Shown here: positions 1 through 64,000 of the stretch, in pieces | How the letters are laid out: every line of letters starts with the position of its first letter | Position numbering within the stretch: the stretch's first letter is position 1 | NCBI GenBank assembly: GCA_009829735.1 | Contig: CM020620.1 | Coordinates: 13,265,420 to 13,329,419 of the forward strand | Direction of reading: 5' to 3' | Source: Pyropia yezoensis | Lineage: Eukaryota > Rhodophyta > Bangiophyceae > Bangiales > Bangiaceae | DNA: 64,000 nt | Position numbers and translations under genes: made by a program | The notes under the pieces: generated by a model | Databases searched by the model: none | The model's input: only the letters and a program-made list of their open reading frames with translations | What the model was told of the DNA's origin: nothing

Positions 1-2
1 TG

Positions 3-764
3 GTTAATTGGATCCTTCGTCTTCACGCAGACGAGGCTTCCTTGGCTGTGCAGGTTGAAGAGTTCAACCGCGCCACCCAGAGTAAGGGTGAAGAGGAACG
101 GGAGTTCGCTGAACGACTTCGTCAGCTGAACGTCCTCTGTGGATTCCTATATCCCCAAGGAGTCATTAAGGGACGCTTTGTGGAGGGTGTCCACCGAGCA
201 GCTCGAGCGACTGTGCGAGAGCGTAATACTCCGACCATGACTCTGGCGGAGTTGGCACGCATCGCCCAGACTAAGGGTGATGAGTACCGCTGGCTCGTGT
301 CTGAGCAGCGGAAGGAACGAGAGAAAGAAGTTAAGGGAATGGAAGCAAGTCGCTTCCGCAGAACTGCAAGGGTGCCTTCCTACACGCGGACGTACCCTGC
401 AGTACCTTCGTCCTCAACTCGAGAGACGGAAGGTATGGTGGCCGCCATCCCTGATAAGTCACAGGGAAAAGCGGGGCCATCGGCGTCGATGAGTGATCGG
501 CCGTGTTGGCAGTGTTCCAAGTCGGGACACTGGGCAGCCCAATGCCCCACTCTGGACGTTCGTTTGAGAGCCCTGTTGGCTCGTATTGGGAAGCTCGGTA
601 TTCCGAGGACTGATTCGGATACCCGGCCACACACCACACGTGTGACGGCCATGACTCAACCTAAGTCAGAGGATGAGTCCACGCTTGAGAAGGGGGAAAC
701 CTCTTCCCCCAGCTCAAGTGGCAAGGATACTCCATCATCCGAGTCGGATGAGGGAAACGCCTAG
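3..764 (+). CDS. gag: Gag of element A (partial at window edge)
   Basis: C-terminal part of a Ty3/gypsy Gag, the structural protein that forms the particle and binds element RNA. The frame is open from the first bases of the window. It contains the retrotransposon-gag core (EFAERLRQLNVLCGFLYP and GRFVEGVHRAAR) that aligns with the Gag of element C at about 49,200-49,330. A CCHC zinc knuckle (CWQCSKSGHWAAQC) lies near 504-545, followed by a Ser/Glu-rich tail. The pol frame lies one base back relative to gag, as in element C, so Pol is probably made by frameshifting or re-initiation as in related families. The N-terminus is outside the window. Confidence 0.9.
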   Translation, partial: VNWILRLHADEASLAVQVEEFNRATQSKGEEEREFAERLRQLNVLCGFLYPQGVIKGRFVEGVHRAARATVRERNTPTMTLAELARIAQTKGDEYRWLVSEQRKEREKEVKGMEASRFRRTARVPSYTRTYPAVPSSSTRETEGMVAAIPDKSQGKAGPSASMSDRPCWQCSKSGHWAAQCPTLDVRLRALLARIGKLGIPRTDSDTRPHTTRVTAMTQPKSEDESTLEKGETSSPSSSGKDTPSSESDEGNA

Positions 765-802
765 CCGCTGGGACTAAGACTGACCCAAAGGCTCCAGCGG
801 TA

Positions 803-3800
803 ATGAAGCGGGTTGCTTCACGCTCACCGACCCATGGGAGAGTGAAGGTCCTGACTCGACCTCGAGGGGTGAGACCTAGGGACAAGGCCCCTCCTCAGAA
901 GCACGACCCGAGTCGGATTGTGTCAGTGCTGGTAGGGAGTAACTACCAGGTCGCAGCTCGACTCTGGCTGCAGGATGGATATGAGTTTACCTCTCGTGTC
1001 ATAGTCGACACAGGCTCTGCTGCCTCTCTCATTAGGCAAGACTTATTGCCAGAGGGGACGGATGTGAGCCCCGCCGGCTCACCCGAGTGGCGTATGTTTG
1101 ATGTCAATGGGGGACTCCTCCCCATTGTTGGGTCTATTGCATTGACTGTTTGCATTGGGTTCTACCAGACGCAGGTGAACTTTGGAGTAGTCTCCAATAT
1201 GTCAGTCCCCGTACTCCTGGGAACTGACTATCTGGACCTCCATGTCCCGGCCGTCTGTGGACCGGAAGGGATAATCCGAATGCGTAATGGAGAGACTGTC
1301 CCCATATTGCGTAAAGGGAGGACTGTTTCCCCTACGACTCATCAACCTAGGGAAAACTCTCCCAAGGGTGGAGGCTCTACGACCCATGTACGAGTATGTA
1401 AGGGTACGGTAGTCCCGCCCCGATCAAGGACCTTTGTGCGAGTACGCACACGGTTTCGAGGGAATGGACTTGTTTCCCCCGTGGACCGAGTCTATTATAC
1501 TCACCAAGTGCAAGTTGCTTGGGGCCCCATGACTTGTGGGGATGACCAAACCTGGTGGGTGGAGGTCCTCAACACGTCGGAGGAACCTCGACGACTCCCC
1601 GGAGGCATGAAGATTGCGTCGATCTCTACCTTTGAGGGGAATGTCGTTGCTGTGACTCAACAGCAATGGGAGGATATTGGAATGGCAGGCTCTGCCGACC
1701 AATCGAGTTCATCGACGGCTAAGTCGCCGACGGTACATCGGGAGAACATCCCGGAGTGTTTACATGGACGACTGGATGAGTTAATCCAGAAGCATCACAA
1801 GTTGTGGAATGGTGACCTTGGGCTCATCAAGGCCACCGAACACAGAATCGTGTTGAAGCCAGGGGCTAGGCCAGTTCGCCTGAGTCCCTACCGTATGGGA
1901 CCAGACTCACGGGAACTCACCCGAGAGCAGGTCCAACGGATGCAAGACATGGGTGTCATTGAGCCTTGCTCAAGTGAGTGGGCCAGTCCCATAGTCTTGG
2001 TGCCCAAGTCAGACGGCACGATGCGGTTCTGCATCGATTATCGTAAGCTAAACGAGCGGACGGTAAGGGATAGTTACCCCTTACCCCGTATGGACGATTG
2101 CCTTGACTCACTCGGTGAGGCACAGTACTTTTCCACGTTGGACTGCAACGCGGGGTACTGGCAGATACCCATCCGCAAGGAGGACAGACACTTGACCACC
2201 TTCACGTGTCACTGTGGAGTTTATCAGTGTACACGGCTCCCTTTTGGGCTTTGCAATGCACCTGCGACTTTCCAGCGTGCTATTGACTTGATACTTGCCG
2301 GAGTCAAGTGGCAGATCGCCCTGGTGTATCTGGACGATATCATTGTGTTCTCCGGGACTGCCGAAGAACACTTGTCCCACTTGGACAGAGTGTTTACCCT
2401 GTTGGGTGAAGCAGGAGTAACACTCAAACCTACGAAGTGTCACCTCTTTAGTAATGAGGTGGAGTACCTCGGCCATATAGTCCGGCCAGGTCGCATTCTG
2501 GTCAATGAGAAGAACCTCATGGCCATCCGTCGGGCGAAGTTCCCCCAGACGCAGACACAACTCAGGAGCTTCCTGGGTATGTGTAACGTATACAGACGCT
2601 TTGTGGCGAACTATGCCAAAGTGTCTGCACCGTTGAACCACTTGGTAAGTTCCAAGATGCCCAAGCGCTTGGATGCTCCCAAACCCCCGGAGCAAGAAGC
2701 GTTTGATAGGTTGCGAGAGCTCCTCTGCAACCCACCGGTGTTAGCGATCCCGAGACCGGGGGCTCACTACATCGTTGATGTGGACGCAAGTTACGACCAA
2801 CTCGGTTGTTGCTTACTCCAACAACAGCCTTCGGGGGAGTATTTACCCGTTGGCTATTTCAGGAAGGGACTCTCACCCGCCCAGAAGAACTATTCTGTGA
2901 CGGAGGTAGAGGGTCTTGGCGTGGTATGGGCAGTCTCCATGCTACGGCCATACATCGAAGGAAGGAAGTTCCTCATTCGATGTGACCACAAGGCTTTGAA
3001 GTGGATACTCACCACTACAGCCTGTACGAATAACCGACTCAATCGATGGCGACTCTGCCTCGCTGAGTTCGATTATGATGTTGAATATCGGCCAGGCCCG
3101 AAGCATGCGGTTGCGGACGCGTTGTCTCGCATACCGACGGATGGGAAAGACACTTCCCCTATCCCTGAGGAACTCCCTCATGTGGCAGTGACCACTCGCT
3201 CCGGAACTGTCCTCGACCCGAGGATGCCTGGCATGGCCAAATTATTACCCGTGTCTTTGGATGAGTTTGTCCAGGCACAGGAGAACGACAAACTTTGTCG
3301 ACGACTCAGGAAGGAGCTCGACCAGGCTCAACCGACTCGGTTCTTCCTGAATGACAACGGCATACTCTGCCGTAAGGGATATACCCAGGGGGACAAGCAA
3401 GTCGTCGTCCCCAAGGAGTTACGCAAGAGTATCCTCCAACGGGAGCACTCCTCACCGTTGGGTGGACACCCAGGGTCTACGAGGATGTATCAGACCCTAC
3501 GTAAGAAGTACTATTGGCCATCACTCGTGGCTGATGTGTACGGATATGTAGCCGCATGCGCGACTTGCGCAAAGAATAGACTCATGGAGTCCCGGCAGAC
3601 TTCTTCCATGAGACTCTTTCCTGCAACAGAGCCGTTTGCAGCGATAGCAGTGGACTTACTCGGTCCACTACCACGAACACCTGAAGGATATGAGTACCTT
3701 CTGGTGATGTGTGATCGCTTCACTAAGCTCACACGGGTATCCCCACTCAAGGATATCACAGCCGTGGACGTTCTGAGTGAGTTACTCGACGTCTGGGTTG

Positions 3801-4792
3801 CCAGTTATGGCATCCCCGACTCTATCCTTTCGGATAACGGACCACAGTTTGCGTCCGTCCTGTATCAGGGAGTCATGAAGATGTTGGGGGTGCAGACGAA
3901 CTTCGCCACCCCTTACCATCCCCAGACTAATGGGCAGGTGGAACGATTCAACAGGACTCTAGTGCGCCAGTTGCGTCACTATGTCCATGACCATGTAGTC
4001 ACATGGGCTCGTTATGCGTCACTACTCGTGACAGCATACAACTCCCAGGTACACAGTAGTACGGGAGAGGCACCGTTTGCCTTCGTCTGCCCCCGACGAC
4101 TTCCGTCAGTAGCTGTGGAGCGTCTCACCCAGACTGAGGGTGAGACTTCGACTCAAACACCGAGTCAGGCGAAAGCCTCCCTACTCCAGAGACTGGAGGA
4201 GATGATACCCCTTGTCCGGGCTACTATGGAGAAGGCCCAAGCCCGTTACAAGACGTACTTCGATGTCCGAGTCAGACATCGTCGCGATCCGCTCCGAGTT
4301 GGAGATTGGATTTATGTTAACTCCCACGACAATAAGGGAGGGAAATTGGTCTTCAAGACTCTGGGACCATATCACATCCTTAAAACGGATGGACGTCGGT
4401 TAACCATCGAGAGTGATGATGGTATCCGGACAATAAATGGGAATCACGCGACTCGCGCACCCGAACCCCCAGAGGGAGATCCCGCTTGGGAAAGGGCTTT
4501 GCAAGCATGGAAAGTCCCATCCTTGCCGACCTCTTCCAATAAGCCATTGGAGGCGGTGTTCGACAAGTTTGTCGGGCACGGATATGATGAGTCGGGGCGA
4601 CTCATGCTCCGAGTCAGGTGGTTCGGGTATGGACCAACTTCCGACACATGGGAGTTTGTAGAGGACCTACCAGTAGAGAAGGTCCGTAGATACTGCCAGA
4701 CTGTGGGCATATCTATACGCCGACGTAGCACTCGTACGTCGGGGGATGAAGTCCCTGCTCCAAGTCAGAGCAGAGCGGCAAGCCAACCATGA
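803..4792 (+). CDS. pol: Pol of element A: protease, RT, RNase H, integrase, chromodomain
   Basis: A 1329-residue polyprotein carrying the whole Ty3/gypsy enzyme set. The aspartic protease active site DTGSAA is at residues 69-74. Reverse transcriptase follows, with FCIDYRKLNE and the catalytic YLDDII near residue 510. RNase H begins near residue 659 (DVDASYDQLG). The integrase zinc domain (HPGSTRMYQ, then CATC) is near residues 889-920, and the catalytic D-D-E motifs are near residues 950, 1011 (SDNGPQF) and 1046 (NGQVERFNRTL). A chromodomain closes the protein at about 1253-1290 (MLRVRWFGYGPTSDTWEF), which in chromoviruses directs insertion by binding histone marks. The frame is open throughout and looks whole. 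The first Met is given as the start, but translation probably enters from gag. Confidence 0.95.
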   Translation: MKRVASRSPTHGRVKVLTRPRGVRPRDKAPPQKHDPSRIVSVLVGSNYQVAARLWLQDGYEFTSRVIVDTGSAASLIRQDLLPEGTDVSPAGSPEWRMFDVNGGLLPIVGSIALTVCIGFYQTQVNFGVVSNMSVPVLLGTDYLDLHVPAVCGPEGIIRMRNGETVPILRKGRTVSPTTHQPRENSPKGGGSTTHVRVCKGTVVPPRSRTFVRVRTRFRGNGLVSPVDRVYYTHQVQVAWGPMTCGDDQTWWVEVLNTSEEPRRLPGGMKIASISTFEGNVVAVTQQQWEDIGMAGSADQSSSSTAKSPTVHRENIPECLHGRLDELIQKHHKLWNGDLGLIKATEHRIVLKPGARPVRLSPYRMGPDSRELTREQVQRMQDMGVIEPCSSEWASPIVLVPKSDGTMRFCIDYRKLNERTVRDSYPLPRMDDCLDSLGEAQYFSTLDCNAGYWQIPIRKEDRHLTTFTCHCGVYQCTRLPFGLCNAPATFQRAIDLILAGVKWQIALVYLDDIIVFSGTAEEHLSHLDRVFTLLGEAGVTLKPTKCHLFSNEVEYLGHIVRPGRILVNEKNLMAIRRAKFPQTQTQLRSFLGMCNVYRRFVANYAKVSAPLNHLVSSKMPKRLDAPKPPEQEAFDRLRELLCNPPVLAIPRPGAHYIVDVDASYDQLGCCLLQQQPSGEYLPVGYFRKGLSPAQKNYSVTEVEGLGVVWAVSMLRPYIEGRKFLIRCDHKALKWILTTTACTNNRLNRWRLCLAEFDYDVEYRPGPKHAVADALSRIPTDGKDTSPIPEELPHVAVTTRSGTVLDPRMPGMAKLLPVSLDEFVQAQENDKLCRRLRKELDQAQPTRFFLNDNGILCRKGYTQGDKQVVVPKELRKSILQREHSSPLGGHPGSTRMYQTLRKKYYWPSLVADVYGYVAACATCAKNRLMESRQTSSMRLFPATEPFAAIAVDLLGPLPRTPEGYEYLLVMCDRFTKLTRVSPLKDITAVDVLSELLDVWVASYGIPDSILSDNGPQFASVLYQGVMKMLGVQTNFATPYHPQTNGQVERFNRTLVRQLRHYVHDHVVTWARYASLLVTAYNSQVHSSTGEAPFAFVCPRRLPSVAVERLTQTEGETSTQTPSQAKASLLQRLEEMIPLVRATMEKAQARYKTYFDVRVRHRRDPLRVGDWIYVNSHDNKGGKLVFKTLGPYHILKTDGRRLTIESDDGIRTINGNHATRAPEPPEGDPAWERALQAWKVPSLPTSSNKPLEAVFDKFVGHGYDESGRLMLRVRWFGYGPTSDTWEFVEDLPVEKVRRYCQTVGISIRRRSTRTSGDEVPAPSQSRAASQP

Positions 4793-4920
4793 GTACAAAC
4801 ACATACCATGGTTCTTCAAAGATTCTCTACTAACAAAGCCGACTATGGCACAATACAAAACGAGAAGAATACCCACCACTCTTCTCACCAAGGAAAGAAC
4901 AAGTCGTTCGACCGCTGACT

Positions 4921-6723
4921 CTAGCGTTCCATATGGCCACCCCCACCACTATAGGGACCGCCCGACCACGAACCCCCAGGGTCGTAGGCCGGTAGCGGAG
5001 GGGCGTAACCCACTCGGGAGGGCCCCGGAGTGGAAGCACTGGGAGGGGCCCGCCGACTCGCGGACCCATCCCCGTCGTAAGATAGATGTCCGGAGGTACT
5101 CCCTCCGTGACGCGGAAGCTGCTGCTGAGTCGACAGCAGCCGTTGGACAAACTCGTGTCCAACCGCGAGGCGAGTGACCTCAGCTGCCAATGACTGTCGC
5201 GCCGTGGCTGAGTCGCCCGACGCGAGGAAGTGACTGACACGCCGGGTGACCCAAGCCAACGTGTCAAGGGAGGCCACGAGTGAGGCCTCCACCGTGGCGT
5301 CATACATGATGGCTCCCAAGTTGGGAAGCATCTCGCCAACGCCACGCGCAATCGGCATGGGTACCGGAGTTCGGACCCGTAGCGAACCCAACGCCACGTC
5401 GGGGAAGGGCTCGAGGAACTGGAAGGGTGGAGCCTGAGTCGGCTCCACACCCCCCGAGGTCGGAGTCGCGACCCGCGGGGAAGTCGTCGGCACAGCTCGC
5501 CCGCGGCTTCGAGGGGCTCCTCGATGAGCACCACGACGAGTCGTCGCCGATGATGTCGCCCACCCAGAGCCAGGGGGCGACGTAGAGGGAGTAACCCCCT
5601 CTGCGTAGGGAAGGGAAGAGTCCCCCAACCCCTCACGCAAGAACAGCTGTCCCTGCACCAGAGTATGGGTGACATGGACGAACTCCCGGGGTGGCTCACT
5701 CTCCAACCCCGGCTCTGGACGCTTGTTGCGGCGGAGGAAGGGTTCCAGCTGCGCCCAATCGAGTCGATTGTGCAGGGTGACCATACCCTTAAGGAGGAAC
5801 GGAGCCAGGTCCCCCGCGCCCAAGGCTAACCAGTGGAAGCCAAGGGTTTCCATACCCTCCACCAGAGCCGGTGGGAGGTGCCACAGGTAACCCCGATGGA
5901 CTACATCGGAGTACCAGCCCCGAGTCACCACGACCACCCAGTGCGTGGCGAGGTAGGCGAAGACCCGGTTACCCTCCGAGCTGGAGCGTAGCACGGAGCC
6001 AAAGTAGGCAACGAGGAGGGGGATCCGAGCCGGAAACCCACAAGGTACCTCCACTGTCTCCCACCACCCTGGGAGAAAAGGGTACTGGTGCTCACGCTCC
6101 TCCAGAGGTACGTGGGTGAACTCCACCCGCGACCCGTGGATGAGGAAGCCCGAGGAGCCCCGGAGTCGGAACTCCTCTCGCACCACGCCGTGTTGGGCGT
6201 GGGCGTCCTCTCCGCCCAGGTAGGGACGGGGAAGGGCACACCACTCGGTAGACACAACCGCGTGGGTGTCGTCGATCTCCACGTCGCCCGACCCCAAGGC
6301 GAGGGAGGTTGACAACGCCTGGACTTCAGGCGCGTCCGCCAGGCAGAGTAGCGCTGGTAGGTCGCAGACCACCCCATCAGGTAGAGTCACCTGGTTGGGG
6401 TACCGACGAGTCCGGCGGTACCATACGTCGGTCCGCCGTGGCTCGGGGATGATCAAGTAGACATCCTTGAGCTTGCAGTCGGGAAGCTCCCCGACTGACT
6501 TGGGAGGCGCCCAGGCTCGGGGCCCCATAGGAGGACGGGGCCGCGGCGGGAGTAGCAGCCGTGACTCAGGAAGGCGGGGGATGGGAGTCACATCCCCTTC
6601 CGCCACCGGGTTGGAAGACCCATCCCCCGGTGGGACCACGGCCGAGGGGGCAGTAGGAGGTGATGGGGCGGGGACGGCTGAGGCGGCCGCCTCCGACCCT
6701 CGCCCGGGACGAGTCGTCTCCAT
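4921..6723 (-). CDS. Antisense accessory ORF of element A
   Basis: Unrecognised protein encoded between pol and the 3' LTR on the strand opposite to pol, ending 128 bp from the pol stop (convergent). The frame is open up to 7545, but upstream of the Met at 6723 (METTRPGRGSEAA) it is low-complexity and overlaps a minisatellite, so the 600-residue form is preferred. The N-terminus is rich in Pro, Ala and Ser. The middle carries WWETVEVPCGFPARIP, LATHWVVVVTRGW, YLWHLPPALVEGMETL and FLREGLGDSSLPYAEGV. These match the element-B ORF closely (WWPQVEVPYGFPALLP, LATQWLLEVM, MLWHLPLRLLQGLEQL, VLREGLGIGDYPYAPGV) and the element-D ORF more weakly. The tail has PNLGAIMYD and a helical stretch. No catalytic motif is visible. 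Retention in diverged elements suggests selection; the function is unknown. Confidence 0.75.
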   Translation of the reverse strand: METTRPGRGSEAAASAVPAPSPPTAPSAVVPPGDGSSNPVAEGDVTPIPRLPESRLLLPPRPRPPMGPRAWAPPKSVGELPDCKLKDVYLIIPEPRRTDVWYRRTRRYPNQVTLPDGVVCDLPALLCLADAPEVQALSTSLALGSGDVEIDDTHAVVSTEWCALPRPYLGGEDAHAQHGVVREEFRLRGSSGFLIHGSRVEFTHVPLEEREHQYPFLPGWWETVEVPCGFPARIPLLVAYFGSVLRSSSEGNRVFAYLATHWVVVVTRGWYSDVVHRGYLWHLPPALVEGMETLGFHWLALGAGDLAPFLLKGMVTLHNRLDWAQLEPFLRRNKRPEPGLESEPPREFVHVTHTLVQGQLFLREGLGDSSLPYAEGVTPSTSPPGSGWATSSATTRRGAHRGAPRSRGRAVPTTSPRVATPTSGGVEPTQAPPFQFLEPFPDVALGSLRVRTPVPMPIARGVGEMLPNLGAIMYDATVEASLVASLDTLAWVTRRVSHFLASGDSATARQSLAAEVTRLAVGHEFVQRLLSTQQQLPRHGGSTSGHLSYDGDGSASRRAPPSASTPGPSRVGYAPPLPAYDPGGSWSGGPYSGGGGHMER

Positions 6724-7829
6724 GGCCGACCCCCGGCTGAGAGACTCCTCAGTCCCGAGGGCCTCCTCTCCCGTCCGTCGCTTGTCCGACAGAGACGTCG
6801 GAGACGGGGACAAAGGCCGACTCGGCTCACCCGCCATCACGCGACCAACCTTGACCGACTCGGTGAGGTTGAGCACGGGGGGGGACACGACCCGCTCCCC
6901 CTCCGACGACAACCAACCTTGACCGACTCGGTGAGGTAGAGCAAGGGGGGGGGACACGACCCACACCCCCCACCGACAACGAAGAAGCCCGACACAAGGG
7001 GCAGCGCGGGGAAGACACAACCCCGCCAACGAGGACAAAGGGGGGGGAACACAACCCACGCCCCCACCGACAACGAAGACGCCCGACACAGGGGCGGAAG
7101 GGGGAAGACACCACCCCAACCAACGACACCAACCGCACGGCGGGAAGAGACAGACCCGCCGACGCGAGGGAGCAGCGGCGGGAAGGCACACACCCGCCCG
7201 CACACACGAAGGGGAGAGAAGACCCCGCACCGGCGGCCGAGTCCCACCGCCGGCGACCGAGTGCAACACCCCCAACTCGGGGTGCGCACACCCCTCAACC
7301 CTGACTAGAAAGGGGGGGGAAGGAGTGAGGAACACCCCGCAGAGAGCCAGCTGGGGGTGGATCGAGCTGAAGGGGGGGACACAACCCGACCCCCCGAGAG
7401 CAACCGTACCCCAACTGAAGGGGCAGGTGCAGGTCGACGTTCCGAGTGAGAGCGTCGACGCCCTACTCCTCCAGTTGAGGGGCAGGGGGTGTGGCGGAGG
7501 TACGCCGACACCCAGATTAGGGGGCTCACCCACACGTGAGTCCACCCGTGGAGCACCCTGACCAGGTGGGGGACGACTTTCCCCCGCACCTGTTTCGCGT
7601 GGAGGGGGCTCCTCTACCCAGTGTCAGGGCAGAGAGCGCACCCCACGGAGAGGGACTGCCTCTCCCGGAGGGCCCCGCCGGACGCGAGTGCAACCCCGGC
7701 GTAACCCTGGTGCACGCTAGACGCCAGCGATGCACCGTACTTTGCATCTCAACTCGGGAATTGCATCCTCCTCTCCCGGTCACTACGACTCGCCGCTGAT
7801 TGGACGTCCACCGGGACGGCTGGACTTTT
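6724..7829. other. Noncoding 3' region of element A, upstream of the antisense ORF
   Basis: About 1.1 kb between the antisense ORF start and the polypurine tract. It is C/A-rich on the plus strand. The left part (about 6838-7130) is repetitive; the rest has no supported gene. It should hold the promoter and leader of the antisense ORF, but no core promoter motif is clear. Confidence 0.5.
6838..7130. repeat. Imperfect minisatellite in element A
   Basis: The segment ACCTTGACCGACTCGGTGAG occurs near 6848 and 6916 (period about 68). A second motif, CCCACCGACAACGAAGA, recurs near 6967 and 7062 (period about 95). G runs of 7-9 bases separate the units. Confidence 0.7.
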
Positions 7830-7842
7830 GAGAAGGGGGAAA
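7830..7842 (+). other. Polypurine tract of element A
   Basis: A purine-only run (GAGAAGGGGGAAA) lies directly before the TGTGGG start of the 3' LTR. This is the expected plus-strand primer site for reverse transcription. Confidence 0.85.
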
Positions 7843-8382
7843 TGTGGGAGATTGGGCCGGAATTCGGTACCAATACTTTGAAGATTCGGGTCAAGTGGAC
7901 CTGACCGGAAGTCGAAATTCACCCGACCCACGATGGTGAAACTTCTGACTTCTGGACGGAAATTCGACTAGGACTTCCGACATACTAGAGCAGGGTAATG
8001 CTGCTGGTATTTGTTTCTTGGGATTTTTGCACGGGAGCCAGACGGATTTCTACGCTTTGAGTTCTTTGCATGTGGAGTGATATGATTGGTTTGTTTGAGG
8101 GTTCATTTTCTGAGTGTTTTGAGGGGTTGCGTGAGCGTGTGAGGAGGGTTGATAAGGAGGGACAGCAAGGCGGGGAGGACCCACCTTGGCTGGCCAAAGA
8201 AAGAAAACACCGTCTGGCTCCGACACATCTTGTTCGTGCCTTGGTGAGTGGACCCGCTCACCACACGCAAGTTCCGTGTTCGGCTGTGTGGAGGTGCTTG
8301 CTTCCGGTGTCCCAAGTTGGGATATCGGCAATACTCCTCTTCCTTCCCTGACTCGGGGTTGGTGGTGGGGAGTACTGCTACA
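7843..8382 (+). repeat. 3' LTR of element A (540 bp)
   Basis: It begins TGTGGGAGATTGGG after the polypurine tract and ends GTACTGCTACA, giving the TGT...ACA termini shared by all LTRs in this window. From 8383 the sequence matches family B, which fixes the right end. It contains the perfect palindrome TCCCAAGTTGGGA at 8310-8322. The 5' partner is outside the window. Confidence 0.85.
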
Positions 8383-9247
8383 GACCGCACGCGACGGGGG
8401 GTCACAAAAGCGAGGGGTACTTCCCCGGTAGATGAGTGAACCTGCGAATTGTAGGCAGTGGTAAGAATAGAAATGTATTGGTCCCACGTTTTCACATGCT
8501 CACTCACATAGTGGCGCAGCTGCCTAACAATAGTTTTGTTGAAGCGCTCCTTGACGAGGGCCCTTGAACGGGGCCCTCCCCTATACGGTTGTTGGCGTAT
8601 AGGGGGTACACCGGGTTTCAACTCGATCCGGTGTTGGGTGGCTCTCATGAGTCCCAATTGACCATCCCACAACTTGTGATATTGGTCCAAGACCACCGTT
8701 CCTCTGAGACAGAGGGCCCCCTACACCCGGGTGCACCCGGAGGTAAAGTTTACCTCTGTCCCCTGCTGCTCCACCAAATGTGGCAAAAACCACAAGCACA
8801 CACGGCACCCAAGTTGGGGCGGTGTGCTAGGGCTGCCTCCCGTGTCGGGGGAACCGGAAGAAGTGCAAGTCGCACACACTCTGTCCCTGTTGTGGGGCAA
8901 ACCCCCCACGGACAAACAAGAGGATGGTGTGTGGTCCAACAGTTTCTTGGTCGGGACGGGGACGCAGGGCCAAGCCCCGCTGTCCCTCCCCTTATCCCCC
9001 CAGGGTCCACTCAGAATCTCGCCACTCAGAATCTCCCACCCCAGCACCTGCCCACCGGGCCACACGAAAATTCAAGACGATAAATGCAGAAAACCCTCAA
9101 ATCCAAGTTGGATTTACTACTAAGCTAACTATCCCAAACTTAGGGAATATGGACCCAAATGCAGGGGGAGGAACGGATCAGGCTAGTGGCCTGCCGCCCC
9201 TTGCATGGCACGTGTTGCCCCCCTACCTGGGGGTCAATACTGCCACA
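8383..9247 (-). mobile_element. Family-B copy (5' end) interrupted by element A
   Basis: This is a near-perfect repeat of 12279-13143 (offset 3896). In minus orientation it holds a 5' LTR (8779-9247), a primer-binding site just inside it, the leader and a reduced pol. It stops where the element-A LTR ends; the rest lies beyond the left edge. It shares its LTR with the B element to the right, giving the order LTR-internal-LTR-internal. Broken copy. Confidence 0.85.
8779..9247 (-). repeat. Family-B LTR (469 bp), shared by two B units
   Basis: On the plus strand it runs from TGTGGCAAAAACC to ACTGCCACA, so it begins TGTGGCAG in element sense. It appears identical to 12675-13143 and is the inverted equivalent of the element-C 5' LTR at 47302-47772, with a few differences. 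On its right (9248-9259) lies TCCCCTCTCCTC, the complement of a polypurine tract, so it is the 3' LTR of the B element to its right. On its left lies a primer-binding site, so it is also the 5' LTR of the interrupted B copy. Confidence 0.9.
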
Positions 9248-9585
9248 CTCCCCTCTCCTCAGTTCCGACCGACCCGGTCGGCCCTGTGAGGGGGTGCGTA
9301 AACGCACGTCTCGGCGTTGGGGGCGCGACTTGCTGTCCCCCATCGAGTACGTAACACGGATGTGGAGGCGGTCACGTTGACCGCCCCTCTCCCCAAGCTT
9401 GCCCACTCGGCGGCTTGCTCTCCTCAGTTCACACTTCACCATCACCACCACCTCCCCTTCACCTTCCACTGGGCCGCCCCACGCTGGGGAGGCCACCCGT
9501 ATACCCACGATCCGAGTCCCCCTCAACTCGAGGCGGGTCTCGTGCTGCGATAGCCAGAGCGTCTCTCCCCAACTTGGGGAGAGCC
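9248..9585. other. Polypurine tract and upstream region of the B antisense ORF
   Basis: The complement of a polypurine tract lies at 9248-9259. The remaining 330 bases have no supported gene and lead to the antisense ORF start at 9586. The last 20 bases form a long perfect palindrome that ends two bases before the ATG. Confidence 0.6.
9563..9583 (+). promoter_or_regulatory. Perfect stem-loop ending two bases before the antisense ORF start
   Basis: A 21-base perfect inverted repeat. As RNA it gives an 8-bp stem (arm CTCTCCCC) closed by the loop AACTT. It ends two bases upstream of the ATG at 9586, where a hairpin could affect start-codon use. It is one of a family of hairpins with related loops in this element. 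Confidence 0.6.
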
Positions 9586-11530
9586 ATGGCGACTCCGGGA
9601 GTGGAGACGGACTCTCTTGACGAGCGCATGGAGGACACCTCCTACGGGGCAGCACCCGCCGGGACTTCCGGCGGGGGCTCCGCGATCGCTCCGGGGGACG
9701 GGACTCCCGCGTCACCCGGCTTTGGGTTGACGGCGGGGTCTCCCCCGGAGGCGGGACAAGTTGTCCCGCGTGAGGCCTTGGGGCGGTGGTTTTACCCCGC
9801 TTGGCCTCTCTATGAGGAGGGGCTGACTGTTCTTCGCTGTGGCCGACTTGGCGCAGCGATGGGCCGGGTATGGGACCGCCTACGGGAGAAGTATCCCCGT
9901 AGGGTCGGGTTCCCTGCCGGCTTCAGGACGGACCAGTTTGCCTTCCTGGACGATGAGGAGGTTGAGGACGTTCAGCGTGCCAAGGCCATGGTGGACCGCG
10001 GGGGAACTATCCCGGGTCCCGGCGACTTGCCGACCTTCACGTGGGACGCTGTGGCAACTCGCCCACCGTACCTCCACGAGGCCGATTCGCACACTCATCA
10101 CTTTGATGTGCGGATGGAGAAAGACTTCCGGCGAGGTCCCTACTTGGTGACCTCGGCTCAACTTGAGTTTCCTCAACAGTCTGCTGCCAGTAAGGAGCAG
10201 TACTATCCGAAGAAGCCCGAGTGGTGGCCTCAAGTTGAGGTCCCCTACGGGTTCCCGGCGTTGTTGCCACGGTTGCTTGACCACTTCCGGCTCCGTCATG
10301 TTGACGGCTGCCCCTGATCACCTGGTGTGGGCCATGTTGGCCACCCAGTGGCTCCTCGAGGTCATGTCGACCTGGGTGTCCTGTGTTCAGCGGCGGGGGA
10401 TGCTCTGGCATCTCCCCCTCCGGCTCCTCCAAGGTTTGGAACAGCTCACCCCTCAGCTAGTTGCTGAGGGGTGCTCATCAGGACAACTCACTCTACTTGA
10501 GGAGATGCTCCGGCTCCATAAGTTTATCGAGTGGGAGAGCATTGAGCACAAGTTGCGCCGCCCCACTCGTGGGCCCAAGGACGATGGCGCACTTCGCCAG
10601 TTCGTGTGGGTCGCTCGTGAACTTCACGACGGCCGTGTGGTCTTACGAGAGGGGTTGGGCATCGGGGACTACCCGTATGCCCCGGGGGTGGATCGCCACA
10701 CTGCGCCACCCCCGGACAAGCCCATAGTTATGGCCGTGCCGTCCTATGATGACCATATGACTCAACCCACTGCGGGGGCCCCAAGTCGGGGTCGCAGTTA
10801 CACCCGGGTACCGCCACCTCGGCGGGCCCCTCCGCTTCCTCCTGTTCCTTTCCAACCTCACGGGAACATCCCGATCAGCGTGGCCGTGGAGTCTTCCACC
10901 CCGGTGTCCCCCAACTTGGGGGCCACCCTCCTGACGGTATACCCCAAGTTGGTGTTGCCGCCCACGCCTCTAACCTCAGATATGATGATCACCACGTTGG
11001 TGCGCACCATTTCCTGGTTGGCCGCGTCGACCGCAACCCTACAGAGTTCCGAGACTCCTCAACTTGAGGAGCGCGTTCGTACTGCAGTGGCGACCGCGAG
11101 TTGCGAGTCGGTGGCGGAGTTTATGACAGCCGAGTTGGCTCGCATTGGGGCTATTATGCCCCAGCCAGCCCCACTTGGGCGTGGCAAACGTCGCGCGAGC
11201 CGGGCATACTCGCCTCCTCGCCGTCGTCGCCGACACTCTCGGCGCTCTCCTTCCGTATCGGAAGACGAGTTGTCTTACTCCGTTTCGGAGTCCTCTACCC
11301 CGTCGGAGACGGAGTCTGTCCAGCGTCTGCGTCGCAAACTTGCGCGCAAGACCAGGCAGAAGAGTGGCCACGGTCGGCGCCACTTGCGCGACCGTGAGGG
11401 GCGCGACGGTTCCGACTTGGAGCCGCCGCCCCCTCCAACGAGTGGAGACCGTTATCGGCGTGGGTCTCGCCGCTCGCCTCCACGTGAGGGCGAGGGCCGT
11501 GGAGTGGGAGAGTCTAGCATGCGTGCCTAG
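9586..11530 (+). CDS. Antisense accessory ORF of element B (broken, about one break)
   Basis: Counterpart of the element-A antisense ORF: opposite strand to pol, convergent with it (111-bp gap), next to the 3' LTR. It starts MATPGVETDSLDERMEDT. It shares WWPQVEVPYGFPALLP, LATQWLLEVM, LWHLPLRLLQGLEQL and VLREGLGIGDYPYAPGV with the A protein, then SPNLGATLL. The C-terminus adds a basic Arg/Ser tract (SPPRRRRRHSRRSPS) followed by RRKLARKTRQKS, resembling an SR-type RNA-binding tail or a nuclear signal. The reading frame is interrupted about once, so this copy is a fossil or needs recoding. The RNA is very rich in perfect hairpins with loops of the type NACTT or NAGTT (see findings). No known domain is recognised. 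Confidence 0.7.
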
Positions 11531-11641
11531 TTGGCAGCTGCCTTTGTTGTGAGAGTGTGAGGGTTAGGGCTGTAGTTAAAAGCTACTCTGCGTACCACTT
11601 CAACTTGAAGCACTCTCTTGGCACTGTTGCTCGGCCTTCCC

Positions 11642-12592
11642 TCACGTTGAGGGAGGGCTGTTAGGGTCTATCTCATTCCGGGCACAGTACGCCCGGACCT
11701 TCTCAGCGGGAAGGTCCTCCACATACTCCCACGTATCATCCTTGGCTTTGTAGCCAAACCAACGCACCCTCAACATGAGGCGGTCAGTGTCTTCATCCCA
11801 TCCGTGGTCGATGAACTTATCGAACACGTACTCCTGCGGGCCCTGTTTGGCCGCAGGCAGTGAGGGGAGGCGCCACGCTTCCAAAGCACGCGCCCAAGCT
11901 GGGTCGCCTGCAGGCGGTGGTGCAACTTTGACCACGTCCTGTCCGTTCACTGTGCGGACCCCATCGTCACTTTCGATGGTGAAGCGCCGCCCATCAGTAC
12001 GAAGGACCTGGTACGGTCCCTTCGTCTGGAATACCAGCTTACCCCCAGTTGGGGTGTGCGAGTGTACCAGCACCCAGTCACCCTGCTCGGGGACATGTTT
12101 AGCATTGCGCACCTTTTTGTCAAAGGTACGCTTGTAGCGCTTTTGTGCTTTGTCCATCTCAGCCCTGACTTTAGGGATGAGGTTTTCAAGCCTAGCAGCG
12201 AACTCCGCCTTACTCTCAGTAGGAGTAGGCGTGCTGCCATCATCCTCCCTAGTTGGGAGCGACCGCCGCACAGCAATAGACCGCACGCGACGGGGGGTCA
12301 CAAAAGCGAGGGGTACTTCCCCGGTAGATGAGTGAACCTGCGAATTGTAGGCAGTGGTAAGAATAGAAATGTATTGGTCCCACGTTTTCACATGCTCACT
12401 CACATAGTGGCGCAGCTGCCTAACAATAGTTTTGTTGAAGCGCTCCTTGACGAGGGCCCTTGAACGGGGCCCTCCCCTATACGGTTGTTGGCGTATAGGG
12501 GGTACACCGGGTTTCAACTCGATCCGGTGTTGGGTGGCTCTCATGAGTCCCAATTGACCATCCCACAACTTGTGATATTGGTCCAAGACCAC
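11642..12592 (-). pseudogene. pol: Reduced pol of element B
   Basis: A minus-strand frame of 316 residues holding sequence from the region before reverse transcriptase (LDQYHKLWDGQLGLMRATQH) and from the end of integrase (RQLRHYVSEHVKTWDQY) through the chromodomain (MLRVRWFGYKAKDDTWEYVE). It matches the corresponding parts of element C closely (61,230-61,370 and 63,390-64,000). The catalytic cores are absent, so it cannot supply enzymes. Fossil. Confidence 0.9.
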
Positions 12593-12635
12593 CGTTCCTC
12601 TGAGACAGAGGGCCCCCTACACCCGGGTGCACCCG

Positions 12636-12652
12636 GAGGTAAAGTTTACCTC
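12636..12652 (-). promoter_or_regulatory. Leader hairpin of element B next to the primer-binding site
   Basis: A 17-base perfect inverted repeat directly inside the primer-binding site: 6-bp stem (GAGGTA) with loop AACTT in element sense. Identical copies lie at 8740-8756 and, inverted, at 47795-47811 in element C. Confidence 0.6.
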
Positions 12653-12653
12653 T

Positions 12654-12672
12654 GTCCCCTGCTGCTCCACCA
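12654..12672 (-). other. Primer-binding site of element B
   Basis: In element sense, TGGTGGAGCAGCAGGGGAC starts two bases after the LTR end. It begins TGG, the complement of a tRNA CCA end. The same site is used by elements C and D, and a close variant by E. I do not recognise the tRNA. Confidence 0.75.
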
Positions 12673-12674
12673 AA

Positions 12675-13143
12675 TGTGGCAAAAACCACAAGCACACACG
12701 GCACCCAAGTTGGGGCGGTGTGCTAGGGCTGCCTCCCGTGTCGGGGGAACCGGAAGAAGTGCAAGTCGCACACACTCTGTCCCTGTTGTGGGGCAAACCC
12801 CCCACGGACAAACAAGAGGATGGTGTGTGGTCCAACAGTTTCTTGGTCGGGACGGGGACGCAGGGCCAAGCCCCGCTGTCCCTCCCCTTATCCCCCCAGG
12901 GTCCACTCAGAATCTCGCCACTCAGAATCTCCCACCCCAGCACCTGCCCACCGGGCCACACGAAAATTCAAGACGATAAATGCAGAAAACCCTCAAATCC
13001 AAGTTGGATTTACTACTAAGCTAACTATCCCAAACTTAGGGAATATGGACCCAAATGCAGGGGGAGGAACGGATCAGGCTAGTGGCCTGCCGCCCCTTGC
13101 ATGGCACGTGTTGCCCCCCTACCTGGGGGTCAATACTGCCACA
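12675..13143 (-). repeat. 5' LTR of element B (469 bp)
   Basis: Direct repeat of 8779-9247 at an offset of 3896 bases, with no difference that I noticed. It is followed in element sense by the primer-binding site, so it is the 5' LTR. The repeat ends sharply at 13143. Confidence 0.9.
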
Positions 13144-13334
13144 CAGCCGGCCGCCTCGGCGGCGACCATGGCCGGCAGCAGCAGCAGCACCTGGTTGGCC
13201 ACCACCCGCGGGAGGAGCGCCGCGTAGCGCCGCCCCGGGTCCGCCTCGACGCGCACCTTGGCGCCCGCCCCCGCCGCCGTGGCGTCCGCGACGGCCGCGA
13301 CGGCGGCGGCGGCGTGGAACACCCCCACCGCGTA
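13144..13334 (-). pseudogene. Fragment of a host coding gene, possibly sterol-desaturase/fatty-acid-hydroxylase-like
   Basis: Between the B LTR and the family-E leader lies about 190 bp with host-like GC-rich codon use. On the minus strand it reads YAVGVFHAAAAVAAVADAT, then KVRVEADPGRRYAALLPRV followed by VANQVLLLLPAMVAAEAAG. The last part resembles the N-terminal region of membrane-bound fatty-acid hydroxylases and sterol desaturases, where a Lys/Arg-rich cytosolic turn precedes a helix beginning N-Q, but the His boxes needed to confirm this are absent. It may be what remains of a gene split by the insertions. Weak assignment. Confidence 0.3.
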
Positions 13335-13550
13335 AATGTGACGATCGTGGCATTCAATCAGTCGATACAACATTCATTCAAACACAAACACAGCAACACG
13401 TAGCGGTGCTAAGTAGACAACACTCCGTAAGTGGTACACCACCAACCGACAAAAGATAGAGAAGAGGGGACGGGTCCCTATCCGTGTGCCAGGCCCGGAG
13501 ACAGCGTCACCACTGGCGTGAAGGAAACCCGTCTCCTGCTGCTCAACCAA

Positions 13551-13885
13551 TGTAGCACAATAGGGAACCGTTACCTGTCCACTCTCAGGGAACACTCACC
13601 TGGGGGATCCGCTTCAGAGTCATTGGGTGGCCAAGGTTGCTGTCCTTGGAGCGCAATCCACGGGACCAAGATGGGAGCCCAAAAAGGAAGGGGATTGTTG
13701 CTATCCTATTACCCGCGGCGGATCCGCCGCCGGCCTCTCGTTATAAACCCGCGGTAACGACCTCTAAATACCCTACTCTCCAATACGCAGGTCCCTCAGG
13801 CTCTCCGTAAGCCGTACATACCTTTGCAAAGGTAAACTCACAAAATGAAAGGTCAGAATCAGAAGTAGCTTCCCTGCAAACCGAC
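13551..13885 (-). repeat. Family-E LTR copy E1 (minus orientation)
   Basis: On the plus strand it starts TGTAGCACAATAGGGA at the LTR terminus and follows the other E LTRs inverted as far as about 13885, where the similarity fades. The adjoining plus-strand GTCTCCTGCTGCTCAACCA (13531-13549) is the complement of a primer-binding site, one base from the LTR. This is therefore the 5' LTR of an element extending leftward. Confidence 0.75.
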
Positions 13886-14690
13886 ATGAGACCGCCCGAC
13901 GGGGTGCCCGTCGGGAAACGGGCAGCCGCAGTGACCGGAGGAGCCCGGGGCGCCTCGCCGTCCTCAGACGAGCTGGCACCCGCCTAGTAAGTAACCCCGA
14001 CGGGAGTAGTACCGACGGCGTCGTCGTCCTCCATGTCCTCCTCCAGTAGGAGATCGTCCACACCCCCGGTAACTACGGGGTCAGTCATATCGAGGGGCAT
14101 TAGGGGCACCCCTCACCTCCCGGAAGAGAACTCGTCCACCCGAGCGTGCAAACCACACCGGGACGAGCCAGGGACGTGCGGATACCCGCGCATATCTACG
14201 CCTACCTTCTAACGAGAGGTTGCCCGACGACGGGTGGTAACGGCGTCCTCTAGCCGCCCCCGTGCCACACACGGGCACGGGCGCCCTCCACCCCGGCACC
14301 GGGGTATCCACAGCTACCGCCCACGGGGTGAATCGAAAGGGGTGACCCTAACGCACCCTTCCCTACGGGAAGCGATTACAACCCACCCGCCGCCCCGCCC
14401 TCGAGAGGGCGGGGCAATCCCCAAACACCTGGAGGCGGATCCGCTTGCACCAAGACCCCGGAAGGGTCGTGCAGCCAATCCCGTATCGCGAAAACCGGCA
14501 GTCCGGTAAACGGACCGACTGTGAGTCAGCTCGAGAGAGCAAATAACGCCCCCCGTGGTACCCAACGATCGGGTGACCGCCGTCAACGGGCGCAAAGCCC
14601 CATCCAATCAGAAAACGATTGCGAGACGAACAACATTAGGAAATACGAATGTGCGTTCGACCCGAGGACGGGTCGGATCTAAGGGGGGGG
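13886..14690. other. Family-E internal sequence ending in a polypurine tract
   Basis: Noncoding or decayed 3'-internal sequence. From about 14080 it aligns as a direct repeat with 15060-15693 (shared blocks CGGTCCGGTAAACGGACC, CCCTCGAGAGGGCGGGG and CCCACGGGG). It ends with AAGGGGGGGG directly before the LTR. On the minus strand, 13,990-14,080 encodes an acidic stretch (DDLLLEEDMEDDDAVG) that may be the tail of an old gag or pol. Confidence 0.55.
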
Positions 14691-15056
14691 TGTATAGCAA
14701 CATGGGAGCCTGTATTGTTATCCCAACTTATGAGGGCTACTTCTGATTCGTACCTTTCATTTCGTGGGTTCACTATGGCTACGGTATGTACGGGTTACGT
14801 ATATCCCAGAGGGACCTGCGCATTGGAGGGGAGGGTATTTAGAGTTCCTCTCCGTGGGTTTATAACGAGAGGCCGGCGGCGGATCCGCAGAGGGTAATAG
14901 GATAACAACAATCCCCCCCCTTTTTGGGCTCCCATCTTGGTCCCGTGGATTGTGCTCCAAGGACAGCAACCTTGGCCTCCCGGTGACTTTGACGCGGATC
15001 CCCCTTGGTGAGTGCTCCCTGAGAGTGGACAGTTAACTGTCCCGTATTGTGCTACA
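14691..15056 (+). repeat. Family-E LTR copy E2 (366 bp)
   Basis: It begins TGTATAGCAACATGGG after an AAGGGGGGGG polypurine tract and ends ATTGTGCTACA. It is diverged from E3. Confidence 0.8.
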
Positions 15057-15693
15057 CCCCGGCAGCTGCGGGGTCATTCATAACTACCGGATGTAGGGAC
15101 ACCCCTCACTCCGCGGACGAGCGGCCCCCGCTACCCGAGCGTGCCGGCCGCGCCGGGACGATCCAGAGAAGCGTGGTTACCCCCGCTTATCTAGGCCGAC
15201 CACCGCACGCGAGGCATCCCGGGGACGGGTAGTATCGCTCTCCGCCAGGCGGAAACCGTACCACACACGGGTACAGGCACCCTCCGCGCAGGGGCGCGGA
15301 GAACCCCCGCGTCGCCACCCACGGGGCGAGTCGAAAGGGACAACCCTGACCCACCGCCCCACGGAAAAGGATTAGGGACCGCCCGAACTCGCGCCCTCGA
15401 GAGGGCGGGGCCAGCCCCCAGGCACCTGGTGGCGGACCAGTTTTGCACCACTACATCCAGGAACGGATGTGAAACCAACCCCACATGGGGGGGGTCGACG
15501 GTCCGGTAAACGGACCAACTGTGAGTCATCACAGGAGCGGCAGGGGGGGCACCCCCGCTCGATTCGGTATCTGAGTGACTACAATGAACGGGCGAAAAGC
15601 TCCGCCCAATCGGAAAAGGAGTGCCGACCTAAGTAATTCGAAAGTACGAATCTACGTTGAACCCGAGAACGGGTCGAATCTAAGGGGGAGATT
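15057..15693 (+). other. Second family-E 3'-internal segment
   Basis: Direct repeat of about 14080-14690 with many substitutions. It ends with a polypurine tract (AAGGGGGAGATT). The sequence after the E2 LTR is not a primer-binding site, so 14691-16054 is not a simple miniature LTR-internal-LTR element; it is two 3' ends in tandem. Confidence 0.6.
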
Positions 15694-16054
15694 TGTAGCA
15701 ATACGGGAACCCGTATTGCAACCCCAATTCAGGGGGACTACTTCTTGATTCCCACTTTCGGTCGTGGGATCACTACGGCTACGGTATCCGTGAGGTACGT
15801 ATGACCAGAGGTACTTGCGCATTGGAGGGGTGGGTACTTAGAGTTCGTCTCTGCGGGTTTATGACCAGGAACGGGAGGCGGATCCGTCGCCGGCAATGGT
15901 AAAACAACAAACCCTTCCCATTTGGGCTCTCATCTTGGTCCCGTGGCTCGCGCTCCAAGGATAGCAACCGTGGCCTCCCGGTGACTTGTGTGCGCATCCC
16001 TTCTGGTGAGCGTTCCCTGAAAGTGGACAGGTAACGGATCCCTATTGTGCTACA
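15694..16054 (+). repeat. Family-E LTR copy E3 (361 bp)
   Basis: It begins TGTAGCAATACGGGAACC and ends CCTATTGTGCTACA. It abuts the truncated minus-strand coding region to its right, which ends inside it. Confidence 0.8.
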
Positions 16055-16620
16055 GTTGAACTCAATAGAATCGCACTTGCAAGTTCGAGCAGGTACTTCT
16101 TGTCGGAATCGCCGGCGTACTTGCCGGCGATACAGGCATCTCGGAAGTCCTTGATACTTGGAATTGGTCCATTTGATGCGTCGCGCGTTCTTACGTAGTG
16201 CTCGTCCTGGTTACGTTGGACGGCGGAGGGTGAGGCGGCCGCCTGAGCTTGAATGCGCGCTGTGACAAGCTCCTGCTCGGCGCGGGCAGCTCGCTGCTCA
16301 GCCGCGAGCATTCTGGCGCGTAAATCAACCACAGCGCTAGCGTCCTCCGGCGAAGAAGGACCTGTGCGCGCCCCGGCAGGCGCATCTCGAGCCACGGGGC
16401 TCACGCCGTGCATGCGCCGGTGCCTGGCGAAGCACGACTCGCATACGCTGGCAGGGACGCCCGTCGAAGTCACCCCCCCTACCTGCTTGCGCCTGACCTC
16501 GGGAAGGCCCGCCACCACCACCTCTGATGCAGAAGCACTGTCTCTGGTTGCACGTGAAGCGGCTAGCGCGGCGCTTTGTTTCAGGAACCGATCCATGCAC
16601 CATGTGCACGCAAGCGCCAA
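16055..16620 (-). pseudogene. Hypothetical Cys-pair and coiled-coil protein, truncated by an LTR
   Basis: A minus-strand frame starting MALACTWCMDRFLKQ. Two CxxC pairs (C5/C8 and C60/C63 in CESCFARHRRMH) could form one zinc site. They are followed by a heptad-like helical stretch (DLRARMLAAEQRAARAEQEL) and then RDACIAGKYAGDSDKKYLLE. The frame runs into the E3 LTR, which supplies its stop, so the natural C-terminus is missing. A CxxC...CxxC plus coiled-coil arrangement is seen in several fungal and oomycete transposon and host proteins, but I cannot assign it. Upstream is an A18 run (about 16663-16680). Confidence 0.4.
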
Positions 16621-19600
16621 GCTTCCGTGGGGAAAAAAATTCTTTATAGCGTCATCACTGGGGAAAAAAAAAAAAAAAAAGAAGTGGGAGCAAGGCGAGG
16701 TGAGAACGAGGTCAGTGCGTGAGTTACTGATAAGTAAGCCATTTTCAGAGCGAAAGCATAGCGCAAGCGCTGCTCATGGCTCGCTCCAGAAAATTCCCTC
16801 CCGACAACGCACCTTGCTCCCTCCGTAGTCTGCTGCGGATTGACATCCGTGCGCACCGTGCCGGCGTCGGCCAATGGAGAAAGTCGGTAGCACTGTGGTT
16901 GGGATGGGGAATAGATGCTCCGGAAGCTTGTCCTGCTCTGCTCAGATGGGGTAGTCGAGAGGCACACAGACGGCGTACATATCCGAGGAGGGGAGGTGAA
17001 ACGTGGTGCTTGGCAGGCAGCACCGGCGACGGCAGATGGCTGAAGGCGCAGCCGCGTGCTGGACCAATTCGACAGCGAATTTGTTCACCTGGTGACGCTT
17101 CTTTCGGCGCGCTCCAGAGTGGGTCCTGGGTGTGGTGATAATTCGTGACGGATCGGTGGGGCGAAACATTCACCAATCCCGTCTCCGCCACTGCGCGGGT
17201 GCCACGTAAGCTTGAAAGCTGCGTAAAGCGATCCACACCGAAGGCAAGCTTTAACTGGCCGTGCGGGGGCGGGCAGGAGGCCGGGCGGGAGCCGGCGTGT
17301 GGCGGCAGGGGTTCCCCCCGGGGGCGGTTGGGAGCGCAGGAGCCACGTTTCAGCGATGTGGCATTACTGCGGGTGAGTACAGCAGTGAAGCACAGCAGCC
17401 GACAGTACCGGTCCACATCGGACCAGATGTGGACCGGTGAGATAGGTTTCAGTGTGGCATTCACCAATTCAATCACAGTCGGCCGTGGATGAGAGTGGGT
17501 AAACGGGGCAGAAAACGCGGGTTTTCGCGCGGGGCCCGAGTCGACGGGTCGTTATTTTGTCGCCACGCTTACTTCCTCCGCAGGGCTGCAAAAAACCTGG
17601 AACACTAACGACCTTCGTCAGCGACCCACATTCGCGGCTGCGATGGTGCAGTCGGCCGCCTGCTGGCGAACGGCCTGCTGGCTGGCCAAGCACGTTGCGA
17701 CTGTGGCATCTTCTCTGCCTGAGGTGCCGCTCCTCTCTTGCTGACCAACACCGCGTCGGCGCTTGCTGTCGCTGAGGTTGGTTGCGGCGGTCGACCCGTC
17801 GGTCAATGGCACGGAGTTTTGTGACCTCTACGTCAGCGGGGGTGATGGCGATAGGGTGATGGCGATAGGGTGATGGCGATGGCGCCTGACGATGTGGGGG
17901 GTAGGCGACGCGCCGGTACAGTCGCTGGCAACGAAATCGTTGGGCGCGGTCTTTTCGATGTCACCGCGGTGACGCGCGTTTGTCAGTCCCCTCAACGTGT
18001 TGTTCCGAGTTCTTCCTCGCGGCTAAAATGTCTTTTGTGCCAGCGGGTAGGTTGGTTGTTACGGTCAAGGTGGACCTCAGTGATACGCTACGCAGGCCCT
18101 CCGCAACGGCGGGTCGGTGGCCACTGTGGTGGCACACGCCGCCGCCGAGGTTCAGCTGTGGGTGTCAAACGCGGACGGCGGCGTCGGCGCCGTTCCGTCG
18201 GTGGTCATCTTCTGGGTCGAAGCTGACCGCGACGATGTGCCGTCGGCCAAGGCGATGGAGCCCCTGCGGCAGACCTCACTTGTTCTAGCCCCCGCCGCGT
18301 ACGTGTGTGTGCCTTGGGGCGGGGACGGCGAGGAAATCCTGGGACGTGGATAACTTTTTCAACCTCAGCGACAGGGTGATGACCTCTGATCGACCGGCAA
18401 GCCTGTTCGTGACGGCGGAGGGGGTGGCGCTGATGCCACTACTGCTGGTGGAATGGAGACTGACGCCAACGAGGTACGGGAGGCGTTGCGCGTCGCCCTT
18501 TTTTTTATTAAGCTTTGCTGATAATGAGCGTGGTGCCCGTCGAACTGCTGGGCGTCTGTCTATCCAGGGTTTGAGGTGGCGGGCGTCGACTTGGGCTTCG
18601 TCGACGTTTCTTTGGCCGCCGACGTGCCACCTGCCACCTCTGATGCGTCGGGGCTGACGCGGGTGGTTCATCTCCTGTCGCGTTTGGAGTGCCCCCTCTA
18701 AGGTCACCTGCAAGGGACGGCGGGTTTGTGGGTAGGGCGCAACCGTGTCGCTGGGCGCGGCCCGCGGGCAGTGGTTGGGAGGCCTCGATGAGGCCCAACC
18801 TTCGAGGGTGACTTGGCCTGCACCCACCGCCGCCCTCGCTGATGTGCTGACACGCCCCGTGACGCGACCGCCTTAATGTAGGGAGGGCAGTGGATCCCTT
18901 CTGTGCGGCGTGCGTCACTGCCGCTGTCGAAGCGCGCGCCGCCCCGACGCTGGGCTTATCTAGCCGCGCCGCGTCGGTCAGGGCGTGCGCGTGCCCGCTC
19001 GTTGCGCATCGACGCTGCAGGCGCGGCTGGCGCTCGAAGCGGCGCCGACGGAGGGCGCGTCCGCGACGCCGGCCCCCATCTGCTGCTGCCAAGCGGCGCG
19101 GCCGGCGCCGTTGCGGAGGCACGTTGGGCTGGTGGATGAGATGGCCGCATGGCCATACTAAGGGCGGGCGGCCGCGGCGCTCACGCGATGCCCATCGAGC
19201 AGGCGGGGGGGCGGCCGGCGTGGTAAGATGGCGGGCGGCGGTGGACTGCCGGCGGTGGCGGACACTCTCGGCATGACGTGACGGCCTCGGCGGCGGTGAC
19301 GGTGGCGACAGTCTGCCGGGTGAGGGGGTGAGTGGAGCACGCGAAGGGCCACCCCCCCTCTTCGCTTTCTTAAATGTGCCTCGGCCCGTGGCCGCGACCA
19401 ACTGGGGGCAGGGAAAGTCACTCTCCAGTCATAGGCTCCTGCCCGTCGGCTCCCACGCCTATTAGGCCGCACATTGCAATGCCATGGATGGGGTGCGGCC
19501 GCGGCGGCCTCAACAAGCGGGCACTGTCACGGCTGTCTGACGCGCGGCACGACGGCAGGGGTGGGCGGGGGGCTGGGAAGGGGGCAGGGGGTTGCATCGG

Positions 19601-20690
19601 CCGGTCGTGCTGCGCGGCGTCACGCGAGGCAGCAGCGTGCATGTATGGCCGCCGCCCAGTCGTGGCCCGACACGGACGGCGCGAAGGCCCAAGGGCGGGA
19701 TGCTTGGTAGGCCCGGTGGCTCGGGTTGTGTGCTGTTGCTGCCATTGCCGCCGCTGCCACCGCCGCCGCTTCGTGCGTCCTGGCTGCGCGTGCGTGCGGG
19801 GCGCGCCGCCGTGCTCCCCCGAACTTCCCTATTTTTTCTTTCGTTTACGCTGGCGTCGTCGCCTGTGCTCTGGTGACTCAACCGGCGGCCTTGGCAGTGC
19901 AGCCGCCCCGTTGCGGCTTGTTTCTGGTGGGCAACGCGGCGCCATCCGTGGCGCTGGCGAAGGCTCTGCTCGTCTCCGCGCAGAGAGTTGCCATTGATAC
20001 GTGTGCTTGAAGAGAGAAAATACGAAAAGTGGGGCAGTCTGGTGCCGCAGCCCCAACAGGAGCCGTCGCGCCGTGGGCGGCCATGTTGCCACGGACAGCC
20101 ACAACAGCCAGAAATGAAGACGAGAGAACAAGCATCGTGCCCCGCCGATGAGACCCGAGAGACTACACACGAAAAGAAGTGAAAGGTAGAGAACGACATC
20201 AGTGGGGGAAGTGGACGGGTGCCCAGAGGCAAGCGAGCCTACCGGCTCCGAGATGGGAGGAAGGCAGCCCCGTTCAGTCACGTGAGCACGCAACCACGAG
20301 TCAAATCCACCGGCCCCCGACTCCATGCCTCAACACGGTGAAAAAAAAAAGAAAGAGAGACGCCAACCAAAGCGCATCGCGCCAAGCCACCAACGGCAAG
20401 CGAAGCGGGCGAGGAAATCTTACCGCAACGATGGCATGCCAGTGGACGCGCCTCCGACCACCGCCTGCCTCGCCACCGTCTCCTGGGGCAAGCACCCGCG
20501 GCGAGCGGCAGTCGACCGTCCACCGCCAGGTATGCAGCCGACGATAGGCCCAGCTCCGCCGTTGCTATCTGCACTGCCTTCTTGGCAGAAAGTGCGACCG
20601 ACGACGATCAGCAACGACAAAAGAACACGCACATCTGACCGCGTCGCGAGGGCGGAAGCTAGGGAAAGACCGCTTGGTCTACGCCCCAGA
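16621..20690. other. About 4 kb without a supported gene
   Basis: GC-rich sequence with many short overlapping frames and no convincing product. Visible items are an A18 run near 16670, a short tandem GATGGCGATAGGGT repeat (about 17843-17880), and a stretch at about 18,000-18,480 where plausible peptides (VVTVKVDLSDTLR, VQLWVSNADGGVG, VDNFFNLSDRVMTSDRPAS) occur in different plus-strand frames, as in a decayed or intron-split gene. The rest is compositionally biased intergenic DNA. Confidence 0.4.
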
Positions 20691-23600
20691 TCACCGCCCA
20701 CTTGAGCCGTCGCTCGACCCGCCTCGGCTGCCCAGGCCGCGGGAACGCCCGTGACGCGCGTCCGCCGCAGTGGAGCGGCGAAATGGCCAACACGGCCCGC
20801 CTCCACCGCTGCTGCTCCAGTGTGTTGGCAGGACCCCGCTAACATCGGGAGAAAGGCTGCAGCGGCGGAGCACGCGGCACCGACGCGACGTTCCGTCCCC
20901 GCGCGTGGATTCCCAACATCGCGGAATGCACCACTTGAGGAGCAGCCTGGCAGCCAGGCGTGGATCAGTGGCCCCATCGCTGAAAACGATGCGCAAACAG
21001 TGCCGGGCATCGCGGCCATTCAGATATCGCAAGTCCGCCCCACTCTTAAGGAGAAAGAGCACGATGCTCTTGTGGTTTTGATCCTCTTGATCAACATCAG
21101 CAGCAGCGTCCGCAGACCTCAAGGAGTCAGGGAGGCCTTCATTGCCAGCCTGAGCCTCACGCCACGGGCACAACGCCGAGCTCAGAGGTGTGTGCCCGTC
21201 CATGTTCTTGGCGTCGATGTCTTTGGCAATGCCTTGGAGTTCGAGCAGCTTCTCTACCATCTCCAAGCGTCCGTGCCGAGCAGCAACGTGCAGTGGCCGA
21301 TCCTTGTGCCAGTCTTCACTGTTCCAATCGTTCGTGAGGTGCGGGTGGTCGATCAAATGCACATGGCCGTGCTTGGCGGCAATGTTCACGAGAGAGCTCG
21401 CATCCGGCTGCCAGCTGGCACCGGTAGACGAGTCACCGTTCGTCGGCGCAGATGCCAACCGGGTGATCATCTGCGCGTAGCCAAGCACGGTCGCCAAACT
21501 GAGAAGCATACCGCAACAGTGCCTGCACAAAAATGCACCTTCAGAACAAGGTTCCAGAAGGAGACCCACCATGTCCTGCTGGCCAGTCAAAACCGCAAGA
21601 TGCAACGGCTTGCGGCACAGCCGGTCGCACATGTGCGCTCCCTCAAAGAACGACCCTACGGCAATGCACGAACAAGCTTTCACCAGCGACTTCGCCGATT
21701 CAAAATGCCGTCCAATCACCGCGTGACACAACGGGTTCATTCCACCAGTGTCCATAGCACCAATATCGGCACCGCCATCCAGAAGCGCCTGAATAACCTC
21801 GCCACTGCCCCCACGCGCGGCGACGTGCAGCGGGGTCCTCCCATCGTTGTTCACGTCGCCCACCTCAGCACCGCCGCCCAACAGCGCCTGAACGACCTCG
21901 ACACTGCCCCCAAGCACGGCGAGGTGCAGCGGGGTATTCCCATACTTGTCGACGACGCCCACCTCAGCACCGCCGCCCAACAGCGCCTGAACGACCTCGC
22001 CACTGCCCCCAAGCGCAGCGTCGTGCAGCGGGGTAATCCCAATCTTGTCGACGACGCCCACCTCAGCACCGCCGCCCAACAGCGCCTGAACGACCTCGCC
22101 ACTGTCCCCACGCGCGGCGAAGTGCAGCGGGGTCCTCCCATCGTCGTCGACGACGCCCACCTCAGCACCGCCGCCCAACAGCGCTTGAACGACCTCGCCA
22201 CTGCCCCCACGCGCGGCGTCGTGCAGCGGGGTATTCCCATACTTGTCGACGACGCCCACCTCAGCACCGCCGCCCAACAGCGCCTGAACGACCTCGCCAC
22301 TGCCCTCACGCGCGGCGTCGTGCAGCGGGGTATTCCTATACTTGTCGACGACGCCCACCTCAGCACCGCCGCCCAACAGCGCCTGAACGACCTCGCCACT
22401 GCCCCCACGCGCGGCGAGGTGCAGCGGGGTATTCCCATCGTTGTCGACGACGCCCACCTCAGCACCGCGGCCCAACAGCGCCTGAACGACCTCGCCACTG
22501 CCCCCACGCGCGGCGTCGTGCAGCGGGGTCCTCCCATCGTCGTCGACGACGCCCACCTCAGCACCACCGCCCAACAGCGCTTGAACGACCTCGCCACTGC
22601 CCTCACGCGCGGCGAGGTGCAGCGGGGCCCTCCCATACTTGTCGCCGACGCCCACCTCAGCACCGCCGCCCAACAGCGCTTGAACGACCTCGCCACTGCC
22701 CTCACGCGCGGCGTCGTGCAGCGGGGTATTCCCAATCTTGTCGACGACGCCCACCTCAGCATCGCCGCCCAACAGCGCTTGAACGACCTCGCCACTGCCC
22801 TTACACGCGGCGAGGTGCAGCGGGGTCCTCCCAAACTCGTCGACGACGCCCACCTCAGCACCGCCGCCCAACAGCGCTTGAACGACCTCGCAACTGCCCC
22901 CACTCGCGGCGTCGTGCAGCGGGGTATTCCCATACTTGCCGACGACGCCCACCTCAGCACCGCCGCCCAACAGCGCCTGAACGACCTCGACACTGCCCCC
23001 AAGCACGGCGAGGTGCAGCGGGGTATTCCCAAACATTTCGACGACGCCCACCTCAGCATCGCCGCCCAACAGCGCCTGAACGACCTCGACACTGCGCCAC
23101 ACAGCGTCGTGCAGCGGGGTATTCCCATCGTTGTCGACGACGCCCACCTCAGCACCGCGGCCCAACAGCGCCTGAACGACCTCGCCACTGCCCCCGAACA
23201 CGGCGTCGTGCAGCGGGGTCCTCCCATTGTTGTCGACGACGCCCACCTCAGCACCGCCGCCCAACAGCGCCTGAACGACCTCGACACTGCCCCCAAGCGC
23301 AGCGTTGTGCAGCGGGGTATTCCCATCGTTGTCGACGACGCCCACCTCAGCACCGCCGCCCAACAGCGCCTGAACGACCTCGACACTGTCCCCAAGCGCA
23401 GCGTTGTGCAGCGGGGTATTCCCATCGTTGTCGACGACGCCCACCTCAGCACCGCGGCCCAACAGCGCCTGAACGACCTCGCCACTGCCCCCACGCGCGG
23501 CGAGGTGCAGCGGGGTATTCCCATCGTTGTCGACGACGCCCACCTCAGCACCGCCGCCCAACAGCGCCTGAACGACCTCGCCACTGCCCCCGAACACGGC

Positions 23601-24578
23601 GTCGTGCAGCGGGGTCCTCCCATACTTGTCGACGACGCCCACCTCAGCACCGCCGCCCAACAGCGCCTGAACGACCTCGACACTGCCCCCAAGCACGGCG
23701 AGGTGCAGCGGGGTATTCCCATCGTTGTCGACGACGCCCACCTCAGCACCGCCGCCCAACAGCGCCTGAACGACCTCGACACTGCCCCCAAGCGCAGCGT
23801 TGTGCAGCGGGGTATTCCCATCGTTGTCGACGACGCCCACCTCAGCACCGCCGCCCAACAGCGCCTGAACGACCTCGCCACTGCCCCCGAACACGGCGTC
23901 GTGCAGCGGGGTCCTCCCATACTTGTCGACGACGCCCACCTCAGCACCGCCGCCCAACAGCGCCTGAACGACCTCGACACTGCCCCCAAGCGCAGCGTTG
24001 TGCAGCGGGGTATTCCCATCGTTGTCGACGACGCCCACCTCAGCACCGCCGCCCAACAGCGCCTGAACGACCTCGCCACTGCCCGCAAACACGGCGTCCT
24101 GCAGCGGGGTCCTCCCATCGTTGTTCACGTCGCCCACCTCAGCACCGCCGCCCAACAGCGCTTGAACGACCTCGCCACTGCCCCCACGCGCGGCGTCGTG
24201 CAGCGGGGTCCTCCCATACTTGTCGACGACGCCCACCTCAGCACCGCCGCCCAACAGCGCCTGAACGACCTCGACACTGCCCCCAAGCACGGCGAGGTGC
24301 AGCGGGGTATTCCCATCGTTGTCGACGACGCCCACCTCAGCACCGCGGCCCAACAGCGCCTGAACGACCTCGCCACTGCCCCCACGCGCGGCGAGGTGGA
24401 GCGGGGTCCTCTCGTCAGCATCGTGCGCGTTTATCTGAGCTCCCACGTCAATCAATGTCCTGACGAATTCGACGATTCCAGAAAGGGCTGCGATGTGCAG
24501 ATCGGTCGTCCTTACGCCATCCATGACAAGCGAGGTAGCTTCCACTGCTGCAGAGGTGGTGCCGGAAGGATTGAACAC
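20691..24578 (-). CDS. Ankyrin-repeat protein with 26 near-identical repeats
   Basis: A 1295-residue protein. After a short N-terminus and one ordinary ankyrin unit (TTDLHIAALSGIVEFVRTL) come 26 tandem 33-residue repeats (residues 58-914) of the type TPLHxAA-GGSGEVVQALLGGG followed by AEVGVVDxxG. One is a residue short. A transitional unit (GEVIQALLDGGADIGAMDTGG) and several divergent ankyrin units follow (KPLHLAVLTGQQDMVGLL and RPLHVAARHGRLEMVEKLL), then a Ser/Gly/Arg-rich tail. Ankyrin arrays are protein-binding scaffolds; partner and location cannot be told. There is no signal peptide or membrane segment. Near identity of the repeats means recent expansion or homogenisation, and copy number is likely to vary between strains. 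The first Met is taken as the start. The last 90 residues are low-complexity and might run past a splice site. Confidence 0.85.
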   Translation of the reverse strand: MFNPSGTTSAAVEATSLVMDGVRTTDLHIAALSGIVEFVRTLIDVGAQINAHDADERTPLHLAARGGSGEVVQALLGRGAEVGVVDNDGNTPLHLAVLGGSVEVVQALLGGGAEVGVVDKYGRTPLHDAARGGSGEVVQALLGGGAEVGDVNNDGRTPLQDAVFAGSGEVVQALLGGGAEVGVVDNDGNTPLHNAALGGSVEVVQALLGGGAEVGVVDKYGRTPLHDAVFGGSGEVVQALLGGGAEVGVVDNDGNTPLHNAALGGSVEVVQALLGGGAEVGVVDNDGNTPLHLAVLGGSVEVVQALLGGGAEVGVVDKYGRTPLHDAVFGGSGEVVQALLGGGAEVGVVDNDGNTPLHLAARGGSGEVVQALLGRGAEVGVVDNDGNTPLHNAALGDSVEVVQALLGGGAEVGVVDNDGNTPLHNAALGGSVEVVQALLGGGAEVGVVDNNGRTPLHDAVFGGSGEVVQALLGRGAEVGVVDNDGNTPLHDAVWRSVEVVQALLGGDAEVGVVEMFGNTPLHLAVLGGSVEVVQALLGGGAEVGVVGKYGNTPLHDAASGGSCEVVQALLGGGAEVGVVDEFGRTPLHLAACKGSGEVVQALLGGDAEVGVVDKIGNTPLHDAAREGSGEVVQALLGGGAEVGVGDKYGRAPLHLAAREGSGEVVQALLGGGAEVGVVDDDGRTPLHDAARGGSGEVVQALLGRGAEVGVVDNDGNTPLHLAARGGSGEVVQALLGGGAEVGVVDKYRNTPLHDAAREGSGEVVQALLGGGAEVGVVDKYGNTPLHDAARGGSGEVVQALLGGGAEVGVVDDDGRTPLHFAARGDSGEVVQALLGGGAEVGVVDKIGITPLHDAALGGSGEVVQALLGGGAEVGVVDKYGNTPLHLAVLGGSVEVVQALLGGGAEVGDVNNDGRTPLHVAARGGSGEVIQALLDGGADIGAMDTGGMNPLCHAVIGRHFESAKSLVKACSCIAVGSFFEGAHMCDRLCRKPLHLAVLTGQQDMVGLLLEPCSEGAFLCRHCCGMLLSLATVLGYAQMITRLASAPTNGDSSTGASWQPDASSLVNIAAKHGHVHLIDHPHLTNDWNSEDWHKDRPLHVAARHGRLEMVEKLLELQGIAKDIDAKNMDGHTPLSSALCPWREAQAGNEGLPDSLRSADAAADVDQEDQNHKSIVLFLLKSGADLRYLNGRDARHCLRIVFSDGATDPRLAARLLLKWCIPRCWESTRGDGTSRRCRVLRRCSLSPDVSGVLPTHWSSSGGGGPCWPFRRSTAADARHGRSRGLGSRGGSSDGSSGR
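21837..24407. repeat. 99-bp tandem repeat array (ankyrin units)
   Basis: Twenty-six units of 99 bp (one of 96) with very high identity. Variation is concentrated at a few codons: L/D/N after TPLH, G/V after GS, and the DNDGN/DKYGR loop. The array lacks stop codons in at least three frames, which creates long spurious opposite-strand and shifted frames. Confidence 0.95.
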
Positions 24579-24902
24579 ACAGTATCAGCAGGCGCGGCGC
24601 TGAGGCCTCGTGTAGCAGAGACCGGGGGAAAGTGGAACTCTGGCGCCCCGGCAGAAGCCAGCACACGGGTGGCACAGAGCGGAGCGGTGGTAGAGGGGAC
24701 GCGAGGGAAAGTACAGCGGAGCGCGGAAGACGTCAATCCGCCACGAGGATCGCCAACGGGCTTGCCGCTCCGAGGCCAGCAGGGTGTGCTACAACGAATG
24801 TGGCCTTCGCGCCCTCAAACATTTACTCAAGAGTGTCAAGGACGCGACCATCATGGGCCAAGCGGGGATTACAGACGCAGCCGGCGGTGGGCCATTATTG
24901 CT

Positions 24903-25085
24903 AGAAAGAGAAGGAGCCCACAGCAGCCGTCGACATGGGACATTACAAGGCGGCGGACCCAGCCACTTGCCGCCACTGTAACGCGCGCATCCGGTCCATG
25001 ACCAACAACCGGCACTTGGACAACTGTCCGCCAAAATCCAGAGGCGTATTGTGGTGTCTTTCTCCCTCTTGCGTTGTTACCACGT
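24903..25085 (+). pseudogene. BED/C2H2-type zinc-finger fragment
   Basis: A short plus-strand frame of about 60 residues containing ATCRHCNARIRSMTNNRHLD followed by NC. The spacing is C-x2-C-x11-H-x3-C, typical of BED fingers of hAT-type transposases and related chromatin proteins. No catalytic domain follows. A possible 35-nt intron (GTAGGT...TACAG) lies directly after but leads to a stop. Probably the remnant of a DNA transposon or of a zinc-finger exon. Confidence 0.35.
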
Positions 25086-27398
25086 AGGTGTGGGTTTCAA
25101 TGCTACTATCACTTACAGTTGAGCTTCGAAGACATAAAAACCATACTCAAGCAAGCCTATTTGGGGTCACATACCGGGGGGGTGTCAATGTGTGATCTCC
25201 TAGTCGATGTAGATATCTCAGCTATCATCGGCGGCTGCGGCGGCTGCGTCGGCTGCGGCGGCTGCGGCGGCCGGGGTGCTGGGGAAGGTGGGCGCTGCTG
25301 CCGTCCCCTCCGGCTGGCCACCCTTGGCGCACCCTTCGTGACTCGGCGCCCACCGTGACGAGGGCAGTGGCACCACCGCCTGCGCAGCCTCCGCTCAAAA
25401 CGACGGCCGCTGCGGCGGCGGGCTTGCGTAAAAAAATGAGTCAGACTGTGAAGGACGGGGCCGACGGTGGGCTAGCTGTCCATACATAGTATGTGCAAAC
25501 GCATGAAGTCCCGCCACGCAGTGTGTGTGCTTGCGAGCATGGTGCTCCTCCCGAGGCAATTCAAGTGTCTAGAGAGGTCCAAAGATGACTCGCCCGTCCT
25601 TGGGTCCTAGGGCCATATCCTTAGCTACTCCCCAGGGCCCCCGACTAAACAAGGCTCTCGGGCGGCGCCCGCCCCTAGCGGGCAGGTGCCGCCTGCACCA
25701 CCATCAGGGGTGCCGTCCGCGGGGGCCCTATCTCATTTGTCGCCCCCTCACACTGTTATGGCAGGCCGTGTCCACGTTGCCTGCCGAGCCCCTTCCATTA
25801 CAAATGGCACTCACTGGCTTACCGCCGCACAAGGCGCCTTTATACGATTACCACCGCACCTCTGCCACCCGCTGCACTAGGGTGGACGCGGCGGTGTCAA
25901 CAGCTTCTGTGCAGCTGGCTAGCAACTCTCGCCACACACCCCAGCCGTGGGTGACACTACGGAGAAGGGGATGCAAACGCTGGCGGCCCCCGTCCTGCCC
26001 AGAGGATGGCATGCTCATGCTTGGGGCAGGGATTGGCACAGGGGCGGCGCTTAGTACTTGCTGCCATCCCCTTGCCACGGATGTACCACCGTTCCGCAAC
26101 AGCGGTGGCCACCCGAGAAGCGGGATGCAACGTGGTGTCTCCCAACCGTCGCTGTTAGCCTTCACCTGCAGCCGACAGAGGTGGCAGTGCAACTCCAGGT
26201 CGGGTTTGACGCTCGTAGCCGCAAGCGGAAGATGCTTTGGGTTGATCGTCGCGAGTGCCGCCTCCCTTCTTGTGAGGCGACGTAGCCAGCACCAACGCCG
26301 CCTTACAGCCGCCGAAAGCGTGGGGAGCGGCTGGGGTAGCCAGGCGTCGCGGCGGTCACAACCGTGCAGAAAGACCGCCACAGAAGCTGGGGCGCCCTTC
26401 GCTCCTCTCCTTCTTTGTCCGCCCCGTCGTCGCCCACTGCTTCGTCACATGGCATTACAGATGCGTTGTTTATCCATCAGCGGTGGAGCATTGCGTGTGT
26501 CCCTTCCCCACCCCAACACCTGCGGCTGATCGGTGGGAGAAGTCATCGCTCCAGACAACCCAGACCGGCGCGGAGTTTCCTGCACACACCGGGGGCCCAG
26601 TCGACGCACGAGCTTGCGCTTCGTCTCTAATCAAACGACCTATCGTGGTCCCTGCGAGCGGGACGCCCTTTCAACACACATATTACGGCAGTATGGGGCT
26701 GGACGCGGCCGAGCGCTTCCTTTTGTTGCCCGCCACCGCGAGAACGTTGGAAAAGATTGTTCTGGAGATGAGGTTCCCTCCGCCCGCGCAGCTCACTCGC
26801 AGAAAAAAAACAGTGGAACGCCCAGCTCCGAATGGCATTGAATCCCGACCTAGAAGAGCGCACTCCTGCTGCCGGCGCGCCTGCTATTCATGTGCCTTGT
26901 CCCTTTCATCCCTTCCGCCGGCGAAGGCCCTCAGCAACATTAGGGCGGCTGCCACGAGCGGAAACTCGCCACAGAGCGTTGGACAGAGGCAGTGAGCCTC
27001 AGCATCCCTGCTGTCGCCAGCGGGTGCTTCCCGCCTCGCCGTCGCTCCGTAAAGGTCATGCGCGGACTTGGGCGGCAGTGGCTACAGCCACGTGCTTGGA
27101 TACGGCTGAAATGTCATCTTCGCCTCCACCGCCGGCCACCACTGCCCTCCGGCATAGACGCAGAACTGCGCAGGCGATTGTCGTCGTCGCTGAGCGGCAA
27201 GTGGCACGGGAGACCGCTGTCGTCGACCGCTGTGCTGCGAAGCCCGCAGCCAAGATTGGGGGAGTTTGAGCGCATTTCAAAAGCCTCGAAAGAAGGTAGG
27301 GCTTTTGTCCCAACCCCCCAACCATAATATTTAAAAGTAAAATTATTTCGTTATGTTTTGTGGGAGGGACCACCAAGTTCCATCCCTTGCGGGGCCGA

Positions 27399-27950
27399 CG
27401 GCAATAGGCGTGTGTCTTCTGCCTTATCCGGTCGATATGCCGTGTCCAGCCGCACAGTATGTGCTGTACTGTATGTCCTGTGCGTGCGTACGTGTATGCG
27501 CGCTGGTGGGGCTTGCGCGGAGGAGGTTGCGCCAGCACACACTCGCGTCCCAAGCGGCTCGGCTGGCCAGCAGGAAGGTCCAGTTCGTATCATACATCAG
27601 TGATGATACTCCAGAAGGAAAATCGCACAGATTTGTGCTGTTCGGCGCTGCGCTGTGGAAAAGGGCCAGCACACATCCTACCCGCTTGTCTGGCCGCGTC
27701 GGCAACGGGCGTGTGTCTTCTGCCTTATCCGGTCGATGTGCCGCCGTTCCGTGTCCGGCCGCACAGTACGTACTGTACTGTCCGTACTGTACGTGCGTAT
27801 GTACATGCATGCGCGCTGGTGGGGCTTGCGCGGAGGAGGTTGCGCCAGCACACACTTGTCAAGCGGCCCGGTTGGCCAGCAGGAGGGTCCAGTTCGTATT
27901 TTATTCCCGGATCTGACTGCTATTTCCGCTGAGGATACTCCCCTAGGAAG
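27399..27950. repeat. Duplicated block of about 0.3 kb upstream of the membrane-protein gene
   Basis: Copies at about 27,399-27,615 and 27,700-27,950 share TGTGTCTTCTGCCTTATCCG, CGCGCTGGTGGGGCTTGCGC, GAGGAGGTTGCGCCAGCACA and GGTCCAGTTCGTAT at an offset of 301-309 bases. The copies differ by substitutions and small indels. The right copy ends about 230 bases before the gene start, so the duplication may include promoter sequence. Confidence 0.8.
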
Positions 27951-28183
27951 GGGCATCCGCCCTGCGTCTCCTAGGTACGCCTTTGCAGCACGTGTACGAC
28001 GACGCCGTCGGGAAGTTATACCTCCCGCTGTGCATAGCACCTGCTTGGAGATTCAGGTTGCTGAGACGCGGCGGCGGTGCCGAGTTGCAACAGCGGCCTG
28101 CTTTGCAGATTTGGCCCTCGGAGAGAGGCGGTCACCCTGCCTGGCTCCTCTGGCTCCCAACGCCCCATCAACGTCGGCGTGCA

Positions 28184-29890
28184 ATGGCGGCTGTCGCTGA
28201 CCCGACTGACGACCCCTTGCTGGAGCCATGGGATGTTTTCGACTTTGGTGCGTTCGAAACCACTGCCTTTGTAACGGCTGTGCTGGTCGGGGCCTACTCC
28301 TTCATTGCCGACCCTACTGGGCAGCAAGACTCTGGGGACGTCTCGGAAATCCGCATCTTTCGACAATGGAGGCTCGGCGTACTGCTCGTTGGCGCCGACG
28401 TGCTGTTCAAGGTGGGCGTGCTAATTCTCCAAATCAACAATGCCAGGCGAGTGCGGGTGGTGGCCTGGACGCTGTTGCTGATGGCTGTGCCGTGGGCCCC
28501 TTTCTTCAACAAGGTTGTTAAGAGTGTGTGGGCGACTCGCTCGGTGATGAGCCTGATGCGGGAGCGCGTTGCCCGCAACGAGCTTTCGGCCGTGATGCGT
28601 GACTATCTGATGCTGGGCAACAATTGCCTCACGACTACCAGGGTGGCCAACGAGGTTTTGGGTCTTGAGTTCGAGCTGCCGGTCAAGTCACTCAAGGACG
28701 TATTGCAGAAAAAATTAGACCGCATCAAAGCCGAGCGGTACCGCACAGGTGACGCGGAAGAGGAGGAGCGCCACAAGCATGAGGACGAGGCCACGAAAGT
28801 TGTCCATCTCGCCTTTGTGGAGGCCGTGGAGACGATGGTGCACAAATCCGCATGGTTGCCAACACGCCGGGAACTTCGCCGAGGCCCCCACCCTACTGTC
28901 CGCCGCTGGTTCAAGTTGCCCCAGTCGTCGCGTCGGCGTAACTGGTGGCGTAGATTGCGGCGTCTGGACTGGTGGAGGATCGCCTGGACGGTCACCACTG
29001 TGAAATGCCTTGTGGACCCCTTTCCGGCGGGCCTGCTGGAGGATGGTAAGGAGGCCTCTGGCGAGGAGCGGGGCCGTCCTGGTTCGTTTCCGCGTGTGGG
29101 CGTCGAACGCTCCTACATCTTGGACACCATCGACGACTGCAACGGTGGCGGCACGTTGTCGCAAGTCCGCAGCTCGCGTTCGCTCCCCGAGACACTGTGC
29201 AACCGATGCACGCTGGCGGTTCGGGGCGCTGTAGAGACGTTCCTCGAGTCTTCCTCCCGCGCTCACGCCGACGTGTGCGCCAGCGAGTGGCTGGACAAGT
29301 TTGACATTGACTGGCGCGGCGGTATGGAGGTCATTCTGGATGTCTTATGGGAGACGGCCTTCGTGGATTACCATGCGCTCCGCGTCGAGCCGCTCCGCGT
29401 GGAAACGAGCGTGAAGGCGCGCACCGGCTTTTGGGGCATCGAGCAGCAGCCGCTGTCTCCCCCCCCCCCCATTGTTACGACCCAGAAGCTACTTGTCTTT
29501 TTGTTTCTGGTGGCGCGTTCCGTTTTGGGCTACTGTCCCCACCTGGACCCTGTGCGCGATCGCGTCAAGGAGCGCTTGCACACGCAAGCGTGGTGGGACG
29601 ACTATTGGACCACTTTGCTGGATGAATTTCCTCAGTCGGAAAGCCTCACGCTATCAAGTGCTGCCAAGGTCAAGACGAAGGTCCTGCAAGAGAGGACGGC
29701 GGAAGAGCTCAACTTCCTACTGAAGCAGATGGAGTCGTGCCCACCGGCAGTCCACCTGGAGGGCAAGGGCCACCATGACAAAGTCGTTCACGTGGGCGGC
29801 TTGTGTGGATTCGACCGTTGCTTCTTGAGTGAGCAAGCGCATTTGGTGGTCACTCGGGTGACACGAACTGAGTCGGAGGGGAGGCGATAG
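28184..29890 (+). CDS. Hypothetical multi-pass membrane protein
   Basis: A 568-residue product. The frame is open further upstream to 27983, but the ATG at 28184 (context GCAATGG) begins a protein-like sequence (MAAVADPTDDPLLEPWDVFD), while the upstream part is Arg-rich and overlaps intergenic-type DNA. Three hydrophobic segments lie at about residues 26-42, 64-84 (LGVLLVGADVLFKVGVLILQ) and 92-108 (VAWTLLLMAVPWAPFF). A fourth, weaker one is near 434-448 (LLVFLFLVARSVLGY). A charged cytosol-like region (about 140-260, with DAEEEERHKHEDE) and Trp/Arg clusters (RRRNWWRRLRRLDWWR) follow the first three. No known domain is recognised. Codon use and length support a real host gene; the function is unknown. 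Confidence 0.7.
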   Translation: MAAVADPTDDPLLEPWDVFDFGAFETTAFVTAVLVGAYSFIADPTGQQDSGDVSEIRIFRQWRLGVLLVGADVLFKVGVLILQINNARRVRVVAWTLLLMAVPWAPFFNKVVKSVWATRSVMSLMRERVARNELSAVMRDYLMLGNNCLTTTRVANEVLGLEFELPVKSLKDVLQKKLDRIKAERYRTGDAEEEERHKHEDEATKVVHLAFVEAVETMVHKSAWLPTRRELRRGPHPTVRRWFKLPQSSRRRNWWRRLRRLDWWRIAWTVTTVKCLVDPFPAGLLEDGKEASGEERGRPGSFPRVGVERSYILDTIDDCNGGGTLSQVRSSRSLPETLCNRCTLAVRGAVETFLESSSRAHADVCASEWLDKFDIDWRGGMEVILDVLWETAFVDYHALRVEPLRVETSVKARTGFWGIEQQPLSPPPPIVTTQKLLVFLFLVARSVLGYCPHLDPVRDRVKERLHTQAWWDDYWTTLLDEFPQSESLTLSSAAKVKTKVLQERTAEELNFLLKQMESCPPAVHLEGKGHHDKVVHVGGLCGFDRCFLSEQAHLVVTRVTRTESEGRR

Positions 29891-32800
29891 AGAGAAACAT
29901 GCCTTTGTACTCACGTGTACCCACATGGTAGCAGCTAAAGTGGGCGACGCGCGATTCTCCCCGGGTAGAGCAGCGCGGCCCACAAAAGGCCGTCTTAGCA
30001 GGCCTCGGATGACAGCAGCGGCGCCAACGTCGGCGCAGTCGACACGGGGGGAGTGCGCTCGCCTCCGTGGCCGCGCCCAACCCACCGGCCACTGGCGGTG
30101 CGCCGAGCGGGCGCCCAGCTCAGCTCCACATCCAGATCGCATCTACACCGGGCCATCGGCGGCCGCTTGGGTCGTGGGGGAGCGGAGGACGCCACGTGGA
30201 GGGGGGGGGTTGGGGAAGGGCAAGGCCCGGCCCAAGGCACGGTCGTCAGTCAAAAGAAGCCGCGGCAGAGGCAGGCCCTCTTGCCGCCACAGACATGGGG
30301 TGCGTTCTCGCAAAGGCGCGCCTGCTGGGGCGCCGCCGCCACCGCGTCCAGCAGTTCGGAGCGATGAGCACCACGCTGCAGAAGCGCCTCAACGGCAGCC
30401 ACCGACTGAGACGGGGGTCATCACTAAACGTGCACGCGCCCATTGAGGGGTCGATTAGACGTCTACTGACCTATTGGGCTTCCAATGGGCGAATGGTGGG
30501 TCCTGTAACTGAGTCATTTCGGTGTCATTAAGATGTGGGTTTAATGACCTTTTACAGGGGTGGGCTCAATAATCAGTCTGAGAGGGGGCCCGTGAGAGAG
30601 AGTTCCGAGAGCGACCCCCCCTGGCAAAATTATTTCCGTCGAAGACCAAGCCACGTCCTGCTGAGCAGTGGCGCCGCACCGCCCTGGTGATGTGCGTCCT
30701 GCGGGCTGTTTTGAGGGGCAGTGAGTGCAAGTCTCTTCGTGGCAGGAGGGTGCGGGGGAGGCCAAGTCCACGCCGTGGGTGGGGCGGCGTCACGCAGCGC
30801 CTCGGCAAAGCGTTACGGACAACGGCACAGAAGAGGGGAGGACCGCCATCTGTGCGGGCACAGGGACCGCCAGCCCTCCGCAAGCACTTCGACTTGGTCG
30901 TGGGGCACACGGCTCGTCGGCTCGAGGAGCGTGGGGTGCGGACGGCGAGGGAGCTTGGGACAGCGAGGGGGGCACGAGCAGGGACGACGACAAGGATGGG
31001 GACGAGGAGGGAGACGGGAACGGAAGGGTAAGTGAGGAGGGCGAGGGGGGTGAAGACGGCCGAGGACGTTGAGGCAAGGGATGTGGTGGGGAGAAGGGAG
31101 AAGGGGGGTACGTGGGGACAAGAGAGGGGTTCTGGCAGCGGATGCGGTGCGGGCCGAGTGGAAGGGTGGGCGGGTCTTGACGTCCTGCTTCTCCCACGGA
31201 ACCCCTACCCCCCAGCACGGGAGTTGGGCGGCGCTGCCTCCCCTCACCGACGTTCTCCGCTGCATCGGCTGGCGTCGTGTGGGGGGGAACTGACGACCGT
31301 CGAGGGCGCGGGCGCCCTGGTGTGGGGGGCGTGCCGCCACACCTCCGAGGCACACTATTGACAACCTGTCGTCGCGGCGCCAGACACCCCGTTGCCGCCG
31401 CGTGCGATTGCGGCGGCGGCACGCGACGTGCCGACGGGGTGACACGTCCTCGTCGTCGCGCCGCCGACGTCCGCCCCCGATGCGTGCACGGCGCCGACGC
31501 CCGTGCCGGGAACGCCGCCACCGAGCCACGTTGGGGGTGTTTTGCCCACGCCGACACCTGCGCAGGGCGCTCCGTCGCGGGCTGTGCCCGTCGTGCTGTC
31601 GCCACTCACCACGGGCAGGGAGCTTCGAGGCGGAGGCACCTTCCCACCCCTATCGCCGCCCCCGCGTCGGCGTCCTGAGACGGGGACGCCTCCCCTGCCG
31701 ACGCGCTCGCCCACTTCCCCGCGACCGAGGCGGTCGCTGTGTGGTCACCGACACGGGCGGGGGCGGCAGCGGCCAGCCGCCGTTGCCGTCGCCGCCGACG
31801 GCAGCGGGGGGGGGCGGCAGGAGCTCCCACCGCCGCGCCGCGACCGACGCCGCCGCAGCGGCAGCCGCAATGGCGGTGGTGGCGGCGGTGGCCGCACCCG
31901 CCAGGGTCGACCACCGCTCCCGCCGGGCGCCGTCATCGACGCCCACACCCCGGGGGCGGGCGACGGTGGTTGTGGTGACGGTGGCCATGACTGGAGGGTA
32001 AGGGGGGGGAGGACAAGAGGGAAGGGAAGTATCCTAACCAAGTGCCTCGGCACACACAGCCGCGTGCTGCCCGGGGGAAGAAGCGAAAGCGCCCGCGACG
32101 TTGGCGCAAAGGAGGACGCAGATGCCGTGGCGCACACATCCTCCCTGCCGCTCCCCCAGCAAATGCCCCGTGCGTGCAAGAGTGGCCCCAGGGAGGCAAG
32201 GGGAGGGGACGGGGGGGCTGGCCTGGCGACAACCCCCCCCACACGGCAGGGCGCTCCCCCGGCGCAACAAGGCACCTTCCCCACCCCCCGCAGGTGGTCG
32301 GCCTGGCCCCCCACCCCCGACCCCACAGAGGCCCACCGCCTGCAGGAGGCGGAGGGTGCAGTTCATAGGCACCATGGGAACCAGGGGGCTGTGCCCCCTC
32401 GCCTCCTCCCCGTCAGGGCGCCATCCCCCTCCTTCTAGGACCGTCCATCGCGCGCCGTGTTGGGAGGGCGACGGTCACGATTCACGAGGAACGGGTGGGG
32501 GAGGGAGCGCGGCACACCTTTTTTTGAGCCGCGTGCTGCTGCACCGCGCTGTGGAGGTGCCCGCAAGTCTCCCCTGGTGCCCCACACCGAGGCCCCCCCC
32601 CTGCTGCTCGCCCCCAAAAACACCGCATGTACTGTACCCACGGTGCGTGGCAGACACGCCCGGATATATCCCTTCGATGGCAGGCCCTTTCACCAGAAAA
32701 AACGGGTGGAAGGATCACAGCACCCCCACCCCCCCGTCCGCACCGCTCGCGGCCGCCCCCCCCCACACACCTTTTGCCTATGTAGTGACCAAGCGTGGGA

Positions 32801-33917
32801 TGCAACCGCGTGCCCCAGGCATATCCGATAGATAGGGGCCTGCAAAACCACCTGTACGAAGACGCCCTCTGCACCACACCCCGAAAAGCGGCTGTCAGTT
32901 GGGAAGCTGCAGCTCTGTGTTCTGTAGCCAGGCTGGCGACGGGGCTCCCGCTGCGGGTCCACCGCGGACCTGCTGGCCTACCAAAGCGGCCAGCGGCGCA
33001 AATTTCTACTCGTTCACAAGTAAGTATTCGCGCAGCATCTAACTTCCAAATTTAGCCTCAAGGTTGGGGCGGCTCGGGTGGTGACCCTGTGGCCGCGCGG
33101 CGGCGGAGCGGTGGGGGAAGGAGGGGCGGAAGCACTAACAACAACAAGGCCCCCGCACCCGGGAGGAGTGACTAGCCCACAGGAGAGGGGCGACGGCGTC
33201 GGCCGCCGCCAGCGGAGCAGGAAGCGCCACAACGTGCCCGCCGCCAGCGAAGGGGGGGGGGGGAAGGGCGACGACGACCGCCGACGAGCCGCCGCGGCGG
33301 GCCGTGCGGCGACGACGGGCGGCGGCGGCGGTGGCGGCGGCGGCGGCAGCGGCAGGGCCGACAGGAGCACGACCGGCTGGCCGCCGCGGCCATCCACCGC
33401 CAACCGGGAGGTGGGGGTCGCAGCGGCAGACGGGCGGCGGCGGGTGACGACGGCGGCGTGTGACGACGGCGGCGGCGATGAACGCTGACGGCGAGGGTGG
33501 GGAGGTGACGGTTGCCGGGTGGCGGCGGCGGCGACGGGGGGCGATGGCGCTGGTAGGGGTGCGCAGCCGCACCGCCGTACCGGGATTGGAGCCTTGTGCG
33601 CAGAGGGGAGAATAGAGGACGGCAGTGGGAGAAGAGGAGTGAACAGTCGGCGGGACGGACGCCAGGGAAGCATGGACGACCGTTGGCGGCTTGCAAAATC
33701 GAAATCAAAAGCCGTAGAATGAGGAACACGCTGTTTACAAAAACAGCTTGACGGCCGGTCATTGTTGACATTTGGGACGTCGATCGCGAAGCGGTCGCGT
33801 GGCCGACGCCTCTGTCGCCTCCGCTCCCACCACTCCTCCACCCTTCCCCGAGTACTGGCTGGTCTTCGGTGGGAGCGCAGCGTCGCCCCCCCCTACCCTC
33901 CGCCCCCTTCCCCCACC
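29891..33917. other. About 4 kb of GC-rich DNA without a supported gene
   Basis: Many Pro/Arg/Gly-rich frames overlap on both strands, the pattern expected of GC-rich noncoding DNA with few stops. G and C runs of 7-9 bases are frequent, and codon-type (GGC)n stretches appear at 33,310-33,350. No domain, RNA gene or repeat family was recognised. The last 200 bases are the likely PEX1 upstream region; no TATA box is visible. Confidence 0.4.
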
Positions 33918-34861
33918 ATGAACCTGATGCTGACCATCCCGCCCACCCCCCCCGACGCGACCGACACCTTCCTCCGGCTGCCGCCGCACCTGGCCGGCGC
34001 GGCGTACCGGCGTCCGCCGCCGCCGCCCGTCGCCACCTCCACCGCCGCCGCCTCCTCCGCCACCGCCAGCGCGCCCCCCCCCCCCGCGCTCCCCCCCCAC
34101 CTCCTCTTCCTGCGGGTAACCCCCCCGCGGGGGGGTCGCCCCTTTGTGGCCGCCTGGGCGGGCGGCGCCTCGGCGGCCGCGTCGGCCGTGGCGCTCCACC
34201 ACCCCGCTGCTGCGGCGGCGGGGCTCGTCGCGGGCGATGCGCTAACGCTCTCCCCGGTGGGGGCGGCCATCCCCATTGCCCGCCGCGTGACCGTCACCCT
34301 TGATGGTGGTGGGTGCGGCGGCGGCGGCGGCGCTGCCGCTTCGGCCCTTGCCGCCGAGGCCGCCGCGTCGTGGGGGGTGCTCGTCCGCAACGGCGCGGCC
34401 GCGGCGGCGGGGGGGGTGCTGTCCCAGGCGCGGGTGGTCAACGTGGGGGGGGTGCTGCCGCTGCGGCTTGCCGGAGGCGGGGGGGGGGTGCGCCTGTACG
34501 TTGCCAGCGTGGAGGTGTGGGGGAGTTCGGGAGGGACTGGAGGGGAAGGCGGCGGCGGTGGCGGTGGCGGCGGCGGTGGCGGTGGCGGCGGCGGCTGGGC
34601 CGCCCTTGTCGACACCACCGAGGTGGAGGTGGTGCCGCCGCCACCGCCGCCGCCGGTGCGGCCGTCAGTGGTGGCAGCGGGGAGGGTGGGGGGGGGGGAG
34701 GGGGCTCCCCCCCGCCCGGCCGCGGTCGGCCTGGGGGGGGAGGGGCGGCGTTTCGCCGGCCCCGCCCGCGCCCGCCACCGCCGTTGCACGTGCGGGCGGT
34801 GCTGCGGGTGGTGGTGGGCGACGTGCCGCCCAATGGCGGGGGTGACCCGCCGGCCGCACCG

Positions 34862-34892
<31 letters not shown>

Positions 34893-37107
34893 GCATTGCC
34901 GGCACTGACACCGTTGCCGGCACCCGCCCCGATGCGCCTGCCGGCGCGACTGCCGACTGTGCGGTGGCGCAGTCGGCAGACGTGACCGCCGGCGCGGGCA
35001 GCGCAGGGGACGTAGCCGCCGCCGCCGCGGACGGCACAGCGGCCGTTCCTCCGCAGCCGCCGTCGACGCCCTTGTCGCCGGGCTTGCCGGCAGGGGTGGC
35101 GCCGCCGCCGCCGCCGCCGCCGCGACCACCGCCACCGCCGCCACCCCCTCCCCCCCCCCCAGACGCGGTGTGGGTCGCAGCATCGGTCGCCGCCGCCGCC
35201 GGCTGGTCCCCCGCCACCCGCGTGGTCGTCACGGTGGTGGCCGCCGCGCCGGGCCCGACCGGTAGTGGCGCCGCCGCCGCCGCCGCCGTCGCGACGCCGC
35301 CGCTCCCCGCGGGGGGGGCAGCCCTGTCGGCGGCGCTGCGCGTGGCGCCGCCGCCCTGGCCGGCGGGCGACGTGTGGCTGTCGCGGGCGGCGGCGGCGGC
35401 CGCGCGGGTGGCCCCGTTTGCGATCGTTGCCCTCACGTCGGCGCCCGCCGTTGCGGGGGGGGGGGCGGTCGCGGCGCTGTCCCTTACGCCGTTGGTGGTC
35501 GGCGGGGGGGTGGCGGGGGGGGGGGAGCACGGCGCCGCGGAAGGTGGCGCGCCGGGGCGGGAGCCGCCGGGGGGCGTCGACGCCGCCACGGCCGCCACCG
35601 CCGCCACTACCGCCACCACCGCCGCCACCGCCGCCACCGCCGCGCCGGCAGGTGTGCGCGCGGCGGTAGCGGCGTGGGCGGCCGCCGCGGCGGGCGGCGC
35701 GGCCACCCTCCCCGCGGGCGCGCCGACGGTGGTCAGGCTGCGGGCACTCGGCGGGGGCGCCCCCCACCTGTTGGCCTTTCATCCCCACCGCCGCGGCCGC
35801 GGCGGCGGCCTGGCGGACGGCCCCGTCGGCGTGGACGCCGTCCCCGCCGGCAGCAGCCGCGACGGCAGCGGCAACGGCGGCGGTGGTGGCGGGCAAGCCA
35901 ACGCGGGTGCCCCCGACGCCCCCGCCCTCCACCCCCCCAGCGGGGATGCCCTGACGCTCATGCTGGGCGACCTGCCGAAGCTCCCCCTGGCGGTCCACCC
36001 CCCCCCACCCCCCCCCCCCCCTCCCCCCCGGCGCCCCCCCCCCCCGCCCCCCCCGCTTGTCGGGGACGCCCCCCGTGCGGCGGCGCGCCGCCTGCTGCGC
36101 CTCCTCACGGCGGCGACGGGGGCGCCCCCCCGGGCGCCGCCCGTCATCCTCGTCACGGGCGGCCGCGGGGCGGGCAAGACCCACACCGTCGCGGCGGTGA
36201 CGGCCGCCCTGGCCCGCCGCCCCCCGCACGTGGCGACGGTGTGGGTGGCGGGCCGGTCGTCGTTGCCGTCGTCGTCGGCGGGGGGCGGCGGTGGGGGGGG
36301 GGTGGGCGCCGCGGTCCGCGCGGCGCTCGCGGCGGCGGTCGCCGCCGCGCCGGCGGGGGTGGTGGTGGACGATGCGCCCGCCGCGCTGGGCGGCGGCGGG
36401 GGGGGGGGGACGGCGCCGCGGGGGGGGGGGGGGGCGCCCCGCCCGGGCCGCCGCGCGGGACGTCCGCGCCCTCTACCGGGCGGCGGCCACCGCCGCGGCG
36501 CGGGGGGGGGACGGGCCCCGCGTGGCGGTGGTGCTTGTGGGCGGCACCGCCGCCGGCGGGCTGCCCCGCCGGCTGGCTGGCCTTGGCGGGGGGTGGCGGG
36601 GGTGGTGGCCGTGGGGGGGGGCGGCGCCGGGGCCGGAGCGGGGGCCGCGGCCGGGGCCGGCAAGGGGGTGGGGGTGGGGGGGGGGGGGGGGGGGGGCTCC
36701 GCCCCGGCGACCGCGCGCGCATTGTCGGGGCGGCGCTCTGCCGGCTGGCGGGGGGGGACGGGCGGGGGGGGGCGCCGCGGGCAGCCGGCGGCCCCCGGCG
36801 GCCGCCGCGGGACGTGCGCCGGGCGGTGGCCGACGTGACGGGCGTGGGGGGGGTCGCCTCAGGGTGGGCCCCGGCCGACCTGGTCGCGGCGGTGGGGGTG
36901 GCGGCGGCCGCCGCCGCCGCCGCTGCCGCGGGTGGTGCCGGCGGGGGGGGGGGCGGTGGTGGGGGGGGGGGGGGCGCCGCCGCGGCCGCCATGCCCGACG
37001 GTGACACCCTCCGCCGGGCGTTTGCGGCGGTCACGCCCGCCGCCCGGGCGGGGCTGCCGCCGCCCATGGCGGCGGTGCCCGCCGCCGCTGACGCTGCCGC
37101 CGCCGAT

Positions 37108-37144
<37 letters not shown>

Positions 37145-37430
37145 ACATGGCCGTCCCCACCGCCAGTGGCGCCGTCTCCGCCGACGGGGACCTGACGGGG
37201 GCGGCGCCCCCCCCCCCCCCCCCCCCCGCGCGGGCGCGCGCGGCGGCGGCCGACGCGCTGTGGGCGGCCGCCGTCGGCGGCTCTGCCGCCGCCGTTGCCG
37301 CCCTCCGGCGGGCGGTGGAGCTGCCGGTGCAGCACCCGCGGCTGTTTGCGGGCGCCGCCGCCCCCTTCCCCGCCGCCCGGCACGTGCTCGTGTACGGCCC
37401 CCCCGGGGCGGGCAAGTCCCGCCTCGTCGC

Positions 37431-37461
<31 letters not shown>

Positions 37462-38551
37462 CCCCGGCCGCTGTACGTGGCCACCCTCCGCGGCGCGGCG
37501 GTGCTCTCCAAGTACGTGGGCGCTTCCGAGGCGGCGCTGACCGCCGTCTTTGCCGCCGCCGCCGCGCGGGCGCCGGCGGTGCTCATCCTCGAGGAGCTCG
37601 ACGCGCTCGCCCCCGTCCGTGGGGGAGGCGGGGGGGGGGGGGGGGCGGCGGCGTTGCCGACCGCCTCGTCAACACCCTCCTCACCGCCCTGGACGGGGTG
37701 GGGGGGGGCGCCGCCGCGGCGGGCGTGACGGTCATTGGCGTCACCGCCCGGCCGGCGGCGGTGGACGCGGCGGTGACGCGGCCGGGGCGGCTGGAGGTGG
37801 GGGTGGAGGTGCCCCTGGGGGGGGCCGCCGACCGGGCGGCGGTCGCCCGCCTCGCGCTGGCGCGCGTCGGCCTCCACCCGGGGGGGGAGGTGCTGACCGA
37901 CCTGGTGGGGGGGGGGGGGGGACCGACGGGTGGTCCCCGGCGGACATCCACGGCGCCGTTGCCGACGCCTACGAGGCGGCCGTGGCCGAGGTGCTGGCGG
38001 CAGAGGCGGCGGCGGCGGCGGCGGCTGCGGCGGCGACGCCGGCCGCCGCCGTCACAGACGCCACCACCCCCGCCACCGACGACGGGGGCGGTGACGGGGT
38101 CGCCACCACCCCAGCGGTGAACGCCGCGCCTCCCCCCTCCGCGCCAGCGCCCACTGCCGACGCTGGCGTCGACGCCAACGCCGACGCCAACGCCGACGCC
38201 GACGCCGCCGCCGACGCCACCGTCGACGCCACCGTCGACGCCGACGCCGACGCCGCCACTGACGTTGACGCCGACGCGGCGCTTTCCGACGCCAACGGGC
38301 CGCCTGCCGGCACTGCCACCGCCGTCCCTGCCGCCGCCGCCGCCACTCCTCCCCCCCGCGTGGTCGTCACGCTGTCGCACATCCGCGCGGCGTTTGCCCG
38401 CGGCGGCCCGTCCCTGTCGGCTGCCGCGCGGGCGGCGTACGAGCGCGAGGCCGCCGCCTACCGCGGCCGCCGCGGCCGCCAGGTGACGGCGGGGGCGGGG
38501 GGGGCGGGCGGCGCGCCCCCGCCGCCGGGCACCCGCGCGGTGACCCTCTGA
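33918..38551 (+). CDS. PEX1: PEX1-like peroxisomal AAA+ ATPase (frame changes at poly-G tracts)
   Basis: PEX1 forms with PEX6 the AAA+ motor that extracts ubiquitinated PEX5 from the peroxisome membrane. The start ATG (MNLMLTIPPTPPDATDTFLR) has context CACCATGA. The N-terminus matches the PEX1 double-psi barrel (FLRLPPHL, GDALTLSPVGAAIPIARRV, WGVLVRNGAAAA, RLYVASVEV). The first AAA domain has Walker A GGRGAGKT (about 36,160) and VVVDDA in place of Walker B. The second has GPPGAGKS (37,396-37,419), the PEX1-typical LSKYVGASEAAL, Walker B VLILEELDALAP (about 37,580) and RPGRLE (about 37,785). The C-terminus ends LSHIRAAFARGGPSLSAAAR. Poly-Ala, Gly, Pro and Asp-Ala inserts give about 1540 codons against 1283 residues in human PEX1. 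Homologous sequence moves between the three plus-strand frames near 34,690-34,740, 36,410-36,440, 36,590-36,700, 37,620-37,650 and 37,905-37,922, always at G runs. Assembly homopolymer errors are likely; pseudogenisation is possible. Confidence 0.82.
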
Positions 38552-39689
38552 GCTGTGCCTCCCCCCTCCGCCGGCCGGCCCGCCCGCCCGCCGGCCCGCC
38601 CGCCCTCCCCCTCCACTACCTTGTACCCCCACACTGCTCCGTCCGCTCCCAGGCGGTGACCGCGATGAGAGGGCAGGAGGGTGGGGGTGGGGGTGGGAGG
38701 TCCGTTGCTGGTGACGACGGCGGCTGCTCGTTGGCGGCCCCTGTGGATTCCCCCCCCCGCCCCTTTGCTCCCCTCTTTGGGTGGCCTCTGTGCGCTCCCA
38801 AACGAAACGTCCCGACGCTCCCCGACACTTCCTGCGCCGCCCCACTCCCCACGGATGGGCGCCCCTCCTCACGCCTCCCCCCGGGCCTCCCCCCCCCCCC
38901 CCCCCCCCCCCCCCTTTTTGCGCCCCCTCACCGCTCTCCCGCCTCTGCAGTCCCAGCGCGTCGGCCGCCCGCGCCACAGGCCACGTGCGGCGTCGTGGCG
39001 CAGCCGCGTGGGCCACCCGCCACGCACGACCCCCCCCCCCCGCGCGCGCCCGCAACGGCCACCACCACCGGCCGCCGCCGCGTCGGCCGTGGGGGTGGCA
39101 CACGCCCGCGCCGCCCGCCACCCACCGCCCACCCACCGCCCGCCCCCCCCCCCCCCCCCCGCCGCCGCCCTCCGCCTTGTCGTCGTCGGCGGCGACGGCA
39201 GAAAGAGACAAAAAAAAAAAACAAGGGCGTGGCGGGCACACGCGTCTTGTCGTTGTTTACCCGCCGGCGGGCCGAGACCCATGGGGAGCGCGCATGTGCG
39301 ACGGCCGGCACCGCCCGCCGAGGACGCCTGCCCCCCCCCCCCCTCTCCCCCCCCCCCACCCCCCCACCCCCCCACCCACCCACCCACCGACAGGCCGGCG
39401 CAACCCGACGCGGCGGCAGCCCAGCTGCCGCCGTCGCCGGTAGAAGGGAAGCCCCGACGGCGGTGTGCGGGAGCGGCAGCAGTGATATGTATGTAGGGAC
39501 GGATCAGGGGCGAGGAGGAGGGCCCATCTACCATGAACGACCAACGAACTTTTTTTTTGAATATTGAATATTGATATCCGCCTAGATATTCCAAATATTT
39601 CATCGTATCCATCCGTCTTGGCACATTCACGTTGAAACATTGCTAATTTGCATATAAATCTACTGCATGTAGTTAATAATGTTTTTGGG
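38552..39689. other. Intergenic low-complexity DNA and AT-rich island
   Basis: C-rich runs (up to about 23 C at 38,890-38,913) and Pro/Arg-rich spurious frames on both strands. At 39,545-39,690 the composition switches abruptly to AT-rich (TTTTTTTTTGAATATTGAATATTG), a contrast with everything around it. No gene supported. Confidence 0.5.
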
Positions 39690-39769
39690 AGTTGAAAGCG
39701 ACAGTGGCGGTCGGAGACATCCCTGGAGCCAAAAAAAGCTCCTTGAGCAGCACTTTGGGCAGCTGCCAG

Positions 39770-40440
39770 CCGCCGGCGGCGGCAGCCACGGTCTGATCGC
39801 GGCGGCGCGCTGGCGGTCACGGCGGCGGCCGCGGCCGCGGCGGTACCGGTGGCGGCGGCCGCCGCGGCGGGACCGGCGGCGATAGCGACGGAGGCGGCGG
39901 CGGCGGCGGCAGCGGCGGCGGCGGCGGCGGCGGCGGCCGCAGCGGAGGCGGCGCCGGGCGGGGAGCCGCCAAATGGAGTAGCGGGCGGCGGCGGTGGTCG
40001 GGCAGCGGCCAGCCGATGGCCAGCCGGCGGCGGCGGCAGCGGCGGGGTGCAGGCACGGACGAGCCGGCGGAGGCAGCCGCGGCAGTGGTGGCGGCACCGG
40101 CGCCGGCTCCGGCGCCGGGCGAACAGAGACTTGCCGGCGGTGGCGGCGGCCGCGGCGGCGGCGACGGCAGCGGCGGCGGCAGCGGCGGCGGCGGTAGCGG
40201 TAGGCGGGGAGCGGCCAGCTGGCGGGGCTGGCGGCGGCGGCCGCGGCGGCGACGGGCGGGCTGCAGCCAGCCGACGGCCAGCCGGCGGCGGCGGTTGTGG
40301 TGGGGGGTGGCGGCGGCCGCGGCGATGGCCGCGCTGCCGCCGCCGCCGGGCGAGCAGCCAAGAGACGGCGGTGGCGGCGGCGGCGGCGGCGGCGGCGGTA
40401 GCGGCGGCGGCGGCGGCGGCAAGCGGGCGGGCAGCAGCTG
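39770..40440. repeat. GGC-rich low-complexity tract
   Basis: Almost entirely imperfect (GGC)n, including runs near 39,885-39,950 and 40,370-40,435. All frames on both strands are open and encode poly-Gly, Ala or Arg, so none is accepted as a gene. Confidence 0.9.
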
Positions 40441-41230
40441 GGGGGCCCTGCGCAGCACTGCTTATCGCCTGTCAAAAATTTCTTGCTTTTTTGGAAATTC
40501 TCGAGCAAAAACCTGCATAGAACCTACATCGACCCCCCCTCAAGGCATCATAGACACCGCTTTTACCCCGCTTCTTGCTTCCTGCCTATGACAGCTCGGG
40601 TGATCGGTAGTCGCCACCTCCCTAGGTATGACAGGAAGCGCACGGGGCAGGAGAGCACTCTCGTGAAGCGCAAAGAAGCGCCCGCGCCCCCGCCGGCGCC
40701 ACGGTGACGGCGGCGGCGGCGGCGTTTGGGCGAAGCGCCAACGCTCTCTCCCCCCTCTGACGTGGCGCCGTCGGAGCGGCCGCCGCGGCCCGCCCGGACC
40801 GACCAACGCTACGCTTGGGAGCAATGTATATACAAACGCGTTTAAAAACCGCACAATCTCTCGCACTGGTTAAGCGAAAACCTGCGCGACGACAGCTTTT
40901 GAGGGTCTGCACGGAAAAATCTCTCCGCCTTGCTCAACACCTACAACGTGAATTCTGACCAATGGAACGCTCCGTCCAGCAAACAGCAGCGCCACCGCTG
41001 TTGTCATTGGTTGACAGAACACCGACAGCGGCCGTCGTGTCGGTCATCATTGGGGAGATTCTTGGGCCTCAGCCCATCCCCTCGATCAGAAAAGCAAAAT
41101 TCTGCTCGAGCCGTTCATTTTCGTGCTCGAGCAGGGCAAGAATTTGCAGAACGAAGCAAGAGATCTGGCCAAAATCGGGCTTGTATCTTGACAGGGGATA
41201 AGCAGTGCTGCGTTGGCCAGCTGGCCGCAT
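40440..41230. repeat. Inverted copies of a short dispersed sequence
   Basis: TTGACAGGGGATAAGCAGTG (41,188) and its continuation CTGCGT reappear inverted at about 40,453-40,480 with one or two changes. Both are followed outward by GC-rich sequence. Translated, both give LTGDKQCC. The arms may be ends of a decayed repeat spanning the 0.7 kb between them. No transposase is seen. Confidence 0.5.
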
Positions 41231-41874
41231 TGCTGGCGGCGGCCGTCCGGGAGCGGTCGCTGCGGAGGGGCGGCTGACACCCCTATTCAAGGGCGGACAT
41301 CAGGGTTCAGAGCGAATACTGCATTACGTTCCACACGTGCAACGCTCGCGCGACTTTGTCGTTGCTATGACTTCCTGGTTGGACGAGAGAGAATACAAAC
41401 GACCGCACATAGCAAGAAGTAACTGAGTGAAAACAGAAGAGAAATAACAAGAGAAAAAACAGGTACGGCACCGTACCACTTACAGCACAATAAAATGAAG
41501 CGTAAGATGCGCCTCTTTTTGCACCCAAGACGTGTCTTTGGTTCGCAATGCTTCGGCATTTAGTCCGCGCGCGAATGCAGCTTTCAGAGGCTCATTGCAG
41601 TTAAATATGTTGCTGCTGTGGTGATGCACGAGAAGCACTGTGAACTGCTCCCATGACACGAAATGCGCGGATTCCGTGCTGATTTTCGACCCCAGGGGTC
41701 CACCGCAGGTGCCCCAGGCATCTGTGCTCCAGTTCTATACAGACACGTTGTATGAACCCTCGAATATCCTGAGAGCTTCCAATATATGCCATATTTGCTC
41801 CCGACAGCGTGGTCTGAGCCAATGGCTGATCCGGAATTGCTCTGAACCCTGGTGTCCGCTCTCGGTGGGTCTTA
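41231..41874. other. Interval without a supported gene
   Basis: Balanced base composition, unlike the flanks. No domain, RNA gene or repeat was recognised. Confidence 0.4.
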
Positions 41875-42055
41875 ACTGGGGGTGGGGGGGAGGGGACGTG
41901 GCGGGGCAAGGGGGGGGCCCCTGTGCGACCGGTCCCCTCCCCTACCCTTGGGCCGTCTGGAGGGGCGGGGGGGGCGCGGAAAAGGGCGCGGGGGGGGGAC
42001 CAGCGCAACTGTCCCCCCCCCCCCTTCACCCCGGGCCGTTTGTGGGGGGGAGTAG

Positions 42056-42100
<45 letters not shown>

Positions 42101-42690
42101 TGTAAGATCGGCCCCCCCCCCCACCCCGGGGCCATCTGGGGAGGTGCAGGGGCGAGAGTGGTGCGGAAACGGGGGCAGGGGAGGCCACGGTGCGACCGGC
42201 GGAGGGCGGGAGGGGGCGTGGCGGAGCAAGGGGGGGCCCCGGGGCGCCCGCCCCCCCCCCCCACCCCGGGCTCCGCCCCCCTTCACGGGCGTGGAGGAGG
42301 AAGGGGGGGCATCGGTGCGCCCGCCCCCCCCCCCCCACTCCGGGCCGTCCGGGGGGGCGGGCGGGGCGAGGTGGGTGCGGAAACGGGGGCAGGGGGGGGC
42401 CCAGAGTAATTGTCCCCCCCGCCCCCCCACGGGTGTGGCGGGGCAAGGGGGGGGGCCCTGTGAGACCGGTCCCCCCCCCCACACCCGGGCCATCTGGGAG
42501 GGCCAGAGGGGCGAGGCGGGTGCGGAAACAGGGGCAGGGGGGGGGCCAGTGCAACTGTTCCCCCCCCTACCCTCCCACTCCCGGCGCCCCCCCCCCCCCT
42601 CCCCTACCAGACGTCGGTTTTATGGGGGCCCAGGGGAGGCGGGGGGGGGGCGAGGGGACGTGGCGGGACAAGGGGGGCCCCGGTGCGAGC
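41875..42690. repeat. Array of alternating G-blocks and C-blocks
   Basis: About eight to ten imperfect units with the order GGGGCAAGGGGGGG, GCCCTGTG-CGACCGGT, CCCCCCCCC, CCCGGGCC-TCTGG. It includes an uninterrupted run of roughly 38 G (about 42,059-42,097). Neighbouring G-blocks and C-blocks can pair as long hairpins, and either strand could form G-quadruplexes. Run lengths may be unreliable in the assembly. Confidence 0.85.
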
Positions 42691-43019
42691 TGTGTGCCCA
42701 AACTGCCCGAAATGCGGGGTGGGAAGGCGCGTTGGTATAGAAGAAGGCGCACGGGCCCGCCGTCACCGGCACCCGTCATCCGACTGCTCGTACGCACGCA
42801 CGCTACCGACGTGACGCCCAGTCGCATGACATCTGCGGTTTGGGCGTCTTCTCCGCGCCCCATTTTTTCCTCTGTTATTCCACCCGCACTGTGCCCCGCG
42901 CGCACACACCACGCGCCACTTCCGGCAGCAACTTGCGCGCACCCCGCTGCTCCCCATTCCATCTGGCACGCCGGGACCAGTACGTCCCGTAGTGCACCGG
43001 TCACTTGTCGACGGGTGTA

Positions 43020-43450
43020 CCGGTCAGCTGTCGACGGAGGCCAGCCAGCCGCCAGGCCTGGCCGCCGACCTGCCTTCCCGTCTTGCCTGCCTCGCCGGTT
43101 GGGCTGCCACCAGGCGTGGTCGCCGACCTGCCCCAGAATTGGCTGCGTCGCCGGTTGGCCAGCCGCCAGGCCTGGCCGCCGACCTGCCTTCCCGTCTTGG
43201 CTGCCTTGCCGACTGGGCGGCCACCAGGCGCGGTCGCCAACCTGCCTGAGAGTTGGCTGCCTCGCGGGCTGGGCTGCCAGCAGGCGAGGGCGCAGACCTG
43301 CCTTCTTGTCTTGGCTGCATTGCTGGTTGGGCTGCCACCTGGCGTGGTCGCTGACCTGCCCCAGACTGGGCTACCCCGACGGTTGGGCTGCCACCAGACC
43401 TGCCACAAGGCGTGGCTGCCTTGCCGACTGGGCTGCCGTCGACCTGCCTG
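43020..43450. repeat. 57-bp minisatellite
   Basis: GACCTGCC recurs at 43,068, 43,125, 43,181, 43,238 (as AACCTGCC), 43,295, 43,353, 43,397 and 43,441: six units of 56-58 bp and two shorter ones of 44 bp. Unit core: TTGGCTGCCTTGCCG-CTGGGC-GCCACCAGGCG-GGTCGCC. A period of 57 keeps the frame, and the plus strand stays open through the array into the next coding-like region. Confidence 0.9.
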
Positions 43451-43472
43451 TCGCCGCAGACGCGTCACCGTG

Positions 43473-44616
43473 AGTGACCACTCTTTCGATGCACGCGGCG
43501 TCGGGACGAAGCGCGCCGCCTTGGACGAGGATGCTACTTCTCCAGCACCGAAGCGTTGTCGCATCGAATCGGACGACAATGAACTGCGCCCTGCAGTGGA
43601 GACGACGGCGCAAGGGCAATCTGGCTGCGTCGATGCTGCTGTGCGAGCTCCGGCGCCTGGATCGGCGGTTGTACCCGCTGCCAGTCAGCCCAGACCGTCC
43701 CAGCCCGACCGTGATCCGGTGATTGATTAGGCAGTACTTCTGGAAGTGGACGGTTCGGGCGCCGAAGAGGGGGAATTGTTTCGGACGGACTACATGGTCA
43801 CCGCAGCAAGGCTGACCTTCAATGACAATTCTCTACTTGAGGATGTCGATGGGAGCGCCACCGAGTCGCACGTGAAGGTATTGGCGAACAACTTCAAAAC
43901 GAAAGGCCAGTCCCTCGCGATGCAGCAGATCACTATGTGCGAACTGACGGCGGCTGATGGAACGACCTCTCACGTGCTCGCCGATGGCCGTCATCTCTAT
44001 GCGGTGTGCAATGGAGAAGCCATCCATTTTATGTCCAGGGAGACGGCGGCTCGCGAGAAGGCCGCAGCTGAAGGGGTGGGACGCGTCAAGCAGCGAGTAC
44101 CCCGCATTCCGGTAAGCATTGCTTCGGGGTAGGACGGCAAGCCGCTTGAAGTTGCCGAGATCCCTCGCTTTGGGCTGGAGGCCAACTCAATGCAAGACGT
44201 GTCACTGCCCATTACTGCTGTGCACCACCTCGAGACGGGGCTGACTGCGGTCAAGATGGCGAGTGAGAAATGTGTCGATGAGAAGAACCGGCAGGCGTGG
44301 GTGAAGAAGCATTTTCTCAATGCCTCCAACGCCAGCGAGTCGCAGCAACAGAGCGACCCAAGACGGACAAGCGCCTCGTCTCGTAAATTTTGTTGTCGAA
44401 CGAGGTCCGGCCATTGAGGCGGACAAGAACAAGCCGGCTGCCCGCTTCTTGATGCTGAACATGGCGTTGGAATGGACGGGCGTTCCCGACGAGCGCGGCA
44501 GGGCGCGTGCATCTACGTTTCAACAGTCAGGCCGCACCTCGCAGACGCACTTCTTCGTTTTGCCAGGGTGTTGGAAGAGGTCGCTGCGGAAGCGGCCTCG
44601 CTTGGGCTCAAATTGA
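43473..44616 (+). pseudogene. Decayed unrecognised coding region
   Basis: Protein-like plus-strand sequence in successive pieces: SFDARGVGTKRAALDEDATS with PAPKRCRIESDD, then RTDYMVTAARLTFNDNSLLE, SHVKVLANNFKTKGQSLAMQ and SHVLADGRHLYAVCNGEAIH, then LPITAVHHLETGLTAVKMAS and finally FVVERGPAIEADKNKPAARF. The peptides look like real domains but are interrupted at least twice, so this is a broken gene or transposon ORF. It follows the 57-bp minisatellite. I do not recognise the family; the KRCR stretch might be a nuclear signal. Confidence 0.45.
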
Positions 44617-47301
44617 ATATAAATTAGTACCCCTACGGAGCACCCCTATATCGGATTAAAAGAATTACTATGCGCAGTGGTTTTCCCCACACTGTCCTCG
44701 ACGTGGAAAGGTCTTCACTATGAGGGCATGTCTTAAATGCAGCACCACAGGTGCTCGTGTCTGGTGAGACGCAGTTTTCATCCCGTGTTTCCGTGTTTGT
44801 GTACCGCGGCTGCCTTGACGACGAAGCACAAAGCACCAGCACCAGGACAGGTCTTGTTCGTGCTTGGGAGACGAGTTGGAACCGCACAGGCTACTTCCGA
44901 GCAAGAACTCGCCGCTGCGGCGGCCATGGTTGGCCGGATCTATCCATTCCGAAGGCAGTGAGGCACTCGTTGTCCCTGTTCCGTTGCGATGCGGTGCTCA
45001 TGGCGTGCTTGGAACCGGGCGGAAAAGCATGGTGTTCTTCCACCCACTCACGAGCGTGTCTACAACTCCGTCTTTACTCTAAGGTGTCTGAGTAAATTGC
45101 ATGTGCCCGGAAACGTGCTGCCTACGGGTTCTCGAAGCACGTGGATGTGCGTGACCAATCGGAGGCCTCCAAGACCTTGTTTCGTGTCTGAGACACGCCC
45201 ACGAGCCGCCGTTTAGATGTGGCCTGATGATAATCGTGTTCGTGCCTCCCTTTTGAAAGCGCCAAATGGCCATCAACTCCAAAGCCCCTTGCTCTCAAAT
45301 GGTGAGTCAGGTTTCTCCGGTTTGGCGACCGCCACGGGAGTGGTCATCAAGGACAAACACACCAGAGCTCGGGAAACGATCTCTCCGCATCCAGAGCATC
45401 TGCGCGTCAGCGAACCCCGCCCCCCCGAACAGAACAGCACAGCCATACAGGGCTCTTGTGACGTGCCAAGCGTGTTCGGTGTGAGTACACGTTTGACAGT
45501 GGTCGCGAAAAGCGAGGTGTGTCTCTTACGTCCTGGGATGCTCGTCTAGATTATAATACTGGGAGGTAAGGACAAGTTCAGAAAGTACGTGGTTGACTTT
45601 CCGTGCCTGACCTTTGCAGTCCCAATTGTTCGGCGAGTACTCGCAGCAGTTTCGGGTCGTGGCGAATCGGAAAGCGTGTGTGGCCGTTTTCGTGCCGAGC
45701 CCCATGTGCGGTGAGGGTGAGGGGGGCGGTGCGGGGTGGCCCGGGGGCGGGGAGGGGGCGGAGTAGGATTTGGGCGGGGCGACGCGGGGCGGGGCACCAG
45801 TTGGAGGACGTTTTCCAGCGACTGTAACACGGCCCGCACCCTGAGCCTCCCTTGCTGCGGTCAGGTCCCTTGCTGCGGTAAGCGGCGCCCAAATGGTGTG
45901 ACTGTCAGTCGGAGGACGCTTTCCAACAGAGCCCCCCCCTGTTGGCGCCGAGACCTGTGGGTGCGAGGTGTGGCGAGGGGGGCGAGGGCCAGAGGATCTT
46001 CCCGGCTTAGTCAGCAAGGGGGTTGGAAGGAAACCGCTGGTCAGGGGACAGGGGGGGGTGGGGGTGGGGGGGGGGATCAGAGGGGAGACGGATTTCAAGC
46101 GGAAGGCAGGCGAGAGGCAGGCGGAACGGAAGCGGCGATACGGGTCACAACCCACGCAGTACGCGGCTCTTTGGCATGGAAATAACAAGCGTTTGCTGAA
46201 AATGCAGCACGTCAGTGACTGTTGCTCTCCAGTAGGGAGAGGAGAGAGTTAAAAAAAAACTGGAATCTCAGGCGACAGGATATTAAGGGGGGGTAGGGTG
46301 GGGGGGGAGGGGGAGGGGAGCGCGGAGGCCAGCGTTCAGCAAGGGCCTGGGGCGTCACAGCAAGCCAGAGCTGTTTGAGCGTTGGCCCGGCAGGCCCAGG
46401 TGCAACGGAGGAGGTACACCCCTGGAGGGTCCCGCAGGTCGAGGGAAGTGGGGTGCGGGGCAACGACAGCCGGGGAACTGAAAATTTCCCTCTGTGGGCT
46501 CGTCCTCCCCGAAAAGGATGCCCGACCATGGGTACAGAGGGGACACATGGGAGAGCCAAAGAGGTGGCAAGAGGACGTGTGCGACCGCACCTGAGGCGGC
46601 ATTTGTCCAGGATGTGCAGGGCGGTTGGCCATTAGCAAGACGGCGGGAGGGGGGGGGGGGGGGGGCCTGTACCCAACAGCGCTCATCAACGACTGGCGTA
46701 CAGGAGGGGATGCGCAGCTCTGGTGCATTGGGGCATCCCGGGCGGCCGGCTAAATTGGCAACGGCGGCAGCGCCGTGCTGTGCCGTGCTGCGTGGGCGAG
46801 AGGGGTTTGGAGGGTGCTCAGACAGGACCTGATGCTGCTCGGCAGTCGCAGACCCCTGGTTTAGGTAACCAACACGGTGGCATAGATCGCTGGCGGGTCT
46901 CACCGCGAGCGTCGCACCTTGTCGACTGGCGTGGTCATTGACGTGACGACCATCGACGTGGCGCCGTCTTGGTCCCGCCGCTCACCAACCACCTGTGCCG
47001 TCTTGTTCCCGCCTCTGACTGACCACACCGTTGCATCCGCCGTGCACCGCGCGGCTGTCCCGAGCGTGCCACCCTCTGAGCGTCGCACACACCCGCGGTG
47101 TGTGCCTTGGGCATTCTTCGGTGTGTTCTGGAGGAAGCGCTACTTTCTGGATGGGGGCGGTAGCACCCCATATGAGGTAGCAGCCCTGCACTTATTTTTC
47201 ACTCATTCCGGAAGCAGCTCTGTGACTGGGCGTGGTCGGTCACCACCCCTGGTGGCCAACCTGCTGACTAGCGGTCGCGCCGACGGGGAGGACGTGCTGC
47301 C
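44617..47301. other. Interval without a supported gene
   Basis: Short frames on both strands without domains. G-rich runs lie near 46,048-46,070 and 46,648-46,663. The plus-strand frame 46,919-47,326 is open up to the point where element C inserted and might be a decayed host exon, but no motif supports it. Confidence 0.4.
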
Positions 47302-47772
47302 TGTGGCAGTATTGACCCCCAGGTAGGGGGACAGCACGTGCTATGCAAGGGGCGGCAGGCCACTAGCCTGATCCGTTCCTCCCCCTGCATTTGGGTCCAT
47401 ATTCCCTAAGTTTGGGATAGTTAGCTTAGTAGTAAATCCAACTTGGATTTGAGGGTTTTCTGCATTTATCGTCTTGAATTTTCGTGTGGCCCGGTGGGCA
47501 GGTGCTGGGGTGGGAGATTCTGAGTGGCGAGATTCTGAGTGGACCCTGGGGGGATAAGGGGAGGGACAGCGGGGCTTGGCCCTGCGTCCCCGTCCCGACG
47601 AAGGAACTGTTGGACCACACACCATCCTCTTGTTTGTCCGTGGGGGGGGCTTGCCCCACAACAGGGACAGAGTGTGTGCGACTTGCACTTCTTCCGGTTC
47701 CCCCGACACGGGAGGCAGCCCTAGCACACCGCCCCAACTTGGGTGCCGTGTGTGCATGTGGTTTTTGCCACA
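47302..47772 (+). repeat. 5' LTR of element C (471 bp)
   Basis: It begins TGTGGCAGTATTGACC and ends TTTTTGCCACA. It is the inverted equivalent of the B LTRs with a few differences. It contains the same palindromic AAATCC-loop-GGATTT hairpin (47,434-47,450) and CCCAACTTGGG. Confidence 0.9.
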
Positions 47773-47774
47773 TT

Positions 47775-47793
47775 TGGTGGAGCAGCAGGGGAC
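47775..47793 (+). other. Primer-binding site of element C
   Basis: TGGTGGAGCAGCAGGGGAC, two bases after the LTR. It begins with TGG, complementary to a tRNA CCA end. The sequence is shared with elements B and D. Confidence 0.8.
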
Positions 47794-47794
47794 A

Positions 47795-47850
47795 GAGGTA
47801 AACTTTACCTCCGGGTGCACCCGGGTGTAGGGGGCCCTCTGTCTCAGAGG
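47795..47850 (+). promoter_or_regulatory. Three adjacent leader hairpins of element C (packaging/dimerisation-like)
   Basis: Directly after the primer-binding site come three elements. First, 47,795-47,811, a perfect inverted repeat with 6-bp stem GAGGTA and loop AACTT. Second, 47,811-47,824, the 14-bp palindrome CCGGGTGCACCCGG. Third, 47,836-47,850, a 6-bp stem CCTCTG with a 3-base loop. A palindrome exposing GTGCAC between primer site and gag is what retroviral dimer-initiation sites look like, and the first loop belongs to the loop class found throughout this family. The role is inferred from position. Confidence 0.5.
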
Positions 47851-47891
47851 AACGGTGGACTTGGACCTTGTCATACGGATCGTTAGCCAAC

Positions 47892-49838
47892 ATGGCTAGC
47901 TCGGACCCCCCGTCGTCCGGGGAGTACACGGGTGACGCACGTACTTCAGTGCCTTTGAATACTGGTGAGACACAGGTGGGTTTACCTGGGGTCGCAGAGG
48001 GACTAGAGGTCCCTCAAGCCAGCAGGACTGGAAGTGCGGGCGGGCAACAGGCCACCCCGACTCAGTCGGGAGTTCACTCGGGTGACACTTCTGATGTGGG
48101 TGGGCCGAAGTCTGGCCACCGTGTGGTACACTCAACGGGAACGTCCCAAGGGGTGAGGACTGTCCCCGCGGGTTCCACTCGGATTGGAGCCAACTTTGGC
48201 TTGGAGCCGTCGCCAACTAGGCTTTCGGAGGACGGCGAACCTCCGTTGATCGGCGATGGGCTCGCGCCCATGCCCCCGGTTGAGACCCCTGAGGAACGTG
48301 GTTACCCCTCAGGTGGACACCCGGAGGCGGACCGAGACTCAACTGGAGTCGTCAATCCCCTCCTCGCGGAAACTGTCCGTCGGGAGGCGACCAATGTGTT
48401 GCGGCAGACTTTGCCGGACCTGGTGGTCACGATGACGAATACTATTCTGAATCAGATTGTGGCGAGTTTGCCAGATGGCCTTAATGTCCAGACCGGATTG
48501 GGGCTTTCGAGCCCGCAGGCGCAGGGGGAATCCCCCCTTACGCCTATCTCTGGTCGCCCCGAACTGGGGGCGACACCTGTGACTTCCAACGAGGGAGCCA
48601 CACCATACTCGGTGGGGCACACGCCCTTCATGGGGGAGTTCCCCTCGGAAACGCCGGCGGCTACACCAAGCTCGCCGTACCAGACTACAGGCGCTGAGGG
48701 TCAACTTACCCCAGTGCCACAGCGGCTGTTCCCTCAACGTGAGGTGCCGCCCAAGATCCAGGTAGCCAACCCGGTCTACCAGCGGATCTTTGACTGTGAG
48801 ACCTACGCCCTCCACAACAAGTCGGTGGCGTATGGTCCTGACCAGGCCCGAGCCATGGGCCGTGCCAAGAAGAATGCACTTCATTCTTTTGGGCACAAAG
48901 CGGAGTGGGATGGAACTCCCCCCCTCCGTGTCTTTGAGTTCCTACGTCGTTTCACAAAGGCCTGTGACGACAATGCCATAAGTGAAGGCATGGCTTTTTA
49001 CATGCTACAGGAGTTTACGAAGGGCGACCTGCGGACAGAACTTATGTCCGTCATGCCCAGCTCCTCAAGTGGAGGCGCTGGGGAGGTGACGTCCTATTTG
49101 GAGCTCGTCAACTGGTTGTTGAGAGCCATGGTTGATGAGGCAGCGTTGGCTTCTCAAGTCGAGGAGTTTACGCAAGCCCATCAGGAAGAGGCGGAGGACG
49201 AGCTGTCCTTTGCGGAGCGAGTCCGTAAGCTCAACAATCTTTGTGGGTTTCTTCATCCACAAGCTGTGGTGAAGAGTCGGTTTGTGGAGGGGCTCCATTG
49301 GTCAGTCCGAATGGAGACCCGGGAGCATAACACTGCCCGGGCGACCCTGGCCGAGTTGGCCAGGTTCGCCTATCGCAGAGGCGAGGCCTACCGCAAGTTG
49401 CGGGAGGAACAACGCCAGGAGCGTCAGGCCGAGTTGGCCAAGGAACGGGAGGAGGCGCGCCAGGCCAGAGAGTTGAGAGAGGCACGCCGAATCCGCAAGG
49501 AGAGGGTGGTAGCTGCCGTGGGAACTTCCCAGGGTATCCCTTCGTCTTCCCCAGTTGGGAAGACCCCTCCCGGAACAGACCATCGGTGTTGGAACTGCAA
49601 CTCCGATGGACACTGGGCATATGATTGCCCCAAGTTGAGTAAACGCATCCAACAACTTGTTAGGAATGCGAGTAAGAAGTCGGCTACGAACGAAGTACGT
49701 TCACGCCGCGAGGGTGGGTCTCGACCGGTCGTCGCGGTCGCCACACCCTCGGCGGAGGAGGCGGACACGTCGTCTTCGGACTCGTCGTCTTCCTCCCCGC
49801 CCTCAGATTCGGACGCCAAGTCGGCGGGAAACGAATGA
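47892..49838 (+). CDS. gag: Gag of element C
   Basis: A 648-residue Gag. The ATG at 47,892 (MASSDPPSSGEYTGDARTSV) is preferred over an in-frame ATG 24 bases upstream. A long Pro/Ser/Gly-rich N-terminal half precedes the retrotransposon-gag core (LRVFEFLRRFTKACDDNAIS; then LSFAERVRKLNNLCGFLHPQ) that matches element A. A charged helical stretch (EEQRQERQAELAKEREEARQ) and a CCHC zinc knuckle (CWNCNSDGHWAYDC) follow, then an acidic Ser-rich tail. The stop overlaps the pol ATG as ATGA, with pol one base back, so Pol synthesis by re-initiation or frameshifting is likely. The N-terminal half contains several strong hairpins (see findings). The frame looks whole. Confidence 0.92.
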   Translation: MASSDPPSSGEYTGDARTSVPLNTGETQVGLPGVAEGLEVPQASRTGSAGGQQATPTQSGVHSGDTSDVGGPKSGHRVVHSTGTSQGVRTVPAGSTRIGANFGLEPSPTRLSEDGEPPLIGDGLAPMPPVETPEERGYPSGGHPEADRDSTGVVNPLLAETVRREATNVLRQTLPDLVVTMTNTILNQIVASLPDGLNVQTGLGLSSPQAQGESPLTPISGRPELGATPVTSNEGATPYSVGHTPFMGEFPSETPAATPSSPYQTTGAEGQLTPVPQRLFPQREVPPKIQVANPVYQRIFDCETYALHNKSVAYGPDQARAMGRAKKNALHSFGHKAEWDGTPPLRVFEFLRRFTKACDDNAISEGMAFYMLQEFTKGDLRTELMSVMPSSSSGGAGEVTSYLELVNWLLRAMVDEAALASQVEEFTQAHQEEAEDELSFAERVRKLNNLCGFLHPQAVVKSRFVEGLHWSVRMETREHNTARATLAELARFAYRRGEAYRKLREEQRQERQAELAKEREEARQARELREARRIRKERVVAAVGTSQGIPSSSPVGKTPPGTDHRCWNCNSDGHWAYDCPKLSKRIQQLVRNASKKSATNEVRSRREGGSRPVVAVATPSAEEADTSSSDSSSSSPPSDSDAKSAGNE

Positions 49839-50388
49839 CCGTTGGGGCTGGTCGTCCGAAGCTCACAACGGCAGCCTCGGCCAAGTGGGCCAGGAGGACG
49901 AACCAACCGTGCCGGATACTGCGGCGACCTAAGGGAGTCCGCCCACCTCGGGTAGGACTCCCCAAGAACGTAAACCCACGACGGGTCATCGCGGTGCTGA
50001 CGGGTGAGAACTTCCAGGTGGCTGGACGGGTGCAACTTGCCCCCGGCCGCGCCTGTTGTGCCCGTATCGTACTTGATACCGGGTCAGGAGCCTTCTTGAT
50101 ACGCAAGTCGCTATTACCAAAGGAGGTGAAGCTCCAACGCTGGAGGTCCAAGGCTGACTATATGATTGACATCAATGGTGGGGTACTTCCCATCGTTGGT
50201 GCCGTGACCCTACCAACTAGGTTGGGGACCCATGAGGTCGACGTGACCCATGGTGTAGTTGAGAATATATCGGTACCCCTGCTTCTGGGTACCCCTTATG
50301 TTGTTACACAAGTGCCTTTGATTTGTGGCCCCGAGTACTGGGTCAAGTTGATGAATGGGGAGACTATCCCCATCCTTGGTAAGGGAAA
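49835..50388 (+). CDS. pol: Pol of element C, protease part before the nested insertion
   Basis: The start of pol overlaps the gag stop. It includes the aspartic protease motif VLDTGSGAFLIRKSLL near 50,070-50,115, then DINGGVLPIVGAVTL and GTPYVVTQVPLICGPEYW, as in element A. It is cut at 50,388 by insertion of element D, next to the GGAAA target duplication. Confidence 0.9.
50384..50388. repeat. Target-site duplication of element D, left copy
   Basis: GGAAA directly before the TGTGG terminus of the left LTR. It is repeated at 60,753-60,757 directly after the right LTR. A five-base duplication is typical for this superfamily. Confidence 0.9.
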
Positions 50389-50961
50389 TGTGGTATAAAA
50401 CTCGATCCTCTCAAACACGTGTCAATATCCCTCGGGGGAAAGGGACAGGTAACGCAGAAAGGGGAACTACGAGAATGGTATGCCTGTTGCCTCACGTGCC
50501 TGCTTGCAGGGCAAACAGATACGCACGGTAGTGCACACGGGGAAGAGGAAAGCAAACGCGCAGTTGTCTTTTTTTCCTGAGGGCGCGGGCCGAGGGCGCC
50601 TCGCTGTCCCTCTTAACGTGCATCTGGGGGAACCCCGGCACGTTGGCCCGGTAGCCCCCCCATAACCCCGAGTGGCCCCGACCCGAGTCTAACCTCGTCA
50701 GGTCGGGGGCCACTATCACTACTAATTCTATTCCCACTCACTAATCTCACACTCAAATTCTCTCAAATCAAGTCCCTCACAAATATGCAAAAACACATCA
50801 GAAATCCCTCTCTCGCGTGTGGATAGCGTAGTCCACCGCATCCCAGTGCCGGGCACGGGCCACGGCCGCCAACCATCGCCACACGGCGGGCGTGTTCTGG
50901 CACCTGGTGCCCTCTGGTTGCAGTCCCGGGTCGGCGCCAAGTCGGGGCCAGGGATGCTACA
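50389..50961 (-). repeat. LTR of element D, left copy (3' LTR in element sense)
   Basis: 573 bp, on the plus strand TGTGGTATAAAACTCG ... AGGGATGCTACA. It is a direct repeat of 60,180-60,752 with no difference noticed. On its right, TAGCTCCCTCCCTAG is the complement of a polypurine tract (AGGGAGGGAGCTA), so this is the 3' LTR. Confidence 0.93.
50394..50400 (+). promoter_or_regulatory. TATA-like box at the LTR edge, pointing at the antisense ORF
   Basis: TATAAAA five bases inside the LTR terminus on the plus strand, about 750 bases upstream of the antisense ORF start. It could serve antisense transcription from the 3' LTR. The identical copy at 60,185-60,191 points into element C pol. No other promoter element is clear. 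Confidence 0.3.
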
Positions 50962-51146
50962 TAGCTCCCTCCCTAGTCCGGCACGTCCTCGGGCCGAACC
51001 AGGTGCCACCGTGCACAGCCTCGAGCACGTCCACACCGGTGCCGAGGTCGAGCGTCTTCACCCCGGTCACGATCACCTGCCCCGATTCTGCCCCCCCCCC
51101 TCCGCTCCTTCACCTTGGCCCTCTCGTTCCCCGGAGTCTGGACGGT

Positions 51147-53264
51147 ATGTCCAGTTCCGAGATCCAAGCTGGGCCCGTGGTTCCGGCGGCGAGTGTTGCG
51201 GAGGAGAACTCGGGTCGTCGTGCCCCTCTCCTGCCTCCGGTTCCTCGGATGTCGGTGCCGGCGCCGGTCGCCACGGCGGGGACGGATCGAGTTCCCCCGG
51301 CTTCCACGATGCACCCGGTCGAGGCCCCCCCGGAGGGTCTCCCGGAGATGCTCCTTGGGCAGGACCCTCTGGCGGCCCGGCGTTACTCCACGGTGGTTGG
51401 CAACGCCGGCGCGGCCCAGTGCCAGCAGGATTGCATGGACCTCTGGCGCAAGGAACTCCAGCGCGGGGTCTTGACCGAGATGGACAAGGCACGTCTTCAT
51501 ACGGCGGACCAGATGCGCCTGGCACAAGACCGCTCCCAGAGCTTCTCGGGTTCCTCTTGGGTTGCTCGTCTGGAGGATCTCCCCTTCGCGCTGGTACTGG
51601 ATCTACCCTTGACCGAGCGTCGCGTGTCCGCGTCCGTTCTCCGGTGGCCGGAGGAGGAAGGGTACGTCCACCGGGCGCTCAAGGTCTGGGACGAGGCGCT
51701 CAAGGGGTCGGGAAGCTTGAACTGCGACCCCCGTCCGAGCATGGTCGCTCTGGAGCCGCCTTTCTTGACCCGGAAATACTCCAAGTTGTCGCCGGCACGG
51801 GAGCAGGGTGAGCGACGCGGGCGTCAGCGTGACTTCCTTGTGAGCTGCAACCACCAGGAGTTCTGGAAGCTGGACAAGGCTAACCGGGCGGCATACTACC
51901 CCAAGGTCATCCCGCAGCAGCAGGAAGTCGAGATCCCGGTCGGGTTTGCTCCTTCCAGCATCCCTTGCACCTGGTACTTCTTGGACGCCTTGACTCAGGC
52001 GTCGATCAAGGGCTTCTTCCATTCAATCCCGTACATGATGTACACGTCCGAGATGACAGTCTTGGCGGCCAACCACTGGCTTCACGAGGTCTTGGTGTCC
52101 AACCGGCTTTGGTTTCTCCCCGACCTCCTGATGGTCTGGATTGTCGACAAGTTGACCGTCGACTTCCTGTGCAGCGAGGACGAGGAGTACAAGGAGCTCT
52201 TCCAGGCGATGATCGACTTCCGGCGTCTGGTACCGGTGCATGACCGGAGCTTCTTGAACGCGATTGCCGACCAGAACCGCCCGCGTCGGGATGGCTACGG
52301 TTGGGCGCAGGTGGTCTACCAGTCTTCTCCGGCCAAGGTGCAGCTGGCGACGCCGCTTCCGGCGTGGCCGCAGCTAGGTAGCTTTCCTGCTCCGGCCGCC
52401 CTTGATCTTCTGCCAGTTGGGCCGCCGGTGCAGGAGTCGGGATGGGCCGCGGCGGTCGGTCGGGCGTCTGCGGCGGCTCCGCTTCCTCCGCTTGCCCCTG
52501 TCGCCCCGGTCGCCTCGCCTGAACCGTCACCGGCGCGTCCGCGCCCTGTTCCTGCTGTGCCGGTACTTCAAGCTCCTCCGGCACCGCGCTTGTCTGCGGC
52601 GAGTCTGGGAGTGGCCGTGCGGTCGCCGATTACTCCGGCCGCTCTACCCCGGACGCCTTCTTCCAACGCCGGCGGCGCTGTGCCTCCGCTGGAGTTGGGT
52701 ACTCCGGTCTCGGGGGCCGTTGTGGACCGTCCGGTAGTGTCATCCTCGGGCCGGTTCGAGATTCCGGCGCCGACTCTGCGCCTTACCCGCTTCCGGGTGC
52801 CTGACTGGTACCTGAACCAAGGTGGTCCAACATGCGACCAGTACGACGTCGGTATGATTGAAGACCAGCTGGGTCGTCTTCCGGTGCAGGTTGAAGGCGT
52901 CGGGTCTTCTCTGGTGCTGGGCACTTACGCCAGTGTCTTGAACGACGTGGTCGACCGGGTGTTTGCTTGCGCGGACAGCGGTCAGATGTCGAACAACCCG
53001 GTGGTTGGCGAACTTCTGGCGACTTTGACGCGGCATGGCTTGGCCCAGCAGTGGTCAGAGACCTTCACGGGCTTCCAGCGGCGCCGACGGACATATCTGG
53101 ATGAGCGGGAGCCACCGGCAACTACTGGTACTACTCCGATGGCGTCATACCGGGATGCGCCGCGTCCACCGCACTACGTCATCCCGTCTTCCTCCGGTTC
53201 CCGTCGTACCGCGGAGGCAACGCCGGAGGACACTCCCGCGGCTCAGCGTCCGCGCCGGGAGTAG
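51147..53264 (+). CDS. Antisense accessory ORF of element D
   Basis: A 705-residue product when started at the ATG at 51,147 (MSSSEIQAGPVVPAASVAEE). The frame is open back into the LTR (50,892). It lies on the strand opposite to pol, between pol and the 3' LTR, 145 bp from the pol end, exactly as in elements A and B. The middle has AYYPKVIPQQQEVEIPVGFA, then LAANHWLHEVLVSNRLWFLP and RDGYGWAQVVYQ, aligning in order with YYPKKPEWWPQVEVPYGFPA, LATQWLLEVM and MLWHLPLRLL of B. A long Pro/Ala/Ser linker and a conserved helical C-terminal part (LGTYASVLNDVVDRVFACAD, HGLAQQWSETFTGFQRRRRT) follow. The frame is fully open. No known domain is recognised; similarity to A and B is low but collinear. Confidence 0.75.
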   Translation: MSSSEIQAGPVVPAASVAEENSGRRAPLLPPVPRMSVPAPVATAGTDRVPPASTMHPVEAPPEGLPEMLLGQDPLAARRYSTVVGNAGAAQCQQDCMDLWRKELQRGVLTEMDKARLHTADQMRLAQDRSQSFSGSSWVARLEDLPFALVLDLPLTERRVSASVLRWPEEEGYVHRALKVWDEALKGSGSLNCDPRPSMVALEPPFLTRKYSKLSPAREQGERRGRQRDFLVSCNHQEFWKLDKANRAAYYPKVIPQQQEVEIPVGFAPSSIPCTWYFLDALTQASIKGFFHSIPYMMYTSEMTVLAANHWLHEVLVSNRLWFLPDLLMVWIVDKLTVDFLCSEDEEYKELFQAMIDFRRLVPVHDRSFLNAIADQNRPRRDGYGWAQVVYQSSPAKVQLATPLPAWPQLGSFPAPAALDLLPVGPPVQESGWAAAVGRASAAAPLPPLAPVAPVASPEPSPARPRPVPAVPVLQAPPAPRLSAASLGVAVRSPITPAALPRTPSSNAGGAVPPLELGTPVSGAVVDRPVVSSSGRFEIPAPTLRLTRFRVPDWYLNQGGPTCDQYDVGMIEDQLGRLPVQVEGVGSSLVLGTYASVLNDVVDRVFACADSGQMSNNPVVGELLATLTRHGLAQQWSETFTGFQRRRRTYLDEREPPATTGTTPMASYRDAPRPPHYVIPSSSGSRRTAEATPEDTPAAQRPRRE

Positions 53265-53409
53265 TAGTTGGATGCAAGGAGGGTGAGGGTCTTGGGAGAA
53301 GCGAGGAGGGAAGAGGCGGAGAGAAGGGTTGCTCGAGCGGGTGCTTGTTTTCCTTGATTGCTCCATGCTTGCATTGCGTGTTCTCCTAGATATACCCGTT
53401 CCCTTCTTC

Positions 53410-56400
53410 TCAATCCTCTTGTTCCGCATCCGTTGCGGGTGAGCTCGTCTCGTCCCGAGGGTCTTGGTTGGCCCCGTCCTCTTGGTCCTCCTCCGTGTCC
53501 GACTCCAGAATCTTGCCGGCTCTGGCCACGGGAGTGCCCTCAATCCCGTTCCGTCGCGTGTAGGCACAGACGTCCGCGATGGGTAGCCGGTTTGAGGGTT
53601 CCCAGGTATCATCTGCCGGGTTGAAACCGAACCAGCGTACTCGCAGGTACAGGCGTCCATCTCTCCAGGCATGGTCGACAAACTTGACGTAGACAAATTC
53701 CCGACCTTCTTCTTGGGATAGCCAGGGTATCGCAGTCCGCTTACGCCGGGTCAAGTCCCGTTGGCTTGGCGGTGGAGCTCGGGTGACATGGTCGCTGCTC
53801 ACCCGGTACGGAGAGCCATCCACGTCTAGAAGGAAGGTCCAGCCATCCGTATTGAGAATCTCATAAGGTCCATCCGTCTTAGAGTCCAGCTTCCCCCGGG
53901 TCTTGCTATGGTTGTCCACAAAAACCCAGTCACCACCACCCAGTTCCTTGTTCTTTTCCCGGACACCCTTGTCATAGTCCCGCTTGTATCGCTCCTGGGT
54001 CTTTGAGATTGACTCCTTGACTCTTGGGAGCAGGAGCTTTAGTTGTTCCAGGAACTCATCCTTTGCCTTGGGACCTGACTTCAGTGCAGGCTGGAGACCA
54101 TCCGGTATTCTTTCCAGGGAGAAGTTGGTCAGCCGCCTCGGGGTGACAAAGTCGAGTGGAGCGACTCCCGTTGTCCGGTGAACTCGGGAGTTGTAGGCTA
54201 GAGTGAGGACAGCCAGGAGCTCGTCCCAGTCTTCTTGGTGCTCCTCCACGTAGTGCCGTAGCATGTCCACTAGGGTCCGGTTGAATCGTTCCACCTGGCC
54301 GTTCGTTTGAGGGTGGTACGTCGTGGTGTACAAGTTCTTGATGCCCATCAGGTCACAGACTCCTTGGAAGAACAGGGATGCAAACTGGGGACCGTTGTCG
54401 GTTAAGACGGAGTCTGGAGGGCCGTAGGCAGCTATCCAGTACTCGCAGAAGGCCGACGTGACATCCAGAGCCGTGATGGTTCTCAACGGGATTGCTCGAG
54501 TGAACTTGGAGAACCGGTCACAAATGATGAGCAGGTATATGTTGCCACTGGAGGTCTCAGGTAGGGGCCCCAGGATGTCCATGCTTAAGCTTGCAAAGGG
54601 CTCCGCCGCAGGGAATAGGCGTAGCTTAGAAGTCTTCTTCCTCTGGGACAACCGGTTCCTTGCACAAGAAATACAAGCCTCCAGGCACTTATGGACGTCA
54701 CTGGCCATGGTTTCCCAGTAATAATGTCGTCTCATGGAAGCATACATCCGATTGATACCAGGATGCCCGGCCTGGGGAGACGAGTGCTCCAGGCGTAGGA
54801 TGTCAGCTCGTAGACTTCGGGGTACGTAGACTTGAGTTGCCCCATCGAAGGGTGACACCCGTACCAGGAGTCCGTCTGTAGACTCGGAGAAGCGACTGTT
54901 CCGGTTCAGGTCCATTTGGTGGCGAAGCTCCAAGCATTGAGGGTCCGTCAATTGTGCTCCAGCATCCGGTGAATGGTTACCGGTTGATGAGCGTCAGGTG
55001 TCTCGTACAGGGGAGCGTGCCAGCCACGTCCGACATTCGGGAGGATGAAGCAAGGTATTTCCTCCGGGATAGGACCGGTATCGGCTGCAGGAGTCTCCAG
55101 CCGGGACATGGTGTCGGCGCAGTGGTGCTCCCTCCCTGCTCTGGTGCACACCTTGTACTTGAACTCCGAAAGGCGTAGGCGCCACCGGGCGACCCTTCCT
55201 TGACTGCTGTCCATGCATAGCAGCCACCTTAGACTGGCGTGGTCCGTCCGGATGAGGAACTCTTGTCCTTCGAGATATGGACGTAACAGGAAGCAAGCCC
55301 AGACGACCGCCAAGCACTCGCGCTCGGTCGTGGAATAGTTCTTCACGGCTGGAGTCAAGACGCGACTGTAGTAGCCTATCGGGAGGAAGTGTCCATCAGG
55401 TTGCTGCTGGAGTAGTGAGCACCCCACCTGGACACCACAGGCGTCAGTCTCCAGAACAAACTGACCCTCCCGCTTGGGTAACGCCAGTACTGGAGTGGTG
55501 GTCAGGCGCTTCTTGAGCTCTTCGAAGGCTGCTGTCTGCTTCTCGGCGAACACCGGGAGTTGTGCTGGAAGCTTCTTGCTAGTAAGCTTGGTCAAGGGCC
55601 GGGCAATCAGAGCGTAGTCTCGTACGAACCGGCGGTAGACGTTGCACATACCCAGGAAGCTCTTGAGTTCCGTCTGGGTTTTAGGTTGCCGTGCATGCCG
55701 GAGGGCCTTGATGTTCTTCTCATTGACTCGGAGCTCCCCCGGACTCAGCACGTGCCCCAGGTACTCCACCTCAGTCTCAACAGGTGGCACTTCTCGGCCT
55801 TGAGGGTAACTCCAGCCTTGACAGGAGGCCAGACCTCTCGAAGGTGCTCCAGGTGTTCCGCTGGGGTCTTGGAGAAAACAATGATGTCGTCCAGGTAGAC
55901 CAAACATGTTCTCCACCTTAGCCCCGACAGGATGATGTCGATGGCTCTCTGGAAGGTTGCCGGAGCATTAGTGAGACCAAAAGGGAGACGCTTGCACCGG
56001 AACAGTCCCATGTGGCACGTGAAGGTAGTCTTGTCCTTGTCCTCGTCAGCCAGAGGGATCTGCCCAGTAACCGGCATTACAATCCCAGCGTCGAGAAGAG
56101 GGTGGCATCACCAAGAAAGTCGAGGCAATCATCCATCCGGGTATCGGGTATACATCCTTGACTGTCATCTCGTTCAGGCGTCTGTAGTCAACGCAGAAAA
56201 CGGAAGTGACCGCCAGGTTTTTCGGGACGACTACCACCGGGAAAGCCCACTCGCCATCAGACGGCTCGATAACATCCATCTTGAGCATCTTGTTAACCTG
56301 CTTCTCAATCTCATCCGGCGATGAGGTCCAGCCCGGTATGGGTGCATGTGCACTGGNNNNNNNNNNNNNNNNNNNNNNNNNNNNNNNNNNNNNNNNNNNN

Positions 56401-58209
56401 NNNNNNNNNNNNNNNNNNNNNNNNNNNNNNNNNNNNNNNNNNNNNNNNNNNNNNNNNNNNNNNNNNNNNNNNNNNNNNNNNNNNNNNNNNNNNNNNNNNN
56501 NNNNNNNNNNNNNNNNNNNNNNNNNNNNNNNNNNNNNNNNNNNNNNNNNNNNNNNNNNNNNNNNNNNNNNNNNNNNNNNNNNNNNNNNNNNNNNNNNNNN
56601 NNNNNNNNNNNNNNNNNNNNNNNNNNNNNNNNNNNNNNNNNNNNNNNNNNNNNNNNNNNNNNNNNNNNNNNNNNNNNNNNNNNNNNNNNNNNNNNNNNNN
56701 NNNNNNNNNNNNNNNNNNNNNNNNNNNNNNNNNNNNNNNNNNNNNNNNNNNNNNNNNNNNNNNNNNNNNNNNNNNNNNNNNNNNNNNNNNNNNNNNNNNN
56801 NNNNNNNNNNNNNNNNNNNNNNNNNNNNNNNNNNNNNNNNNNNNNNNNNNNNNNNNGGGTATCGGGTATACATCCTTGACTGTCATCTCGTTCAGGGCGT
56901 CTGTAGTCAACGCAGAAACGGAAGTGACCGCCAGGTTTCGGGACGACTACCACCGGGAAAGCCCACTCGCCATCAGACGGCTCGATAACATCCATCTTGA
57001 GCATCTTGTTAACCTGCTTCTCAATCTCACCGGCGATGAGTCCAGCCCGGTATGGGTGCATGTGCACTGGTTTGGCATCTGGCTTGAGTTGAATCCGGTG
57101 TAGGGTGGCGTCCATCTTGCCCAGCTCTCCAGACCACAGGTGCCGATATTCCTGGAGAAGCTTCTCCAGTGCCTCCTTCAAGTCGGGAGGGACGTTTTCT
57201 TGGTTGACCTTCGGCATCCCGGGCGGTGCTTGTTCCGGCTTCGGAGTAGTACGGCCAGCCTGCTCTTGTTCCGGAGAAACGTCTAAGGCCGTCAAGTTGG
57301 ATGCCAGCTCTTGTTGCAGGTTGAAGAGGTCTTCCTTGCTCATAGCGCGGGCGGACCCCCGGTAAGGCTCTGCTGTACCAACTCGAGTGCCCTTGGCGAG
57401 GGTTATTGGCTTCCGGCTCACGTTGACGATCAGCACCGAGAACGGGGTGTGCCTCTCCACCTTCTTGTGGTGTCCGTGGGCTAGGTATAATCGGTGTTTC
57501 GCCAGAAATTCCTTGCGTCCGTAGATCAGGCATTGACCTGCAGTCCGGGTCGTGACTTGAACCTTGGTCTCCGAGCGAGGAGGTAGGAGCACCGGTTTGA
57601 TGAGGGTCAAGGTAGAGGGTGGGATGCGTTCCTTCTGGTTCTTGGCCACACGAACCTTGGTGTCCAGGTGCTCCAGCACTGGTGACACAAACCATGGTTG
57701 AACTGCACCTTTCCTTCTCCGGTAGGATGCTCTTGACATGCTGCTTCTGGAAGTCCCAGCCTAGGATGAGGGGGACTGATAAGGTCTTGACTACTAGAAA
57801 GGGAAAAAGCATTGGTTCATTGTTGACATAGATGGCGACGGGAAGACGGCCAAGCGGTCGTAGGGTTTGACCTGATGCGTCTACAATCCGGGTCTTGGTA
57901 GGCGCTCTCCAGGCATGTCGACGCCAGCCCGGAGGTAACAGGTTCTCAGTGATGACGCTTGGTCCCGGCTCCCGTGTCGACCACCGGCGTAACAGCTTGG
58001 GGGGAGGCTATCCCCCACACGCATACGAGCATTAATCTTGAGGTTTTCCTTACGCAGGACGAGCAAGGTCCCCTTGAACAAACAGGGTGTCCAGGCGGCT
58101 ACCGGTTGAGCAGGTAACTGCCGTCCTTTCTCCCGGCACGCAAGGGGAGAACAGGTAGAAGTACCCTGCCGTTGGAGATTCGGGAAGACACTTGGGGAGA
58201 GCGCCTGCC
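53410..58209 (-). pseudogene. pol: Pol region of element D (broken)
   Basis: In element sense: protease (VVDTGAGTK near 57,970), reverse transcriptase (LVYLDDIIVFSKTPAEHL near 55,870), RNase H (ETDACGVQVGCSLLQQQPDG near 55,430), the integrase zinc region (HPGINRMY ... CISCARNR), the integrase core (SMDILGPLP; TDNGPQFAS; NGQVERFNRTL) and a chromodomain (LYLRVRWFGFNPADDTWEPS near 53,620). All parts of a Ty3/gypsy Pol are recognisable, but the region is broken in several places and contains a 500-N assembly gap. Its integrase-chromodomain part (53,410-54,951) is one open stretch. Confidence 0.9.
56357..56856. other. 500-N assembly gap with duplicated flanks
   Basis: Exactly 500 N. The roughly 215 bases left of it (from GGGTATCGGGTATACATCC at 56,139) reappear directly right of it (from 56,857), differing by small indels. 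The two contig ends therefore probably overlap and the gap length is arbitrary. Confidence 0.95.
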
Positions 58210-59970
58210 CTACTCGTTTCCCGGCTCCGAGGAGTCCTTAGAGGTTTCGGTCTCCAGGTCAAAGTCCGTAGGAGCTTCCCTTGCCAGAGCCTCCGTGATG
58301 CTCTGTAAGGTTGCCACTCGGATGGCATGTACCTGTGCCTTGTCCATCTTGGAGGGTGCCCGCCGGTCATCCCAGTTGACCGCCTTTGCAAACACCAGTC
58401 CTTGACGCTTGAGTTTCTCCTGGAGATCCTCGGGAATGGTCGGGCACTGGTAGGACATATGATCCTCCTTCTGGCACAGCCAGCAAGACCGGAACCGCTG
58501 GTTCCTGATCTGCTTGGGGGCGACCAGGGAAGGTTGCTCCTTAGAAACGAAGCCGCCCCACTTGTCCCTTGACTCCATGGGTGAGGCCTCGCCAACTGCG
58601 AGTACCGGTACAGGGTTATCACCTCCCTTATACTTGTCGGGTCCGGGACGAACTCGCGACAACGGCTTGGGGGTTGATACCATAGGAGCCTGGAGGGCCT
58701 TGGCTTGCCGGTGCTTGCCCTGGGTGTAGGCCATCAACTGCTGGAAGGTATGTTCTTGATGTTCCTGGTTGTAGTTCTCCGCATCCACTTGAAGATATTC
58801 AGGAAGCCCCTCCGAGAAGATCATCTTGAGCCTGTCCTCAGGGTAAACGTTGCCACAAGCATCGCTCATCTCCCGGACACGACGGGCGAACGCCTCTGGA
58901 GTCTCTTGTCTCTCCATGGTTGCCCGGTTCAGCCTACCGACTGCCTTACGCAGGGAGTCCGCGTCTGCGTAGTTGGACAGGAGCCAGTTGACCGCTTCCG
59001 GATAACTCGCGACGGTACGTCCAACAATGTGCCCGGCAGAGTCTGGTAGAACCTGTGCAAACCGCTGTTCCGCTTCTCCGGTCATGAAGTTAACCAGGAG
59101 ATAGAGAGCCTTGCCCTCGGACACATCGTTGTCATTGCATGCCTTGACAAACCGGCGCAGGAAGGCAAAGATAAGCGCCGGTCTCTTCCCGGAAAACTTA
59201 GGATGCCCCCCAAAGCTCGGCTGCATTCGCCGGTTCAGGGATGCCATCTTCTTGGCCATCTTCCGGGTGTAACCTTGGTCTTGGTTCTCCAGCCGGTAGT
59301 TACCCCAATACGTGACCTTGTTCAGGGTGGCATCTCCCACTTGGTGGGCAGGGAAGTCGAACTCGACTAGCCTGCGCCGGGTAGGACCGGGAGATGCATC
59401 CCAGTCATATCCCTCCTCAGAGCTGGAGGAACTGGTCTCGCTGGTGCTAGAGCGACGGCGACGACGCCGACGCCTACGGCTGCTCCGGTCACCGGTCTTG
59501 GAGCTCCCCGCCCCATAGGACGCAAGGGGAGGAAAAGCTTGGCCGGTCCCAGGAGTCGAAGTCTCAGGAAGACCCGTAGAACCAGTCATAGCGGTGCCTC
59601 TGGCACTGCTAGTGCCCACAGGAAGAGGTGTATACACCCAGCTGCCATGTGTGGGTCCAGGAGTAAACACACCAGGGGCTATCCCTGGAGGTTGAAGAGT
59701 AGAACCGACAGGAGGGAGACGTCTGCTGCGAGCGGACTCAAACGCCGTTGACCCCGGGGTGGCTCCCACAGGAGGAACAGCCGGAGGAACGGGAGCAGGC
59801 GGTACTTGGCCGCCTGTGGACTCCAGTCCACTACCGGATGTCACGCCCAGGTCTGCTTCACCCGTAGGGAGAACGCCGGGTTGGGCACCGTCCCCCGCGG
59901 TGACCAGGGATGCGTCAAGGGACGCGGGGTCTACCCCTTCGGGCACCGTCGTGCCAGGGAGGGTAGCCAT
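58210..59970 (-). CDS. gag: Gag of element D
   Basis: A 586-residue Gag starting MATLPGTTVPEGVDPASLD. The N-terminal third is Pro/Gly/Thr-rich, with an Arg-rich patch (RSSRRRRRRRRRS) that could bind nucleic acid. The retrotransposon-gag core follows (LIFAFLRRFVKACNDNDVSE; ETPEAFARRVREMSDACGNV; MIFSEGLPEYLQVDAENY), then a zinc knuckle (CWLCQKEDHMSYQC) and an acidic C-terminus. The open frame looks whole. Confidence 0.92.
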   Translation of the reverse strand: MATLPGTTVPEGVDPASLDASLVTAGDGAQPGVLPTGEADLGVTSGSGLESTGGQVPPAPVPPAVPPVGATPGSTAFESARSRRLPPVGSTLQPPGIAPGVFTPGPTHGSWVYTPLPVGTSSARGTAMTGSTGLPETSTPGTGQAFPPLASYGAGSSKTGDRSSRRRRRRRRRSSTSETSSSSSEEGYDWDASPGPTRRRLVEFDFPAHQVGDATLNKVTYWGNYRLENQDQGYTRKMAKKMASLNRRMQPSFGGHPKFSGKRPALIFAFLRRFVKACNDNDVSEGKALYLLVNFMTGEAEQRFAQVLPDSAGHIVGRTVASYPEAVNWLLSNYADADSLRKAVGRLNRATMERQETPEAFARRVREMSDACGNVYPEDRLKMIFSEGLPEYLQVDAENYNQEHQEHTFQQLMAYTQGKHRQAKALQAPMVSTPKPLSRVRPGPDKYKGGDNPVPVLAVGEASPMESRDKWGGFVSKEQPSLVAPKQIRNQRFRSCWLCQKEDHMSYQCPTIPEDLQEKLKRQGLVFAKAVNWDDRRAPSKMDKAQVHAIRVATLQSITEALAREAPTDFDLETETSKDSSEPGNE

Positions 59971-60158
59971 GTTGGTCTCTTGACAGCCACAGTCCAGTTA
60001 CCTGCGTGTCCAAAGATCGCAAGACCACAAGAGAGGGGTTGGAGAGCCAGGAATGGGGTTCCCGTGAACGGGTGCAAATAATTCCCAAACCACAGAAAAA
60101 GACAGAATAGGAACAACGCAACCGCTGCTCCCAAATGTCTCTTCTCAAACACTCCAAT

Positions 60159-60175
60159 CCCCTGCTGCTCCACCA
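60159..60175 (-). other. Primer-binding site of element D
   Basis: In element sense TGGTGGAGCAGCAGGGG, four bases after the 5' LTR (60,180-60,752). It is the same 17 bases as in elements B and C although the LTRs are unrelated, so the same tRNA primes these families. Confidence 0.75.
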
Positions 60176-60179
60176 AATA

Positions 60180-60752
60180 TGTGGTATAAAACTCGATCCT
60201 CTCAAACACGTGTCAATATCCCTCGGGGGAAAGGGACAGGTAACGCAGAAAGGGGAACTACGAGAATGGTATGCCTGTTGCCTCACGTGCCTGCTTGCAG
60301 GGCAAACAGATACGCACGGTAGTGCACACGGGGAAGAGGAAAGCAAACGCGCAGTTGTCTTTTTTTCCTGAGGGCGCGGGCCGAGGGCGCCTCGCTGTCC
60401 CTCTTAACGTGCATCTGGGGGAACCCCGGCACGTTGGCCCGGTAGCCCCCCCATAACCCCGAGTGGCCCCGACCCGAGTCTAACCTCGTCAGGTCGGGGG
60501 CCACTATCACTACTAATTCTATTCCCACTCACTAATCTCACACTCAAATTCTCTCAAATCAAGTCCCTCACAAATATGCAAAAACACATCAGAAATCCCT
60601 CTCTCGCGTGTGGATAGCGTAGTCCACCGCATCCCAGTGCCGGGCACGGGCCACGGCCGCCAACCATCGCCACACGGCGGGCGTGTTCTGGCACCTGGTG
60701 CCCTCTGGTTGCAGTCCCGGGTCGGCGCCAAGTCGGGGCCAGGGATGCTACA
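60180..60752 (-). repeat. LTR of element D, right copy (5' LTR in element sense)
   Basis: 573 bp, direct repeat of 50,389-50,961 at an offset of 9791, no difference noticed. It is flanked on the right by the GGAAA duplication and on the left by the primer-binding site. Confidence 0.93.
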
Positions 60753-60757
60753 GGAAA
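60753..60757. repeat. Target-site duplication of element D, right copy
   Basis: GGAAA directly after the CTACA terminus. It pairs with 50,384-50,388. Confidence 0.9.
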
Positions 60758-63700
60758 GTCTGTGGCTCCTGTGACAGTCTCACAGTCGAAGCCTGTTTGC
60801 TCTGTGAGGGAAGGGTTTACTGCTACCCTGCGTTTAGCCCGTAAAGTCACGTTGCCCCCCAACTCGGTGGCGCACGTGGACGTTGTAACTGATTATACGG
60901 GGAACGGGTTGGTGCACCCTAACCCCCGTCTTGCTCGCAAGCACCAAGTGCATGTTGCCCTTGGCACGATGGACTCCAAAGCCGGAGTCCCGTGGAGGAT
61001 CCAGGTGATGAACCTGAGCCCGACGCCCAAGTACTTCAAGTCGGGAGCCAAGTTCGGCTATATCGACCAACACGAGGGACCGGTAGTAGCGGTCACCCTC
61101 AACGCGGGCGCAAGTAGCGACCCGAAGTCCGGAAAGGAGAAGCATCAAGCCAAGTCGGCCGCCTCTCCTCGGCCCCATGTGAACATGGAGGGTGTCCCCC
61201 CCAGGTTGAGGGTTCAAGTTGAACGCCTCTTGGACCAATATCACAAGTTGTCGGATGGTCAATTGGGACTTATGAGAGCCACCCAACACCGGATCGAGTT
61301 GAAGCCCGGTGCACCCCCTATACGCCAACAACCGTATAGGGGAGGACCCCGTTCAAGGGCCCTCGTTAAGGAGCAAGTTGCTCGCATGGAGGCCCTCGAT
61401 GTGATCGAGGCCAGCAACGCCGAGTGGGCGAGTCCGGTCGTTATCGTCCCCAAAGTTGATGGGACCCCCCGGTTCTGTATCGACTACCGTAAGCTCAACG
61501 AGAGCACGGTGAAGGACAGTTATCCCCTACCTAGGATGGACGACTGTCTGGACTCTCTGGGGGAGGCGAACGTGTTCTCTACCCTGGACTGTAACGCGGG
61601 GTACTGGCAAATTCCCATTGCCCCGGAGGACAGGCATAAAACTACCTTTACCTGTCACTGTGGTACCTACCAGTGCAAGCGTCTACCGTTTGGTCTGTGT
61701 AACGCGCCGGCAACTTTCCAGCGCGCTATGGACATGATTCTGGCCGGAGTACGGTGGCAGATCTGTCTTGTGTACCTAGACGATATCATTGGGTTCTCCC
61801 GAAGTCCGGAGGAACACATTGGCCATCTTGGCCAGGTGTTCAAGCTACTTGCTGACGCCGGTGTGTCACTGAAGGCGAGTAAGTGCCACCTCTTTACTCA
61901 AGAGGTGGAATACTTGGGACATGTTGTCCGTCCGGGGCGTCTCAGTGTCAACGAGAAAAACTTGAGGGCCATCCGTAAGGCTCAGTACCCCCGGACCCAG
62001 ACCCAGATGAGGAGCTTCCTCGGGATGTGTAACGTGTACCGACGTTTCACCAAGGGCTTCGCCAAGGTGGCGAAGCCGTTGAATGAGCTAGTGAGCTCAA
62101 CGCTACCGAAGAACCTGCCTCCCCCAAGTCGGGTGGAGCAGGAATCCTTTGAGACTCTTCGGGACCTTCTGCTGAAGCCCCCCATCTTGGCTATTCCCAG
62201 GTTGGGAGGCCACTACATCCTGGATGTGGACGCTAGCTACGACCAACTTGGTTGTGTGTTGCTTCAGCAGCAGCCGGACAAGGAGTACTTGCCGGTGGGA
62301 TACTTCAGCAAGGGGCTGAACTCGGCCGAGAAGAACTATGGAGTCACCGAGTTGGAAGGACTCGCAGTGGTGTGGGCAGTGACGTCACTTCGTCGCTACC
62401 TAGAGGGTGAGAAGTTCCTCATCCGCTGTGACCACCGCGCGTTGCAGTTCATCTTCAAGACGGACTGTATGAACACCCGTCTCAACCGGTGGAGGGTGCG
62501 ACTGGCACCCTTCAACTTTGACATTGAGTACCGACCTGGCAGGCAACATGCCCTTGCCGACGGCCTCTCTCGGGTACCTACCGAGGGGCTGGACACTAAC
62601 CCAGTCGATGAGGACATCCCCATCGTGGGGGTAGTCACGCGCTCGGGTCAGGCGTTGGACCCCGAGGCGCCAGGGAACAAGAAGTACTTGCCCCTGTCCC
62701 TGGACGAGGTAGTGAAGGCCCAGGCCGAGGACCCCTTCTGCAAGTCGCAGGGGGATACACTGGATACAGTGGCGGAGACGCGTTTCTTTCTGGGAGACGA
62801 TGGCCTCCTCATGAGGAGGGGGGTATTCCAGGGGACTGAACAACTTGTCGTCCCCGCATCCCTCAAGGGCAGTATCCTTGAGAGGGAGCACAACGCTCCC
62901 ACGGGTGGACACCCGGGGTCTAGTAAACTGTACCAGACCCTGAGGACCAGGTACTACTGGCCGTCCATGGTGGTGGACATCTATAGTTGAGTGGCTGCCT
63001 GCACAAGTTGTGCACAGAACCGTCTGATGGAACGGCGGCCTACTACGGCTATGCTTTTGTTCCCGGCCAAGGAGCCCTTCGCCGCGTTGGCGATGGACAT
63101 CCTTGGGCCACTGCCAGTGACCGAGGAGGGCAACCAGTACCTCCTGGTCATCTGTGACCGCTTCACGAAACTTACGCGAGCGATCCCACTGGCAGAGATC
63201 ACGGCCATGTCGGTCGTGTATGCCTTCCTAGATCACTGGGTTGCCGCGTATGGCACTCCGGATAGTACACTATCGGACAATGGACCGCAATTTGCGTCTG
63301 TACTGTTTCAGGGAGTGCTGGATATGTTGGGGGTTAAGGCAAACTATGCCACCCCCTACCACCCACAAACTAATGGGCAGGTGGAGCGCTTCAACAAAAC
63401 TATTGTTAGGCAGCTGCGCCACTATGTGAGTGAGCACGTGAAAACGTGGGACCAATACATTTCTATTCTTACCACTGCCTACAATTCGCAGGTTCACTCA
63501 TCTACCGGGGAAGTACTCCTCGCTTTTGTGACCCCCCGTCGCGTGCGGTCTATAGCTGTGCGGCGGTCGCTCCCAACTAGGGAGGATGGTGGCAGTACGC
63601 CTACTCCTACTGAGAGTAAGGCGGAGTTCGCTGCTAGGCTCGAAAACCTCATCCCTAAAGTCAGGGCTGAGATGGACAAAGCACAAAAGCGCTACAAGCG

Positions 63701-64000
63701 TACCTTTGACAAAAAGGTGCGCAATGCTAAGCATGTCCCCGAGCAGGGTGACTGGGTGCTGGTACACTCGCACACCCCAACTGGGGGTAAGCTGGTATTC
63801 CAGACGAAGGGACCGTACCAGGTCCTTCGTACTGATGGGCGGCGCTTCACCATCGAAAGTGACGATGGGGTCCGCACAGTGAACGGACAGGACGTGGTCA
63901 AAGTTGCACCACCGCCTGCAGGCGACCCAGCTTGGGCGCGCGCGTTGGAAGCGTGGCGCCTCCCCTCACTGCCTGCGGCCAAACAGGGCCCGCAGGAGTA
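60758..64000 (+). pseudogene. pol: Pol of element C after the nested insertion (broken, runs off window)
   Basis: It continues the element-C pol: reverse transcriptase (FCIDYRKLNESTVKDSYPLP; LVYLDDII near 61,780), RNase H (LDVDASYDQLGCVLLQQQPD), the integrase zinc region (HPGSSKLYQTLRTRYYWPSM), the core (DNGPQFAS; TNGQVERFNKT) and the beginning of the chromodomain at the right edge (QEYVFDKF in the B copy). It is closely related to element A pol in order and sequence, and nearly identical to the B remnant where they overlap. About one break besides the insertion of D. Confidence 0.92.

Follow-up and report, generated by a model that had tools for sequence, protein, structure and literature searches.

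Short hairpins with a common A-C-T or A-G-T loop centre are dispersed over two Gypsy retrotransposon families of Pyropia yezoensis

The genome of the red alga Pyropia yezoensis has, according to its genome report, a GC content of 65% and a repeat share of 48%, predominantly LTR elements (PMC7423979). A stretch of 64,000 nucleotides of this genome (hereafter the window) was analysed and the 107.5-Mb assembly of 11 contigs was searched for copies of its elements. Three Gypsy elements, designated A, B and C, overlap within the window (Table 1). Reverse transcriptase (RT), RNase H and integrase are found in Gypsy order, as in Ty3/Gypsy chromoviruses. A chromodomain (PF00385) at the end of pol is matched below its curated cut-off in all three, with E-values of 0.0069 (A), 1.8e-4 (B) and 8.9e-5 (C). 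Family A extends beyond the window on the upstream side, where part of its gag and the other LTR are located. In our reading, element A was inserted into a tandem pair of B-family units, and the hairpin-rich antisense gene belongs to the second of these, which extends from the LTR at ~12675-13144 to that at ~8779-9247 and retains the antisense gene without gag and most of pol. A direct repeat of 99.7% identity (8374-9248 and 12270-13144) flanks this unit, and a copy boundary at ~8779 occurs in most mapped loci. The window copy of the B antisense gene has one reading-frame change inside the gene. A further B copy, whose LTR starts at ~47278, is split by element C.

Table 1. Features of the window and A-S-T hairpins (S, C or G) of the B-family unit
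Feature	Position	Strand	Remark
Family A element	1-8382	+	pol 803-4792; antisense gene 4921-7545 (minus strand); LTR ~7843-8382
B-unit LTR (approximate ends)	8779-9247	-	partner 12675-13144
B antisense gene	9415-11530	+	opposite to gag-pol, between pol and LTR
Second B copy, gag region	47868-50387	+	15 A-S-T hairpins of at least 4 bp; zinc knuckle in ORF
Element C	50388-60752		LTRs 574 bp, 100% identical
Second B copy, pol (RT, RNase H, integrase)	60753-64000	+	14 A-S-T hairpins of at least 4 bp
Hairpins in LTR	8863-8875, 9099-9115, 9179-9193		
Hairpin, AACTC, 4 bp	9521-9533		
Hairpin, AACTT, 8 bp	9563-9583		
Hairpin, GACTT, 8 bp	9655-9675		
Hairpin, AAGTT, 7 bp	9751-9769		imperfect or absent in 9/13 aligned rows
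Hairpin, GACTT, 4 bp	10020-10032		
Hairpin, AACTT, 3 bp	10157-10167		
Hairpin, AAGTT, 4 bp	10228-10240		
Hairpin, TAGTT, 11 bp	10447-10473		
Hairpin, CACTT, 5 bp	10585-10599		
Hairpin, AACTT, 5 bp	10615-10629		
Hairpin, GACTA, 4 bp	10663-10675		
Hairpin, AAGTC, 4 bp	10779-10791		9 other aligned rows: identical stem, loop GAGTA
Hairpin, AACTT, 5 bp	10908-10922		
Hairpin, AACTT, 6 bp	11055-11071		in 12/12 rows reaching the site, window copy counted
Hairpin, GAGTT, 4 bp	11128-11140		
Hairpin, CACTT, 4 bp	11168-11180		
Hairpin, CACTC, 6 bp	11228-11244		
Hairpin, GAGTT, 5 bp	11262-11276		
Hairpin, CACTT, 11 bp, one bulge	11369-11396		
Hairpin, GACTT, 7 bp, one G-U	11407-11425		
Hairpin, TAGTT, 4 bp	11524-11536		
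Hairpin, AACTT, 4 bp	11598-11610		

The pol products of A and B share 61-64% amino-acid identity, and both show 32-53% identity to that of C in the longer alignments, with one stretch of 96 residues at 65%. Gag of B and C are homologous (28%). The antisense proteins of A and B are homologous as well (40% over 144 residues and 33% over 144), while that of C has a remote match to A (25% over 150 residues, E-value 1e-8) and none to B. The idea that element C lacks a related antisense gene was dropped on account of this match. No Pfam match was obtained for the antisense protein of A, of B or of three database relatives, and a search for relatives in prokaryote and viral contigs and in phage records gave no lead. 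Fixed differences in the B antisense gene are distributed over codon positions as 35/611, 12/609 and 95/608, a skew that indicates selection on the protein.

In the initial annotation the B antisense gene was described as packed with sixteen short hairpins, the stems differing and the loops following the pattern N-A-S-T-T. All 16 were recovered from the window sequence with their loops and positions, and the one G-U pair at 11407-11425 and the one bulge at 11369-11396 could be read by eye. The hairpin at 11598-11610 falls just beyond the coordinate range that the annotation had itself given. Between 9400 and 11700, hairpins with an N-A-S-T-T loop and a mismatch-free stem number 16, 9, 5 and 4 at minimum stem lengths of 4, 5, 6 and 7 bp, respectively. 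The means of 300 dinucleotide-preserving shuffles of that region were 0.05, 0.02, 0.01 and 0.00. Synonymous-codon shuffles, in which protein and codon usage are preserved (200 per piece), gave 0.38 and 0.48 expected A-S-T-loop hairpins for the two halves of the antisense gene, which contain 6 and 12. The seven coding pieces of A and B together hold 64 against ~4.1 expected, and the four pieces of element C hold 1 against ~1.1. A chance origin is ruled out by both types of shuffle; coding constraint as the cause is ruled out by the synonymous-codon shuffles together with the conservation at third codon positions reported below. Five-nt-loop hairpins without the motif are somewhat above expectation in the seven A and B pieces (97 against ~64). 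Counted by pentamer, a stem of at least 4 bp surrounds 16/40 N-A-S-T-T occurrences in 9400-11640, 0/101 in 14000-46000 and 1/51 in element C. Hairpins with odd loops (3, 5, 7 and 9 nt) are in excess in the antisense gene, with little or no excess of even loops. Rfam gave no match at gathering score within the 64-kb window and a PDB sequence search no lead.

The recurrent loop motif is real but is not the one-strand N-A-S-T-T of the initial annotation. That form was replaced after an unbiased scan of 5-nt loops in families A and B for each of the 64 possible middle trinucleotides, in which 77/611 A-S-T pentamers had a stem (A-G-T 41/297, A-C-T 36/314) as compared to 118/16412 of the others. The motif is thus the strand-symmetric centre A-C-T or A-G-T of a 5-nt loop, and A-S-T equals its reverse complement. 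When motif discovery was applied to loops of 3-9 nt, A-S-T ranked top, in central position in 5-, 7- and 9-nt loops. The apex is C or G and hardly ever A or U: stems were found around 37/327 ACT and 46/329 AGT pentamers, versus 1/89 AAT and 0/87 ATT. Both apices are used in each family, with C:G counts of 16:16 in A and 21:30 in B. Five-nt loops beginning with A (A1) or ending in T (T5) are favoured; in gag-pol sense, 30/131 loops with A1 only and 16/99 with T5 only have a stem. Loops that could be closed by a further C-G or T-A pair are not used (0/38 and 0/15), from which it follows that the loop must stay open. C-G predominates as closing pair (52/83 hairpins). All four Watson-Crick types occur among the stem pairs (C-G 69, G-C 65, A-T 33, T-A 33), hence the recurring feature of the arms is pairing rather than a fixed sequence.

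The hairpins had been described as a property of the B antisense gene. They are dense there, with 18 A-S-T hairpins of at least 4 bp, but they also occur in gag, pol and LTR of both families. Family A has 10 in pol and 9 in its antisense gene, and the 1.9 kb that includes its upstream gag and LTR has another 9. In A and in every part of B, the bases on either side of A-S-T are more often complementary at offsets 3-6, and in several of these parts also further out. Complementarity is flat (0.22-0.30, offsets 2-16) in element C, in 13.3-46 kb of the window (32.7 kb) and in six of ten random loci of 5 kb each, namely those that contain no A or B sequence. Hairpin counts are 0, 0, 2, 0, 0 and 1 in these six and 5-10 in each of the four loci that do contain such sequence. 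Element C, although related, and host DNA therefore show hairpins at background level only, and a host-wide property is ruled out for the DNA sampled.

Folding energies show a similar distribution. In A and B the mean z-scores against shuffles range from -1.38 to -2.48 and are low on both strands, as compared to -0.06 to -0.43 in C. A and B are structured even where a folding window holds no A-S-T hairpin: the mean z-scores of such windows are -2.32, -1.68, -1.32 (3 windows), -2.43 and -1.78 for five genes, as compared to -0.03 to -0.57 in C, host and random DNA.

Conservation was tested for the B family on two alignments, in which 12 copies were set against the window antisense gene and 11 against gag. 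Copies comprised 10 of 42 and 10 of 45 matches listed, chosen across the identity range, plus three from the random loci. Rows left out were L044, L060, L063 and L065 for the antisense gene (near the window copy or mixed) and L069 for gag (identical to L068); L050-L055 and the near-identical copies L009-L038 were kept out of the selection test. Fixed differences separate the present B lineage from an older one: the older group (8 antisense rows, 10 gag rows) shows the window base in no more than one row. It was in that older group that hairpins were ascertained, with presence in at least 4 rows.

In the antisense gene, stems of A-S-T hairpins with 5-, 7- or 9-nt loops carry 1/166 fixed differences versus 143/1704 elsewhere (p 1.4e-5), and in gag 4/104 versus 184/1607 (p 0.007). 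Non-motif hairpins with the same loop sizes show no conservation (18/252 in the antisense gene, 35/298 in gag), and the direct comparison of motif with non-motif stems gives p 0.0007 and 0.011, respectively. The effect is also present at third codon positions for 5-nt loops: 0/38 versus 95/570 in the antisense gene (p 0.0013) and 2/31 versus 104/535 in gag (p 0.049). Random hairpin shifts that preserve codon phase gave p 0.0006 and 0.03. Restoring L060 left the antisense test unchanged (1/128). When hairpins are ascertained in the window copy instead, the antisense result is weaker (7/176, shift p 0.037) and that for gag is not significant (9/112 versus 174/1566, shift p 0.28); under the strictest filter (6 rows) the gag result (1/20) is no longer significant and the antisense p rises to 0.02-0.08. 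Non-motif hairpins of gag with stems of at least 5 bp are also conserved (24/341 versus 164/1370, p 0.005). For the loop core itself, no significant conservation was detected (1/36 in the antisense gene, 2/27 in gag).

Changes private to single copies do not avoid the stems: their rates at stem and other sites are 0.029 and 0.032 in the antisense gene and 0.047 and 0.039 in gag. One-sided breaks at about the background rate are what is expected of dead insertions. Since fixed changes avoid stems and private changes do not, the stems were held during replication and decay afterwards, so they were under selection while the B element replicated.

Compensatory change, which usually serves as proof of RNA pairing and which the initial annotation had envisaged among genomic copies, was sought between A and B, in four first copies and in two copy sets. 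None was found among lineage-fixed changes, where 0/107 stem pairs are two-sided: the antisense gene has 1 one-sided and 0 two-sided changes in 64 pairs, gag 3 and 0 in 43. Isolated two-sided pairs occur in single copies (two in L046, one in L041). In the aligned parts of A and B, 1/19 A hairpins coincides with a B hairpin, 0.72 being expected, and that one has a compensated pair; over the long term, positions of hairpins are thus subject to turnover between the two families. Neither strand is favoured, as mismatch counts and folding z-scores are alike on both. Single mismatches include 16 G-U and 17 A-C (22 and 16 in a looser count), and those at stem ends 18 G-U and 14 A-C. Given a strand-symmetric motif and no preference for G-U, genomic RNA is not singled out. 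Variable stems around a fixed loop had been taken as the signature of a protein-recognised RNA hairpin. What stands of this is a set of hairpins found all along the retroelements, whose stems are more conserved than coding explains and, within the antisense gene, are so around the motif only; the assignment to genomic RNA does not follow.

Pairing without fixed arms implies folding of a single strand, and a loop motif implies a reader, be it a protein or a complementary class of loops. The hairpins thus point to a signal that acts via folding of element RNA or single-stranded DNA. We consider it highly probable that the A and B families carry a selected, dispersed stem-loop code. This code would consist of tens of short hairpins per element, with stems free in sequence but paired and with A-C-U or A-G-U at the apex of an open loop of 5 (also 7 or 9) nt, and purifying selection would maintain it during element replication. 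Its purpose is a more tentative matter. The stem-loops may be docking sites on the single-stranded genome of the element for an element-encoded protein, with a role in packaging. The loops would then dock on genomic RNA and perhaps also on cDNA, and many weak contacts might together fold the genome and select it for the particle. The full-length genomic transcript would presumably be the RNA that spans all hairpins in gag, pol, LTR and antisense gene. The candidate reader is a nucleic-acid-binding protein of the element, Gag in the first place and the antisense-gene product in the second. Homologues of Gag and of the antisense protein exist in C, whose hairpins are at chance level only; either reader would hence have specialised in the A/B lineage. 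We infer all three components of this model, i.e. RNA or single-stranded DNA folding as the selected trait, a protein as reader and packaging as purpose.

A protein that reads RNA of one strand would not be expected to accept C and G at the apex yet refuse A and U. Such usage is more easily explained by pairing between loops or by a need for both strands, for which reason these two alternatives are kept high. In the first, A-C-U loops pair with A-G-U loops within or between RNAs and thereby condense or dimerise the genome without a protein reader. A partner rule accounts for an apex that is C or G, hardly A or U, with both classes in use. The two classes of 37 and 46 hairpins are mutually complementary, and the best loops, AACTT and AAGTT, are so over all five bases, as can be read from the sequences. 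The avoidance of closable loops also fits, since it keeps the loop open, although a single protein contacting A and U would do likewise. Five-nt loops are, however, short for kissing interactions, and this alternative is rather unlikely. Retroviral dimer initiation, to which it bears resemblance in that the loops are able to pair mutually, uses one self-complementary kissing loop in the leader, while A and B have loops by the tens, dispersed and falling into two complementary classes. In its extended version the lineage would have filled its whole genome with the two classes, and many interchangeable kissing contacts would make the RNA fold, condense and pair with sister genomes, any paired sequence serving as stem; this we regard as unlikely.

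The second alternative is that both strands matter, the hairpins acting in genomic RNA as well as in its complement, whether minus-strand cDNA or an antisense transcript, or else as palindromes in duplex DNA. The strand symmetry of the motif, the lack of G-U preference and the equal folding of either strand are in line with it, and the antisense gene implies an antisense transcript. On the other hand, gag and pol, where no antisense gene is known, are hairpin-rich too (15 and 14, the antisense gene having 18). Extrusion from duplex DNA is hardly to be expected of stems of 4-8 bp, and a duplex-DNA binder could not read arbitrary paired arms; for the latter reason a duplex site of a dimeric protein is rejected as sole explanation. 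Overall we consider a both-strand function quite improbable.

If the loop motif were a by-product of a general, genome-wide RNA structure, for instance one directed against silencing, this would explain why stretches of A and B that hold no A-S-T hairpin fold better than shuffles and why longer non-motif stems of gag are conserved as well. Such an explanation is very unlikely given that one loop motif dominates the unbiased scan and that the antisense gene conserves A-S-T stems only. A mutational origin, in which RT snap-back or quasi-palindrome correction creates palindromes during copying, fits the restriction of the excess to the A and B lineages and the clustered changes, several within one arm, by which 9751-9769 differs from older copies, but it is highly improbable, as arm correction should leave two-sided changes (0/107 pairs among fixed changes), no loop motif is predicted, the antisense gene shows no conservation of other-loop stems (18/252) and element C, with a homologous RT, has hairpins at chance level only.

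Packaging-like recognition of stem-loops hence is our best guess, made partly by analogy with known systems, with a network of loop-loop contacts as a live rival. Genome-scale ordered RNA structure is known in RNA viruses, and A and B resemble these in folding below shuffles along the whole element; they differ in their uniform apical loop motif and in folding equally on both strands. Among the systems in the papers cited here, the closest is that of the dispersed packaging signals of hepatitis B virus, whose RGAG loop motif is described as recognised by the core protein in vitro (PMC8677749; cf. PMC7612645). In both cases many stem-loops with one short loop motif lie along a reverse-transcribing genome. 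Unlike the signals as described for the virus, the A/B motif is its own reverse complement, is carried by an algal LTR retrotransposon and has only putative protein readers. The additional antisense gene has the same place and orientation as the antisense ORF that plant Retand and related Gypsy elements are reported to have between pol and the 3' LTR (PMC11963269). Those ORFs are described as mostly containing a TRP28 domain (PF04195) and their elements as non-chromoviruses, whereas the A/B antisense gene gave no Pfam match, TRP28 included, and the A/B pol has weak chromodomain matches.

Titles and abstract openings listed in searches of PMC revealed neither such a code in an LTR retrotransposon nor a two-class loop pattern. 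The debate over dispersed packaging or folding signals arises from the difficulty of proving any single hairpin. The A/B lineage provides a large set with a sharp loop motif and, in the related element with hairpins at chance level, a built-in control. The hairpin at 10447-10473 alone has 601 + 627 genome matches with at most two mismatches. Given more than a thousand matches across the genome and stems that are maintained at synonymous sites, the possibility of a distributed assembly code in LTR retrotransposons becomes directly testable.

The antisense gene of the related Gypsy LTR retrotransposon families A and B, which lies opposite to gag-pol between pol and LTR, is without match in Pfam or PDB. 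Relatives of its product are present in the protein collection (P0002, 59% identity; P0003, 50%), and fixed differences per codon position show that the gene is under protein selection.

Coordinates of the antisense gene and of element C in the window
Feature	Position	Strand	Remarks
Antisense gene, A/B elements	4921-7545	minus	
Antisense gene, A/B elements	9415-11530	plus	
Element C, Gypsy, related to A/B	50388-60752		LTRs of 574 bp, identical to each other

At 8374-13144 and locus L010, two units of the B family are arranged in tandem, the first of them interrupted by an insertion of element A. In the B unit that holds the studied hairpins, gag and the greater part of pol are gone, but the antisense gene is retained. 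Relative to most aligned older genomic copies of this gene, hairpin 9751-9769 displays clustered changes, several of which fall in one arm, and this cluster renders its arms complementary.

Elsewhere in the window, units of about 99 bp, roughly 90% identical, are repeated in tandem within long open frames on both strands (21766-24411). A 1-kb unit is present in two tandem copies with 73% identity (14064-16054), with a partial inverted copy at 13551-13869. The GC content of 34001-38000 is 0.82-0.86 in 2-kb steps, far higher than that of the remaining window.

Element C, nested in a B copy where it separates gag from pol, was used as control; A-S-T hairpins, short variable stems with a 5-nt (also 7- or 9-nt) loop centred on A-C-T or A-G-T, occur in it at chance level only. 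In the A and B genes, sub-windows without A-S-T hairpins still fold better than shuffles; RNA structure in these families extends element-wide, beyond the A-S-T motif.
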